Shown: positions 1 to 64,000 of the stretch, piece after piece
How positions within the stretch are numbered: the stretch's first letter is position 1
Layout: every line of letters starts with the position of its first letter
Assembly (NCBI GenBank): GCA_017506865.1
Contig: JAFCMP010000540.1
Location: 578,776 to 642,775 of the forward strand
DNA: 64,000 nucleotides
From: Tribonema minus
Taxonomy: Eukaryota > Sar > Xanthophyceae > Tribonematales > Tribonemataceae
Direction of reading: 5' to 3'
Made by a program: the position numbers and the translations under genes
The notes under the pieces: model-generated
The model's input: only the letters and a program-made list of their open reading frames with translations
Database searches by the model: none
What the model was told of the DNA's origin: nothing

Positions 1-128
1 CTCCGAGAACGGCCCGAAGCGCTGCATACACAGTGCACACACAGTACACAGACAGTTCACGCACAGAACAGCGCAAACCCCAGCTCACCCGCGCGTCATG
101 TCCTCCGAGAACGGCCCGAAGCGCTGCA
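1..128. repeat. 26-bp exon fragment repeated across an intron edge
   Basis: Bases 1-26 repeat bases 103-128 exactly (spacing 102 bp). The right copy is kinase coding sequence (QRFGPFSE). The left copy lies beyond the GTGAGC donor and directly follows a GTATGCAG acceptor-like site at about 27-34 on the minus strand. Splicing to that site would shift the frame away from the kinase sequence, so the left copy looks like a non-coding duplicate, not the next exon. Confidence 0.7.
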
Positions 129-1574
129 GCAAACTAGACACACTGCCGCCTGGCACCCACTCCTGGAATATGCACAACTGGTCGTGCTCCTCGCGGATCT
201 CCGCGCCGAGGTACGAGACGATGTTCGGGTGCGAGAACGCGCGCATGAGCGCCATCTCGCGGTGCAGCTCGTGCAGGTCGCGGTCCGAGCCGCGCAGGCT
301 CAGCACCTTGACCGCCATGAGCGCGCCCGTCGCCTCGTTCAGCCCCATGTACACCACCCCAAATGACCCGCGCGCGATGCGGTTGCCGAGCTTCCACTTG
401 CCGGGCTGCACGCGCGCGCTGCCGCCGCCGCCGCCCCCGCGCCGCGCCGCCGCCGCGCCGCCGCTGCTGCGCACGTCGCCCACGGAGACGCAGCGGCGCT
501 CCGCGGCGAGCGCGTGCGCGCGTTCTGCACCGCCGCCGGCGCCCGGCGCGGAGTCGCGGCGGTGGTCCGCCAGCGACGGCGGCGCGGACGCCGACGTCGC
601 CTCAGTGCTCAGGCTGATGCGCAGGTGCGCGCCCCAGCGGTGCGGCAGCCGGAGCGCCGCGCCCCCCCCCCCGCGCCTGTGCCGCGGCCCGCCCCTCCCC
701 CCCGTCTTGCCCTCGGAGTCCGTCGCCGAGTCCCCCGAGCTGCTGGAAGAGGAGGACCCCCCCCTCAGAAAGCGCTTGCGGAGCCTCTGCAAGCTCGTCA
801 GCGCCGGCGGTGACGCTGCGCCGCCGTCGCTGTTGCCGCTGCGCTGCTGCTGGTGATGTTGCTTCTGCGGTGCCTGCTGCTGGAAGTGACGCGCGGGCGA
901 CGCGCACAGCGCATCGACTGCGCCGCCGAACGGCTGCTGCTGCTGCCGCCGCTGGTGGTCTGAAAAGACCTCCTGCAGCGAGGGGGCCTCTTGCGGCGGG
1001 ACAGCGGAGGCAACGCTGGCGGGGGCCGGGAAGAACGTGATCACGCCTCGCCGCCCCCCTCCAGAGCTTGATTTGCCGCTGCACGCGTCTGCATCTATGC
1101 TTTGGAGTGTCTGCAGAAGGTGGGCCTGCGCCTCGGCGCCAGTTATGCCCCAGCCTTCCAACTGGCTGGCGGTGATCTTGCTGAGCTCGCCCTGACCGTC
1201 GCAGTACACCCTGAAGGACACAAGCGGGGGTCCAAGTAACAGACTCGTGAGGCCTCCACGCACTGAAATGAGCGAACGCCGCCGAGAAAACAGCGCGACA
1301 ACTACGTTTGCAAAGTCTCTCACCTGAAATGATGCACAGCCGTGGACGCTGTGGGGGAGGGCACCCCCACTTCCGCCAACGCCTTCCGGAACGGATGCCA
1401 CCGGGGGGACCTCGCCTGCCTGCTGCTGCCGCCGCTGCTGCCGCTGCCGCAGTGAGATCCCTCACAGCTCACAGGCGCCGTCTCTGAGCGAGAACTCACC
1501 CATCCCGGCGGCGTCGCTACCGCAGCAAAATACGCGTCATCGACCGGAACTGTTGCAGACGCACCAGCCCCCAT
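1..1574 (-). CDS. MAP3K-like (STE11/ANP-type) protein kinase, N-terminal part
   Basis: The reading frame ends at the start of a kinase domain: a glycine-rich loop (IARGSFGVV, with Ala in place of the first Gly), the VAVK-type lysine (LMAVKVLSL), a helix-C Glu (LHREMALMRAFSHPNIV) and the hinge segment FQEWVPGGSVSSLL. This resembles plant ANP/NPK1 and other MAP3Ks, which phosphorylate MAP2Ks in the cytoplasm. The first Met is probably the MGAGAS start at 1574, a possible N-myristoylation signal. A likely intron runs 1495 to about 1420, and a second possible one about 1323-1217, though its phase does not close cleanly. The middle is low-complexity Ser/Gly/Arg/Gln-rich linker. A donor (GTGAGC) follows base 89, so the catalytic loop and activation segment lie beyond the window. 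A 26-bp piece of the exon recurs at 1-26. The family call is good; exon edges are approximate. Confidence 0.75.
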
Positions 1575-3360
1575 GCGTGCTTTAGAGATGGTGTCGTTGC
1601 GCCGTCGTCCATACCACACCCTTGCAAACAGCGCCAGCAGCGCAATGCTGTGCTTTCGCTCAAGGCAACTGGGCGTTCTGTTCCTGGAGGCGGCTAGTGT
1701 ACTGCCCCGCCCGCCCTTCTCAATCCCAACACGCCTATCAGCCAGCCGCACTACGTACTCAGCAGAGCTAGCTCAGCCAGCTGCTAGGGCGTTTGAGTGC
1801 AGGAGGTCACCCGCCGAGCGAAGAGACCACGTTCGGCTTTTCCAGGAGTCGCTGGTCGAGATGGATACACTGGTGTCCAGCAGCACTGGCACAGGCTGCT
1901 GATGGCAGGCTCCCGCTTCTGGTATGAACAGTTTGCCACTGCGAAGCGAGCGCCGCCGCTCCCCAAAGTGAAAAAAACTCCGACTTTCAAACGTTGTGTT
2001 CGCCAAAATTGAGAGTAACGGCAGCTGCTTCAAGGTCCTCTCTCATGACTAAAAAAACACACACCACACTCTTCACCACTCTCCCCCGAGCCCCCCGAGG
2101 AGCCACTTCCAACATCACTCTTTGAGCTTCAACCGACCGGCAGTTGAGAGGTGCTACTCCCTGCTTTCCTAGCAGATGGAGCAGATGGCCTCCGCTGCTC
2201 CTACTGGGACCGTTTTACACGCTGTGAGCTATGCCAGTGAGCTACTGTGAGTGATATACCCAGCACGAGGTGCAACCGCCAGAAAGAGGAACCGTGTGCT
2301 CTTGTGAGCAGCAAGTACTGCAAATGGCATATGCCCACACGTCGCCATCAGTTGATGCTGAGTACTTCAAAGCAATAAAAATGTTACTGTACTGTTGGGC
2401 ACGATGGACACAAAGTCGAAGACCTGCTGACTGCTACAGGTTCACCTGTCTGGCACAGCTCTTTCTTTTATTTGTGGCAGGCTAAGCAATTTGATCACGA
2501 CAACGCGACACAAACACTTCAAAGCAAGGAAAGCTAGAACACTAGTTACCAGTCTTTATATACACGCCACACTTCACTACAACATGCTCTATCCGTAAAT
2601 GCCCTTGTTTGCTGTATCCATGGGCGACGCTACTGTCACTGCAAGCTGACCTGCGCGCCGCAGGTCTGAAGAGATCTGCTGAGCATCAGCATCGTTGCTG
2701 AACGTCGCCTCACAGCGAGGCGTAAAGAGGCAGCTGCTGCTGCCGCCGCCAAGAGCACCTCACCACACACAGCATGACTGCTCGTGGCCATACGAAAGGG
2801 GATGGCGATGACAAGGGGGCTTGCACGGTGGGTGTCTGGCGGGCACGGGGGGGGGGGGGGGGGGGGGATAGCAGCGAGCAACGCGCCATAATCCGGTGGC
2901 TGTACGTCTGGCTACCTCTGGCCATGCAAGGTGGCAACTGCTTACACATATATATAGCGCCAAAGGGGAGCGCTGCGGCCACTGCTGGCAGATAATACTT
3001 ATCCTGCCCAGTGCAGAGCAGCCAAAGCCCACTCAGCAGCGCCCGGCGATGGTGCCGTTGAACCGCTCTGCGATCCAAACCCTGAAGGCGTGCTGCCCCC
3101 CCCCCCCGCCGTGAAGAGTACTGGAGGACCAGTGCTGTGGCGATGAGCACTGATGTGGCGCAGGCCAGCAGCAGCGCACGGCTGCCTCCGCTGCGAGGCT
3201 GCTGCTTCAAAGGCAGGCCTCGCCCGCACCAGTGCTGCAAGCAGCAGTTAGGACATGCTAAGGCCTAACCTTGGCGCCCGCAAGTGCGTATCTGCCCCGC
3301 TGCCCCCACCTCTTGTCCCCTCCCGCGCGCCCCCACCCCCCCCGCCGCCGTCCTACCAGG
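1575..3360. other. Intergenic interval, mostly without recognisable genes
   Basis: This lies between the kinase start and the end of the Rab gene, both on the minus strand. It holds a run of about 21 G at 2847-2867 and a C run near 3100. Apart from the doubtful membrane-segment ORF listed separately, I see no conserved protein in any frame. The kinase promoter presumably lies in its left part, but no motif is distinct enough to call. Confidence 0.5.
2710..3240 (-). CDS. Doubtful ORF with one hydrophobic segment
   Basis: An open frame follows an acceptor-like TGCTTGCAG at about 3241-3249. Its start encodes a basic segment and then a hydrophobic stretch (ALLLACATSVLIATALVLQY) ending in Arg, which would suit a membrane anchor. 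The rest is low-complexity and crosses a long G/C homopolymer, so its lower half is unlikely to be coding. It could be an extra terminal exon of the Rab gene just downstream of the Rab stop, a separate small gene, or chance. I do not recognise it. Confidence 0.2.
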   Translation of the reverse strand: MQHWCGRGLPLKQQPRSGGSRALLLACATSVLIATALVLQYSSRRGGGAARLQGLDRRAVQRHHRRALLSGLWLLCTGQDKYYLPAVAAALPFGAIYMCKQLPPCMARGSQTYSHRIMARCSLLSPPPPPPRARQTPTVQAPLSSPSPFVWPRAVMLCVVRCSWRRQQQLPLYASL

Positions 3361-6300
3361 TCATGCCTGCGCCCCGCACACGCACACATCCAGAGCGCGC
3401 CTCCTCTGCGCGCACGCGCTAGCTAATAGCGCACTTCTCGCTGCCCACTCGCGGCAGCCGCGACGCCGCGCCCTTGGCCCCCGCCACGGCCCCCCCTGCG
3501 CGCGCCCCCCCTGCCCCCCTCCGCCCCCCCCCCCGGCCCCCGCCGCCACCCCCCCTGCCCCCGCCGCCGCCGCAGCCTCCTGCTCCAGGCCCTCTACGAT
3601 CTCGCGCGCAAGCGTGTCAAAGGCGTCCTGCACGCCGGTGCCGTCCTTTGCGCTGACCTCGAAGTAGCGCACGCCGAATTCCTCGCCGACCTCGTTGCCA
3701 GCAGCGCTCGACACCTCGCGGTGCTCCGCGGGCAGGTCCACTTTGTTGCCGAGCAAGACCTGCGGCGGGGCGGGGGGGCGGGGGGGGGGGGGGAGGGGGG
3801 GGGGGGGACGTGGGCTGCGAGTTGCGCTGCTTGTACAGGGCCTGCGTGCCGCGGCAACAGTAGAAGCACGGTTGGGACCAGGCGTAGTTTACCTTCTGAG
3901 AGGGGGCGGGGCGGCCTTAGACGTACTTCCCTACACAGCAAGAGTGAGAGATATGCTCAGGAAGTCGTGCCAGTCGTGCTTGCACAAGGCATCGGGTCCC
4001 CTGCGCACATGTGAAAGCTCATTGCTGCATGTGACAGTTGCTGGCAGTGAGTGTATCGCGCTTGCGCAACACTCATATCCTGGGGAGCTGACCGTGACAC
4101 AAGAGAGGTATGCAGGGTGGGAGAAAGACGCGGGAGGGCTTGAGCGGAAGTGAGACTGGCAGCTCTCTGTGTTAGCCCTGAATGATCGCGTAGCATCGTT
4201 GACTGGCACCATCGAATTGCAACGCCCTTGCTTTGCCACCTACAGCTGCACCACCAAAACGGGCATCATGTAATATTGCATCAACGAGGGCTGCTGCTGA
4301 AGTGCAGATGGTTCGCCAAAGGACGACGAGAGCATTGCAATCGTAACCGCGATCCGTCGCAGCGCATCGTCTGCCAGCGCGGCGGTAGTTCACGTGTCTG
4401 ACTACTCATGACTCGTGATTCCCGAGTCCTGCAGAGACGAGTCGTGTCACAAACTCCCTATCTTCAGAACCACAATCGCTGCCAGCCCGCAGCGCCCGCA
4501 CAGCTGCAGTCCGCAAGGCGCGACGACAGCGGCGCACGCGGCAGCAGCAGCGGCAGCGGCAGCGGCGGCGGCGGCGGCGGCGGCGGCGCGCGTCCACCTT
4601 GGGCAGCGCCCTGCACGCCTTGAACAGTGATGCTCACAGCTCGAATCGCAACTTCAAACATGGCGCCAACATCTTCACCTGGAAGTTCACATCCCTCAGA
4701 CCTCAAGCTAGCGCGCACCTTGCAGATGCCCTCGCGCCCCGCCGCGGGCGCGTGCGTCTGTATGTTGGCGACCCAGTAGTTGACGTTCTTGAACGAGTCG
4801 GCGTCGGCGACGTCGTAGACGAGCGCGATGCCGTGCGCGCCGCGGTAGTACGCGCGCGTGATGACGTGGAACTTCTCCTGCCCCGCCGTGTCCCAGATCT
4901 GGCAGCGCACGCGGCGCCCGTTTATGTCGAGGTGGCGCACCTTGAAGTCCACGCCCGCCGTGGACAGCAGGTTCGGCGAGAAGTGGTCCTCCGTGTAGCG
5001 GAGCATCAGCGACGTCTTGCCCTGCGCGGGGGCGCGCGGGGGGGAGGGGCGCGTGCGCGGGGGGGGGGGGAGGGAGGGGGGAGGGGACATTCATGCATGC
5101 TTCTGTAGAGTATGTATACATGCGCGTGGGGGAGGTGCGGTTGGGGGGGAGGCGGGGATGAATATTCATGCATACTGCTATAGAGTATGTAAACATGTAC
5201 ATTCGCGCGCATCGCATGTGCCCGCAGTTTTTATCATGTGCACTACTGAAGAGACTATACGTGAACAACCGCGTGGCCCTGACATGGGAATCATGGGCTT
5301 TGTACTGTTTCTGGAGGCAGCAGCAGCTGTCGAACGACTGGCTCACACGAGTTTCACCAGTGCGTGTCTTTCTCATCCCAAATGCAGAACCACCGTATTC
5401 TGCTGCTCAAGTTCAAAGTGCACCTTCAGGTGCAGATCGACAGCAGGTGCTTGACAGGTCGTCACTGCATCTGCATGCAGGGTGCGTGCAGAAGGATGCC
5501 TTGCATGCGACGCAGACGCTCGCAGGACGTCAGTGCGGCACTGCAGCGAGATCGGTTTACAGTGATCAGAAGGCTGATGCACGTATTCTGATGAATGAAC
5601 CCCTGTGAGTAACCAACCCTAACCCTACCCCTAATCCTGGCCCCCCGCAACTGTGCCTCCATGGCGCACCGCACGCGCGGGATGGCGGTCATGACTGCCG
5701 CGTGCATGTGCTGCAGCGCATGGCATGCGCATGGCTGAGCACTTGCAGTGAAGCCTTGAGCACTGTCACTGATATATCGCCTGCTGACAGGGCGCCGCTG
5801 CTACGGAGCGAGTTTGCCATAGCCCGTGCGCACCTGATGTTGATGCGAGAACGCACAGGTGCCGCTGCGCGTAACACACGCGCTAGCACAGCCTGCATCA
5901 CAGAGACTGCCTGAAGTTGAAGAGCACCTCTCGATAGTATGCCTGTCGTGAGCTGACGCAGCAGCAGCAGCAATGTTGCTGGCACCGGTGCTGCAGCGGC
6001 GCCGCTGTCGCAGCGCCGGTGCCGTGCATCCGCTGCAGCCACGTCTTCGGGTCTCTGGGGCGCTCCTGCTCATGAAGCACCCGCCAAGAATGAAGCGCTG
6101 CTGACACGCGCGCTTCCTCACCAGTCCAGAAACTCTAGCTGACCAAGTACAAAGCTGTCACGGCACTCACCACGCCGGAGTCGCCGAGCAGCAGTATGCG
6201 TATCGTCATGTCCGCCTGCCCCTCGCCCTTGCGCCGCAGCGCCTCCTTCGCCTTCCTCTCCTCCTCCGCCTGCCGCTTCTCCTCCTCCAGGTCCGCGAGC

Positions 6301-6815
6301 TCCTGCTGCGTGAGGTGCGCCCCCCCCGCGTGCCCCTCCAGATTAGACACTATGTACAGCGTCTTCTTCGAGAGCCCCCCTGCGGGTCCCTTCCCCTTGC
6401 CCGCCCTCTTCCCCTTGCGAGGCCCCCGCGCCTTGCCCCCCTCGCCAACCCTGCCGCTGGCGGCGACGGGCGCTGCGCTGGCGACACCGGCACCGGAGCC
6501 GCCAGATGCAGGGGGATTGTCGCCAGCCTGCGGCAGCGGTAACCGCGCGTCTGAGTCCTCCTCCCTGTCGCTGCTGCTGCTGCCGCCCTCGCTGCCCTCG
6601 CTGTCTGTATCCCACGCTTCGGGCTCATTGACTTCCTGCTGCTGCTGCCTGTGCTCCACATGCTGCTGCACCGGCTCCGCCTCGAATAGCCGCTGCTGCT
6701 GCTGCTGCTGCTGCTGCAGCGGGACGCTTTCTTGCAAGGGAGGGGAGCCCGGGGTCACGCACTTCGCCGCCAAGGGCTTTCGCTGCAGCACCGCTTGGTC
6801 ATCTGCGAATTGCAT
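3361..6815 (-). CDS. Rab-family small GTPase with long N-terminal extension (3 exons)
   Basis: Exons 6815-6171, 5021-4719 and 3759-3361 join in phase 0 to about 447 residues. The G domain is complete: GDSGVGKTS (P loop, split by intron 1 before GKTS), switch I Thr in STAGVDFKVR, WDTAGQE, NKVD and EVSAKDG. It is closest in style to Rab8/10-type GTPases, which direct vesicle traffic on membranes. About 200 residues precede it, with a poly-Gln run, an acidic Ser-rich stretch, a Lys/Gly-rich basic block and a charged helix (LADLEEEKRQAEEERKAKEA) likely to form a coiled coil. Most Rabs have only a few residues there. The tail is Gly/Ala-rich and ends CVCGAQA, where Cys-x-Cys could be the geranylgeranylated pair. 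Intron 1 (5022-6170) and intron 2 (3760-4718) are long and contain homopolymers. The G-domain exons are secure; the start Met and last exon end are less so. Confidence 0.85.
5078..5205. repeat. Intronic tandem duplication upstream of Rab exon 2
   Basis: Two imperfect copies of a segment around ATTCATGCAT...AGAGTATGTA lie at about 5088-5130 and 5158-5202, separated by G-rich sequence, just beyond the acceptor of Rab exon 2. The copies do not include exon sequence. Confidence 0.6.
5607..5640. repeat. Interstitial telomere-like CCCTAA tract
   Basis: A short run of CCCTAA-type units (AACCCTAACCCTACCCCTAA) sits inside Rab intron 1. Similar tracts recur elsewhere in the window. Confidence 0.6.
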
Positions 6816-8215
6816 GCCTCCTGATGCTAGCCTGCCTCACGCCAGCAGCATGCAGGGCTGGCGCGAGTGTCCCTGCCCTAGCCTCGTGCTTGGTGCTGCT
6901 CGCAAGCCCAGCAGCAGCGCAACTTCAGCTGGCTTGCTCGGGTTGTTAGGCAGCAGTGTATATGCAATTCGCTTGACCGCTCTGTCAGGAGGACTGCACC
7001 GCAAAGGCGTTGCTGCTCGCTCGCTTTATATCGCTGCCACAGTGAAGATGCCTCCAAAGCTGGTTTGACAGAGTAGCGTCAAGGCAGGTAGATGGCTTGA
7101 CAAGCAGCGCGCAGGTCTCCTTTTAATTGCAGCCCCAAGCGCGCCACTGCTATGAGGTGCAGCGCACCAAAAAAAAAAAACACCTTGCTGAGCGCTGGTT
7201 TAAATAGTTGATGTTGAAAAAAAACAAAAAACAAGAAAATAAATGGAGAGAGGGAGAGTGTGCTGGGCTGGCAAGCAAACCAAGCTGAGCAAGGGGTCCA
7301 TTGTAGAACCTCGTCATTGCTGCACATCTGCTGCGTTACTTTGTGTAAAGGTAACTACGCACCGGAAAATGTGAGCTTTCATCCCTGCTCTCCCAATGGA
7401 CGTGATGCATGCATAAACATGGCGCAGCGCACACGCCAACAGCTCTGCTGTCAGCCTGCAGTTTTCATCCATGTGCCTGCAAAACATCAAAACTGCAAAA
7501 CGTCCAAACGCGTGTGACATACAGTACCAGGTGTAACGTGACAACAGGATATTATGAGGGGGGAGGTAATCTGAGTGGGAAGGGGGTGAGGCGCCGCCCG
7601 GGCAGCTAGACTGCAAAATCTCTGCTCTTGTGACGCGGTCACGTGAAGTGGCGCGCCGCCGAGTTCTGCTGCCGCTGCTGCTGTGGTGATTTCGCTGATG
7701 ATCGGGCAAGTACTGCATATTCCTTGTGGCTACGTCATAAACTATCAAAGGGGGTGCCGCAGCGGGCAGGGGGGGGGGGGGAGGGGGCCTGCGCCGGGTG
7801 CGCCAACGCTCAGCCTCAGCTTGGTGACTGAACGCTGACGCTCGCCGCGCGCGTCTCATATTGCTGGCCACGAACGCGCCACGAACGCGCCCCCCTCCGC
7901 GTAATGACCCACCCCCCCCCCCCCCAGCGCCATCTCTGCGGCCAAAACCTAAGCACAAACTTCCTTTGCTCCTGCGGGTGCAGCGCGCACTACCTGTAAG
8001 GGCCTGCCTGGTGCTAAATAATAGGGTACAGCGCACCGTGCGTGCGATTCGTCTGTACACGCGTGCAGACGGCCACAGGCTTCTGCGGTGACGAACACGG
8101 GGGTAGGTATGTTGTTGGTGCGGGCGGCGGGGTGAGAGACGACGGCCACCCCGCGCCCGGAGGATCGCCCGCTCCATTCGATTGGTGCTGCACGCGGAGC
8201 CCGCCATCTTCGCGC
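6816..8215. other. Intergenic interval
   Basis: This lies between the end of the MYB gene and the start of the Rab gene, both on minus. A long minus-strand frame crosses 7314-8219, but it is Arg-rich low-complexity sequence through G and C homopolymers (about 7771-7783 and 7908-7925) and shows no family motif. I see no gene here. Confidence 0.5.
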
Positions 8216-9437
8216 TCATGCGGTGCAGCGCTCAGAAGACGTGGTGCGCTGCAGGCGCGGCGGCGACTGCGCCATCACGTCGCCGTGCGCTGCCGCCGCC
8301 GCCGCCGCCGCCTGCTCCGGCGCCGCCGCTACGCCGAGCAGCTGCTGCTGAAAGCCATTCTGCGCCGCGGGCGCCGCCGCTTCCGCCTCCGCCACCGCAG
8401 CCGCGAGCATTTCCGTGCCGCCCACCTCATCGTCCGTCGGGAACACCGACATGAACGCCGACATGGCGGCGTCGTCTGCGGGGTCCATCATGCCGCCCTC
8501 GCCGAGAGGCGTCGGCAGCAGCGGCGACGCCGACATCATCGCGCGCACCTCCGCGACCATCTGCTGCGACGACATGTGCGCGTCGGGCATGGCGAAGGCT
8601 GCGCCGGCTGCGGCGGCGCCAGCGGCAGCGGCCTGCGCGCCTGCGGGCGGCGCCTGCTGCAGCTGCTGCGCGGTGTCTAGCGGCTGCCGCAGGTGCAAAG
8701 GCGTGGGCTGCTGCAGCATTGGCTGCTGCTGCTGCTGCTGCTGCAGGGGAGGCGTGGCACGAGCGGCGGCCGCTGCCGCCTGCTGCGCCTGCTGCTGCTG
8801 GAGGTGCGCCTGCTGGTGGTGCTGCTGCATCTGCTGTTGCTGCTGCTGCTGAAGCTGCTGCTGCTGCTGTAGCTGCATTTGCTGCTGCTGTTGCTGCTGC
8901 TGCTGAAGCTGCTGTTGCTGCTGCTGCTGTTGCTGCTGAAGGTGGGCCTGCTGCTGCTGCAGCTGCGCCTGCTGCTGCTGATGCATGTGCTGCTGCATCT
9001 GCGCCTGGTGCTGCTGCTGTTGCACCTGCTGCTGGAAGCTGGCGCCCGCTGCCGCTGCCTGCTCTGATGCGGCATCGCTCGACATCTGCATAGGGTCCAG
9101 CACACTCGTCATGGACGGCGGCAGTCCGGAGAGAGACCGTGTGTGCGCATTGACCATGCCGGCAAGTGCACTGTGAGACCCCGAGTGACTCATGCTGCTC
9201 AGTGAGGTGCTCCTCTCCATCGATGGCGGCTGCTGCTGCACGGACATCGAGAATGACATGGCAGGCGATGTGTTGGCATCAGACTGCTGCTGCACATGCA
9301 GCATTGCTGCCGCTGTCGCCGGCGGCTGGTGCGGCGGGTGGTGCACAGCTGCAGACTGCATGGCGTGCAGCTGGTGCTGCTGCTGTGCCGCGGCCATCTG
9401 CGCTGCCGTCGCCATCTGATGCTGGTGCTGCGTCATC

Positions 9438-9475
<38 letters not shown>

Positions 9476-12400
9476 CGGGGCGTGCTGCTGCTGCTGCGAC
9501 TGCAAGGGCATCTGTTGCAAGCCCTGCGGCGGCGGTGGCGCAAGCGCGCCGCTGCCCGACATCGCCCCCAGCGGTAGAGGCGGCGCCAGCGTCTGCAGCA
9601 GCGCTGACTGGTGCTGCTGCTGCTGCTGCTGCTGCGGGGGGGCAATGACAGAGACATCAGCAGCCATAACAGCAGCACTGCCGTCCGCGCGCGGCGCCTG
9701 CGCCGCGGGCGGCGGCGGCGGCGTGGGCGCGGCGATGCCCGTGCGCTGGAACTTGTCGATGAGCTGCTTCATGATGCTGCGCTGGGCCTCGTTGTTGAGG
9801 TAGCGGAAGTACGGCAGCATGTCGAGCGGAACGCGCTCGTTCGGCTGCATGCCCGTGCCCATCGTCTGGCGCGTCGCGCGCACCGCCTGGCTCACCGGCG
9901 ACTCCGCGGGCTGCTCCGGCTGCTGCTGCTGCCGGTAGCTGCGCGGCGTCGCCATCGCGTCGTCGCCGCCGCCGCCAAAATGGTTCTGCACCGGACCAAG
10001 CAGCAGCTGCGACAGCGTCGCGGTGGAGGGACTCTGCATAGCGCCGCTGTGCGCGTCCAGTGCCGTGTCGATGAGCGGTGGCCGCAGCTTCGCGGCGGAG
10101 CTGTCTATCAGAAAGCCCATGTGGCCCTGCGGCGGCAGCGCCTGCCGCAGCGGCGGCTGCTGCTGCTGCTGCACCGCCGGCGGCGGCGGCGCCAGGGGCT
10201 GCGCGAATGACGTCTGCGAGTGCTGCCGCGGCAGCGCGGGTGCTAGCGACTGCAGCGAACCAGCAGCGCGCATCGGCGGCGGTGGCTGCATCACGCCTCC
10301 CAGGCCAGGCACAACTGCCGGCGCAGCAACTGGCGGCACCTGCTGCTGCTGCTGCTGCTGCTGCTGCAGAGGCGGCGGCAGGGACCCGGAGGGGGCGCGC
10401 AAGTCCACATCCATCGCCATGGGGTTCTGGGCCATGGACGCCTGCATCATCGACGGCACGGAAGAAAGCAGCTGCAAGGGCGCGGGAGGCTGCAGCAGCA
10501 GCTGCTGCTGCTGCTGCTGTGCTGCCGCCGCCTGCTGCTGCTGCTGCTGCATGTGCTGCGTCGCCGCCGCCGCCGCCGCCGCCTGATGCTCCTGCAGCAG
10601 CTGCTGCTGCGCGCGCTGGTCCTGCTGCAGCTTCAGCGACATCTCCTCGAGCTGGCGCTGCTCGCGCTGCTGCTGCTGCATGAGCCGCAGCTGCTGCTCC
10701 TCCTGCTGGCGCCGCAGCGCCTCCAGCTGCCCCGCCTGCTCCCGCTGCACGTCCATCTGGGCCTGCTGGTGACAACCGCGCACCGGCAGCGTGAGAGGCG
10801 GCACATGTGCACATACGCATCGCAAGGGGAGCGCTGCGGTTGCTGCATGCGATGCGCACTATGGACGAAGGGCTTTTAGGAATCGTATCATCCAGGGTTT
10901 GTCATAGGGCATATCATGGTGACGCTGGCCATGCCTTAAGCTTGAAGTTGAGTCATACTTCAAGTACTGTGCAGGCTCGTCTCGCATGCCACTCGACTGA
11001 GCCTTGCGTTGTACAACTTGACTTCACTAGCCGCTGAACCCGCACTAATCACGCACCGTGGCAGCAACACGCTGCAGGTCTTCTGCACTGCAGACACGAC
11101 CTATCATCACGCACCAGGGGCCTGGATATGCGCAAGCGCAGCAGGGCGAAGCTGGAGCGAGCCAACCCTAAACTGCGAGCACGACTGCGAAGAGAATGAC
11201 GAGCACGCCGCCAAGCGCGCCTCGACAATAATGTAATCATCACCTGTGCCGCGAGCGTGTCCGCCGACGGCGGCGCCGCCGGGTCCGGAAAGAATTGCTG
11301 CGACATCCCCGCGCGCGTCAGCGCAGGCACCACCTGCTGCTGCTGGCCCGCCGCCGCCTGCGCCTGCATGCCGGCGTACGGACTGCCCGAGGACTGCGGG
11401 TGCTGCGGCGGCAGCCCCGGCGATGTCGCTGTCTGCGGGTGCTGCGGCGGGAGCCCCGGGGAGACCCCCTGCTGGGGGTGTTGGGGGGCCAGCGCGGGGG
11501 ATACGCTGCTCGACTGCGGGTGCTGCGGGGGGAGCCCCGGGGAGATGGTCGACTGCGGGTGCTGCGGCGGCAGGCCCGGCGACACGCGCTGCTGCTGCTG
11601 CTGCTGCTGCGAGCCGAGCGTCGGCGAGACGCGCGCGCCCTGTTCTGCCGCCGCCTGCTGCTGCTGCTGCTGCGCGAGGCTGCCGCCGCCGCCGCCGCCG
11701 CTGCCGTCCAACGTGTTAAGCCCGTGCTGCTGCGACGACAGCTGCATGCCCGCAATGCCCATGCTCACGCTGCCGTCGCTGCCGCCGGAGAGGCGCCTGT
11801 CGAGCTGCGGCTGCTGCTGCTGCTGCTGCAGCGCGCTGTTGAGCGCTGACAGCTGCGCCAAGCTGTCGCGCGGCGCGGTGGTGAGCTGGCCGAGGCACGA
11901 GCGGCTGTCCCTGCGCGGCAGGCCGGGCGGCAGCAGCGACGACGCCTGCTGCTGCGCGTGCGTCTGCTGGAAAGGGTTCGAGGACAGCGCCGCGCCGCCC
12001 GTGGGGAACAGGTCGGGGACGGCGGGCGGCTGCGGCGACGACGACGCCGACGCGCCTGGCGTGCGCTGCATCAGCAGGTGCTCCATGTCTTCCACCTGAG
12101 GCGCGCGCGCATGCGAACGCTACACGTATTCAGCCATCGATGGTGGAGTGCTGTGGCCCGGAAGAATCTACATGCAGGTGTGGGGTTGGATGGGGCTTGA
12201 GCGGCGCTGGCGCACGCCGGCGCGCGTGCGACGGTGGTGGTGACTTCAATGGTGACGCACTTGGAGCCCCACGGCGTGGCAGCGCATGATGCAGCCTAAA
12301 GTAGTTTGATTACTATCGACCGTGGAAACAAGGCACGTGCTGCAGCTGCGGTTCATCGCCGCTGCCGCCGTCGTTTGCGCCGCCGCCGCTGCTGCTGCTG

Positions 12401-15400
12401 CCGCCGCCGCTGCTGCTGCCGTTGCCGCTGCTGCCACCTTGGTACAAAGCAGTGGCTTACAACACCATCTTACCTGTCCACCATCACTCTGCGCCACGGT
12501 AACCAGCAGCATGAGAAGCTGCATCGTTTCGCACAGACACGCTTCGAGAGGTCCCATGCAGACGCTACACAAGAACGCTGCGCTGACAGCCAAACTACGC
12601 CAGCATTTGATTCGGACTCCAATGGTCACGCCGCCCCCATCAGCACGGTGGTGACAGACAAAGTGTGTGTAAAGCTGTTCGCGCGGTGGACTTGGCTCAG
12701 CTGCGGCACATGCGTCACGCGGGCGCGCGAGACTGCGGCGGGCGCTGCAAAGGCGCATGCAGTGGTCGCGAGCATGCTGAGCGGTGACACAATGCTGCGC
12801 ATCACGGCAGCGCCAAACGCCTACTGCGGCAACATTGTGAGGAGTTTACTTGCGCTGTCTGATAGTGGCGTTACGACAATGACTCAGATCGAGACTTTTG
12901 AGTATGTCAGATCAATTGAATACTAGCGTCACCTTCAAGTTGAGACTCGTGCTTCACTGAATGGTTTTGAGTAAGCAGAGTATCAGCGCACTAGTGTCCT
13001 CATGGTCTTTGACGGCCATCGAACTGCGCTGCCGATGGACCGACGTCAGTTCACATGTGGTACACTTCAAGTATGCCGCGAGTACAGTTCAGATGTGCAC
13101 TTCACCTGCATAGCGCCTGCACCCTGCGCCAGCATGTCCCCCTGCTGAGCCCCGGCTACCCCCCCCTGCAACGACCCCATCCCCATCGGAAATTGCGCCT
13201 GGCCAAAGTCCATCTGCGCCACGAGGTGCTGCTGCTGCGCCGCCTGCAAAACAAGAGATTCATCACAGCAATGTGTTGAGGGCAGTCCATGTGGTTGTGA
13301 TTTTGTGCTGTAGTGTTAATGCTTGACTGTTAAAGAGCCGCGCTCTTCTGAAAGCATCAAGTCAACACCGCTACGTTGGTAAGCTTGTCTTGTCTTGTCT
13401 GTGCATGTTGATACTTCAACTTCCGTCAGAAGTGCTCACAGCGCGTTAAAGAGCTCCATTCTTTCAACAATCAGGGTGAGACAAGCGTGTGATCGAGCGT
13501 ACAGCTCTTTGCTTGCCCTAGTGCAGCACGCTTCCATAACCCGACGTTGTAGTGGCGCCAGTCAGTATCGTCACCAGACTTCAAGATACGAGTTCAGCAT
13601 GGATGGTTCATGACGCCATCTTGTCACGTAGCCATTTCGTGCAGCACATGCCTCTGCTCGGAATCAAGAGGTGCTCACATCTATTACTAAGCAAAGCGCG
13701 CCTCTAGCCACCTAGTCCGTGGGTGCAAGCACCACCAATACCCAAAGCTACATACAACTCGACTCATCAAGCTTCTACCTTGTCAGTTGGGGCAGTGCCT
13801 GCTGCAAGTGTAGAAGCGGTGCCATAGCAAGACACTGTGCCCAAAACCACCTTCAAGAGGTGCGCCTGGCACCAAGTTCGTCAAAATGTGCATCCTGAAG
13901 GGAATGAATCACCTGCAAGTCCAGCTGACTGCGCTGCTGCTCCATCAAGTGCGCCTCCAGCTGCTGCGACGCGCCCCCCTGCTGCCCGGAAGCCAGCGGC
14001 GGACGCAGCGGCTCCTGCATGCTGCGCTGCAGCTCCACGCTCTGCGCCATTTGTTGCTGCAGCGTCGTGAAGCGGGCGGAGGGGAGGGCGCACTGATGGT
14101 CAGCGTCATCGACGCGCTGAGCGGCAGCGTCTGCGACACGCTGAGCATCATCTGTGTGCTGAGCACGGTCGGCGTGCTGAGCATCGGCGCGCTGAGCATC
14201 ACCTACATGCCGCTGAGCATCACCTGCGTGCTGCTTAGCATCAGTAACCTGCCACTGAGCATCACACACATGCTGAGAACCATCAGCACGCATGCTGCGC
14301 GTCGTCAGCATGCTGGGCGTCATCAGCAGCATTCGCGGCTGGCGTATCGCGTGGACAGTAGCGCGATGCAACCCTCAGTGGACTGCTGGCTCACGGAGAA
14401 GTGACTCTCACACAGCTGGACACAGTGCGCTTTCCCTGCTGCGCTCGGCACACTGCGTGGGCCCCCGAGGTGAAGCAGGATCTGGTGATGGTGGACTCAC
14501 ACACATATGCATGGGCAGCGGTACACCGTCTGCCGGCAGTTGCAGGTGGCTTCTCGTGCTCTAGAGTCTATCGAGGCAATGTGTGTCGCTGATGCAACCA
14601 CAGCTGCTGAACTCCAAACTCATGATGGGTTTAGATAGCGATATCTGCACCGCATGCGCCGCTGCAAAGAGTAGAGAGTTCACAACTACGCCGGCACCGC
14701 ACTCAACTCCTCTCTCCCCCCCCCCCCCCTGCACTACACTCAACCCCCACCCGACGCACACGCGCCCGAAACACCCCATCGCGGCCGCCAGCCCCCGCTC
14801 GCGCTCTGCTCTCCGCATGCGGCGCTCCGCCCGCACGATCGCCCGCGCTCACCTGCTGCTGCAGCTGCGCCTGCATGTGCTGCTGCTGCTGCGCCATGAG
14901 CGCCTGCGTGTGCGCGTCCAGCTGCTGCTGCGCCTCCGCCTTCACGCCGCCGCCCGCCTGCGCCGCGCGCTCTGCCGCCGCCGCCTCCGCCTGCGCGCGC
15001 GCCTCGGCCTGCTGCTCCTCATACGACGCTTTGACTTTATCCAGCACCTCCTGCGTGATGCCGCCGCCGGAGCCCTTCGGGTTCTCCTTGAGCCACTTCT
15101 TCTGCGCGCTCGAGTTGAAGCGGTTCTTGACGGCGTTCTCCGTGCGCCCCGGCAGCAGCTTGGCGATCTCGCACCAGCGGTTGCCGAGGCGCAGCTGCGC
15201 CTCGAACACGACCGTGTCCTCCTCGGGCGTCCACGGCGAGCGCTTGATCGCGGGGTCGAGGTGGTTGAACCAGCGCTCGCGGCACTGCTTGCCGATGCGC
15301 CCGGGGAGCTTGGCGGCGACGGCGGACCACTTGACCTTGGCGATGCCCACCGCCTCGACGCTCTCGCGCACGACGCGGTCCTCCGTCTCCGTCCACGGCC

Positions 15401-16298
15401 CCTTGTGCAGCCCCGGCCGCAGCACCTTGTTCCAGCGGTGCAGGCACTGCATGTCCGTGCGCGCGCCGCCGACGTCCTCCGCGATGGCGCGCCAGCTGCG
15501 CGGGCCGTGCCTGTCGACGGCGTCACGCAGGCGCGCGTCCTCGTCCGGCGCCCACGTGCCCATCGCCGCCGCCGCCATCGCCGCCGTCGCCGAGCGCAGC
15601 ACCGGCATGCCCTGCCCGTCCATGCCCTGCAGGTCCTGCTCCGAACCCCAGCCCCCGCCCATGCCGCCGCCGCCGCTGCAGGTGCTGCCCATGGAGGCGA
15701 GGGAGGAGACGCTGGCGCTACGCGTCATGCCTCCGCCGCCGCCGCCCAAGCTTGCTGCACCGAAACCTGCAAACGCTGGCGTGAGTGAGCTGGATGAGGT
15801 GTTGTCGGCGACGGAGGACGGCGGCGGCATCAAGCTCGCTTCATCGCAGTGGTTGCTGTTAGTCAGCGCCGACCCTCTGGGTGCCCCTGTGCTGCCCCCC
15901 ATCGCAGTGCCCGCCTGCTCGTGAGCCATGGCCTGATCGAGTATGCTGGACATGCCCGCACTGGCCAGATCATGATCATTGACGGAGCTAGAGGTGCTCG
16001 ACCACGGCTGTGACAAGCTTTTGATCGAGGTGGGAGAAGGCCGGCTGTCCCTCCTCTTGTGGCCCGGCCTGCCCCCCCCCCCGACGGCTGAGGACAACGA
16101 GCCATTGCCAGCGAAGCCAGATTCAGCGTCCAGAGGCGTCGAGCGCCTCGGCTCTGCATGCGGGCTCGTCACTGCGCATCTCTTCTCTGGTGCGCGGCGT
16201 GGGGAGGGCAGCGTGATGTCAAGGCCCACAGAGGAGCTGGGCTCGGCACTGACCATTCCTTCACGAGGAGACGCCTCATTGCTCATTGCAGCATCCAT
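8216..16298 (-). CDS. Three-repeat MYB (3R-MYB) protein with giant Gln-rich C-terminal region (5 exons)
   Basis: Exons 16298-14853, 14056-13913, 13243-13106, 12095-11244 and 10765-8216 all join in phase 0 and give about 1709 residues. Three tandem MYB repeats lie at about residues 248-402 ([35 protein letters not shown]), with the KQCRERW and ENAVKNRF recognition helices. This is the animal c-MYB/plant MYB3R arrangement, usually a DNA-binding regulator of cell-cycle genes in the nucleus. The remaining about 1300 residues are dominated by Gln runs (CAG/CAA). They also hold five copies of an [10 protein letters not shown]-like repeat at about residues 748-815, a non-repetitive conserved-looking block at about 1168-1202 ([19 protein letters not shown]) and an acidic-hydrophobic stretch near the end ([16 protein letters not shown]), plausible for activation. 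The last acceptor is CAGCAG, which would allow one-Gln alternative splicing. The exon chain is well supported by phase; expression as one protein is inferred. Confidence 0.85.
14130..14335. repeat. Minisatellite in MYB intron 1
   Basis: Roughly 20-26-bp units built on GCTGAGCATCA recur about eight times between MYB exons 1 and 2, with drifting sequence. Their core resembles the larger minisatellite at 25205-25660. Confidence 0.6.
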
Positions 16299-18632
16299 TC
16301 ATCTGCGCCAGGGTCACACGGCACACGAACAGGTTTGAGCTAAACGATTGTTGTGTGTGGTGCAGCCTGTTCGATCGTGAGGTCTGGTGCTGTCCAGCAG
16401 GTGCCAACAGGTGATCAGGCAGACGAGGCCATGTCATGAAAACAAATAGCGGTTGAAAACTTACAGTGTGTGGCGCCCTGCGCCACAGGCATCGCCACCA
16501 CAGGTGGCTGCCGGGTGATTTGATTTTTGGCACGAGCAAACTCATCATGACATGCAAACAAATAGCGGTTGACACTTACAATGTGCGTGGCGCTCCCTGC
16601 GCCGCCAGAGTCACTTGACTTGGTTCGTCCCCCCGCGTCTCTCGTCTCTGCGCTTGCTGTTTGCGGGCGGGAGCCAAAAGTGAATGATCAAAAGTTTCAA
16701 AACCCCCACATGAACTTTTTTTTATGGAAAGTCACTCGCGGTCATGATCATAAGCCGCCTGGGCTCTCAGCAACTACGGTAGCAGCGAGGCCAGGTCAAA
16801 GTATTTGCACAGACCCGTGTACTGTTGCGATAGTCCCAGTTCGGCGCTAAACTTTCCAGGTCACGGAGGCACACCCAGCCGTTCGCGCGAGCCTCCACCT
16901 CCAGGGTTGTGGCAACGGGCAATCTCCGTATATACGCCTATGGGCAAGGCTGACTGGTTCTATATGGAGAGCCCGCACAGGAAATCAGCTGGAACTTTGG
17001 ATCCTTGGAGAAACAGGCGTCAGGAGCTGGGCAAGATCCCAGCGATGCGGTGGATATATGTGCACTGCTTGGGTTACAGTGCACTGCAGCAGTTTTTCAG
17101 CACAGTCTCGGCAAAGCAGACAGCTTGGCTGATCTGGTATCCACGTGATTCTTGTCCGCATTTGAGGTACCACTGGGGGCTCAATTTAGCCAGGATGTTT
17201 GAAGTTGGCGAGTGTGGTAATCAGCTTGTGAACTGCCATTGCATTTTTTGCAGTTTACTGTTTAGAAAATGTAGTGCATATACGCCTGGTATTTGGGAAG
17301 GCTGCTGGGCCAACTTCGCAAGCAAAAGTATCTGCATCTGCATATGTCTGCCCTCTGGCGTGCCCCCAAGGTGCCAGGATGTTGACAAAGAACAACAATT
17401 GTTGTCACTTGCGAAGGTCAAGGCACTTTCGCGCACTTGCCGCTGCTGCATAATTAAAAGACATACAGTCGCCGCCTGCTTGCCCGTGAGTGGTCTGCAG
17501 CCGTCAAAACAGATACTTAGCGCCTTTGCAACTAGAGCAGATGTTTAGCGCATTTGCATCTAGAGGCGAGGCCTCGAAACGGCTCATTCATGGAGCTACG
17601 TATACGCAGCCTGAGGATGATCGTCAGGCTTCACAGGCAGCAGTGGCAGCACCTTATGCGTGTTACAGTACGCGTGTGCACGACCTGACATGCAGCAAAC
17701 CGTTTGTATGGACACTCAGCAAAGTGCATCAGCCAGGGGATTGTGTGCGCACAGGTGGTGCGTTGTTGGTGAGTGGAATGCATGCATTGTGCACATGGAG
17801 AATTCATTGTGTGTAATGTCAGTGCACAGTAAATGCTGATGAGAGCACATGATTTCGGTCAAGTCAGGTTGACTCCATCAGGGCATTTCCACAATCACAA
17901 CACAAGCGCCTCCTCTGTACATATCCAACGCAAATGCGACGGTGTGCAGCAGTAGTGTCATGCATCATACGTGTACTGCACAGGTGTGTTGAGTTGTCGT
18001 GCTGTGCAATGATACGAAATCGCGCTGAAAGCAGCACCAGTCCAGTGACAGAAAAGCTGTAAAATGTCCATGTAGTGCCATCGCGTCGTGTGTGCCTGGC
18101 TCCATGCTGCCACTTTGGCGCATGCACACCTTCATTTCTCGCCCCCGCTTCAACACACCATCATACCCACAAAAACACCGTGCATAAACTTCAACGCAAA
18201 CGTAGCGTAGCGGCATAATGTGTGCTTCTAATGCCTGCATGTGCCAGTGGCCTAGGCTCAGGCCAGCAGGCTGTAATCAGCAGCGGCCCCCATGCGCGCA
18301 GCCTTGTGGCGTGTAACCAGCGCATCGCTCGCGTGCACAAGGCGCTCGTGCAGGCCTAGCGTTAGGGTCAGGCTCAGAACAACAGCTTGGAAGTTCGCCC
18401 CCCCTCCTGCGCTTTGAAGCAGCGCTCCAGCCCAGCACCCCCCCCCTCCCGCCGCGCTCACAAAACAAGCACATTAGGACAATCCATCGAGGCCAGCACG
18501 TGGCCGCAGCGCGCAGCCGCCTCCAATGCCCGCAGCAGCAGCGCCCCCGCCGCGCGCGCACCTCCCGCACGGAGCGCGACGCCGCGCGTGTCTATTGGCG
18601 GCAGCGCAGCAGCAGCAGCGCAGCGCGCCGCC
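16299..18632. other. Intergenic interval upstream of MYB
   Basis: This is the 5' flank of the MYB gene and the 3' flank of the nuclease gene. It contains an imperfect duplication of about 55 bp (about 16433-16490 and 16549-16607, around CAAATAGCGGTTGA). A 247-codon plus-strand frame at 16805-17548 has unbiased composition but no motif I recognise, no clear exon context and no support from neighbours. It is probably chance but is the only long non-repetitive frame here. The duplicated upstream block could hold regulatory sites. Confidence 0.4.
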
Positions 18633-21600
18633 TCACTGCGTCGCCACCGCGGCCGTCTTGGGCTTCGCCTTGGGCTTCGCCTGCGGCTTGTCGGTGGCGC
18701 CCCCCGCTGCCCCCTTGCCCTGCGCCTTCGCCTTCGCGGGCGTCTTCGGCTTGGTCTGCGCCGCCTTGGGCGCGGCGGCGGCGGCCACTTTTGCGGCGGG
18801 CGCGGCGTCCGCTCCTGAGCGCTGCCTCGCTTTGAACGCGCCGGGCGTCTCCACGGCGTCCGCCGCCCACATGCCGCGCCGCCGCGCCTTGGCCTGCGTC
18901 TCGAGGGCGCGCATCTGAGGGGGGGGGGGGGGGCGGGGGGGGGGGGGAGGGGGACTTTGCACTGTGTATACTTGTCGATTCTCGCTCAGGGCGCGGAAAA
19001 ACCCAGATGGTGGACGTCCAGCTGCAGCCAGATTCTACAGCTGTGTACTTTAGCAGTTCACATTTTTTTACGACAGTTTCTAGTAACCATCGAGCGGCCA
19101 ACGCGCTGTCGGCGATGGTGACAGGTGGTCTGAAGCTTGCACACTTCGTGCAAGACCTGTCCTCATCATATGCAGGTTGTGGGTCATGTCAAGTCTACCA
19201 TGAGAGCGCTGCGTGCACAAGGCTGGATTAGAAAACTCAAGATTTGCGAGCTTCTGTATACATCGGTGGCGTTGCGGAGTTTGCACTATCACGATGCTCA
19301 ATGTGATACTCTGACACCCCAGAGGGGGAGGCTACTAACATGCTAAGTGTGCACAAGCTTTTCAGCTCAGTGGCAATCAAGCTAGGGCCACCGCAGCTGG
19401 GGCAGCAGCGCACTCTCCGAATCATGCGGTGTCTCTGGTGAACGTGCGTGACCTCGCATGAAGGGTTGGCGTGTTCATGTACTCCAAAGCGTATACTTCT
19501 CTAAGTACTTTGAGTGAGTACACATGCATGCAGAGCGCGTGGTGTGCCCAGGCACCGGCTTCATCATCTGAAACGCCTCGCCCTCCTCAGTGCTTCAGGC
19601 CCACACGCTAGAGCAGCACAGCGCGCGCGCACATGCCACCTGTTAAACACAACGGAGCGCTGCTGCAACTCCCGCAGCAGCAGCGAGCAGCCCTCGCGCA
19701 CCTGCGACAGGCGCCCGTTGTGCTCCGCGCCGCCGCCCGTGTACACGACGCCGTAGCCGCGCCGCAGGATCTCCATTGTGAGGTCCTTGCTGCGCAGGGG
19801 GCCGGAGCTATATTGGACGCTGCCGACGATGCGCTGGTACTGCGGGGGGGGGGGGGGGGGGGGGGGGGGAGGGTTAGGTTGTTGCTGCGCAGGGGGCCGG
19901 AGCCGTACTGGACGCTGCCGACGATGCGCTGGTACTGTAGGGGGGGGGAGAAAGGAGGGGGCGGGGGGGGGGGGGGGTAGGGTGAGGTCCTTGCTGCGCA
20001 GGGGGCCGGAGCTGTATTGGACGCTGCCGACGATGCGCTGGTACTTGGTACTTGGGGGGCGGGGGGGGGGGGGGGGTTGGGGGGGGGCGGGGGCAGCGGG
20101 CACTGAGCCAATGGCACGCGTGTGGGCTCCCGATGTGTGCATGAGGTCGTTGACGCTGGCACCACACAGCGAGCGTAGCACATGACATGGTCGCTGACGA
20201 TGGCTTGGTGCGGCGCCAGGCAGTGAGCCAATGGCGCGCATGTGGGCTCTCGACATGCGTATGGACTCGTTGGCGCTGGCGCAGCACAGCGAGCGTGGCG
20301 CATGATGTGGGCGCCGACGATGTCGCGCTGGTGTTGCGCGGACACGTGGAGCCGCCGGGAGCAGTGAGCCAACGGCGCGCATCCTGCTTTAGAGTTGTGG
20401 TACCCTGCTTTTGTCAAAGAAGCGCATGCGCACCTCCATGGTGTACTAGAACTAGTCTAGAAGCATGCCCCGCTTGGCCACCCCCTCATCGTCACCCCAA
20501 AGCTGTAAACATGCAGCTGCCTGACTGGACTACAACATGCGCTGGACTAGCTTTGTGGCCGTGGCAGCGTCATTACCTGGTCCCGGCGCAGCAGCTGAAT
20601 CTTCACTTTCTTGCCCAGGACCTCGCTCTTGACAAAGTCGGTCGCCTCCTTGGCCATGGGCTGGCCAGGCTTGCCAAACTTCGCCGTCTGCAATTACGCC
20701 AGTGACGTACGACGCAAGTCAGGCGCAATGAGCAAACGCGGTCTCAGCATGTGAGCATCGATAGATGCTGACTGAAGAATGTGACCTTTGCCATCTGCGA
20801 CTGCGCCAGTGACGCACGGCATGGTCAAGCGCAATGAGTGATGCGGTCTTAGCGTGTTGGCTATTGATTAATGCTGACTGAAGGATAAGAAACAAGCATG
20901 GATGTGGTAATCCATACGGAGCTTGGCGATAAGGTCGTTCACAAAGCAGGGCAATGTGACAGCGGGTGACATGCGCCCAGAATAAAATGATCGCTGTTGT
21001 TGAAGTTGCGCTCTCTCAATTTAGGCTGGGTGTGGCTGGCGAACAAAGCAGCTTGCTGACGCATGGATGCTCTTTTGACGGAACGCACGCCGAAGCAGCA
21101 CATGCTGCCAACACTTAAGCGCCATTGCCATCTTGATGGCATGGCTGCCCCCTGTGCGGCATGCTTCTAGCGCTGACCCTAGCCCTAATCCTAAAACCTA
21201 ACCCTAACGGTAACCCGCCAGTTGCACCTTCAGGCTGCAGATCAGGGGCAACGCTCTGCCCGTCTTAAATGCAATCAGAGGTGCCGCTGCAGCACTGCAA
21301 AGTCTCCTGGAGAGTTGCCGTTGGTGATACTTGCAGTATTGCAACCAAGACCACCCCCCCTTTGCTGCTGTTCCCCATCGCGTGCATCACTCTCACGTCA
21401 ATCCAGCTATACTTACGGTATCGCGCACGTACCTCGGGCGTGTCCACGCCGTACAGTCGCACTGCAATGGCGGTCTCGGACAGCTTCCCCTTGGCGCTGC
21501 CCCTCCTCAGGAACGAGAGGGCGGGCTCGTGCCGCACCCTGATGGTGTCCCCGTCCGTCACGCTGCATACGTACGTACATGCATGCAAAACATATATATA

Positions 21601-23746
21601 TGGCAACGAATCAAAAGATCGTAGAGCTCTAGGTGACAAGGAGTGGTTAGCCGCAAGTGCCTTCCACCAATAACCGTGATCGCCGCTGTTGCAGCCATTG
21701 GCCACGAGTCAAACAGTGCCAATATATATATACCGTCATACATACATACATGCATACTGTGAAGCACGTGCATGAGTGAGAGGGCGGGCTTGTGCCGCAC
21801 CCTGATGGTGCCGCCGTCTGTCACGCTGCGCACACGTACGCACATACATGCAAATCATACCGCCATATACATACAACTCGTGCCGGACCATGATGGCGTC
21901 GCCGTCTGTCGCGCTGCGCACAAGTGTACGTGTATGCAAGACATACCGTCATACATACAGAAACGCGTGCCAAACCTCGATGGTGTCGCCGTCCGTCTCA
22001 GTGCGCGCGTGCGTGCATGCACGCAAAACATACCGTCACACGTATACTTTGAAGCATACATAGGCATGAAGGAGAGACGAGAGAGAAAGGAGAGCGTGGG
22101 CTCGCGCCGGAGGGGGTGTCGCCGTCCGTCACGCTGCGCACGTCGTACGTGCATACACATACAGAATCAACCATCATAGACACATGCATGCTTTGAAGCA
22201 CGTGCATGAGGAGAGCGCAGGCTCGTGCCGGACCCTGATGAAAAACGAATCAAAAAGATCGTTGAGCTCTAGGTGACAAGGGATGGTTAGCCGCAAGTGC
22301 CTTTCACCAATAACTGTGGTCGCCGCTGCTGCAGTCATTGGCCACGAGTGAAACAGTGCCACCATAACCACAGTAGACATAAAGACTTCTGTGTGCAAGC
22401 TTTTTAACGTTCGAGGCATGGGTGTTCAGTATGGACAGGTCTCACATCTTCGATGTTGCCGCCGTCCGTTGCGTACGTGCATGCATTCCACGACATGCAC
22501 ACCCTCGAGGTATGGACCTGCAGTCGTTTCCGTACACCCCTGGTGTGTCCGCAATGGCACCCTGCACAGCCCCAGAGAATGCGCCAAAATGCAGTCCACT
22601 TTGCAGATACATGCGCCCGTCACATCGGCGCCTACGGCAGTGTCACGACAGCGCATGGGTACCTACATACCTGGCAACGGTGCCCGAGATGGTGGCGTGC
22701 GCGCTGATGTAGCGCGCGGGTATGTCGTTCGCCGTCAGGTACGTGGTCATGCCCGGAATGGACAGCGCTCCGGTGCCGACGAGCATCGCTCCGGCGGCGA
22801 CGGCGCCGACGACGGCGTAGCGCGCCTTTACCGCGAGGCTGCGCGCGCGAGAGGGGGCGCAAGGGGTGATGTTGCATGGCGCGACGCAGTGAGTCGACCC
22901 CAATCCTAACTTTAATCTTAACCTGCAGCTGATCAAGAGGAATTCACCATGATAGGGAGCGCAAGGGGTGATGTTGCATGGCACGATGCAGTAAGGTGGC
23001 CTAACCCAAATCTTAACTTCAGCCCGTAGCTGCACTGCTGGTTTGGTCATGAAGTGCCTGTCAACATGGCGTAGCCTAGCCTTCGCATTGTTTGTCGAGT
23101 CCTGTGTAATCAGGACACAAAACGGATCAGCCATTAAGTGCGCAGCGGGACAGGAAAGTGATGGTTATCCGCACCGCCGTTGCTGTGCCAGTCAGGCCTT
23201 GAACTGGAAGCACTGGAGCTCGATTCAAATGAATAGGCTACGAGCATGGGCTACTTGCAAAGCTGGACAGAGCCTATTGAGATCAATCATGAAATGTGAT
23301 CACTACAATTCGGTGGTTAACGTGTGAAGGTGTGCACGACAGAGATCATGCTGACCCAGGGTGACCAGCGATCAACTGCATGACCTCGGCCTTGCGGGCG
23401 ACATGGCAAGTGTGTGCCGTGAGCATGCAGGGCATCACAACCAGAAAATCCTGCCCATCTGTAACAAATGCAGATCTTTCGGAGCAGAGTGTCAACACAA
23501 CATGGTAGTTATTTTTAGCGACTTGGAAGGCGTCTACCGGTTTGCGCTGCAACACTAACAGCAGCAAAACAATGCACTGCATGTATGCTTGACTTACCTT
23601 TCGCTGCTGCCAGTGGCGCCACCTCGGAGACACAGCAGAGCTCTTCTGCTGCTCTGTTTAGAGCTGGCCAGAGCGGTAAAGGCACAGGCTTGGACGCAGG
23701 CACACGCAGCCAACAAGCACACCAACAATCCAGCGTGCTTGCCCAT
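18633..23746 (-). CDS. LCL3-type staphylococcal-nuclease-fold endonuclease with plastid-type leader (6 exons)
   Basis: Exons 23746-23598, 22838-22671, 21562-21433, 20687-20577, 19839-19702 and 18914-18633 join with matching phases into 325 residues. Exon 1 is a signal peptide (LLVCLLAACACVQ) followed by ACAFTA and a Ser/Arg-rich stretch, the bipartite form used for complex plastids. Exon 2 encodes a second hydrophobic helix (about 58-78). Exons 3-6 form the SNase domain: DGDTIRV (Asp109, Asp111), AVRLYGVDTPE (Arg141, Asp146, Glu149), FGKPGQPMAKEA, RRDQYQR (Arg189), LRRGYGVVY and ARRRGMW. Arg141, Glu149 and Arg189 correspond to the catalytic Arg35/Glu43/Arg87 of the bacterial nuclease. Domain order and the GMW end match fungal LCL3, a membrane-anchored Ca-dependent nuclease family reported at mitochondria. 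A Lys/Ala/Pro tail follows. Plastid or ER location is inferred from the leader. Two exons have echo arrays beside them. Confidence 0.88.
18919..18948. repeat. Poly-G/C tract at an acceptor
   Basis: G runs at 18919-18948 are, on the coding strand, a near-pure poly-C pyrimidine tract directly before the CAG acceptor of nuclease exon 6. Confidence 0.6.
19778..20045 (-). repeat. Triplicated 5' end of nuclease exon 5
   Basis: The first about 60 bases of exon 5 (coding YQRIVGSVQYSSGPLRS) occur three times: 19781-19839 (the copy continuous with the rest of the exon), 19877-19936 and 19983-20044. Each carries its own acceptor-like AG and is separated by G/C homopolymers; the first spacer is about 26 G. 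The two outer copies differ by a few substitutions (GSGPLRSNN, SSGPLRSKD) and stop after LT, so they cannot replace the full exon. Confidence 0.85.
20102..20382. repeat. Tandem duplication of about 118 bp in nuclease intron 4
   Basis: A segment beginning GAGCCAATGGC is present at about 20105-20219 and 20225-20340, with a partial third copy at 20362-20382. It is intronic and contains no exon sequence. Confidence 0.6.
20687..20886. repeat. Tandem duplication beside nuclease exon 4 acceptor
   Basis: About 95 bp starting at the exon 4 acceptor (TCTGCAATTACGCCAGTGAC) recur, diverged, at about 20792-20886. Only a few bases of exon are included. Confidence 0.6.
21178..21216. repeat. Interstitial telomere-like tract
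   Basis: Degenerate CCCTAA units (CCTAGCCCTAATCC, AACCTAACCCTAAC) lie in nuclease intron 3. Confidence 0.55.
21518..22245 (-). repeat. Array of echoes of the 5' end of nuclease exon 3
   Basis: The acceptor and first codons of exon 3 (SVTDGDTIRVRHEPALS, 21518-21562) recur in the intron at about 21777-21840, 21880-21930, 21961-22010, 22092-22142 and, cut short, 22211-22243. Each copy keeps the CAG acceptor-like site and the GTACGT/CATACA-rich intron flank. A longer intronic unit around AGAGCTCTAGGTGACAAGG is also duplicated (about 21610-21715 and 22250-22358). Copies are diverged, so this is not an assembly stutter of one read. Confidence 0.85.
22856..23032. repeat. Tandem duplication upstream of nuclease exon 2
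   Basis: About 75 bp around GCAAGGGGTGATGTTGCATG occur at 22860-22930 and 22966-23032, directly beyond the exon 2 acceptor, with TTAAGATT-like spacers. Confidence 0.6.
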
Positions 23747-26700
23747 AGCGGTCCTCTCTGTTGGAGATCGTAGAGCTCCCGCGCTGCGTGCTCTCTCTCT
23801 CAATTTTCTTTTTTTTTCTCCTTTTTTTCGTGGCACGCCTGCCTTGCGGGGCCCGACGAAACGGTGTGTGTGTGCAAATCCAGACTGCGAGGTAGGGGTA
23901 AATGTGATACAACTGACTATCTGGCCCGACAGGTCTGACCAGATAGTGAGCATACCTTTGGTACTACTGTTTGAAAACTGCAGCATGGAGCATGAAATCC
24001 AGACGTCCGAAGCATTGCCTGCGGCTCACTTGCCGTGCAGTACATGTGGGCAGCTCGCCACTGGCCACTGCCGGGCTTGCCGAGCTGCGCGCACTCAGAG
24101 GTGGACCACACGCCCGCCATTGCCTCAACGAGAGGTAGGCTAGCATGCGTGCTTCGATTGTTGCAGCTGTGCAGGCTGCTATAGCTACTCCTTCGCATAA
24201 TTTGGTGTTCGAGTATGGGAGCAGCTGCAGTGATCGTGATGCCCAGATGGCATGCAATGATACCGATAACCATCATAACAACAGTGAGAACTCTACATAG
24301 TGCAGGACACGTGTTTGCAGGTTTCTGATCCTCACATCTGCTGGCACTGTCGTCATGTACATGCTTGAGGTTGCGAAGTGCACGCAATCACCTGCTGCTG
24401 CCGTGCCTGTCGATGTCAAGACTAAACCAATCATTCATCACCGTCATGTGTTTGCATACGTCGCAGTACCCTCCCGGCTGCCATGAGGTCGTGAGGGGCT
24501 TTGCAATGGTGGGAGACATGAGAGCATGTACATTGAAGTGAGTGCGCAATGCTGACCGATCGCCGTTTGCGAAGCGTTGAATTGTGACTTTTGGAGACAT
24601 ACATCAGCACTGCTGCTTATTCGTTGTTGCGAGCACGGAGACTGCCCCGGGCGTGCATGAGTCACCAGTTCATCAATACAAAAAATGTGTGAGCCAGATT
24701 GCCATCTGCGCATTCCCAAGTACCGCCTGTACGCGTGTACGCGTCAACACAGTGTGTATGCTGCTGTCCATCGGAGCTCCAGCTCAAACCTTGTATGTTT
24801 ATCAGCGAACTTCGACGTACAGTAGAAGTTGTGGCATGCTACAAAGCCATATGAGCACGGTCTGTACAGTGCTACGAGATTACACTCAGTGCTTCTATGC
24901 TGGGTTGCTGGGCTGGTGTGCAAACCATAGTTGACAAATGCTGGCGCAACTCACTAAAGTAGCTGTTGACATGTACTGTGACATAGCGCTAGCGCCTGTA
25001 GCGTTCCTACACATGGCATGCTGTCGCCCACTCAGCATTCCATTTTCCAGCTGATATCATGAGCAGCTTTCTGGAGTGCAGTGCAGATGCGCCAAGCCAT
25101 CGAGTGTCACCACCACCGAGCATAGTATCCATACATGCCTGTACAACACGGTGTACTGCATGCGTTTGATCAAGGGCACGCCGCCGCACTGCTGCACGTT
25201 GGTCACTCCCTGCGTGGTAAATGCTGAGCACTGGCAATGTGCACAGTGAGCACTGCCGTCAGTGCTCATGCACGCTGAGCGCTGCCGCTGCATGAGCGCT
25301 GAGCGCTGCCATGGCAAGCACGCTGAGCGCTGCCGTCATTGCATGCACGTTGAGCGCTGTCATCGCATGAACGTTGAGCGCTGCCATTGCATGATGCTGA
25401 GCGCTGCCTGCTGTTACATGATGCTGAGTGCTGGCATGACAAGCACGCTGAGCGATGCCATTGTATGTATGCTCAGCGCTGCTATCGCATGTGCGCTGAG
25501 CGCTGCCGTTGCATGCACGCTAAGTGATGCCATCGCATGCACGCTGAGCGCGTTCGTGATTCACAACCCCCGAGCATTGCTACTTCAAGAACGTCGAGCG
25601 ATGCACTACTTGATGAACACTGAGCACTGCTTCGAAAACGCGCTGACCGCAGCCATTGCGTGAACGCTGCGCGCCGTTGCTGCAGAGCGCTCGCCGCTCA
25701 GGACATCACGCACGTGGTGTGCCTGGCTGAGGCGGATCCAAGGGTGGGCGACAACGATGTGAAGAAGGTCAGTTGGCGCTGGCGTTTGGCAATGAATTCC
25801 AGTGTTCGTCTGACTGAAAATTGATAGCAGCCCATTAGGGGTTGAGTTGAAGTTGGGGCTAGCGCTTGAGTGGTCGCTCGCCGCAACCAAGGGTGAGCAC
25901 TGCCGCAATTGGATGCACCATTCCGACAGTAGGTATTGGCAGGTATGATGGTCCCTGTCGGTTGGGCTACTCAAACTTCAACCCAGGCCTCGAGTTGGAT
26001 TGAGGATCAAGGGGAAGGTCGAGCCGCTCTGTGCCGGCCGCTGCAGCGGCGCGGCAAGTGCAGCGGTGCGGCAGCAGCGAGGCAACTGCAGCGCCGCTGC
26101 CGTGCCGCCACTGCCGCCTCCGCTGGTATTGTAGCAGCAGCTTCTTCCTTGTAGAAGCTAGCTGCGAGCGTGGCACAGCGGTGCTGGCGACTGCCGCGTG
26201 AGCATAGATGAGCGCTGATGCTGAGCGTTGACACCTATCGCCAGCTGTAGACACGCGTCGCTGTGGCACGCTGTGCACGTACCTTGGTCAGTCTCTTTCA
26301 TTCACAGCATGAACTGCGTGCCGGCCATGTGGGGCATGTATGTATTCTTTGTTTACATGAAAGCAGTCACAGGCGCAGCACGGCGATCCACGTACGTGTT
26401 TTGCATGTTGTGCGTACATATGCCATTGCTCCAGTCACGCTGCTCAGATAGCACACCACCTCTCAAAATGTGCAGAGCCCATATTGCGCGCTTCATGAGC
26501 CTCCCCGCAAACTGTGCAGAGCCCGAAAATAGCGCGCTTTGTGAGCTATCCAGCCGCCTCCGCACGTTCAGCAAGCCGCTCTGCACATTCAGCACACCCA
26601 CATTCTCTCCCCCCCCCCTTGCGCCGTGCCCCCGTGTTTGCGCACGACAGGGGTGGAGCAGAATCTCCTCGCTGTTTGTGAGGGTATGCGAGGTGAGGCG

Positions 26701-26958
26701 AGACGGTGCTGAGCGCTGACGCGCACGAAGCAGTTACAGTTAGTTACGGCTGCGCAAGGCGCCTGTGCGACCGTGCAATTGGGCTGCGCTGCTCTGTGTC
26801 TGCACTTGCATGCGCGGGCGTGCTGTGATGTGAAGCGCACTCGCCGCAGCGCCCTCACCTACTGCACAACGACCTGCGTGCTCTTGCACACCGAAGCCGT
26901 ACTACACGGCGCAGCAGCGGCTCTGCATGAAATTTTACTCTCGCGCACAATCGGAGCC
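23747..26958. other. Intergenic, repeat-rich interval
   Basis: This begins with the 5' flank of the nuclease gene. Apart from the minisatellite listed separately I see no protein family in any frame. Open frames near 23917-24387 and 25936-26278 are short and without motifs. Confidence 0.45.
25205..25660. repeat. Minisatellite of GCTGAGCGCTGCC units
   Basis: About 18-20 imperfect units of 19-30 bp, each with a core near GCTGAGCGCTGCCATTGCATG, run through this stretch. Unit length and sequence drift. Frames across it translate to repeated AERC or TLSDAIA motifs, which I regard as shadows of the repeat rather than a gene. Confidence 0.8.
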
Positions 26959-28676
26959 ATGCGTCTGCCAGGTTTGAGCTTTGTTGCCGCAGCATGCATG
27001 CTGGTGGCAGCATTTGTTGGAGCTGAGCTCACAAGCATCAGTGCTGCAAATACAACAGCTGCCGCAGTCACACGCAGTCCTTGCAGAACATCGGTGTCAT
27101 GCTTCTATTTCGAAGCATTGCCGCCGTGTGCTTGACGCGTGACGTTTTTCGATGTGCCAGCCAACAAATTATGCTAGTGAAGGCTGTAACGACCGCTGCT
27201 GCTGCATTAACTCATTACTGACACATCTGAGCACTGCTGCAGGCTGACTGCAGTGCTCAACATGGCGGCGGCGCAGCTCCTCGTTGCAGCTGCGCATCGA
27301 GTGACGGTGCCGATACGGCATCATCAGTAGTCGCCGGCAGCGGCGGCGGCAACGGCAGCGGCAGCGGCAGCGGCAGCAGCGGCGGCGGCGGCAGCGGCAC
27401 AGCGCACAGAGCGTTGCTGCTGCAGCGCGCGTTCGACGACGCGTTCGCCTTTATCGAGGTCGCAAGGGCCGACAACCTGGTGCGCGTCGCTAGGGTTAGG
27501 GTTAGGGTTTGGTGACGGTGTGCTCGCTGAGCGTTGCTGATGCATGCGCGGCACTGGCCACGTGCGCACCTCGCAGCAGTGCGTTGTGCCGTCAGGATGC
27601 TGACAAATGCCAGGTGTGGAGGAAATGGGCAGACACACGTTGACATTTATTGCTGACAGTACCTTTTTTCCATTCTCGGGCAGGGCGCAGAAAAGCCCAG
27701 AGGATTGATGTCGAGCTTGCTACCAGAATCTCCATGTATCTTGCGACACCTCGAAGTTCTCGATGCGACAATCACTGCTATGCAGTATGGCGAAATGACA
27801 TCTCCGCCCCCCACTACATCCTCGCCCATCTGTCCACTCCCTGACCGCATTAGCGTGCACCGGCTGCCGATCAGTGTGGGATTGCTCAGCGCTCAGCTGC
27901 ACCGTACTGCACGCAGCCGCATTCTAGACGATGATGGCGCATCGGCAACAACGGTGATGACTCAAACAGCACCGCCAGTCATTGGCAGTTCATGGAGGAC
28001 GCTCTCATGCGTTTCGCGCGGCCTCTGCGCTGGGCAGTCTGCAACAAGAACATGTGTCGTACATATATATCTCACGACCTTGCAGCCTCAGACATGATGC
28101 TATTTGCAACCACGTGCACACGACCACCGCGCCCCCCCCCTCCCCCCCCTCCGGACAATGGTTCTTGTGCATTCACGGGCCCTAAAACGACACAGTGCTG
28201 CACATCAAATGCTGCCGCATGCTGATATGCAGCAGCGTTCTGTGTAGGCGGCAGCGGCAGCAGCATCAGCACTGCCAGCGACGCTCGTGCGTGATCGTCG
28301 GCGCCGCCTCACGCGCTGCGCCGGCCTCCCTCCCGTTGGTCACGCGCACAGCGCAGCGGCAGTCTGGCTTGCAGCAGCGATCCGCTGCTGCACCATTCGG
28401 CAGCAGCGGTCATCCGTTCTCGCCGCACGACCACGACACGCAAGTGTGACAAAACTGACGCTGCAACACGCGCTGCGCCCATGTGTCATTCTTCACTGGC
28501 ACCCGCTGCAGCGCAACCGCGTGCTCATATGCAGCAACGCGCCGCCTGCGGCGGCAGCGGCGGCGTCGGCGTACATTGCGCGCGCCGACCGCCTGCCATT
28601 CACGACGGCGTGGGATGCGGTGGCGCGGTGGCCCAGTCTTTGTCGCCATGCACGGCGTTCACTCATTGTGCAAGAG
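26959..28676 (+). CDS. Possible unrecognised gene, exons only partly resolved
   Basis: Three pieces on the plus strand look gene-like, but I cannot join them with matching phases. (1) An ATG at 26959 starts a 59-codon frame with a signal-peptide-like N terminus (LSFVAAACMLVAAFVG). (2) After an acceptor (GACTGCAG) at 27246-27253, a 75-codon frame runs to a GTGCGC donor at 27480, with a Gly/Ser linker and then a helical segment (ALLLQRAFDDAFAFIEVA). (3) A frame from about 28440 to a GTGAGT donor at 28677 has hydrophobic and aromatic sequence (PCVILHWHPLQRNRVLI) and an Ala run. No family is recognised. The region 27672-27850 between pieces 2 and 3 matches the dispersed repeat found at 49885. Confidence 0.3.
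27489..27513. repeat. Interstitial TTAGGG tract
   Basis: Three near-perfect TTAGGG units (TAGGGTTAGGGTTAGGG) lie just after a splice-donor-like site. Confidence 0.7.
27672..27850. repeat. Diverged copy of dispersed repeat A
   Basis: This region, starting ATTCTCGGGCAGGGCGCAG, aligns by eye along most of its length with the 176-bp tandem unit at 49885-50236 (shared blocks AAAGCCCAGA, CATCTCCG/CATCTCGG, CCTCGCCCAT/CCTCCTCCAT). A shorter copy lies at about 18977-19045. On the minus strand the copies share short peptide-like stretches. It may be a decayed mobile element. Confidence 0.5.
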
Positions 28677-28800
28677 GTGAGTGAGTGAGTGAGTCAGGCA
28701 GTGACTCAGTCTGTGAGTGAGAAAATGAGTGAGTGAGTCGGCGAATGAGCAATTTTTTTGACTGACTAAAGGTGTGAGCAGGTGAGTGAGCAAGTCGCAA
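28677..28800. repeat. GTGA microsatellite
   Basis: Degenerate GAGT/GTGA repeats run from a canonical GTGAGTGAG donor into the following intron-like sequence. Confidence 0.6.
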
Positions 28801-29440
28801 TTGTTTGCAGGCATTCGGTTGCGCTGCACGTTCCTCACATTGGTGACATTAATCTGGGCCAGAAACTTTAGACTCGTGGGCGACACCAGGAGTTGTTGGG
28901 GAGTGCAGCCCTCGCGATCAACTTCAATGTCGACTGCATGCGAGGCATGCCACTGTGCACCTGACCCTGACCCCAACCATCATATAGCGTCCCATTCTGC
29001 CATTGGCTTTCACATCAACCTAAGTTTTCAATAACCCTGTTTCTCAAGACGCCAACCCTTATTCGTACCATGCTCCGCAAGGCATCAAGGTGCGTGTTGA
29101 CATTCACCCAGCCACAGTTGCTGATGACCGCAACTGGCCCCCATAAAACCCAGACCCCATATTGTCCCTACTCGCGCCTGACTCCAACCAAACACTACGA
29201 CTGCCCACTTGTTTGATGTGCACTTCAGAGTCCTCGCCACAGCGCCGCCGCTGCACACAATGCCCGATTTTGCAATGCATATCGTCAGATGAGAAGCGCT
29301 TCTTGTGCACAAGCAAAGTATTTTATGCGGAAGCACAGGCGACAGGAAGTACCACTGACATGGCCAGCATGACAAACATGTCTTGAGCGTGTAGGTGTAT
29401 GATGTAGAATATATTGACAAGATGCAGAGCAAACGCGCGC

Positions 29441-31174
29441 TCACCGGCAAATGATGACGCAACCGCGCACATTGAACCTTGTGCAGCGCGTGCCTGTGAT
29501 GTCGACGTGCTGCAGCGCCGGCAGGTGACTTATGCTGTCCGGCAGCGCAGTGAGGGCCTCACAGTCGTGGACGACGAGTCTCCGCAGCGCCGCCAGCCGG
29601 CCGATGCCTTCCGGCAGAGCTGTGAGCCCGCTGCAATATTCGATATTAAGCTCCTCCAACGCCACCAGCTGGCCTATGCTTTCCGGCAGCGCGGTGAGCC
29701 CCCCGCACAGGGAAATACCAAGCGTCTTCAGCGCCGCCAGCTGGCTGATGCTGTCCGGCAGTGTGGTGAGCGATACCCCCTGGATGACAAGATCATTCAA
29801 TGTCGCCGTCTCGCCGATGCTTTCCGGTAGCGCAGTGAGCCCCTCGCAGTCATAGACTTTTAGCGTCCTCAGCGCCGCCAGCTGGCCGATGCTGTCCGGC
29901 AGCGCGGTGAGCCCCTGGCACTCATCTACTTTGAGCGTCCTCAGCGCCGCCAGCTGGCCAATGCTTTCCGGCAGAGCTGTGAGCCCGCTGCAATTTTCGA
30001 TATTAAGCCCCTCCAACGCCGCCAGCTGGCCGATGCCTTCCGGCAGCACTGTGAGAGCCTCGCATTCATTGACTGCGAGCGTCTTCAGCGCCGCCAGCTG
30101 GACGATGCTGTCTGGCAGCGCAGTGAGGGAATCACAACATCCGACTTCAAGCGTTACTAGTGCCGCCAGCTGGCCGATGCTGTCCGGCAGCACGGTGACC
30201 CCCCCGCTCCGGTAAATATCAAGTGTCTCCAGCGCCGTCAGCTGCCCGATGCTGTCCGGCAGTACGGTGAGCCCATTGCAAAACACTTGGAGTGTCCGCA
30301 GCGCCGCCAGCTGGCCGATGCTCTCCGGCAGCGCAGTGAGGGTCTCGGTCTCGCAGCTGACTTTGAGCATCCGCAGCGCCGCCAGCTGGCCTATGCTTTC
30401 CGGCAGAGCTGTGAGCCCGTTGCAATGTTCGATAAAAAGCACCTCCAACGCCGCCAGCTGGCCAATGCTTTCCGGCAGCGCAGTGAGGGCGCATATCTTG
30501 ACTGTGAGCATCTGCAGCGTTGCCAGCTGGCCTATGCTTTCCGGCAGCGCAGTGCGGGTGACTGTGAGCGTCTGCAGCGCCGCCAGCTGGCCTATGCTTT
30601 CCGGCAGAGCTGTGAGCCCGTTGCAATCTTCGATATTAAGCACCTCCAACGCCGCCAGCTGGCCTATGCTTTCCAGCAGCGCAGTGAGGGCGCATGTCTC
30701 GACTTTGAGCGTCCGCAGCGCCGCCAGCTGGCCTATGCTTTCCGGCAGAGCTGTGAGCCCGTTGCGATGTTCGATATTAAGCACATCCAACGCCGCCAGC
30801 TGGCCTATGCTTTCCGGCAGAGCTGTGAAGGAACACCCTCTGACTTTAAGCGTCTTTAGCGCCGCCAGCTGGCCTATGCTGTCCGGAATTGATTCAAGCA
30901 GATGTGTGTCGTCGTCCGCGAAGGAGCCAGACAACGCGAGACTGGTGACCTGTTTCACGGCCACAATGCGAGCTGCCACTTCTGCTGGGGGTTCCAGAAG
31001 TTTCAAGGTCAATCTGACCCGGTTTCTTGTCCTCAGAGCTTGACACAGTCCCCAGGCGGATTTGCACAGCATGTGCTGTTCGTCCAGGATGCACAACGCT
31101 TCTAGAACGATGTTGTCGGCGCCCTCCGTTTTCCTTGAAGCCTTATTGCTGTGCCTTTCTGGAGCCGTCGTCAT
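29441..31174 (-). CDS. Intronless leucine-rich-repeat protein
   Basis: A single 577-residue frame. After about 100 N-terminal residues without motif it consists of about 19 tandem LRRs of 23-24 residues with consensus LPESIGQLAALRTLKV, of the plant/Shoc2-like intracellular type. Such arrays form a curved protein-binding scaffold. There is no signal peptide or membrane segment, so a cytosolic location is likely. The repeats are very alike at the DNA level (blocks of GCCGCCAGCTGGCC), which implies recent expansion and allows unequal exchange. A few units are shortened or irregular (TVTRTALPESIG). It lacks introns, unlike most other genes here. The last codons lead into GTGAGC, so a 3' exon is possible. 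The partner is unknown. Confidence 0.85.
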   Translation of the reverse strand: MTTAPERHSNKASRKTEGADNIVLEALCILDEQHMLCKSAWGLCQALRTRNRVRLTLKLLEPPAEVAARIVAVKQVTSLALSGSFADDDTHLLESIPDSIGQLAALKTLKVRGCSFTALPESIGQLAALDVLNIEHRNGLTALPESIGQLAALRTLKVETCALTALLESIGQLAALEVLNIEDCNGLTALPESIGQLAALQTLTVTRTALPESIGQLATLQMLTVKICALTALPESIGQLAALEVLFIEHCNGLTALPESIGQLAALRMLKVSCETETLTALPESIGQLAALRTLQVFCNGLTVLPDSIGQLTALETLDIYRSGGVTVLPDSIGQLAALVTLEVGCCDSLTALPDSIVQLAALKTLAVNECEALTVLPEGIGQLAALEGLNIENCSGLTALPESIGQLAALRTLKVDECQGLTALPDSIGQLAALRTLKVYDCEGLTALPESIGETATLNDLVIQGVSLTTLPDSISQLAALKTLGISLCGGLTALPESIGQLVALEELNIEYCSGLTALPEGIGRLAALRRLVVHDCEALTALPDSISHLPALQHVDITGTRCTRFNVRGCVIICR

Positions 31175-31470
31175 CGCTTACGGAATGCTTCGTGAATGCT
31201 TGGTGACACTGCTTTTCTCAACCGTTACTTCAACTTGCTTTTGAAGTCTGATTTTGCAGCTCTGAGAGGAGTAGCACTTGGAGCGACAGCGCGGGCAGTC
31301 GAGGTCAGTGCCACTGTGCATGAGAGTCGGCTCAGTCACGCAAATCGGCGGCACATCGGCCTCACGGTTCAAATGTCACGCCTCGATCACCCGCACTTGG
31401 GGCGGGCTGATCCCGGGCCTCGGAGGCAGCTGATGAACGCATGAGCGCTTATTGTGGTAGATGACGCACA

Positions 31471-32370
31471 TTGTGCCTTTGTGATGACGATACGCTGTCG
31501 CGCACAAATCTCAACACTCACACCACCGCAACTCGATTTCAACAACAAGCAGCGGGTCGGCGGCTGGAAGACCGTATCATGACTGCCATTGCCAATCTGC
31601 GCAGAGACATTACTGAGCTGCGCGACGACATGACCGATCTGCGCAGCGACATGACGACAGGCTTCGTCGAGCTGCGCGGCGACATGACCGAGCTGCGCGG
31701 CGACATGACCACAGGCTTCGCCGAGCTGCGCATGGAAACCAAAGTGTTGCGCAGTGACGTGGACGACTTGCGCAGCGACGTTACCGAGCTGCGCAGCGAT
31801 ACAATGGAGGGTTTTCATAGGACCAACAGGGAGCTGCGCAAAAACCAGCGAGACCTCGTTCGACTCATCAATAAGGCGCGCAAATCCGACATGTCTAACC
31901 AGGGCATCGTCACCCGTGCCCTGGTCACACAGCTCATGCGCGACAAGTGGCGCGCAGCCTACGTCGACCTTCCGCTTGCCGGTGACCTGGACGAGGGCGC
32001 CATCGCCGACCCTCACAGGGCAAACTCGTACGCCCTCGTGCAATGGGACGGCCTGGTGGCGGCGACGCGATCGCTGGACGGTGTGGAGCAGCGCTGTCTT
32101 TTTGCTTGCGAGGCCAAGGTTCACGTGCGCGAGGGCATGGTTCCCAAACGGCCTGCGGCTACCAGCCACTTGACAATAGGTACACTTGCTGAGTTTGGCA
32201 GACCCTCCATAACCGAGTCATCGTCAAATGGAACGGCGTACGGCTGGAGAAGCTGGAGCATCGCCGTGCTCCCCGACATCACTGCATTGAAACAGCTGCG
32301 GTCCGTGAACTCTTCGGCGTTTCCTATAAGGGCATGTACAATTTCGCCCTTTCCATCAAGTAGTGCATGA
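31471..32370 (+). CDS. Coiled-coil protein with PD-(D/E)XK-nuclease-like segment, 3' end probably broken
   Basis: One 299-codon frame; the real start may be the first Met (31471) or the Met before TAIANLRRD (31579). Residues about 35-120 are a heptad coiled coil of ELRGDMTELRGDM repeats. Then comes a globular part with VQWDGLVAA and LFACEAKVHV, which fits the Asp...Glu-x-Lys core of the PD-(D/E)XK nuclease fold. Coiled coil plus such a core is known in bacterial DUF3782-type and related eukaryotic proteins; assignment here is by motif only. From about 32170 the frame is antisense to an ankyrin-like ORF, so the last about 65 residues are probably not native. It lies divergently 300 bp from the LRR gene. 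The activity is inferred. Confidence 0.5.
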   Translation: MCLCDDDTLSRTNLNTHTTATRFQQQAAGRRLEDRIMTAIANLRRDITELRDDMTDLRSDMTTGFVELRGDMTELRGDMTTGFAELRMETKVLRSDVDDLRSDVTELRSDTMEGFHRTNRELRKNQRDLVRLINKARKSDMSNQGIVTRALVTQLMRDKWRAAYVDLPLAGDLDEGAIADPHRANSYALVQWDGLVAATRSLDGVEQRCLFACEAKVHVREGMVPKRPAATSHLTIGTLAEFGRPSITESSSNGTAYGWRSWSIAVLPDITALKQLRSVNSSAFPIRACTISPFPSSSA

Positions 32371-32507
32371 TCTACCAGAGATCGAGGGAAGGTAAAGTCA
32401 TCAATGAACATATCTGCTTCTTCGTGGACATCAGGATCAGCCTCTACAAGCGGCCCGAACAGTACTGCGCCGTCTGCAAAGAGCCGCGGTGCCGCTGCCT
32501 GCAACAT
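32121..32507 (-). pseudogene. Ankyrin-repeat-like gene fragment, antisense
   Basis: A 128-residue minus-strand frame has helix-loop-helix units with SCFNAVMSGSTAMLQLL and SVPIVKWLVAAG, spaced and composed like the ankyrin repeats common in stramenopile and large-virus genomes (C..AA..GHL..L.WL..NG). It ends soon after one repeat, exactly where the coiled-coil ORF on the other strand loses sense. It therefore looks like the 5' remnant of a longer ankyrin gene truncated at about 32170. It could instead be a short intact gene. Confidence 0.45.
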
Positions 32508-32549
32508 TCTTCACACTGTCGCACCTTGATGACGTACAACAGCTGAGCC

Positions 32550-35500
32550 ATGCTGCCTATGCCGCTGCCCCCGCGCCAGGCCGAGCGCTATGCGGAGCGT
32601 CACGCCCTAGGGCAGCTGTTCTGCGGGTCCTGCTTTCAGGTAACCCCTAACAGGAGTGGGGCAGGCATGAGGGTTGGGGTTAGGGTTAGGGGTAGGGGGT
32701 TTGGGGGTAAGGGTAGAGGGGCTAGCGGGGCGTCACGCTCCTGGACAGCTATTCTGAGGCACAAGCGTACAGGTAGACGCAAGCTCAATTCACTATGCAT
32801 GATGGTAGAACCTCTCTACATGCTATGCGGTTCTGGCGCTGCCTCCGGGGTGAACCCGGACTTTGTGACTTCCTGTGCTTTACGAACTTCCTCTGGAAGC
32901 AAACGTACAAGTTGAGACCTTCCTGACCCTGATGTTGTGTAATGTGTCCTCAGCGTGGCTGGAGTTGACTGCATCCGCTGGTGCTTGGACCATTTACGTT
33001 GTTCTCATCACCCCCAAACATATACATACGCCTGTGCTGGATTGTGCAAGTCGTCGCCATGCCTACCACAGGCTGTCGATGGTCAGAATTCAGTGTAGGA
33101 CTTGGATTCTGCTCAACTTCGGTTCTGAGCATGTTATGTCTACCACTTCTCTGTGATGTGTGCACATGTTGTCCGCAGGAGGCGCACGCGCAGCACCAGC
33201 CCGCTGCTGTGCTGAGCGCTGCTGCTGACGCGCCCGCGGCGGCAGCAGTGCCTGCAGCTGCTGCAGACGACGGCACAGCGCTAGAGTGGCAGCAATTGCT
33301 GGAGGCTGCCGGCGCATGCGGTTCGGCGATCAAGACCGTTGTCGCTGACAAGGTGCACCTGAAGCAACAACAGTGCTCACTTTTAATTCACACGTTCGCT
33401 GACTTTTACTGCCCGGTGGCGTGTGAAAACATACAACATCAAGTGCTTGGTTTGCTTGCGCTTGTGTGGCGGAGATCCTATCCAGTTGTTTGCGACTCAC
33501 ACTCCGAGATGAGTGCTGCTTGCGTGCCTGGCTAATGATGTGCACATGCCGTCCAGCGCACCTCACACCGCTCGCCAGCGTCATGGCAATCATGACAGCA
33601 TGTACGCACTCGTGCTGCGAAACCGCAAAAATCAGACGCATGTAGGTAAGGCGCCCCACACACACAGCACACACTTTTTCTGTGCCCACAGAGCTCTGCA
33701 CCTTTGCCGGCCAACAGACTGTCTTGTGCGCGAGGGGCAGCACACGTAGCATGTGTTTTTGTTTTTTTGCAGTCGCACGGCAGCAATGGACACACTTTTG
33801 CCACACACTCACATGCGACCACTGCCTGCCATGCAAACGTCTGCTGCATCGCCGGGTGTCAGGCATCGCGCACCGACACCACCGTCACCAGCATACGCTT
33901 GCACGGCGGTCGTGTGGGCGATGCACTTCATCTTGAAGTTGGCATGGGTGACGCCGCCTGCGCTGCGCTGTTGCGATCGTTGCTGACCATGGCTCCTCCC
34001 TCACCGGCGCCTCCACTGGTGAGAGTCGTTTCTAATCAAGGCTTAGTCTCATATACAGTAGGTAGGGTCGAGCACTTCAACTTGAAGTTGGCATGGGTGA
34101 CGCCGCCTGCGCCTCGCTGTTGCGATCGGTGCTGACGATGGCCCCTCCCACACCGGCGCCTCCACTGGTGAGAGACATTTCCAATCAAAGGTTTACAGTA
34201 GTCTCATATAAAGTAGGTAGGGTCAACCACTTCAACTTGAAGTTGGTGTGGGTGATGCCGCCTGCGCCTCGCTGTTGCGATCGGTGCTGACCATGCCCCC
34301 CCTCACACTGGCGCCTCCAGTGGCGAGAGATGTTCCACATCAACGGTTTAGTTTTATTACGGCAGGGTCAAACACTCTAACTTGAAGTCAGCATGGGTGA
34401 CGCCGACTGCACCTCGACCGCCCCTCCCGCACCACCAAATCTGTTGGGGAGACATTGTTACGGCTGAGGGGTAGATTTGATGTACAGTTAGGGTTAGGGT
34501 CAGGGTTAGATCTAGCGTTGGGGGTAGAGTTGACAGTGAGTAGGGTAAGGGTCGTGTGCGTTGCTGTAGCCTCAGGTCACTGCGGGCCGCCGAGTGCTGC
34601 GTGCCAGCGCTGGCGATTGTGAGACTCGTCGAAGATTGGTGGCAGCGTCATGGAGCTATGCTGCTTACCCTCACCCCAAACCTACTTAATCACCCGTAAC
34701 CCCAAGCGGTCGCCGCCACTGCTAGCACGCAAGTAGCCGTTGCGGCACACTAAAATCAGCGTAGGGGTCAGATGTGGTGCAGATTGTGGAGTGCTGTAGC
34801 TCTGGGGGGTACGGTGGGGCTAGGGTCAAAGTCATCTTTCAGGGCAGCGGTGACAGGGCTCAACGTAGGGTTAGGGTCTACGTCGGGCCTTGCCGAGGGT
34901 TGATGTTAAGGTTAGCGTTACGGATCTCGGCCCTGCATGAGCGCCAGCAAGCGCCAGCGACGTTGCATCGAAAACCAGCCCCTTTCTTGACGTGCACTCA
35001 TGCAAGCGGCAGCTGGGCAACGCTGCGCTGCCGCTGCGCACTCCCTTCAAGCGAGCACACCTGCCGTGTCGCTTGTGGGATCAAGCCCAAGTCGTCGAAT
35101 CTCCGGTCCAGATCGCCTGCGGCGGCGTCGTGCAAGCAGGTACTGCACGTGCTGCGTCACGCGCTGCACGTCACGTCGCCATACACGACTTTCACAGTTG
35201 CGAGCCTTGCCTGACACGGCGTGCTCTTGTAGGCACTGAAAAACGCTCGCGCTGCGCCGCTTGTTGCATGCTCAATTTGCCTCGCTGATCAACCACAGAG
35301 GTGCCTGGATCTGAGCGCGTGCGGCGCCGGCGCGCAGACGCTGCGCGTGCTGAGCCGTGTGCTGCACGGCGGCGCGCACCAATTTCTTGCCGCGCTGCGC
35401 CTCGGGCGCAATCCAGATCTGGCAGGGGCCGACATTCCTGCGGTGAGGATCAGGGTTGGGATCAAAATTAGGGTTAGGGTTAGGGTTAGGGCAGCTGCGG

Positions 35501-38500
35501 TTGATGATATGATATGAGGAGGGTGGCTGAAGCAGCCGATTGGTGTCGATGAGCTGGCAGGGGGCGACATTCCTGCAGTGAGAAGTAGAATTAAGATTAA
35601 AAGAGGTTGGTTTAGGGTTAGGGCAGCGGCAGCTGATGATATGACATGCACGGGGTGGCTGAAGAAGGCGTTTTGTGTCGTAGAGCAGTTTAAAACTTGC
35701 GCATGCAGTCAGCGTCAGACCAGCTGGCTGCTGAAGCTGATGCAGTCGGAGTCAACTGTTGAAGAAGCACGCTTTTCTGGCCATCCTTGAACGGCGCTGA
35801 TGTTGCGTGCCAAGGAAATGTTCAATTCACGATTGCGCGCCAAGGGAGCGATGCAGGTAGGGGAGCCCGCTCTCTCAAAGTTGCACTCCGCCTCCTTTTA
35901 ATAATACCAACTTCATTTTTGTGGTCGCCGCAGCTGCTGATGGCAGGCAATCCGTCAGCGACGCTCCTGGCGAGGGCACAAACTTCAAGCGGCGACGCCC
36001 CCTGCCCCCTCGGCGCCGCCGTGGTCTGCGCCCCCTTGGAGGAGCTGATGCTCAACCAGTGCGGTCTGGCACGGTGCGCCAGTCTGCCGGCGGCGCTTGA
36101 GCTATTTCTGACAGGTAGGAGTAAACTAGGTGTGCCTATGACAGGTAGGGACATGCAGGGCAATAACCCCGCAGGTGCGTTGAATTGACAACACCTGGGT
36201 GCACGCACGCTTTGGCACTGGCAGATGTCGGGTGGCTTTACGATCTCTGTCGCCAGTCTGCCGGCGGCGCTTGAGCTGTTTCTGACAGGTGAGAGGGCTA
36301 GGGTTACAGTGGTTGTGGATTTGCGCAGGGTGAGGATACCACGGCCACTCTGATTTCGTCACATGATATTATCTTTGTGACGTAGCCAGCGGAGGCTGAA
36401 GGTTCCCGTGTCTGCCACCTTGCTGCACTGAAGTGCTGCATGGTGCATGCAGCACATGTGCTCTTCACTATCGTCCAACTCACGTAGACCAGGCAGCAGG
36501 CGAGAATGTCGGCCAATTCAATGCATCCATGTGGAAAACTGCAATCGTACCAGCGAGCACACATCACACAATCGGACGTATCATACCCTGGCAGGTTTGC
36601 GGTGGGTCCTGCCAACTTCAACTTCATGAGGAGAGTCACACTGTCCGCTGGTATGCGCAGAGCCGAGTGGCCTCCCTCAAGCAGATGCTGACTTTGGCAT
36701 ACGCTACACACAGCATGTGAGGTTGACGCTGGCCTCCATACCTTCTGGACCTGTGCACAATGTAGAAGTATGCAACGAGGGCATGTACTGATGAGCTGGA
36801 GGGGTATGTGGGTATATGCACATGACGGCGCTCTGTTGGTTGTGCATTCGTGCGGCACTTTGTGCGAAAACGACATGCATGTGCACACTACGGCAGCATC
36901 GCATGAGCTGGAGGTGATGCAGTCAGGACAACTCATCAGGTACAGTCATTCCATGATTCTCCGCATGCACACCTGTGGCAATTTGACCCCCATGAGGAAC
37001 GTCAATCCCCTTCCCCCCAACCTACCACAGAAGCATATTGTTGTCAAGGCAAACACTCTGAGTCAGTATGACGACATGTTTTCATACCGTTGCTTGCTGC
37101 CGCAGCTCCAGAGTGCAAGCTCCAGTCGCTGGACCTGTCAGACAATGGCCTGTCCTCCCCATTTTTAAGGTGAGGACACACTCCTATGCTCGTGCAGCAT
37201 CTTCAAAAGCGTGTTTCATCTGCAGCGCGCTCCGTGTCTTCAGTCTGCACGCCACTGCCGCTGCTTCAATCCATTCCGGTCACACCTGCATGCACCGTGC
37301 GCATCTGTTTGAAGTCTGGAGTCAGCAAGCGGTTCCCATCCATAGTGCGCAGCAATGCCCCCCCCCCCCTTGCCCTGCCCGAACCCTAACCCCAGCCCAG
37401 CTTTACCCTGTTGCCACTTTACCCCAGCTTCCCAGCTTGACGGTGGTGGTGGCCGGAGTAGCATCTCACTCTCGATTCAAGGCTGGCGCACAATGCGGCT
37501 GCGAAGCTTCAGAGCACACCCCCTTCACCAAACCGACCGCACCAGCTGGGACCAGAGCGCACTGCTATGTAGATGGCCTGTCCCAGCCCGTTGAGATCTT
37601 CAACAGAACTGACGAGACCCCTAAACCACTGGCCGCAGCCACAATTCCCTGGCAGGAAGAGGCACTGGACAATGCAGCAACGCTCATCAGGTAGGACGAG
37701 GCACTCGACAATGCAGCAACGCTCATCAGCACTCGCCCTCTGCCAATGCCCGCCTCCGTTGGCCGCTGGCTCCCCGTGTGTGGCGCGCGCAGCTGCGTCG
37801 GCGCGGCGCTCGCGCGCAACGCCAGTCTCACGTGCCTGCTACTGGGCGGCAACAACTTCAACTGTGAAGGTGGTGACGGCGGCGTGCGCCACCTGGCGCG
37901 GGGGCTCGCTGCCAATACGCACCTGCAGGTGAGGCACGGCTCAGTTATCTGTCTGCGTGCACATTCCTGATTTGAACAAGAGAAATGATGCTGCTGAAAC
38001 ACGCGGCATTTTGGCCCACAAGAGGCTCACTGGCCAGCAAGGATGCGCGCCTCACCACCGGACGCCGTTCAAGAGTTATGAATTGGTGGCAAAAGTAAAT
38101 GCAGTGATGCTGCTGTCACTGCGAGCCCCAAGCATAGGGCACACGCGATATCAGCAGGGTGCTGCGCCAGGAAATGTGTACCGCCATGCGCTGCGTGACG
38201 TGGCGTGTGACAGGTGCTGTGCGAGTTCAATGGGAGCGCGACACTGCGCAGCGGGCCATGTGCGCTGACTCGCGGTAACGATGAACTTCTAGCGGTGACT
38301 TGCCACATCCCGTGCTGACGCCGCGCGGATCTCTGTTCAGTGCACCCACGCATCTACCTGATATCTGTGTAGCAGCACAGACAAACGCGTGCTCCAGCTA
38401 CGCTTGCGTGCATGCGTGTCCATTCACTGCCCAATCCCCCAAACTGTATCCCCCCCCCCCCCCCCCCCCCCCCCCCCGCCCACTTGTACCGCTGCTCGCT

Positions 38501-41500
38501 GCCCTCCCCCCTCCCCCAGGAGATCGATCTGAGCGACACGAAGCTCGTGTGTAGCAGCGTTGCGGAGGTGTGCGTAGGCATCACGGCTGAGTCGGCGCTG
38601 ACACGCGTCAGCCTCGCCAATGTGTCGCTGCGGCGGCGCGGCGCGCAGGCAGTGGCAGAGGCGAGTCATCGCAGCAGTGCTCTGCGGCATCTCATGCTCA
38701 GCAGACCTCTACTCGAGAGCACCGCTAGTGATGGTGGTCCCCGCTGTTAACAATAGTGCCGGGCCAGTTCAGGTTCTACCGATTGGTGCCTGCGTGCAAA
38801 CTTCAAGTCACAGCAATGCACGCCCCAACTTCAAGCATATTAACGCCCAGCAGCGGCTGTCGCCGGTGGCGTTGCGTGGCGTGTGCACGCATCGGCGGCA
38901 CACAGCGCATACCTCGAGGGCTGACGACATTCAGCAGCATATTTGTACGCTATTGCAGTGTGCACTGTGCCATCCCAGCATAACGTGCAAGCGTCTGTGG
39001 TGTTCTTTTGGAAGCCTGTGTGCAATGCATCCCCCCCCCCCCCCGGAGGCCCCCACCCTGAGGCCTGCTTCGCCTCTCTTCTCAACAGTTCTACAACGAT
39101 TGTTTGCGTGCTGGTGCTGTGACTGTTCCACAACGAAGGCTGCGCGCAGCCATGTGCATCCAGGGCTCCGCAGGCGTTGTCATATCTGACACCGATCCGT
39201 AGACGCGCCGTTGCACGAGCGGATGGTGCGGCGTGTGAGCAGGCTCTGCTAGAGTTCAGTGCATGTCGATAGAGGCCTGCAGTTGCATACATAGAATGCG
39301 TGTCCAAAGGCATGTAGGCGTGTATTCTGAGGCCCCTGTCGCACACTCAGTGTGCGTTTCTAAAGGCTGCACAGATACTGCGTGCATGTTTGCTACGCCG
39401 CCGCAGACGTTTGAGCGTCCGCTTCATAGCGCGCGCAGATGATGCGGCATGCGAGCGAGCTCCGCAGAATTCTAGTGAATGTTTTCTGAGCCTTGGCAGC
39501 TACATACTACAAATATCATGTATATTTCCAAAGCTTCCTCAGATAGTCGGTGCATGTACCTTACCCCTCTCGCACACTACTCGTCTGGGTCGATGCACGC
39601 ACAGATGATGCGGCGCGCGAGCAAGCTGCGCCACCTGGACCTGTCGCACTGCACCATAGGCGTCATGGGCGTGGATTGCATCGCAGGTGCGAGCCCTAGC
39701 ACTAGGGTTTGACAGGGGGTTGAGGTTGTGCTTGAACTTCAATGTGGCGATTAGGGCGAGGGCGAGGAGATGAAATGAGGTAGGGCTAGCGTTGATTACG
39801 ACCCTGCCAACGCGCAGCGCTGAACATCAGCAACCACAAGCAAATAGTAATGACAGATCACATGCCCGAGCAGATGCCGCCGCCGGCCACCGTGCTATGC
39901 ATCTGGTAGGTTTGAACCCCTCTCCCCGCACGCCACCCCGTACCAGATGATTGTGACAGAAGCAGCATCGGTCCATACTTCAACAACCCACACACCCCAC
40001 GCATGCACCGCCCGCGCAGACGCAGCCGCCGGCCCCCCAGCCTAGATACCTTACAACTACCTAGTTACAATGCGCATTTGTTCTCATCTTGTGATACCTG
40101 CCAACCTTTGATATGAATGATGCCTTATCATGCATGCACCGTCCGCCCTTGCAGACGCCGCCGCCGGCCACCCAGCGCTGCAGACACTCGACCTGGCGGA
40201 GAACGAGGTGCGCGAGAGCGGCGGGCTCGCGCTCACGAGGGCCATCTTCAAGTGAGTGCACGCAGAAGAAAAGTGAAGTTGAAGACGGTGCTTGGCGTTG
40301 ATGATTATATGCAACAAAAGTTGAAGAACAATGAGAGAAGTTGAAGCTAGTACTTGGCGTCGATGTCCACGTTTAGACGCGTGCCGCAAGATGGCGGCAG
40401 GATTGCCTTACGCCTCGCGCCGTGCGATGCAGTCTGTTGTGCCACAACATACAGATTGCAGAAGCGTGAGACAAGTTGACAATATAAGATTCTGCGCCGG
40501 ACTTCGGCATCCACAGTTTGGACGCGTGCCGCGAAGCGATGGCGGGGTTTCATTGCGCCTCCTGCCATGCAATGCAGTGTACTGTGCCGGAACATACAGA
40601 TGTGCGGTAGTGCCGCCTCGGCGGCTGAAGCTGCGACGCGCGTGCCGCTGCCCAAGGCGCGACGGCTGGGGTTTGGGTCAGGCGTACTTACAGTTGGGGT
40701 ATTGGGTTTGAAGTTACACTTCAACTTCAACTCGCAAGGTGCGAGCTTTGCTCGGTCTGCCTCTTTGGGTAGAGCCTTCACACGAAACGCCACCGCAAGT
40801 ACTGTGCGACTCAGGATGGCGCCGTTGCCCTGTACTCGCGGTAACATTTGACTGAGCTGACGCATTTGCCGCCTGCCACAAACGCGAAGCGCTGCTGATG
40901 CCTGTCCGCGCCAACAGCACTCCACCATCAACCTACAGCTTGCTTTGTAGCCCAGAAACAATTCAACGACCGCGCCCTTTGCCATGCCACACCAGGGCAT
41001 GCCGCTGCGGAACCAGCAATGGCAGCGTTTCCTGCCGCAGCCAGCGGCCATTAAACTGACCGTGCCCCTTGAAAAATAGAAATGTGCAAAATTACATTCC
41101 GATCAACCGCACACCATAAGGCCGTATGAAACTGTGCTGACAGCGCTGCCGGCGCGCGCGCCGCGCATGTTGCCGTTTGACAGCGCTCCGCGGCTGGCGC
41201 GTCTGGACCTGTCCTTCAACTGCATCACGCAGGCGTGCGTGGACGAGTGGGCGGCGCACGGCCGCCACAACGACTCACCCAAGGTCAGTTACGGCACTTG
41301 GCACCTGGGCCCCTCCCCTTCCCCCTATTTGACCCTTGTCCCCTGGGCCCCTCCCCTTCCCCCTATTTGACCCTTAGGGAGGGGTATGTAGAGGGGGAGT
41401 CCCAGGGGACAATTACGGCACCAGTAACTGGCGTGGAAGTTACAGCACCACTGACTGGCGGCTCAGGCAGGGGTTTGGCCGTGGCCATTTGGACGGCACA

Positions 41501-42373
41501 CATGCGGGTGCACGCTAGTACTAATTGCTGAGCAAGCAAGCTCTGATCGATTCCTTGAAACTGTTGCTGCCGTCCTCGCCCCGTTCCCTCCCATCAACAC
41601 CGCATCGGCGCCCAAACTCGTAGACTATAGCATCGCTACCTTGCAGCCTGTAGTGGAAGGCAGTGGCACCACCCAGGGTGGGCTGCGGCATTAGACCTGC
41701 CTGCATTCCGGTTTCACAGCGGCATGCGTAGACTACCATGAGCAGCCGCTTCCAAACAACGCACGCAGACGCACTGAAGGTCCGCTGCCATTTGAGACGC
41801 TCAGCACGATAAACTTTCAGCGTCACTGCCTCATGAGCACTTTGGGTACACCATCACCCAACATCAATTACTTCAGAAGTACTCACGGCATCTCTGGTGC
41901 CATCGCTGCGTGTCAGCGCTCCACAAGACATCATACCTGCACGTTGTCACACGCCGCGGGAGACAGCGATCGCCTGTCCCCTTCCTTGCGCGTGGCGGCA
42001 GCTTCAGCAGCACACCCCAACAAAGGATGGCCGACTCTGACGTGTCGCAGTGGTGAAGCTCATGACAGCTGCGCGCTATGGGCCGGTCTCGGGCCTACTT
42101 GGAGCGCACGTGCAATGCTTCTGTTGATACCAGACACTCTTCACCTTCAACTCTTTGTCAAGCTGACTTCTCAAGTAAGCAAGAACTGTCTTGTAGGGGA
42201 GTGATCTTCAACTTTTCCTGAAAAAACACTCTTCAACTTCAACTGCGCAGGCCGCGCCCGCGCCCATGGGCCGCGAGCTGCTGGTGGAGCTACGCGGCAA
42301 CCCGCGCGTCGAGGCGGCGAGCCTGCCGCACCTGTCGCGCAACGGCCTGTCGCTGCGCTTCGCGGCGCGCTGA
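32550..42373 (+). CDS. RNI-type leucine-rich-repeat protein, at least 13 exons
   Basis: Exons that I can place: 32550-32639, 33179-33352, 33863-34018, 35299-35442, 35934-36114, 37106-37169, about 37226 onward (end unclear), about 37639 or 37695 to 37928, 38520 to about 38663, 39605-39686, 40155-40251, 41144-41283 and 42251-42373 (stop). Exons 1-6 join with matching phases, as do 39605 to 40155 and the last two. The phase from 40251 to 41144 does not close, so one exon is missing there. After an Ala-rich N terminus, repeats of the ribonuclease-inhibitor/NLRC type follow: CLDLSACGAGAQTLRVL, QSLDLSDNGL, LTCLLLGGNNF, EIDLSDTKLV, LRHLDLSHC, LQTLDLAENEV, LARLDLSFNCI. These are scaffolds for protein binding; the partner is unknown and no enzyme domain is visible. 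Introns carry many exon-edge echoes. Confidence 0.8.
32641..32763 (+). repeat. Echo of exon 1 end and TTAGGG tract
   Basis: The intron after exon 1 contains interstitial telomere-like units (GGGTTAGGGTTAGGGGTAGG, about 32677-32699). It also holds a diverged copy of the exon 1 end (32718-32763, CGTCACGCTCCTGGACAGCT) matching coding bases near 32599-32625. Confidence 0.6.
33926..34442 (+). repeat. Four tandem copies of the 3' end of RNI-LRR exon 3
   Basis: The segment CTTGAAGTTGGCATGGGTGA through the donor occurs as the true exon end (33930-34022) and again at about 34078-34172, 34236-34325 and 34381-34440. The first two echoes keep the coding-like sequence, the CTCCACTG or CTCCAGTG edge and GTGAGAG or GCGAGAG; the last is truncated. 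Period is about 155 bp. The copied unit includes the downstream intron (CTCATATA, GTAGGGTC), so whole exon-edge-plus-intron units were duplicated. Divergence increases away from the exon. Confidence 0.9.
34480..34920 (+). repeat. Degenerate TTAGGG-rich intron stretch
   Basis: Scattered TTAGGG, TCAGGG and TAGGGT units occur at about 34486-34510, 34866-34878 and nearby, in the same intron as the exon 3 echo array. I see no exon in this stretch. Confidence 0.5.
35421..35665 (+). repeat. Tandem duplication of the end of exon 4 plus intron
   Basis: A unit covering the exon 4 end and donor (CTGGCAGGGGCCGACATTCC, then GTGAGG) plus about 90 bp of intron with TTAGGG units (35465-35492) repeats at about 35540-35665. 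The second copy has a donor-like GTGAGA and a TTTAGGGTTAGGG remnant. Confidence 0.8.
36076..36296 (+). repeat. Echo of the end of exon 5
   Basis: The last about 40 bases of exon 5 with the donor (GCCAGTCTGCCGGCGGCGCT ... CTGACAGGT) recur at 36250-36293, with a GTGAGAG donor-like site in the copy. Confidence 0.8.
37659..37730 (+). repeat. 39-bp tandem duplication creating candidate splice sites
   Basis: GAGGCACTGGACAATGCAGC through ATCAG occurs twice, 39 bp apart (from 37659 and 37698). The junction ATCAG/GTAG gives both a donor-like GT and an acceptor-like GTAG. Reading straight through meets an in-frame TAG at 37692-37694. Using either copy alone keeps the LRR frame open (EALDNAATLIST). Confidence 0.7.
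38450..38477. repeat. Poly-C tract before exon acceptor
   Basis: A run of about 27 C precedes a pyrimidine-rich stretch and the CCCCCAG acceptor of the exon at 38520. Confidence 0.7.
39219..40050 (+). repeat. Acceptor-side echoes of the exons at 39605 and 40155
   Basis: Copies of the start of the exon at 39605 (ATGATGCGGCGCGCGAGCAA) lie at about 39221-39247 and 39436-39465. Copies of the start of the exon at 40155 (GCAGACGCCGCCGCCGGCCA) lie at about 39873-39892 and 40017-40040. All follow AG and sit upstream of the true acceptors. They are shorter and more diverged than the exons. Confidence 0.7.
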
Positions 42374-44128
42374 ACGGATGGCGTAGCACAGGCGCACGCC
42401 TACGCTCAGCTCTGTCGGCTGCGCTGCTTATGGCGTACTCTTTGCGTGTTGTGGCAGCAGCGGCGGCGGCGGTTCACGCAGGACCTGCGCTGTTCCCTAC
42501 TCTCATTGCTGTAGCTAAGCCGACATTAAATATTTCCTGCGACAGAGCGCTGCCTGCAGCGCGCCGGCGGCGGCTGCCGCGGTGCGCATTGGCACAGCCT
42601 TCGCCTGCACCAGTTGCCAGCGGCGTGTCTGTGCGCTGCGCACCACGCTGAGCGTTGACATGAGCGGCGGCCGCGCAGCGTGTTGCATGCGGCTCTCTCA
42701 TGTGGCGCCTGCGCCCTGATGCTGCAGCACCAACTCGCAGTGCAGCAGCGAAGAGTCTGGCAGCACGGCGCAGTATGCGCGTGCGCTTGCTGCGGCAGTG
42801 CGCGTTGGAAGAGCACTTTGCGAAGCGCTGAAGCAGTGTGCAAGGGCGCACCCAGCATGTGCAGGCTCGCAGCGACTGATGTCATGTCGCGTGACTCAGC
42901 CATGGTGCATCACTCAGCTGCCACTCCGCATCTGGCTCGCCAGAAGCGCGTGCGCATCATTGCGGGAGAATTGGAATTGATAGAGGCTGCGTGTGAAGCC
43001 TCCAACAATGCACCTTGCTCGGCACAGAAGTGAATCTGCGCGCTCATTGCATGCCTTTGCTGCACAGCAAATGTGCAAGTATTGCAGGCGCTCAGCAATA
43101 ATAGAAGTGCCGTGCTGCACACACACGAGTGCACGCTCCGCTCAAATGTGACCCTGCAATTGCTGGCAGCATGTACACAGGTGTATCTCATTGTTCACAT
43201 GGAGCAGATGCAGTTGTAGACCATGTGCTTCTTCTTGTTCACACAACTCCAGTTGCATTGCACAGCAACCAACCAGAACATGGAAGGCAGGGAGACACCC
43301 ATAGAAACTTGGAAAGGGTTGGTCACACTTTGCTTGGGGTTTGCAAATGTTGTTGTAAAGTTGTTGTGCTGTCCGGTAGACATGTGTGTTCGAGGTGTCT
43401 GAAAGGTAAACCAATCATAACATGACATCATGCTCCCTAGCGGTGTTCAAGCGTGCGCGCAAGAACACAGAGTCAGCCTCCCCACCGCACGACAACACAC
43501 ACAGTTGAAGGGGTGTTGAGTCGGTGGGGGGAGGGGGGGGGGGGTGCCCCCCTTGCACACTAACACAGTTTTCAGCAGCGCGCCACACACGACAAAAGTT
43601 GTGCGCGCACTGTTTCCGAATCAGCACGAGGCTAGCATACCTATCCGGTCCACTCCACAGTGTTGAAAATCGCAATGCTGCTGCCGCAGCTGCTTCGACA
43701 ACAACGCCCCCCCCTTCCCCCCCCCCCCCAGAGCCCCCTCTTCCACAGCAAACTGAACGGACAACACCCTGATAGGGGAAGGCCCCCCCCCCCCCCTTTA
43801 TCAAGTCCATCCCCACCGGGCGGCCGTGCCTCGTAACCTTCAGGCTAGCCGAGCCCGCGATTTGTACAGTCCCCCCCCCCCAATGAGGAAAATTTGCCCC
43901 TTCCATCGAACAAACACTCTGTTGGTCTACAGTTTGCCAGAGGATGCTCTCAAAGCTGGCTTGTGTTTTCGCTTCGCGCCTAACGCGGCGGCAGGGGAGG
44001 AGGGGGGGGGGTGGCTCTAATGGGCATCACAGCAATCCTCAAAAGGAAACCCTGAGGCCCCAGCACCCCCCCCCCCCTCCCCCCCTCTTCTCCTTCCCGC
44101 TGCTTTTCTTGCCCATGATGCACGCGCC
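42374..44128. other. Convergent intergenic interval
   Basis: This lies between the 3' ends of the RNI-LRR (+) and desaturase (-) genes. It contains several G or C homopolymers (about 43526-43550, 43709-43730, 43782-43798, 43871-43880, 44066-44085). No frame shows a protein family. Confidence 0.5.
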
Positions 44129-47100
44129 TCATGCCGATGGCTCCTGCACAAAGACGTACTTGTCGCCGCGCTTCTCTACCGCGGTGCAGTACTTGGCCAC
44201 GCGCTGCGCGGCAGAGAGGAAGAACGCGCGGAAAAACGCGGAACGTCAGGGAAAGCGCGAAAGACATCCTTCAGGTTGAGCGCTGATGTACTGCTGCGCT
44301 CAACTGCTCGCTGCCACCGGCATCAGCTAGTGGCAAGGCCGAAGGCACGAGGACAGGAGCGTTGTTCGCTCGTAATGGTCAGCTAGCAGCAAGGGCGAAT
44401 GCACCAGGAAGTGCGCGCGATTCGTGCATGCTGTATGTTGCGCAGGGGTGCACGCAGAGCCGCAGTCTATTGCCTTTTTGGGAGCAACACTTCAGCTTCA
44501 ACGTGTGCATCATACCTAGACCGGCATGACATGTCCCCGAGTTGCTTTTTTGACGTGTGGCAACACAAGGGCGCCGTTCTCCAAACATTTATCAATTCAC
44601 GAGACAACAAAGCAAGAAAAATGAGTGCCTACCAGTACATGAACTACCGTCGTCTCGGTATGGTAAGTTGACGTGGTCATACTTCAACTTGTGAATCACC
44701 CACAACACACCTTCCCCATGGCCTCACGAGAACATCAATTTCAAGCAAAGAAATGAGTGCGATCCAGTACAAAAATCACCAGCGCCTGGACCCAATCAGT
44801 CCGCACCACACACCTGAGATGGTCACATCCGCTACATACTTCATTTTGTGAAATGGTCACACTTCGTCACACTTCAACTTGTGACTCACCCACAGCGCCA
44901 CGGGGACAGGGGTGGGGTCGTACAGGTAGTGCTCCGGGAACGCAGCCCGCAGCGCCTCCGTTGCCTCCTTAGCACGGTAGTGAGGGATCTTGGACTCGAT
45001 GTGGTGCGCAACGTGCGTGGACCCAATCCTGCAAGTTCAACATATGAAAAGCGTGAGTGAAGCTCTTGTGACGCTGTTGAAGCAGCCAGCTCTCCCTGTG
45101 AGGCTGCGCTGCGCCGTGAAACACATGGGGTTCGATTTGCGAACCCGTCAATATGGCCATATTTGCAAGGCTGACACGCGCCTCTGCGTGCACGCGGCAC
45201 ACGTGAGGAGTTTGCATCTGAGCGGCGCCATCGGTAGAACGGATCCTGCAGCGCGTGAACTGACGCACATGATGTCCAGCCCATGAACTTCAACATATGA
45301 ACTCCCGTGAATTGACATCTGCGAGGTGTGAGTTACAGTACAGCACCAAGCTCAATGATTGAAGCTCAACATGCGGTCAGCGTGAGGCGCGCCCCGCAAT
45401 CACAGCGACAAGTACAGCGTCACAGCATAAACCTGACAATTTTTATCGCGGAGGGCGCACACGGCATGCCTACATACATGCCCTCATGCCACACCTAACC
45501 GCCTACCCTCACAGCGCGTATACCTACCCTGACGACGCGAATACCTTTTCTGACAGCCACGCACCTGTGGTGCAGGCAGTCGATGACTGGCCCATACAGC
45601 CTGTCTGAACCGACAGAATGCATGCCTACATGGCCTGATGGTGCGTATATCTACCCTCCCTAACGGTGCGTACCTACCGTCACGGTGTGTATACCTACCC
45701 TCACAGTGCGTATACCTACCCTCACAGTACGTACACCTACCCTCACGATGTGTATACCTACCCTTACGGGGTACGCACATGTGATACCTACCCTCAATGT
45801 GCGTATACGTACCCTCAAAGCAACCTACCCTCAAGACGCATATACCTACCCTCGCGCTATGCACGCATCTGTGGTGCAGTAAGTCGATGACGTGCCCATA
45901 CGGCCTGTCTATAAAGTGCATGGTACATAACATGCCCGCACGCCCCGCTACCCTCAAGGCGCATATACCTACCCTACCCTTACTTACAGTCACACACGCA
46001 CCTGTGGTGCAGGAAGTCGATGACGCGCCCGTACGGCCTGTCTATGGAGTGCATCGCGCCCTTGATGAACGAGAAGTTGTCCGACGCAAAGTGCGGCACG
46101 TCCGAGTTGGTGTGCTGCAGCCATGTGTACACCACGAGCCACGCGTTCACCACCAGATAAGGGCCGCCGTAGAGCGCTGCCACCGTTGCCACGCCCGAGT
46201 GCGCCGCCCAAGCCGCCAGCGCAGCCGCCGTCACCGCCACGCCCGCTGTGCTCGTCCACACCTGCGTGTTGTACGAGCGTCACATTCAATAGGGTGAGCT
46301 GACGTGCACAAGTTGAAGATTCCATGATAGGTACCATGAATACATGCAACACATGCAGTTGGGTCGACATGGGCAGTGGCTTATGGCCCTCGTGCGCCGC
46401 ATACGCCGCCAGCGCCGCCGCCGTCACCGCCACGCCTGCCATGATCATCCAGACCTGTCGTTTCGGCGTGAATGTGCCGCATGTTGGGTTGTGTTGAGGT
46501 CCAAAATCAAGGGTGTGTTTAGGTCCAAAACTTGAAGTTTCCGTAGTTTCAGTGATGCTGATGCGGCACATGTTTAGGTGTGTTTAGGTCCAAACGTTGC
46601 AGTTTCCATAACACAGCCACGTTGGAGGTTGAAAATTTGTGAACGTGCCCTCGTAGGCCTCAGAGCACACAAAAGCGTGTCATTGACATCAATTTATGAA
46701 TTTTGTTGCAAAGCACAACACGCTACCAGTGCTCTTTGCATACATTCTGACCATCACTTGCCACACACAGTGGTGGTGCAGCATGTCTGCGCAAGAATTC
46801 AAATATCCACTGACTCATGCACACTGATGTGCATATCTGGCATTAATATGATGATATGCATTTCTGGCATCAATCAGCAGTAACCTGTGCGAATACACAC
46901 ATACTTCTGTGTGATCCTGTCCCAAGTCCACAGCAGACATCCCAACACCCCTCAGTGGACACTTCGAAATGTGGAGGGTTTACAAGTTGCGTAGACTCTC
47001 CAATACATTTGGAGGTCCATGACTACAAAACTTGCTGTTGGCACAGAGCCGTGTCTGAATATCACACTGAGATGATGCAGTCCTTGACGACAACTTGACG

Positions 47101-49214
47101 TATATGGCATATACATACATGCCGATACTGTGCGATTCCGAGCACTGACGCACCTTCCACGCCCGGGGAATGTAGGCACAAAGTGATTGGTGACGCCGCG
47201 TGACGGCCCCCCAGTGGCCCCTACCAGCAGCAAGCTGACGTACATGGTTTATACATACATACCACTGCTGTGCAATTCCGAGCACTGTCTCTGAAACTCA
47301 CCTTCTTCTTCCACGCCCCCGGGAACAGGCTGTCCGATGTAGGCACAAAGTGGTTGGTCACGCCGCGTGACGGTCCCCCTGTGGCCCCTACCAGCAGGTA
47401 CTGTGAAAGCGCATGCGAGGCAGCGGCGGTGAGCGATCGAGCATCACCATGAAGCTGGTTGAGCGATGTCACCTGTTGTCACTGCTCAGGAGCTGACGTA
47501 GCGCACAATTCGTGAATTTTGAGATTTTGACGGTGTGCGCTCGGAGCGGTTGAGCATCACTGTGACTGACAATGTGAGGCATTTTTAATTATGAACTACC
47601 AGAATTAGAGCTCTAAGTGCGGTCTTTTAATTCGTTTCCATGAACTACAAGAATTACAACTGTAGTGCGAAAAAATTCAGAGAATCACCGTCAAATAAAA
47701 TAGCATTTGTGTGCTGCACAAGTGCCGGAGCATACCGCGTTTGAAAACGCCGAGAGAGCTATGTCGAGTTTGTTGAAAAAGCCATTGACTTCGCACTTGA
47801 CCGGTGATACACACAATTGAAAAATGATGTTCATGAAAGAGGATCGACGAAGATGTAGTTGCATCGTCCCACGGGCTTCAAACGGATGTTCCCAACCTCG
47901 CGTTTGACTCACGACTGAAAGTTTTTACCTTGGTGAAAGCATCACACAGCCTAGACGAAGACACACGGACTGCTGCAGCGTCGCAGCGCTCACACACTCA
48001 CCGCCGGCCAGCCGATCAACAGGTGGTTGATCAGCTGCACCGCGCCATACAGCGCGCGCCCCACGGGCTTGCCGAGCAGCCCCTCCACCCTGTTCCGGAT
48101 CGCCAGCGAGCCGAGGCCGCCCTCGCCCGCGCGGTGCGCCGTCTCCGGCACGTGCGTCTCGCCGTGCGTGACGTGGTTCGTGTGCGCGTGGTGCACGGCG
48201 TGTGAGCGCTGCCACGAGTAGTAGGGCACGAGCAGCGCCGAGTGCAGCGTGAAGCCGACAAAGTCCTGCAGCGCGCGGTTGCTGGAGAACGCGCCGTGGC
48301 CGCACTCGTGCGCGATGACCCAGTTGCCCATGGCGACCGTGCCGGTGACGGCGGCGTACGCGACCCAGGCGGGCAGCGCCGCGGGGGTCACGGGAATGAG
48401 GGCGGCTCCCGCGGCGGCGCAGGCGGCGGTGAGGACCAGGGACCAGGCTGTGCACTGCAGGGAGCGCTTTGTGTCGAGCTCGAAGCACTCTGCGGGGATG
48501 GCGCTGAGGACCTCGTTCTGCAGTGTGCAGCGGCGGTTGAGGGGGGGGAGGGGGGGGGGGTGATGCAGCTGAAGGGTGCTGGTGTCGCGTGCGCACTCAG
48601 GCAGAAGCAGCGACAATACAGCGACGATACATGTGGGCATGCAGACTGCAACATCTGCAAGACCTGCTTCTCGGCACGCAATGCAGTGCCCGGCAAGCTA
48701 GGCTCACAACTGTCCAAGCTAGCAAACAACAGGAGAGCTGGCTCCAGCCGCTGCAGCCGCTGCAGCATGCGTTGCACGCAGTAAATCATCGCAGCTTCGC
48801 TGTGCAATAGTGCCGCATGCTGCTGTATGCTCGGCCTTCCCGCAGGGCGCGTTCACGCATGGGCGCAGCGCGCTAATGGCGGCAGCGACAACGGCAGCCG
48901 TACAAACTGTATGTGTGTCACAGTCAGCTCACCTTAGTAGGAAACTCCTTGTCGACCAGAGCTTGGCCATTGAGACCACTGAGTTGAACGTTCCTCAGTG
49001 CATCAAGGTCTAATACAGGCCTGCTGGAAGCTGTCTTGTCCACGACCACCGGCTCCGCCAGGACCTGGCGCTTGGTCACAGCGCCGTTGCGCTGTGAGGC
49101 AAACAGTTGGCGAGAGTGCAGGTTCGCCGGGGCGAATGCTGCTGCTTGCTCGCCGAGCAGCAGTGCTGCAGCGACGGCCGCACACGCCAGCCTCGACTGC
49201 TGCTGCCGCGCCAT
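44129..49214 (-). CDS. Plastid-targeted delta-12 (omega-6)-type fatty-acid desaturase (6 exons)
   Basis: Exons 49214-48933, 48517-48002, 47400-47302, 46261-46002, 45028-44890 and 44203-44129 join with matching phases to 456 residues. The N terminus is a signal peptide (LACAAVAAALLLGEQ) plus AAAFAP and a Ser/Arg-containing transit stretch, so the plastid is the expected site. The three histidine boxes of membrane di-iron desaturases are present: HECGHG (164-169), HAVHH (200-204) and HVAHH (391-395). HECGH and HVAHH favour delta-12 over omega-3 desaturases, which usually have HDCGH. THGETHVP, PHYRAKEA and DPTPVPVALW are further family landmarks. It would convert oleoyl to linoleoyl groups in membrane lipid, feeding polyunsaturated fatty acid synthesis. 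The length is normal once the leader is removed. Introns 2 to 4 hold exon echoes. Substrate is inferred from the motifs. Confidence 0.93.
45480..45990 (-). repeat. Minisatellite and donor-side echoes of desaturase exon 4
   Basis: The intron after exon 4 has about 15-20 degenerate units of CTACCCTCACAGTGCGTATA. Embedded are two diverged copies of the exon 4 end with its donor (true copy 46002-46060, coding DRPYGRVIDFLHH): about 45566-45622 and 45867-45925. Each keeps the CACCTGTGGTGCAG-like edge. Confidence 0.8.
46376..46457 (-). repeat. Acceptor-side echo of desaturase exon 4
   Basis: A copy of the first about 78 bases of exon 4 (coding GVAVTAAALAAYAAHEG, against GVAVTAAALAAWAAHSG in the exon) lies 195 bp upstream of the true acceptor, preceded by its own CAG. 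It keeps the frame for 24 codons, then diverges. Confidence 0.85.
47143..47400 (-). repeat. Tandem duplicate of desaturase exon 3
   Basis: The true exon (47302-47400) and about 75 bp of following intron recur at about 47143-47230 in diverged form. The copy codes LLVGATGGPSRGVTNHFVPT, then has a deletion of about 10 bases that shifts the frame. It is followed by a GTGCGT donor-like site and the same intron (GTATGTATA). Confidence 0.85.
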
Positions 49215-49884
49215 GGTGATGGTGCGGGAGGGAGTGGTGTGTGCGGAGAGCTGACGAACACCACGTCAACGTGACACACACACACAAAGGCTAACCGCCC
49301 TTGCGCCTCGAGGGTTTTAGCCCCGCCCTTGCGCCCCCTTGCGCCCCAAGGGGGTCCAATAAGGGTGAGGCGCATGAGGCTAAACTCCCTGCTGTATATA
49401 GCCATATATAGCCATATCTACAGCAAATCATTGCCATATATAGCCATATCTACAGCAAATCATCGCTCGACGACACACATTGCATCACGGAGGACCCGTT
49501 GCGGCCTGGAACCCCCGAAGGGAACCGTTAGGATTAGGGCTAGGGCTAGGGCTAGGCCAGAAAGAGTTAGGGTTAGGGGTAGTGCCTGTATTGGAGTGTT
49601 TTCCTGGCATGATCATCGCATGGTAAGCACCTAGCAAGTACCCAATGATGACCAAGGCGCTTTCAAGCCCCGTATTTGCTTGAGCTACAGCGTTCTGCGC
49701 GCCAAAAGGTTGCGCCGTTGCGCCTCAGAGCTAAACCAGGTTTAGCCTCAGGGGGGAGGCTCAACATGTTGCGCCCCTCCCCTTGTAGTTTAGCCGGGAG
49801 CCCTGCACACAAAACCTTTGCTTGGCTGCTTCCCCTCAGCCGGGGGCTTGATCGGGGTTCGAGTGATTTACTCACCAAAACTCG
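49215..49884. other. 5' flank of the desaturase
   Basis: It includes a direct repeat of ATATAGCCATATCTACAGCA (about 49406-49425 and 49438-49457), a candidate for regulatory or transposon-derived sequence. It also has a degenerate TTAGGG/CTAGGG run at 49529-49555 and 49565-49582. No gene is seen. Confidence 0.45.
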
Positions 49885-50236
49885 GTCTTTGGTACTTTTT
49901 ATTAATTCTCGCTCAGGGCGCGAAAAAGCCCAGATGATTGGCATCTAGCTGTAAGGAATCTACATGTTGCATGGCAGTCTGAAAGTGTCGCAACGACAAC
50001 CACTCAAACGCCGCCGCCGCCAAATGGCATCTCGGGGTCCTCCCCTACGTCCTCCTCCATGTCTTTGGTACTTATTATTAATTCTCGCTCAGGGCGCGAA
50101 AAAGCCCAGATGATTGGCATCTAGCTGTAAGGAATCTACATGTCGTATGACAGTCTGAAAGTGTCGCAACGACAACCACTCAAACGCCGCCGCCGCCAAA
50201 TGGCATCTCGGGGTCCTCCCCTACGTCCTCCTCCAT
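49885..50236. repeat. Tandem 176-bp units of dispersed repeat A
   Basis: Two head-to-tail units (49885-50060 and 50061-50236), each starting GTCTTTGGTACTT, differ at only a few positions. Related copies lie at 27672-27850 and, shorter, at about 18977-19045. The shared core is ATTCTCGCTCAGGGCGCGAA. Confidence 0.85.
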
Positions 50237-50461
50237 GTGCCCCCCCCCCCTGGATTCTGCCATGTGTGTCATGACACGGCCAGAGTACGCCATGTGGAGC
50301 GCTGCCGACAGTGCCGAGCGTAAGCGCGCCAGGGCGATGCCCTTGAGAGCTTTAGGGCGCGCTCCTCCGGGCACTGACATCCTGCTGGCATACTCCGTCG
50401 CCACAGCCTCCAGCAGCTTCCGCCCCTGCTCCCCGATGCTGCCAAATGACCCTATTGCCAA
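50180..50461 (-). CDS. Unrecognised short ORF overlapping repeat A
   Basis: A 93-codon frame with protein-like composition (helical GEQGRKLLEAVATEYASRMS, basic ARPKALKGIALARLRSALS) runs into repeat A, whose minus-strand sense there is EEDVGEDPEMPFGGGG. Both 176-bp units and, partly, the copy at 27.7 kb can encode this last stretch, so it may be the C-terminal end of a decayed transposon protein. I do not recognise the family. A 5' exon or longer frame is not visible. Confidence 0.3.
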   Translation of the reverse strand: MAIGSFGSIGEQGRKLLEAVATEYASRMSVPGGARPKALKGIALARLRSALSAALHMAYSGRVMTHMAESRGGGHMEEDVGEDPEMPFGGGGV

Positions 50462-50750
50462 TGTGGCAAGTTTGTGTCTTTGGTACTACTGAGCACTGAT
50501 CTCAGAGATTTAGTGTACACGTCTACGTTGTGATGATGGATGGGCCATACGCGCCAGATCACTCCCTTTGCAGGCAAGGAGTGGTGTGCTGCTCCAACTC
50601 AAAAACTTGTTCGTGAGCCGGCATTGTCATGCGCAGATAGTCTCAGAGAAGTGGCGCGGAGCGCGCAGCTGTTGTGACAAGTCAGGCAGTGGAGCAAAGT
50701 CATGTCACATGCTTGCAGGCAAAGTGTATGCAGCCTAGCTCATACCTTGC

Positions 50751-51163
50751 TGAAGCGGCTTACCTTGTGATGCTGTCATGAATGCAAACAAGCAAGCTGG
50801 AAGAGCAAAACAAGTAGACACGCTTCAGAGAACTCAAATGAAATGTTATGCGAAAGGAAACGCGATGCGCTTACCGGATATTTTATTCTGCTGCTGAGAG
50901 ACGGAAGGCTTGGGGCTGGACGATGGCTGGCACAGCAAGGTTCGGGCTTGCTGTTTGCAGGGGAGGTTCTGATGCTGTGCATACTACTTTGATGTGCCCT
51001 TTGGCATGTGACCCAACTAGTTGCACCTGCCTTCAACTAAGGTCAGGCCAGCTCTCAATCACATGTCAAGGTCTACACCGACTACACAGGTCTACTGAGA
51101 CCTGTGCCAACCTGTGAGGTGTAACTGCCTGTAACTGTCTGAATACACCCCCAAGCCGTATCA
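50751..51163 (-). repeat. 3' LTR of the retrotransposon
   Basis: A 413-bp direct repeat identical by eye to 62390-62802. It begins TGAAGCGGCT and ends CGTATCA in plus-strand reading. It would supply the polyadenylation signal of the element. Confidence 0.95.
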
Positions 51164-51165
51164 GA

Positions 51166-51177
51166 TCCCCCTTCTTC
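51166..51177 (-). other. Polypurine tract (PPT)
   Basis: On the element strand GAAGAAGGGGGA lies two bases from the 3' LTR, the expected site and composition for plus-strand DNA priming. Confidence 0.8.
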
Positions 51178-51404
51178 GCTGAGCATCGCCCTCGATGCGG
51201 ACTTGAACTCGAAGCAGCAGATCGCGGTCCCTAGTGTAGTTGCAGCATGCTCGCACTAAGTGCACTACTAAGCATGGAGGCCAATATAGAACTGGTTGGA
51301 AACCCCATTAAAAACCTGGGAGGCAAACCTGCTAGTCAGGGAAATCCTCTCTGCAGGAAAAGGGAGTCGCCGGCCTCAGCTTTGACTCAACTTGAGTCCC
51401 ACAA

Positions 51405-54400
51405 CTACTTCGCACTCTCCTCTGAGGATATACTGCGAGCGGCGAGTACGTTCCATGATGAGTATGGGCTGTCTTTTGGCGTGCGGTAGTCACCCGGACG
51501 TAAGCGCATACGCCTGACAGTCTTCTCACCGTCGAATAGTACATCAAACGTGAACTGCGACCTGGCGGGGTAAAACTCACCCAGGACGCCGCGGCTCCAG
51601 CCTGTTGGAAAGTGATACCAGATCACTTCACCCTCAAAGTCTGATCCGAAATCAGATGGCAGTTTGGGCAGCCTTACCAGCGAGATCTGCGGCTGAGCAG
51701 AATCTTGGGCTGAGCTTGCCTCAGAACTAGTTTGGGAAGATGGCAGACCTCGCGTGACCTGAGAGTTGGGACTTGCACTACTCGCGCTGTCCGGCGCGCT
51801 TTGCGCCTGCAACCTCTTGGCTTTGTCACGCACTGCCTCTGCCAACTGTATGGCAGACTTGACCTGTGTACGGGTCATCTGTTCCCACTCACCATCCTCA
51901 TATCTGATCCTCCAGTATGGTGACACAAAGTTCTTAACGGCCCCCCACACGTAAGTGATCGGGCCGCCCACTACCGTTCTGTGCTCCCTGACCAGCGCCG
52001 TGCCGATGGGATAGAGTTGCAGCGCGCTCTCTCGGCGCATGCCAGCATCCTCCTTAGGTGTGGGCCTGATGGCATATGCCGGCAACCTTCCTTCGTTGCG
52101 CAGCTCATAGAGCGCGTGAAAAGCGTCTAAGGTCCATGGCGTCACTTCTTGCAGCATGTCATCCTCTGGCACCCACGCATGTGACTTGCCATCTATGGAC
52201 TGCCATTTGTACTGCCACGAGCCATTGGGGCCCGCTTGGCGGTCCAGAACTCTGTATAACTTCTCACCATCTGCTAGCTCCTCCACTTGTCGGGGGCTCA
52301 GCATGGCGTGCACACCTGGCTCCAACATGGCACTAGGCCTCATGTGGAAGGGCTTCATGTTCTCAACATGAGCTGTGGTGTGTCTAACTCTTCTGCCCAT
52401 CATCCTGCAGATGAATGAGAGGCCTGATTCGCCTGTGCGAGCCTCGATCTGCCAAGGCCCCACATACCTGGCATCAAGAGCAGCCGACCTGTCTCTTTGC
52501 CTGGGTAGCCGTATCATGACATAGTCACCGACGGTGAACTTCACCGCGCGCTTAATAGCTTCATTGCGCTTGGTGATCTTCTGGGCGCGCACTTGCAGCG
52601 CCTTTGACACCACCTTGTCTGCAAGCTCAAGCATATCTAACTTGTGCTCAATCTCTTCGTGTAGGTCCAACTTCCTGCTGCCATCCTCGTGCATAAATGC
52701 ATCATGTGGCAGTGAAGCTTCCCGACCGTACACACAGAAAAAGGGTGTTAAACCTGTTTCGCCTCTGGGCGTTGTCCTCAGCACGAACTGCACAAGCTCT
52801 AAGCCTTCGTGCCAGTTGGTCTGCTGAGCGCTGACCCAGGACGCTAGTGCCTTCTTGGCACGACCATTTGCGTGTTCCGCCACACCATTGGTCTGGGGGT
52901 GGTAGGCACTGGTTTCTATGCGTTTCACTTTGAACGCTTTGCAAAGGTCTGTGACCACATTGCCTAGGAAGACCTTGCCCTTGTCAGAGCACAGCTCCTC
53001 CACTAGCGCGCCAATCTCAAGGAACACTGTCATGAGGTGCGGGGTAACATCGCGCGTTCCCTGGCCGTGCATGGCCGAGAGCCACACGAAGCCGGACCTT
53101 GCTTCCACTATGGTCAGGACATATCTGTGCCCTGCCGTGGACTGTATACCAGGCTCTGTGATATCTATGTTGAGCCGCTGCCACATACGCACGGGCTCAG
53201 CTAACCACTGTCTGTACTGAGTGGAGCTGGCGCGTTTGCGCTCGAGGCATGTCATGCAGCTCTGCACGTACGTTCGTATGTCCGCGCCCATACTAGGCCA
53301 GAAATACCTCTCGAATATACGCGTGTGCGTAGCGCCTATGCCGCAATGCATAGCGCTCGCGTCATCATGCCCTAGACGCATGACTAGGGTTCGTAGCACC
53401 ACTGGCACGACCCACTGCAACAACACCATACCTCTCTTGGGGTGGCTTGTTGAACTGTGCACTAAGAGGCCATCTTCCTCGATGGTATACTGCTCTCTCT
53501 GTGCTAAGACGTGAGCGGCTAGCTCCGCGCCTTCGGGTATGTCACCCTCAATGAGCATCTTGCTCACTGCTTGACAGAAACCGTCCGCTTTCTGAACTTC
53601 AAGAAATGCGGCTCTGCTGAGCATTGCTGGCGTGGCAGGCGAGTCTCCCTCGGCCACCCGTTTCAGCAACTGCACTACTTCTGGCCTTGGCAGCGTCTTC
53701 TTGCGCTTGCCTAAAACAGCTTCGCCATCCGGTGGCTCGTCTGCCTCATCTGCATCAGCAGCAGCTTCTACCTCTGGAATCTCTCCTTCTTCCAATGAGT
53801 CTGCCGCCGGCTGAGCCGTGGTGACGCTGCACTTGGCCCTCTTTGAGCTGATGCTGCGTCGCCTGTCGCATGCGATCTGCCTTAAGAGTCGCTGCGCTTG
53901 GGAATGCTCCCACGAGCCGGTGTACTTATTGACTGGCTCTGCATACGCTGTGTTGATCTCAACTTCATCAACCTCAGCTTCCTCCACCGTGGAGTCATCT
54001 AGCCTTCTGTCCAACAACTGTGTTAGCTCCACAGTCAGAGCGGCTAACCTAGCGGCCACTGCTCCTGATATTGCGACGGCCTCGTTGAACTTGAACGCTG
54101 GCCCGTAACGCGCATCCGCCGTGTACCCACGACAGCTGTTCACGTCGGCTACCTTGTGCGCTCTTGTGGCCTCGTCCGCGAAGCGCACACCTGACGGCGG
54201 CGCATCCATGCTTGGGACTGCGTCTGGCCATTGTTCATCTGCTGGCTCCGTAGAGCGCTCAGCATCTAATTCTGCCTGCTGCGGCAGTCTGGATGGGGCA
54301 TCAGCGTTGGCATTCCTTTTGCCAGGCCTGTGCTGAATAGTAACGTCATACTCTTGTATACGCATGGCCCACCTCAATAGCTTGCCGTTGTAGTCTTGCA

Positions 54401-57400
54401 ACGTCAACAGCCACCTGAGCGCTGCGGCATCTGTGACCACTGTAACAGGGTTACCCCAAATGTAAGGCCTGAAGTGGTTGAGCGCCAGCACTACTGCCAG
54501 ACACTCCACTGCCGTCGCTCCTAACTTCGCGTCAGGTTCAGAGTTCAGCTTGCTGAAGTAGCCAACGACTACTTCTCTGACCTCCTCGCCTTCAGCTATG
54601 CGGCGCCTGCCCGTGTGAGCATATGGCTGTCCCGCTGTTGCCCTTTCGACCTCACTCACAGGTCTGAATTGTGTAAGCACACCTGCCGTCGCCGTCTTGG
54701 AGGCGTCAGTGTACAATACGAAAGGCAAACTGAAATCTGGGTGCATCACTATGCGACTGTCGCACATGGCACTCTTCAGCCGCTTGAAAGCCCGCTCTTG
54801 CGCAGACCCCCAAACCATGACTGCTTTGTTCTTGGTCAGGGCTACTATAGGCTCTGATATCGCCCCAAAGTCGGGTACATATCGCCTGTAATAGTTAAAC
54901 ACTCCCATAACCACTTGTACCAACTGCTTGTCGGGTACCCCGCCTTTCAGTGGGGGGCTCATGTCAAGCATGGCCTTGACCTTGTCAGGGTCTGGTCTTG
55001 TTCCAGCGGCGCCAACTATATGGCCTAGGAACTTGACTTCAGCTTGAAATAGCTGACACTTTGGGCGAGATACACTCATGCCCGCCGCCCCTATGCGGCC
55101 AAGAACATCATCTAACTGCTCGATGTGCTCCTCGATGTCCGTGCCATACACCAACACGTCATCTATGTACACTAGCGCGTGGGAGCCTAAGGCATCTCCC
55201 AGCACTTGGTGCATCAATCTCGTGAACTGCGCTGGCAAGTTCACCAGCCCGAATGGCGCAACCTTGTAGTGCCACAACGAGCCGTCTGGGGCTCTGAAGG
55301 CCGTCTTGGCCTTAGCCGTCTTGGCCAGCGGGATCTGATGGTAACCCGCTGCCAGATCTAACGAAGATAAAATCCTCGCACCTTGCACAGCCCGCATCAT
55401 GTCATCCATGTTGCCTAAGCCATGACTATCACGCTTCGTGACCGCATTCAACTTCCTGAAGTCTATGCAGAAGCGGATCTTGTCGCCTTGAACCACTAGT
55501 ACTGGGTTGCTTGCCCATGCACTAGCTGATGGCTCAATCTGTTGGCGCTTTGCCGTCATCTGAATCTGTTTCATGATGTACTCGGCTTCTTTGAAAGCCC
55601 AATGGCGTGCCTTGTCCGCCACCGGCTCGGCCGTCTGAGTGTCAACATCAATCTCAAAATGCTGAGTGACTCGAGGGTTTTTAGGGTCCTTAGCAAAGAC
55701 ATTCCTGTGCTTTTTTAGCATGTCAAGTGCTTTTCTTTTTAACAGTACCCCATCTTTCCCCCTTCCTTGCAAATGAGGCGCAAGCCTGCCATCTTTCACA
55801 AGGATTTCCTCCAGCTCTGCATCTGTGCAGTTCTCTAGCTGGTCATTGTGGCGCTGGCTGAGGTCTGCCAGCCGTTGCACTTCTTGTGCAACCTCTTTGG
55901 CAGTCTTGCCTATGCTAGCAGCTAATTCTGCCACTAACTTAGCATTTTCAGAGTGCCTTTTGGCTGCTATTACTAGCAGTTTGGCTTCTAGAGCCTGCTG
56001 AGTAGCTGTCTGCACTTCTAGCAGATCATCAGCCTTAATTGGAGTCACTTTTCCCCAATACGTGTTGCGGCGCACGTAAACCGGGTACATTGAAGTGTTG
56101 CTCAATGTAGCGTATATCGTGCCGCTGGCATTTACAGTGAGAGCGGTGATATTTGCCTTAACACCTTTGCCTCTCATCATTTCTGTAGTCACTGTCTCTT
56201 CTGGTATGAGCAATGCCTCATAGGGCTGCACGCGCTTTGGCTTTGGTAGCAGCGTGAGTTCCACAATCGTCTCCGACGATGGTGCCAGTACAGTGTTATA
56301 TGCCATCCTAGCTGAGCACTGCTGAGGCTTGTCTGGTGCCTCAGTGCTCTCAGCGCTGCCATTGCCCTTGCAACTGGCTAGTGCTGCCGCACGCGCGTTC
56401 GCGTTGTCTGCGCGATTCTTGTCGTGCATGGGGCGTATGGCCACACCTTTTAGTCCCCCTGGGAAGAAGGCTGGGCTACCGCCGTGATACGAGATGACTG
56501 AGCCATGCGGGGCAAAGAAATCCGTACCTAAGAGCACGTCCATGGGTGCGTTCACCACATAGAACTTGTGCAAGAACATCTTGTTCTTAAACCGCAGCCA
56601 TGCATTGACCACACCACTGATCTGCAGCGACGTCTTGCCGTCTGCCAAGAGGATCTCAGTGTAGTCACCTTGCTGAGGTGTACATACATAGCTGTTGGGG
56701 AGCTTGTCTGCAATGCGCTTGCCCATGATGGTTACGGTCGCACCGCAGTCTACCATGGCGCGCACATAGAGTTCTTTGGGCGTCTGAGAGTTGCTTTGTA
56801 CGCGTAACGACGCGGACACAAACATCTGCCCTGGAGGTACAACACCGGCTACTGGGCGTATGTACTCCACTGGAGCCTCCGACTTGGAGCGCTCTACCGA
56901 GCTAGGCTCAGGGGACCCTACTGCAAGGTCTACATGAGGTAACTTGACTGGTTCCCTCGGTTTTGTGATCTCTTCTGTGAGATTCTTAATTGTCTCTGCC
57001 ACACTCACTGGTGGGGCTGTGTCTAACTTGCTGACACCTGGCACATGGTCTAATATGCCTAGAGACTGAGCATCAAGGCCAGCGCGCCGGAGCGCTGCCT
57101 TCAACTCACCTGGGGCAAGGCGCGGGTCTGTACCGCCGCCGAGCTTCTTGCGTGCCGCTGCGGCCGCAATGGGTGGAGCACTGATTTCTGTGTCAATGTC
57201 CATGTCGTCTGCGCTACTGCAAACGCTCATAACTGACTGTGAGTCCCACTCAGAGTCAGACCCTGAGTCAGAGTCATCGACTTCCACGATGTCAGCCATG
57301 CCGGGCTGCACCACAGCCAAGTCTACCTCTGGCTCTTCCCATGCACTGCGCATCGGAATTATGGGTACCTCTGCATACCCTGCATCATGCGCCTTTGCAT

Positions 57401-60400
57401 GTATGCTACGCGCCACTGCTGCTGAGCAGTGTGCACTTGACGTGGGCGCTGCGTGTACCGCGGTAGCGGCCTGCACCAGCGAACCACTCTGACCAGCCAA
57501 CCAAGACGGGGGCGGGCAGTCAACTGAATGCCTCAACGTAGAGTCTGACCTACGCGGCAAACGTACCTGTTGTTCTGGCAGTGTGCACAGGCCCGAGGCC
57601 TCAATTGCCACGAACAAGTGAAATGCCATCTCTGGGATGAACAAGTCTGCAATGTAACGCCGTACATCACTACTGCATGCACTCGCCGGTAATTCATAAT
57701 AATACGTCATGAGCACTGCCATTTCCGCAAGCGACAGCAAGCGGGCAGATGCCACTGGACCAGCGTCTTTTGCATGTGCAACATAACTCGCAGTGGGCCT
57801 ACCAGGCAGTCTGCGCACTGGGCTAGGCAACAAGCCATCAGCATCCAAAACACCAGGGTGCTGAGCACTGCGTGGTTGCAAGAAGAATGTGCGTTCGGGG
57901 CAGCGCAAGCGAGAGCGAACAGATGTGGGTCTGCTGTGTAAACGCTTGGTATTTATTACCGCACCGAACCTCTGGAGTGCCTCACGTGAGGCCACCCCTG
58001 CTGGTACTATGACAATGTACACTCTCTGCCTCCTGCAAGGTACTTCAAACTCAGAAGCCTTTAACTTGGCAATGTACAGCATGTAACCAGCAGCCTTAAG
58101 AATGCGCACTGCGCGTGCAAACGCGCGTGACACTAGCACTCCGGGCACATTCTCGTACAACACCACTTGAAGCTTGGCTCGCACGATGAGCCGTGCGGCA
58201 TGAACCGTGCACTCGGCAGCTTCGCCCTCGACCCTCTTGCCCTCTGCCGAAAAATCTGTGCAGGGCGGGGAGATGGTGGTGATGTCAGGTTTCTCGTCAA
58301 GAAGACGTGCAACAACCTTCGCATCAGTCATGCATGCAGTCATTGTGGGCACTTCTGGATGAACTTCATACAGAGCCTCAATTGCCTTGACATTCTTGTC
58401 AACTGCAAGCACTGTGCGTGTTACAAAACCTGCTCTAGAGGTCAACTTACCCCCAGCTATGGCGCCTCCTAGCGCCCCACAGCAGATAGACGCGTGTTTG
58501 ATAACTCTGGGTGGTGGCTCTGGCCCACCCTCAATTGCCGCCATCTGCGCGCGCAAAGAGACATCGTAAACAGCGTCAGTGGCATGCTCAGCTACCTGTG
58601 CTGAACGTGCATCTGCTCTAACTGCACCAGGCAATTCACTGATTGCTGATGCTGAACTTGCAGCAGGCAAGTCACTTCCTACCAAGGCAGCAGACAACTG
58701 CAAGTGTGATTCACCTTGGCGGTGCTTTTCTGCCATCCTCTTTCGGTGCGCAATGCACTGAGGGCAGGTAGTCTTGTGCCGCATAAGTGTGTCCCAGTCT
58801 CCCTGGTTCACTCTGCAGCCAAGACACTTGAAGTTGCTCTGGGGCTTGGCTCCGCCGCCGCCATTATCGCCTGCAGAGCTAGCCTTGCCCTGCGGCGCGC
58901 GGTCGCTGACTCCAAGCTGGCGACGCTCGTTAGCGCTCAGCCCCGCCAACACAGCGCGAACAGCCGAAAGCTTATTCTTCTTTTTATAGCGATGGTCGTT
59001 ACTGACCACGCTCCACCCATCCTTGGCAGGGCGCTTGCCTGTGTCAGAGTAGGGGGGGGTTGAGATGTGTGCCGCGGCCATTGCAGACACAACATTTCGA
59101 GTCTCGCGCTCGTCAAAAGGCGCTGCCTGCCACTTCTGCTGGGCAGTTGCCACGACCTTGGGAAAAGCGGTGTTCTTTAGATCCCAGGTCTCATACATGC
59201 CGTTTACTTCTTGACGGCAGCATAATGGCAGTTCATGAACGAACTTCATACAAACAATTTGCTGGTTGTCCGCGCAGCCGGCGTCGTGCGCGGCTGCAAC
59301 TACCTCCCTGCCCCACACTTCGGGGCTGGTACCGGAGGTACGCGTGAGTTCATGATACTTTTGAAGTGCTATTTGCCTGGCAGATGTGCTATCGTACGCT
59401 GCCGTAAGGCATTGCACCATCTGCTCATAAGACAAATCACTAAACGCACGAGTTTCTAGCATTCCCGTGCGCTCATTGGTGACTGCGCTGGTCAGATCAG
59501 CGTACTGACTCTTGGTCAGACTCTGCAACAGCGCTTCTGAGTAGGCCGACTTGGGCACGCCACGCGTGTCGCAGCTACGCTCAAAAGCTCTAATGGAAGC
59601 TTCAAGCCTGCCTACTTGCGTTACAATGACGACGCCAGTGCCGCCGAAACCCCTCAAGTCAACTTTGGGTTTCCGCGCCGTCATGGCAACTGAGGAGTAC
59701 GAGGGTTCTACTGCCCCCGCAGTCCTAATGCTCTCACCTAGAGCCGATGCGCTGGTGGCTACGCCGGCCACTGCGCCATCTTCACGCGGACTCGCAGCTG
59801 CGCCGGCTGCGTCGTCGTCCGACGTGTCGGAGTGCCCGTCAGTGTTGAGGAACGGGTGCGTCACCAGGCTGCGCGGGTAAGTGTCCGCAGCTAGGCGCGC
59901 CTCCTCGGTGACCAGAGGCGTGTTCTCGAACTCCCTTAGCATTCGCCAGAGTTCCGCCTCCTCACCGTCGCCTGTGCCGAAGGCGAAGCGATGCCAACTA
60001 TTGGACCGCTTACGGTGTTTACCTATGGTCAGCAGCTCGCCGAACTGGCTAGCTTTGAAGTCATGACCACGTTTTTCCAGAAGTGCAACATTATGCTTGC
60101 GCACCTCTTCGGCCTGCTCCGCAGCGAACGTCCGCGCCATCGGCAGCAGTGAGTTCTTCACCATGTTCTTGCTCTCACTAGGAGCTCTGGTGACGCGAAG
60201 CTGGAGCTCGCCAAGGCGTTCGTAAAGGGCACGCTCGTGAATTTCGGCGAACGTTGCAGCCGTTTTGGCGGCCTTGGCAGCTCGCTGATGTGCCTCGACG
60301 CGAGCTTCGATGCCCTCACGCCACTGGTCATAAGCCTCATCTGTGCCCTCAGGATCAAAGGGCACACCACCCTCATCACCAGATGACTCAGAAGACTCGA

Positions 60401-61403
60401 GCAGTTGCCTAACTGCCCTCCGTCGCTCTGCCGCTTGTTGCTCAACTGGCTTTCGCGGTATGACGGGCGCGCTACGTGGCACAACTGGCGCACTTTGCAC
60501 GACTGGCACGCTACGTGGCACAACTGGCACACGCCGCGCCTTACCACTTGCACCCCGACGCGGCTGCGTCACAGGCGATTTATCTGAGGCTTCAGGGGCC
60601 CTCGCTGGTGCAGTATAGTATGTGGGAGCCACTAGCCTAGCTGATGGCTTGGAGCTCTGAGGCGTCGGAGCCGCCGGTGCTACTTCAGGCGCCGCAACTG
60701 GGACCCGTGCACCGCGCGTAACCGACGTCTTGGCCGGCTGACTGCGCGCGACCTTAGGTGGGGCCACCGCGGGCGCAACCAGTGCTGCAACTGGCACTGT
60801 GGACTTTGCAGGTGCTGGCGCCGCAGACTTCGCGGGCGCTGCCGGCACAGCTGGCGCGGCTACCGGCACAACTGGCGCGGTTGTTGCAGCTGCACGCGGT
60901 GTCTTGCGTGGGCTTTTCGTTGGTGCGAGTTTTTTCTCAACAGCTGCACGTGCAAAAGCTTCTTCGCCTTCTGCTACCTGGGCTTCGCTAAGCATAATGC
61001 CCATTGCTGCAAGCTGTTCTCTTTTCTGCCTCAAACGTAACTGCCTTGCCACTATGGCTTCGGCTTCTGAGCCGCCACCGCCGGGCTCGTCGCTGGACTC
61101 AGCGAAATTACGTATAAAAGGAGGTGCGGCACCAGTGACTACTGATTCTGTGGACCGTACCGAGGCAGACGTGTCGGGCGCGCTGGCACCGACCTGGCTG
61201 GGTTGTGCGGACGCTGCCGCGGGCCGGGGAGGGGGGCGTGACGGCTTGTCACCCGAGCTTGGTGCGGGGCGCGTAGCGGAGCGCTGACCGCCCTTGTTGC
61301 TCTTAGCAGCAGTGCTGCCAGCAGGCCTAGCACCGCCACTAACACCTCCGCTGCGGCTTGACCCACTCGTTGGCTTCTTGGAGCCATGGTCAGTCTTGAC
61401 CAT
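51405..61403 (-). CDS. Gag-methyltransferase-Pol polyprotein (3332 aa)
   Basis: One uninterrupted frame. Residues 1 to about 850: Gag-like, with a Pro/Ala-rich basic N terminus. About 856-882: Cys/His cluster (CLGC...H...CPQC), not the usual CCHC knuckle. About 968-1268: C5-cytosine methyltransferase with motif I-like SICCGALGG, SPPC with catalytic Cys1048, ENVPG (Glu1084), CRRQRVY (Gln1126) and motif IX-like RLLSLAEMAVL; motif X is divergent (ADLFIPEMAF). About 1552: aspartic protease VDCGAT. About 1930-2150: reverse transcriptase with YIDD at 2079-2082. About 2233: RNase H TDAS. About 2679-2718: HHCC zinc site. Asp2747, Asp2807 and Glu2843: DD35E integrase core. About 2978-3010: GPY/F-like. 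About 3048-3083: chromodomain-like (YRVLDRQ...PEDD). About 3152-3182 and 3255-3300: Tudor-like strands. All key catalytic residues are present. Processing into separate proteins is assumed. Confidence 0.95.
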   Translation of the reverse strand: MVKTDHGSKKPTSGSSRSGGVSGGARPAGSTAAKSNKGGQRSATRPAPSSGDKPSRPPPRPAAASAQPSQVGASAPDTSASVRSTESVVTGAAPPFIRNFAESSDEPGGGGSEAEAIVARQLRLRQKREQLAAMGIMLSEAQVAEGEEAFARAAVEKKLAPTKSPRKTPRAAATTAPVVPVAAPAVPAAPAKSAAPAPAKSTVPVAALVAPAVAPPKVARSQPAKTSVTRGARVPVAAPEVAPAAPTPQSSKPSARLVAPTYYTAPARAPEASDKSPVTQPRRGASGKARRVPVVPRSVPVVQSAPVVPRSAPVIPRKPVEQQAAERRRAVRQLLESSESSGDEGGVPFDPEGTDEAYDQWREGIEARVEAHQRAAKAAKTAATFAEIHERALYERLGELQLRVTRAPSESKNMVKNSLLPMARTFAAEQAEEVRKHNVALLEKRGHDFKASQFGELLTIGKHRKRSNSWHRFAFGTGDGEEAELWRMLREFENTPLVTEEARLAADTYPRSLVTHPFLNTDGHSDTSDDDAAGAAASPREDGAVAGVATSASALGESIRTAGAVEPSYSSVAMTARKPKVDLRGFGGTGVVIVTQVGRLEASIRAFERSCDTRGVPKSAYSEALLQSLTKSQYADLTSAVTNERTGMLETRAFSDLSYEQMVQCLTAAYDSTSARQIALQKYHELTRTSGTSPEVWGREVVAAAHDAGCADNQQIVCMKFVHELPLCCRQEVNGMYETWDLKNTAFPKVVATAQQKWQAAPFDERETRNVVSAMAAAHISTPPYSDTGKRPAKDGWSVVSNDHRYKKKNKLSAVRAVLAGLSANERRQLGVSDRAPQGKASSAGDNGGGGAKPQSNFKCLGCRVNQGDWDTLMRHKTTCPQCIAHRKRMAEKHRQGESHLQLSAALVGSDLPAASSASAISELPGAVRADARSAQVAEHATDAVYDVSLRAQMAAIEGGPEPPPRVIKHASICCGALGGAIAGGKLTSRAGFVTRTVLAVDKNVKAIEALYEVHPEVPTMTACMTDAKVVARLLDEKPDITTISPPCTDFSAEGKRVEGEAAECTVHAARLIVRAKLQVVLYENVPGVLVSRAFARAVRILKAAGYMLYIAKLKASEFEVPCRRQRVYIVIVPAGVASREALQRFGAVINTKRLHSRPTSVRSRLRCPERTFFLQPRSAQHPGVLDADGLLPSPVRRLPGRPTASYVAHAKDAGPVASARLLSLAEMAVLMTYYYELPASACSSDVRRYIADLFIPEMAFHLFVAIEASGLCTLPEQQVRLPRRSDSTLRHSVDCPPPSWLAGQSGSLVQAATAVHAAPTSSAHCSAAVARSIHAKAHDAGYAEVPIIPMRSAWEEPEVDLAVVQPGMADIVEVDDSDSGSDSEWDSQSVMSVCSSADDMDIDTEISAPPIAAAAARKKLGGGTDPRLAPGELKAALRRAGLDAQSLGILDHVPGVSKLDTAPPVSVAETIKNLTEEITKPREPVKLPHVDLAVGSPEPSSVERSKSEAPVEYIRPVAGVVPPGQMFVSASLRVQSNSQTPKELYVRAMVDCGATVTIMGKRIADKLPNSYVCTPQQGDYTEILLADGKTSLQISGVVNAWLRFKNKMFLHKFYVVNAPMDVLLGTDFFAPHGSVISYHGGSPAFFPGGLKGVAIRPMHDKNRADNANARAAALASCKGNGSAESTEAPDKPQQCSARMAYNTVLAPSSETIVELTLLPKPKRVQPYEALLIPEETVTTEMMRGKGVKANITALTVNASGTIYATLSNTSMYPVYVRRNTYWGKVTPIKADDLLEVQTATQQALEAKLLVIAAKRHSENAKLVAELAASIGKTAKEVAQEVQRLADLSQRHNDQLENCTDAELEEILVKDGRLAPHLQGRGKDGVLLKRKALDMLKKHRNVFAKDPKNPRVTQHFEIDVDTQTAEPVADKARHWAFKEAEYIMKQIQMTAKRQQIEPSASAWASNPVLVVQGDKIRFCIDFRKLNAVTKRDSHGLGNMDDMMRAVQGARILSSLDLAAGYHQIPLAKTAKAKTAFRAPDGSLWHYKVAPFGLVNLPAQFTRLMHQVLGDALGSHALVYIDDVLVYGTDIEEHIEQLDDVLGRIGAAGMSVSRPKCQLFQAEVKFLGHIVGAAGTRPDPDKVKAMLDMSPPLKGGVPDKQLVQVVMGVFNYYRRYVPDFGAISEPIVALTKNKAVMVWGSAQERAFKRLKSAMCDSRIVMHPDFSLPFVLYTDASKTATAGVLTQFRPVSEVERATAGQPYAHTGRRRIAEGEEVREVVVGYFSKLNSEPDAKLGATAVECLAVVLALNHFRPYIWGNPVTVVTDAAALRWLLTLQDYNGKLLRWAMRIQEYDVTIQHRPGKRNANADAPSRLPQQAELDAERSTEPADEQWPDAVPSMDAPPSGVRFADEATRAHKVADVNSCRGYTADARYGPAFKFNEAVAISGAVAARLAALTVELTQLLDRRLDDSTVEEAEVDEVEINTAYAEPVNKYTGSWEHSQAQRLLRQIACDRRRSISSKRAKCSVTTAQPAADSLEEGEIPEVEAAADADEADEPPDGEAVLGKRKKTLPRPEVVQLLKRVAEGDSPATPAMLSRAAFLEVQKADGFCQAVSKMLIEGDIPEGAELAAHVLAQREQYTIEEDGLLVHSSTSHPKRGMVLLQWVVPVVLRTLVMRLGHDDASAMHCGIGATHTRIFERYFWPSMGADIRTYVQSCMTCLERKRASSTQYRQWLAEPVRMWQRLNIDITEPGIQSTAGHRYVLTIVEARSGFVWLSAMHGQGTRDVTPHLMTVFLEIGALVEELCSDKGKVFLGNVVTDLCKAFKVKRIETSAYHPQTNGVAEHANGRAKKALASWVSAQQTNWHEGLELVQFVLRTTPRGETGLTPFFCVYGREASLPHDAFMHEDGSRKLDLHEEIEHKLDMLELADKVVSKALQVRAQKITKRNEAIKRAVKFTVGDYVMIRLPRQRDRSAALDARYVGPWQIEARTGESGLSFICRMMGRRVRHTTAHVENMKPFHMRPSAMLEPGVHAMLSPRQVEELADGEKLYRVLDRQAGPNGSWQYKWQSIDGKSHAWVPEDDMLQEVTPWTLDAFHALYELRNEGRLPAYAIRPTPKEDAGMRRESALQLYPIGTALVREHRTVVGGPITYVWGAVKNFVSPYWRIRYEDGEWEQMTRTQVKSAIQLAEAVRDKAKRLQAQSAPDSASSASPNSQVTRGLPSSQTSSEASSAQDSAQPQISLVRLPKLPSDFGSDFEGEVIWYHFPTGWSRGVLGEFYPARSQFTFDVLFDGEKTVRRMRLRPGDYRTPKDSPYSSWNVLAARSISSEESAK

Positions 61404-62389
61404 TTATGGTGTATCCTGCACACGATTCACGCGCATGAAGCTGAGTGCGACGACAAAACCATGATTTTAAATTGTCAGCGCACGAGCCGTCTATGCCCCG
61501 CACGCCTCTGCACGAGGTCTGATGCTACTAGGGCACTCTGAACTGCAAGCCAGCCAGTTTGACATAGCAGTTGTACAGATCGACCGCGTTGTCAATTCTG
61601 CAACACAATTGCGGCCGTACAATCATGAAGCAAAATTGCATCGCTTTGCTCTCAAGCTAGACTCCTCTCCCCCTTCTTTGCAAAAAGCTAGTCATATCAG
61701 CTTTAGAGCAAATTACTAAGGAAGAGCATGCGGTAGGGTTTTTATTCTAGTCATAGGCAACCGTTACAGCCAGAAAAGTGGCAGCGCATGCCCCTTTGTG
61801 CGTTTATTCTCGAGACTTCTCGAGTGCAACCACTTAACACTGTCTATGACAAGTCACTACCGTTTCTGTGACTTCTGATACACAAGCTATCACGTGTCCC
61901 CCCTAAAGGATCTCCGCGCGTTCTCCGGGAGACTCTGGTGCGTTCGTGACGTGATAGTGTACGGCGCGCAAGCTGGTGTACACAGCGCGCTACCGCACGG
62001 GTCTACCCTCGATGTCCTATATGGGTCCACGTGACCACGTTCATCAACCACAGATGAGCCGCAGAATAAGGCCAGCTAAATGAAGTTGCATGTTCATTGC
62101 TGCTCAGACCCGTGCAGCACGCACTGCGTCGTTGACATTAAGGGGGCGGGTCACGACGTAGCGGTGCACCACTACGCCGCCCCGTCATAAGCGTTCTAGT
62201 GCAGGAACCTAGCGTGATTAACGTTTAACTCGCTTCCCACGGCTGTTCTTTACGTATTGCTTTACGTAATCTGGGTCCTCGAAAGGCTTTGACACGATTC
62301 GAGCAGTGATACATTGAACAGCGATCACCACGCTGCTGCCCTTGCGGGCGGGGTTAGCACGAGGTAAGGACTGTCTTCGGGTGCCAAAT
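61404..62389 (-). other. Untranslated leader of the retrotransposon
   Basis: About 970 bases between PBS and the Gag start contain no long frame on the element strand, except a short ORF that begins inside the 5' LTR (62460-62218). It would hold packaging signals. At its right edge the LTR carries an AAG/GTAAGC donor-like site near 62402-62407. Confidence 0.6.
62371..62386 (-). other. Primer binding site (PBS)
   Basis: Three bases inside the 5' LTR the element strand reads TGGCACCCGAAGACAG. It starts with TGG, the complement of a tRNA 3' CCA. I cannot tell which tRNA without the host tRNA set. Confidence 0.75.
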
Positions 62390-62802
62390 TGAAGCGGCTT
62401 ACCTTGTGATGCTGTCATGAATGCAAACAAGCAAGCTGGAAGAGCAAAACAAGTAGACACGCTTCAGAGAACTCAAATGAAATGTTATGCGAAAGGAAAC
62501 GCGATGCGCTTACCGGATATTTTATTCTGCTGCTGAGAGACGGAAGGCTTGGGGCTGGACGATGGCTGGCACAGCAAGGTTCGGGCTTGCTGTTTGCAGG
62601 GGAGGTTCTGATGCTGTGCATACTACTTTGATGTGCCCTTTGGCATGTGACCCAACTAGTTGCACCTGCCTTCAACTAAGGTCAGGCCAGCTCTCAATCA
62701 CATGTCAAGGTCTACACCGACTACACAGGTCTACTGAGACCTGTGCCAACCTGTGAGGTGTAACTGCCTGTAACTGTCTGAATACACCCCCAAGCCGTAT
62801 CA
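62390..62802 (-). repeat. 5' LTR of the retrotransposon
   Basis: A 413-bp copy identical to the 3' LTR. It should carry the element promoter. TGTGCAT- and TTTTATT-like A/T-rich spots exist but no TATA box is clear enough to call. Confidence 0.95.
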
Positions 62803-63166
62803 TTGCGAGCGTCACGAATGCTCCAATCAAAGATAGCCATGCTGCTGTTGGGGATGCGGATGGACGCAAAATGGCAAGCACTACGATTGGTCTGACAGTC
62901 AGTCAGCCTGGACTCTGGACGAAGCGCTCGAAGGGCGCACCGTTGCAGCTACATACACCAGAGACGTCGACACATTCAGCTGAGGAGAGTGTTGGAGATT
63001 AGGGTTAGGGTTATTTACATTTTCTAAAAGTGAGTGAACTCTCAAAGTTCGCCCGACGAATTCAGCGTGATTTTGAGCGACCCTCCAGAGACCACAACGT
63101 ATATCCTTTTGCATGAGGTGAGACCAGAGGCACTGTTAGCCTGCTGCCGTAGAGTCCTATTGCGTC
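62803..63166. other. 5' flank of the phosphatase gene
   Basis: It has the TTGC target duplication at its left edge and a short ATTAGGGTTAGGGTTA tract at 62998-63013. No other frame of note. The retrotransposon inserted about 360 bp upstream of the phosphatase start codon and points away from it. Confidence 0.5.
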
Positions 63167-64000
63167 ATGCCTCCCGTGGAGCAGCCGGAGGGGCCCATGG
63201 AGACAGCTGCAGCAGCGCCGAAGGAAGCTACTGCCCAAAGTGCCTCGACCGCAGCAGCGCCTGCAGGCCCGACGCTCAGCGACTACGAGGCCCTGAAGAG
63301 GGAGAATGCGGCGCTGCGCAGCGAGCTAACTCGCCTGCAGGAGGGCACCAAGCGCAAGCACAAGGTGGTTAAGACCACACTGGGCTCGAAGATGTCCCAC
63401 CACGTCGTAAGCCATCAGGGCAAAATCAGCCGTCGACACATGCGAGGGACGGCGAGCAGCATGGCGTCCGCGGAGATACTGGCGGGCCTGTTCACTCCCC
63501 GAGAAACAGTACCCGAGAGGCTGCTGGAGCGGCTAGATGACCCCTCCTCTCATGTGGCGTACTTCAGGGGCAAGCAATTTGCCCTCGACCTGATGTCTCT
63601 ATGCGAGCAAGGCCAGGAGCTCTTCGAGAAGGAGTCGCGGTGCCTGCACATCCAGTCCCCCTGTCACGTCTTCGGCGACATCCACGGCAATCTCGACGAC
63701 CTCCACTTCTTCGGGGAGAACGTCTGGTCCAAGGGCATACGCCTCACCCCAGGGCGCCTCCTCTTCCTAGGTGACTATGTCGACAGAGGCATGTTCTCAC
63801 TGGAGTGCGTGGCGTACCTGCTCGCCATGAAAGTGCTGGCGCCGGCAAAGGTGTTTCTGCTGCGCGGTAATCACGAGCTCAGGGACGTCAACTCGTGGGA
63901 GGACTATTACGGGGAGGGCTCGTTCCTCACGCAATGCAAGGACCGATTCGGAGCGGAGAGGGGAGCCTATTTGTGGGAGGTGGTGAACCAGCTTTTTGAC
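63167..64000 (+). CDS. PPP-family Ser/Thr protein phosphatase, N-terminal 278 residues
   Basis: An open frame from ATG at 63167 to the window end without an intron. Residues about 1-65 are Ala/Glu-rich with a leucine-zipper-like helix ([20 protein letters not shown]), absent from PP1/PP2A catalytic subunits. Then follows a PPP catalytic domain with the metal-binding signatures GDIHGN (about 170), GDYVDRG (about 202) and RGNHE (about 233). It removes phosphate from Ser/Thr residues using two metal ions. Between RGNHE and the window end the sequence ([18 protein letters not shown]) is unlike canonical PP1 (NRIYGFYDECKRRY), so this is a divergent protist branch. The last metal ligands and the C terminus lie outside. 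The first Met fits, since only short upstream frames precede it. Confidence 0.92.

Follow-up and report, generated by a model that had tools for sequence, protein, structure and literature searches.

A Ty3/gypsy retrotransposon of Tribonema minus carrying a predicted, bacterial-like C5-cytosine methyltransferase ahead of its protease

A 64,000-nt stretch of contig JAFCMP010000540.1 of Tribonema minus (assembly GCA_017506865.1, positions 578,776 to 642,775), hereafter the window, contains an open reading frame in which a C5-cytosine methyltransferase lies inside a retrotransposon polyprotein, raising the questions of where the domain came from, whether it could still be an enzyme and what it would do for the element. 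We propose, at a probability of roughly 0.55, that this is a recent, intact Ty3/gypsy element whose ancestor captured a bacterial-type C5-methyltransferase, that the domain is probably still catalytic, and that it methylates the element's own cDNA.

The element is a Ty3/gypsy LTR retrotransposon on the minus strand, the class that a sequence-only reading of this DNA had assigned to it and that its LTRs, target-site duplication, Ty3-type reverse transcriptase and integrase matches bear out. Its 5′ LTR (62390..62802), which starts with TG and ends with CA, and its 3′ LTR (50751..51163) are 413-bp direct repeats with 100% identity, and both ends are flanked by the duplicated target site TTGC, as read on the plus strand (62803..62806 and 50747..50750). 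A TGG sequence beginning 3 nt past the 5′ LTR, TGGCACCCGAAG (62375..62386, minus strand), is the putative primer-binding site, and the purine-rich tract GAAGAAGGGGGATC (51164..51177, minus strand), which adjoins the 3′ LTR, is the putative polypurine tract. Given the identical LTRs and the TTGC duplication, together with the Ty3-type reverse transcriptase and the integrase, the element apparently inserted recently and is young and complete-looking, without visible damage. A translated search found no further copies in the 64-kb window. Just past the 3′ end of the element lie two tandem 176-bp units that are 98% alike (49885-50236).

Between the LTRs runs one continuous minus-strand frame of 3332 residues, from 61403 down to 51405, whose sole stop is its end; the remaining five frames over 51405-61403 contain 82-195 stops each. 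The methyltransferase is thus in frame and uninterrupted within the polyprotein, as had been claimed. Along the frame follow a Gag-like region with a Cys/His cluster, the C5-methyltransferase, protease, reverse transcriptase, RNase H and integrase. The Gag-like N-terminal region (residues 1-883, 58755..61403) matched none of the Pfam Gag families and is so named from its position and the Cys/His cluster that closes it (residues 860-883, 58755-58826); the proposed placement between Gag and protease is supported as one between this Gag-like region and the protease. The aspartic protease (56514..56750) extends from DCGA at residue 1552 through LLGTDFF, its motifs being present although PF13975 matched weakly (24.6 bits, under the cut-off of 28.2). 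Reverse transcriptase and RNase H (54288..55604), with YIDD at residues 2079-2082, matched PF00078 and PF17917 and aligned with the solved Ty3 reverse transcriptase (4ol8) at E 7.1e-60; among viral contigs, no relative of the reverse transcriptase was confirmed, either among 3 candidate stretches for the single sequence or among 29 for a two-row alignment including Ty3. The integrase (52509..53417) matched PFV integrase (2.1e-19), the Ty3 polyprotein (4.4e-18), PF17921 (26.1 bits, cut-off 25.5) and, under its cut-off of 32.6, PF00665 (27.3 bits). Farther downstream, residues 3048-3099 (52107..52262) form a possible chromodomain-like stretch with weak matches to CDYL2 chromodomain chains (E 0.35-0.59; 2mj8, E 0.35), and Pfam Chromo gave no match in the C-terminal stretch of the polyprotein; a chromodomain there would point to the chromovirus branch. 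That C-terminus (51408-52529) also gave two matches below cut-off, to the Tudor-like PF21743 (E 0.012) and the Tf2-1 SH3-like PF24626 (E 0.026).

Elsewhere in the window, a Myb protein with three repeats is encoded by a single open frame (14703-16298; PF00249 in three stretches), a 577-residue ORF consists of LTALPESIGQLAAL-type leucine-rich repeats (29441-31174; LRR_14, 1.1e-81), and a calcineurin-like phosphatase ORF (63167-64000; PF00149) extends beyond the window end. Pfam searches of 20 other ORFs at 16.7-48.6 kb returned no family for 19 of them, and the ORF at 25250-25660 had a single weak match (E 0.0085, 16.8 bits, under the cut-off of 24). The genes around the element indicate a eukaryote, and a search for RNA genes found none.

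The C5-cytosine methyltransferase domain occupies residues 967-1275 (57579..58505, minus strand), an assignment supported by PF00145, by alignment with bacterial relatives and by the predicted fold. PF00145, the profile proposed for checking the domain, matched residues ~973-1132 with 64.3 bits (1.6e-17) against a gathering score of 22, spanning only positions 6-160 of its 324; the claim of a full-length enzyme rests on the alignment with bacterial relatives, which continues across the target-recognition region as far as motifs IX and X. TIGR00675 (dcm) scored 44.8 bits, under its cut-off of 100.65, and two PHROG methyltransferase families matched at 5e-22 and 5.9e-22. Both central motifs named by the sequence-only reading were found where it had put them: motif IV SPPC at residues 1045-1048 (58260..58271), with the catalytic Cys1048 and the next Gln changed to Thr, and motif VI ENVPG beginning at Glu1084 (58140..58154). 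The QRV that it had also listed does lie at residues 1126-1128 (58020-58028), within the motif VIII region PCRRQRV (residues 1122-1128, 58020..58040), but Gln1126, which is flanked by the two retained arginines R1125 and R1127, is not the motif VIII glutamine; that position, a Gln in 68 of 68 relatives, is Cys1123 here. Motif I, CCGALGG (residues 974-980, 58464..58484), is altered relative to FxGCGG. Beyond the target-recognition region (residues 1160-1217, 57753..57926), identified by alignment to relatives, motifs IX and X (residues 1218-1262, 57618..57752) carry ADLFI-P in place of GNAVP, with A1252 and D1253 replacing the Gly-Asn of motif X.

From which source might the domain derive? A tblastn search at E 0.01 matched 141 phage and 118 plasmid records with identities below 60%. 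At least 423 of 593 candidate stretches from bacterial and archaeal genomes matched, the best 80 all bearing bacterial titles, as did 169 of 312 stretches from viral contigs, the best 80 again being retained; identity over the best segments among these two sets of 80 was 24-40%. Searched as a single sequence, the domain yielded no methyltransferase relatives in viral contigs, the one pattern-matching stretch not being confirmed. Within these prokaryote, plasmid and virus collections its nearest relatives appear to be HindV-type methyltransferases of bacteria, plasmids and phages; the collections do not include eukaryotic genomes, and eukaryotic relatives are therefore not shown to be absent. 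The HindV-type enzymes of plasmid pEC34B (L006), a fecal phage scaffold (L001) and a Rhizobium plasmid (L005) align with the domain in both motifs and target-recognition region at 27-28% identity. They differ from it in being free-standing ORFs that retain both the motif VIII Gln and the GNAVP of motif X, which are altered here, and the pEC34B gene adjoins a HindVP restriction endonuclease, whereas the domain sits inside a polyprotein. Over 56 columns of the target-recognition region, the BLOSUM score against HindV-type enzymes stood 8.8 SD above 2000 shuffles, a generous figure because the shuffles were not realigned.

Comparison with solved chains pointed the same way. The domain alone matched 17 chains within E 10, all of them bacterial C5-methyltransferases or Dnmt2, led by 3g7u (1.2e-4); bacterial 3g7u and 8yf3 outscored Dnmt2, whose best value was 0.017 for the S. 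pombe protein, and HhaI was about level with Dnmt2. None of the solved DNMT1, DNMT3 and DNMT5 chains fell within E 10. An alignment profile consisting mainly of bacterial rows (A2, defined below) retrieved HaeIII first (1.7e-47), followed, among others, by 3g7u, DNMT1 and HhaI, Dnmt2, chromomethylase and DIM-2, and far lower by chain 7r76 (1.6e-4; labelled Rad8, which we take to be Cryptococcus DNMT5) and DNMT3A (0.19). The domain thus seems closer to bacterial restriction-modification enzymes than to the known eukaryotic families in the comparison. Since it matched no solved DNMT3 chain, it is unlike the Dnmt3 of published retroelements as judged through those chains, and its capture looks separate from theirs. 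The earlier suggestion of an independent capture is supported to that extent, but a donor clade did not emerge from the phylogeny.

For that phylogeny, 166 loci were reduced to 165 with an ORF match, to 137 after removal of L001-L006, L038 and lengths outside 270-440 aa, and to 101 after removal of sequences more than 80% alike; the tree held 107 rows, namely these 101, five of six reference rows (L002 omitted) and the domain. It did not place the domain within the HindV-type clade and singled out no bacterial donor clade: the domain sits outside an 80-row HindV-type group (support 96/84 for those 80 rows) on a branch of 5.41, in a tree that carries warnings for long branch, composition and unsettled bootstrap. 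That the captured gene was instead an orphan DNMT of eukaryotes, such as one of the SymbioLINE-Dnmt type or of another protist family, with the bacterial likeness reflecting an old common origin, is a serious if minority possibility, and one compatible with the other readings: the very long branch outside the HindV-type group fits it, and the tree contained no eukaryotic orphan DNMTs. It is countered by the alignment with HindV-type enzymes, which extends through the target-recognition region, and by the lack of any solved DNMT1, DNMT3 or DNMT5 chain among the matches of the domain alone. More tentatively, the donor may have been a bacterium, phage or giant virus whose sequence-specific restriction-modification-type methyltransferase, captured independently of the Dnmt3 cases, would methylate the element's cDNA at chosen sites before integration; we hold this more specific proposal to be somewhat doubtful.

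Whether the domain could still act as an enzyme was addressed by comparing it with its relatives column by column. Alignment A2 contains the domain and 68 of the first 75 of the 101 sequences (L076, L103, L108, L109, L110, L111 and L119 omitted), and 77 of its columns are conserved in at least 90% of the 68 relatives. The domain retains 40 of these 77, including Pro1046, Pro1047, Cys1048, Glu1084, Asn1085, Val1086, Arg1125, Arg1127, Arg1198, Tyr1207 and Asp1213, and differs at 37, among them Phe to Cys974, Gly to Leu978, Asp to Cys1024, Gln to Thr1049, Gln to Cys1123 and Asn to Asp1253. Retention by region was 24 of 44 highly conserved columns for motifs I-VIII, 11 of 19 for the target-recognition part (residues 1136-1217) and 5 of 14 for motifs IX-X, the poorest-conserved part of the domain. 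In columns conserved in less than 40% of relatives, by comparison, 11 of 84 residues were kept (13%, versus 52% in the class of at least 90%); the relatives were picked by similarity to the domain, which biases toward conserved columns being kept. Because keeping falls with column conservation, the pattern suggests constraint at conserved positions and not neutral decay, and this gradient fits selection for a working fold.

The losses nevertheless raise the alternative that the methyltransferase fold, its catalysis weakened or lost, has been retained as a Gag-side binder of DNA or RNA, perhaps still flipping bases. The motif I Phe, motif VIII Gln and motif X Gly-Asn are gone from columns that are 93-100% conserved in the 68 relatives, several of the substituted positions are ones that we take, from HhaI, to surround AdoMet, so that the enzyme could be impaired, and the domain adjoins the Gag-side Cys/His cluster; the meagre retention in motifs IX-X agrees with such a role. 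The retention of Cys1048, Glu1084, R1125, R1127 and 11 of 19 target-recognition columns, however, exceeds what binding would need, and we consider a mere binder rather unlikely. These losses weaken the case for activity, not that for descent from C5-cytosine methyltransferases. On balance, we regard the domain as a predicted enzyme whose active site is intact and whose cofactor pocket is unusual and diverged.

Structure prediction was consistent with this assignment. An AlphaFold2 model built with the 69-row alignment reached a pLDDT of 82.1 and a pTM of 0.83, whereas the prediction for a slightly longer stretch without an alignment was unusable (39.6 and 0.31). Among 249 PDB matches to the model within E 0.001, the 50 listed were all C5-cytosine methyltransferases or Dnmt2, one of them being a C5-carboxymethyltransferase, with TM values for Dnmt2 of up to 0.68 by target; the top viral match was a siphovirus methyltransferase (TM 0.72 by query). 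The domain can thus be confidently modelled as a C5-methyltransferase fold, and since bacterial and viral alignment rows steer the model, this supports compatibility with the fold and not activity.

The presence of Dnmt2 among both the fold matches and the 17 solved chains, together with the Gag-side location, also bears on the idea that the domain acts on RNA in the manner of Dnmt2, its substrate being the element's genomic RNA or a primer tRNA; RNA methylation was suggested for SymbioLINE-Dnmt by the authors of the 2018 study, in the available passages of that paper (PMC5890265). Such a substrate would be improbable, given that the relatives resemble DNA methyltransferases, one of them adjoining a HindVP restriction endonuclease, that the target-recognition region is alignable, and that two bacterial chains score above Dnmt2 with HhaI roughly equal to it.

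An assembly chimera or a chance fusion with a bacterial contaminant gene is very improbable: nothing was found in its favour, the domain is in frame across the whole ORF, its codon use falls within the range of the rest, the searched collections gave no close match to it (24-40% over best segments; below 60% in phages and plasmids), and the element has identical LTRs and a target duplication. Chance as an explanation was rejected, given the length of the ORF and the profile score. The codon-use figure was 0.297 for the domain and 0.234-0.413 across 35 overlapping windows of the ORF, and thus does not clearly mark the domain as newly inserted foreign sequence; GC3 was 0.52 in the domain, 0.53 in the linker after it and 0.60-0.63 from the protease to the C-terminus.

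If the element's DNA is methylated at CG, its dinucleotide composition may carry a trace. Under a null that fixes both the protein and its codon use, the ORF contained 638 CG dinucleotides against 752 expected (z -10.7), and TG and CA were above expectation (z 8.3 and 13.6); CG was also low in the domain (49 vs 63, z -4.1) and, to a lesser degree, in the Gag-like part (235 vs 251, z -2.8). The four comparison ORFs of the window (8216-10825, 14703-16298, 29441-31174 and 63167-63997) had CG z values of -1.4 (Myb), -1.3 (LRR), +1.5 (polyQ) and -2.2 (PPP), while CA exceeded expectation in each of the four and TG in two. NCG made up 0.24 of NCN codons in the element ORF versus 0.37-0.58 in these four, and the median CpG observed/expected ratio in 1-kb segments was 0.77 for the element (n = 11) versus 0.89 (n = 50; p 0.034). 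By part, the ratio was 1.06 in the 5′ UTR, which is not depleted, 0.47 in the short LTR and 0.59 in the 3′ UTR. Ten sequence contexts were checked for CpG depletion at particular sites, which might hint at the target, and gave no single clear site: GCGC was not depleted (observed/expected 1.27 in the element and likewise high, 1.17, in nearby ORFs), ACGT and CCGA were depleted in nearby ORFs too, and non-CG triplets such as GGA were likewise depleted in the element. The modest CpG depletion is therefore a lead, consistent with the element being methylated at CG, whether by its own enzyme or by the host; host methylation of transposons would give an identical trace.

Taking these observations together, a function for the methyltransferase in the element is plausible, and our preferred reading, that it methylates the element's own cDNA, could operate as follows. 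In an ancestor, a complete restriction-modification-like C5-cytosine methyltransferase would have joined the ORF, behind the Gag-like region and ahead of the protease. It would now be made together with Gag-Pol as one precursor, then either be released by the element's protease or stay as a Gag-side domain, and be co-packaged with reverse transcriptase into the particle. There it could methylate cytosines of the element cDNA before or at integration, probably at CG-containing sites. The likely gain would be that the cDNA passes for methylated host DNA, or that the new copy is shielded or marked.

Precedents for methyltransferases in retrotransposons, which the sequence-only reading had cited from dinoflagellates and a charophyte, do exist, and one is closer than it implied: the charophyte element, too, is of the Gypsy LTR class and carries a Dnmt3. 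As described in the available passages of the 2018 paper (PMC5890265), retrotransposons of dinoflagellates and charophytes carry Dnmt3 when they are DIRS or Gypsy elements and an orphan DNMT when they are LINEs, with the methyltransferase domains under purifying selection; DIRS-borne enzymes methylated CG in yeast, and no activity was detected for the Gypsy- and LINE-borne ones, a result the authors call inconclusive. Passing as host DNA and protection from editing were the roles they proposed. KnitGypsy-Dnmt3 of Klebsormidium nitens resembles the Tribonema element in being an LTR element of the Gypsy type whose polyprotein includes a C5-cytosine methyltransferase. There, however, the enzyme is a Dnmt3 in the Pol polyprotein ORF and the repeats have a DIRS-like arrangement according to the Fig. 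4 legend, whereas here the domain is not DNMT3-like by comparison with solved chains, precedes the protease and is accompanied by LTRs that are ordinary direct repeats (PMC5890265). SymbioDIRS-Dnmt3 and SymbioLINE-Dnmt of Symbiodinium are likewise retrotransposons with a C5 methyltransferase, in frame or in a separate ORF, the SymbioLINE-Dnmts being CpG-depleted; they belong to the DIRS and LINE classes with Dnmt3 or an orphan DNMT, in contrast to the Ty3/gypsy element described here (PMC5890265). Orchid Ty3/Gypsy elements, as portrayed in passages of PMC9289625, also combine a single Gag-Pol ORF with an acquired nucleic-acid-modifying enzyme, but theirs is an ALKBH-type m6A RNA demethylase in a separate ORF, whereas the C5-methyltransferase here is in the Gag-Pol ORF. 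A passage of PMC12344493 labels the earlier LTR element Copia; in the 2018 paper it is Gypsy.

Titles and opening abstract lines of the literature, in which subscription journals are thinly covered, named no Ty3/gypsy element with a non-Dnmt3 C5-methyltransferase, and the literature passages at hand named no Ty3/gypsy case besides those of PMC5890265. A bacterial-type C5 methyltransferase before a Ty3/gypsy protease did not appear in the available passages of PMC5890265, PMC6338049, PMC9998398, PMC12344493, PMC9289625, PMC10449503, PMC11453091 or PMC11347835. Against this partial literature, the apparent novelty lies in the enzyme type and in its placement before the protease, Ty3/gypsy elements with Dnmt3 being known already (PMC5890265).

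If our reading is correct, this bacterial-type case would show that the methyltransferase trait of retrotransposons comes from different sources, and it would strengthen the idea that cDNA methylation benefits retroelements and is not an accident of one enzyme family. A young, intact element with a compact methyltransferase domain would provide material for testing that idea.
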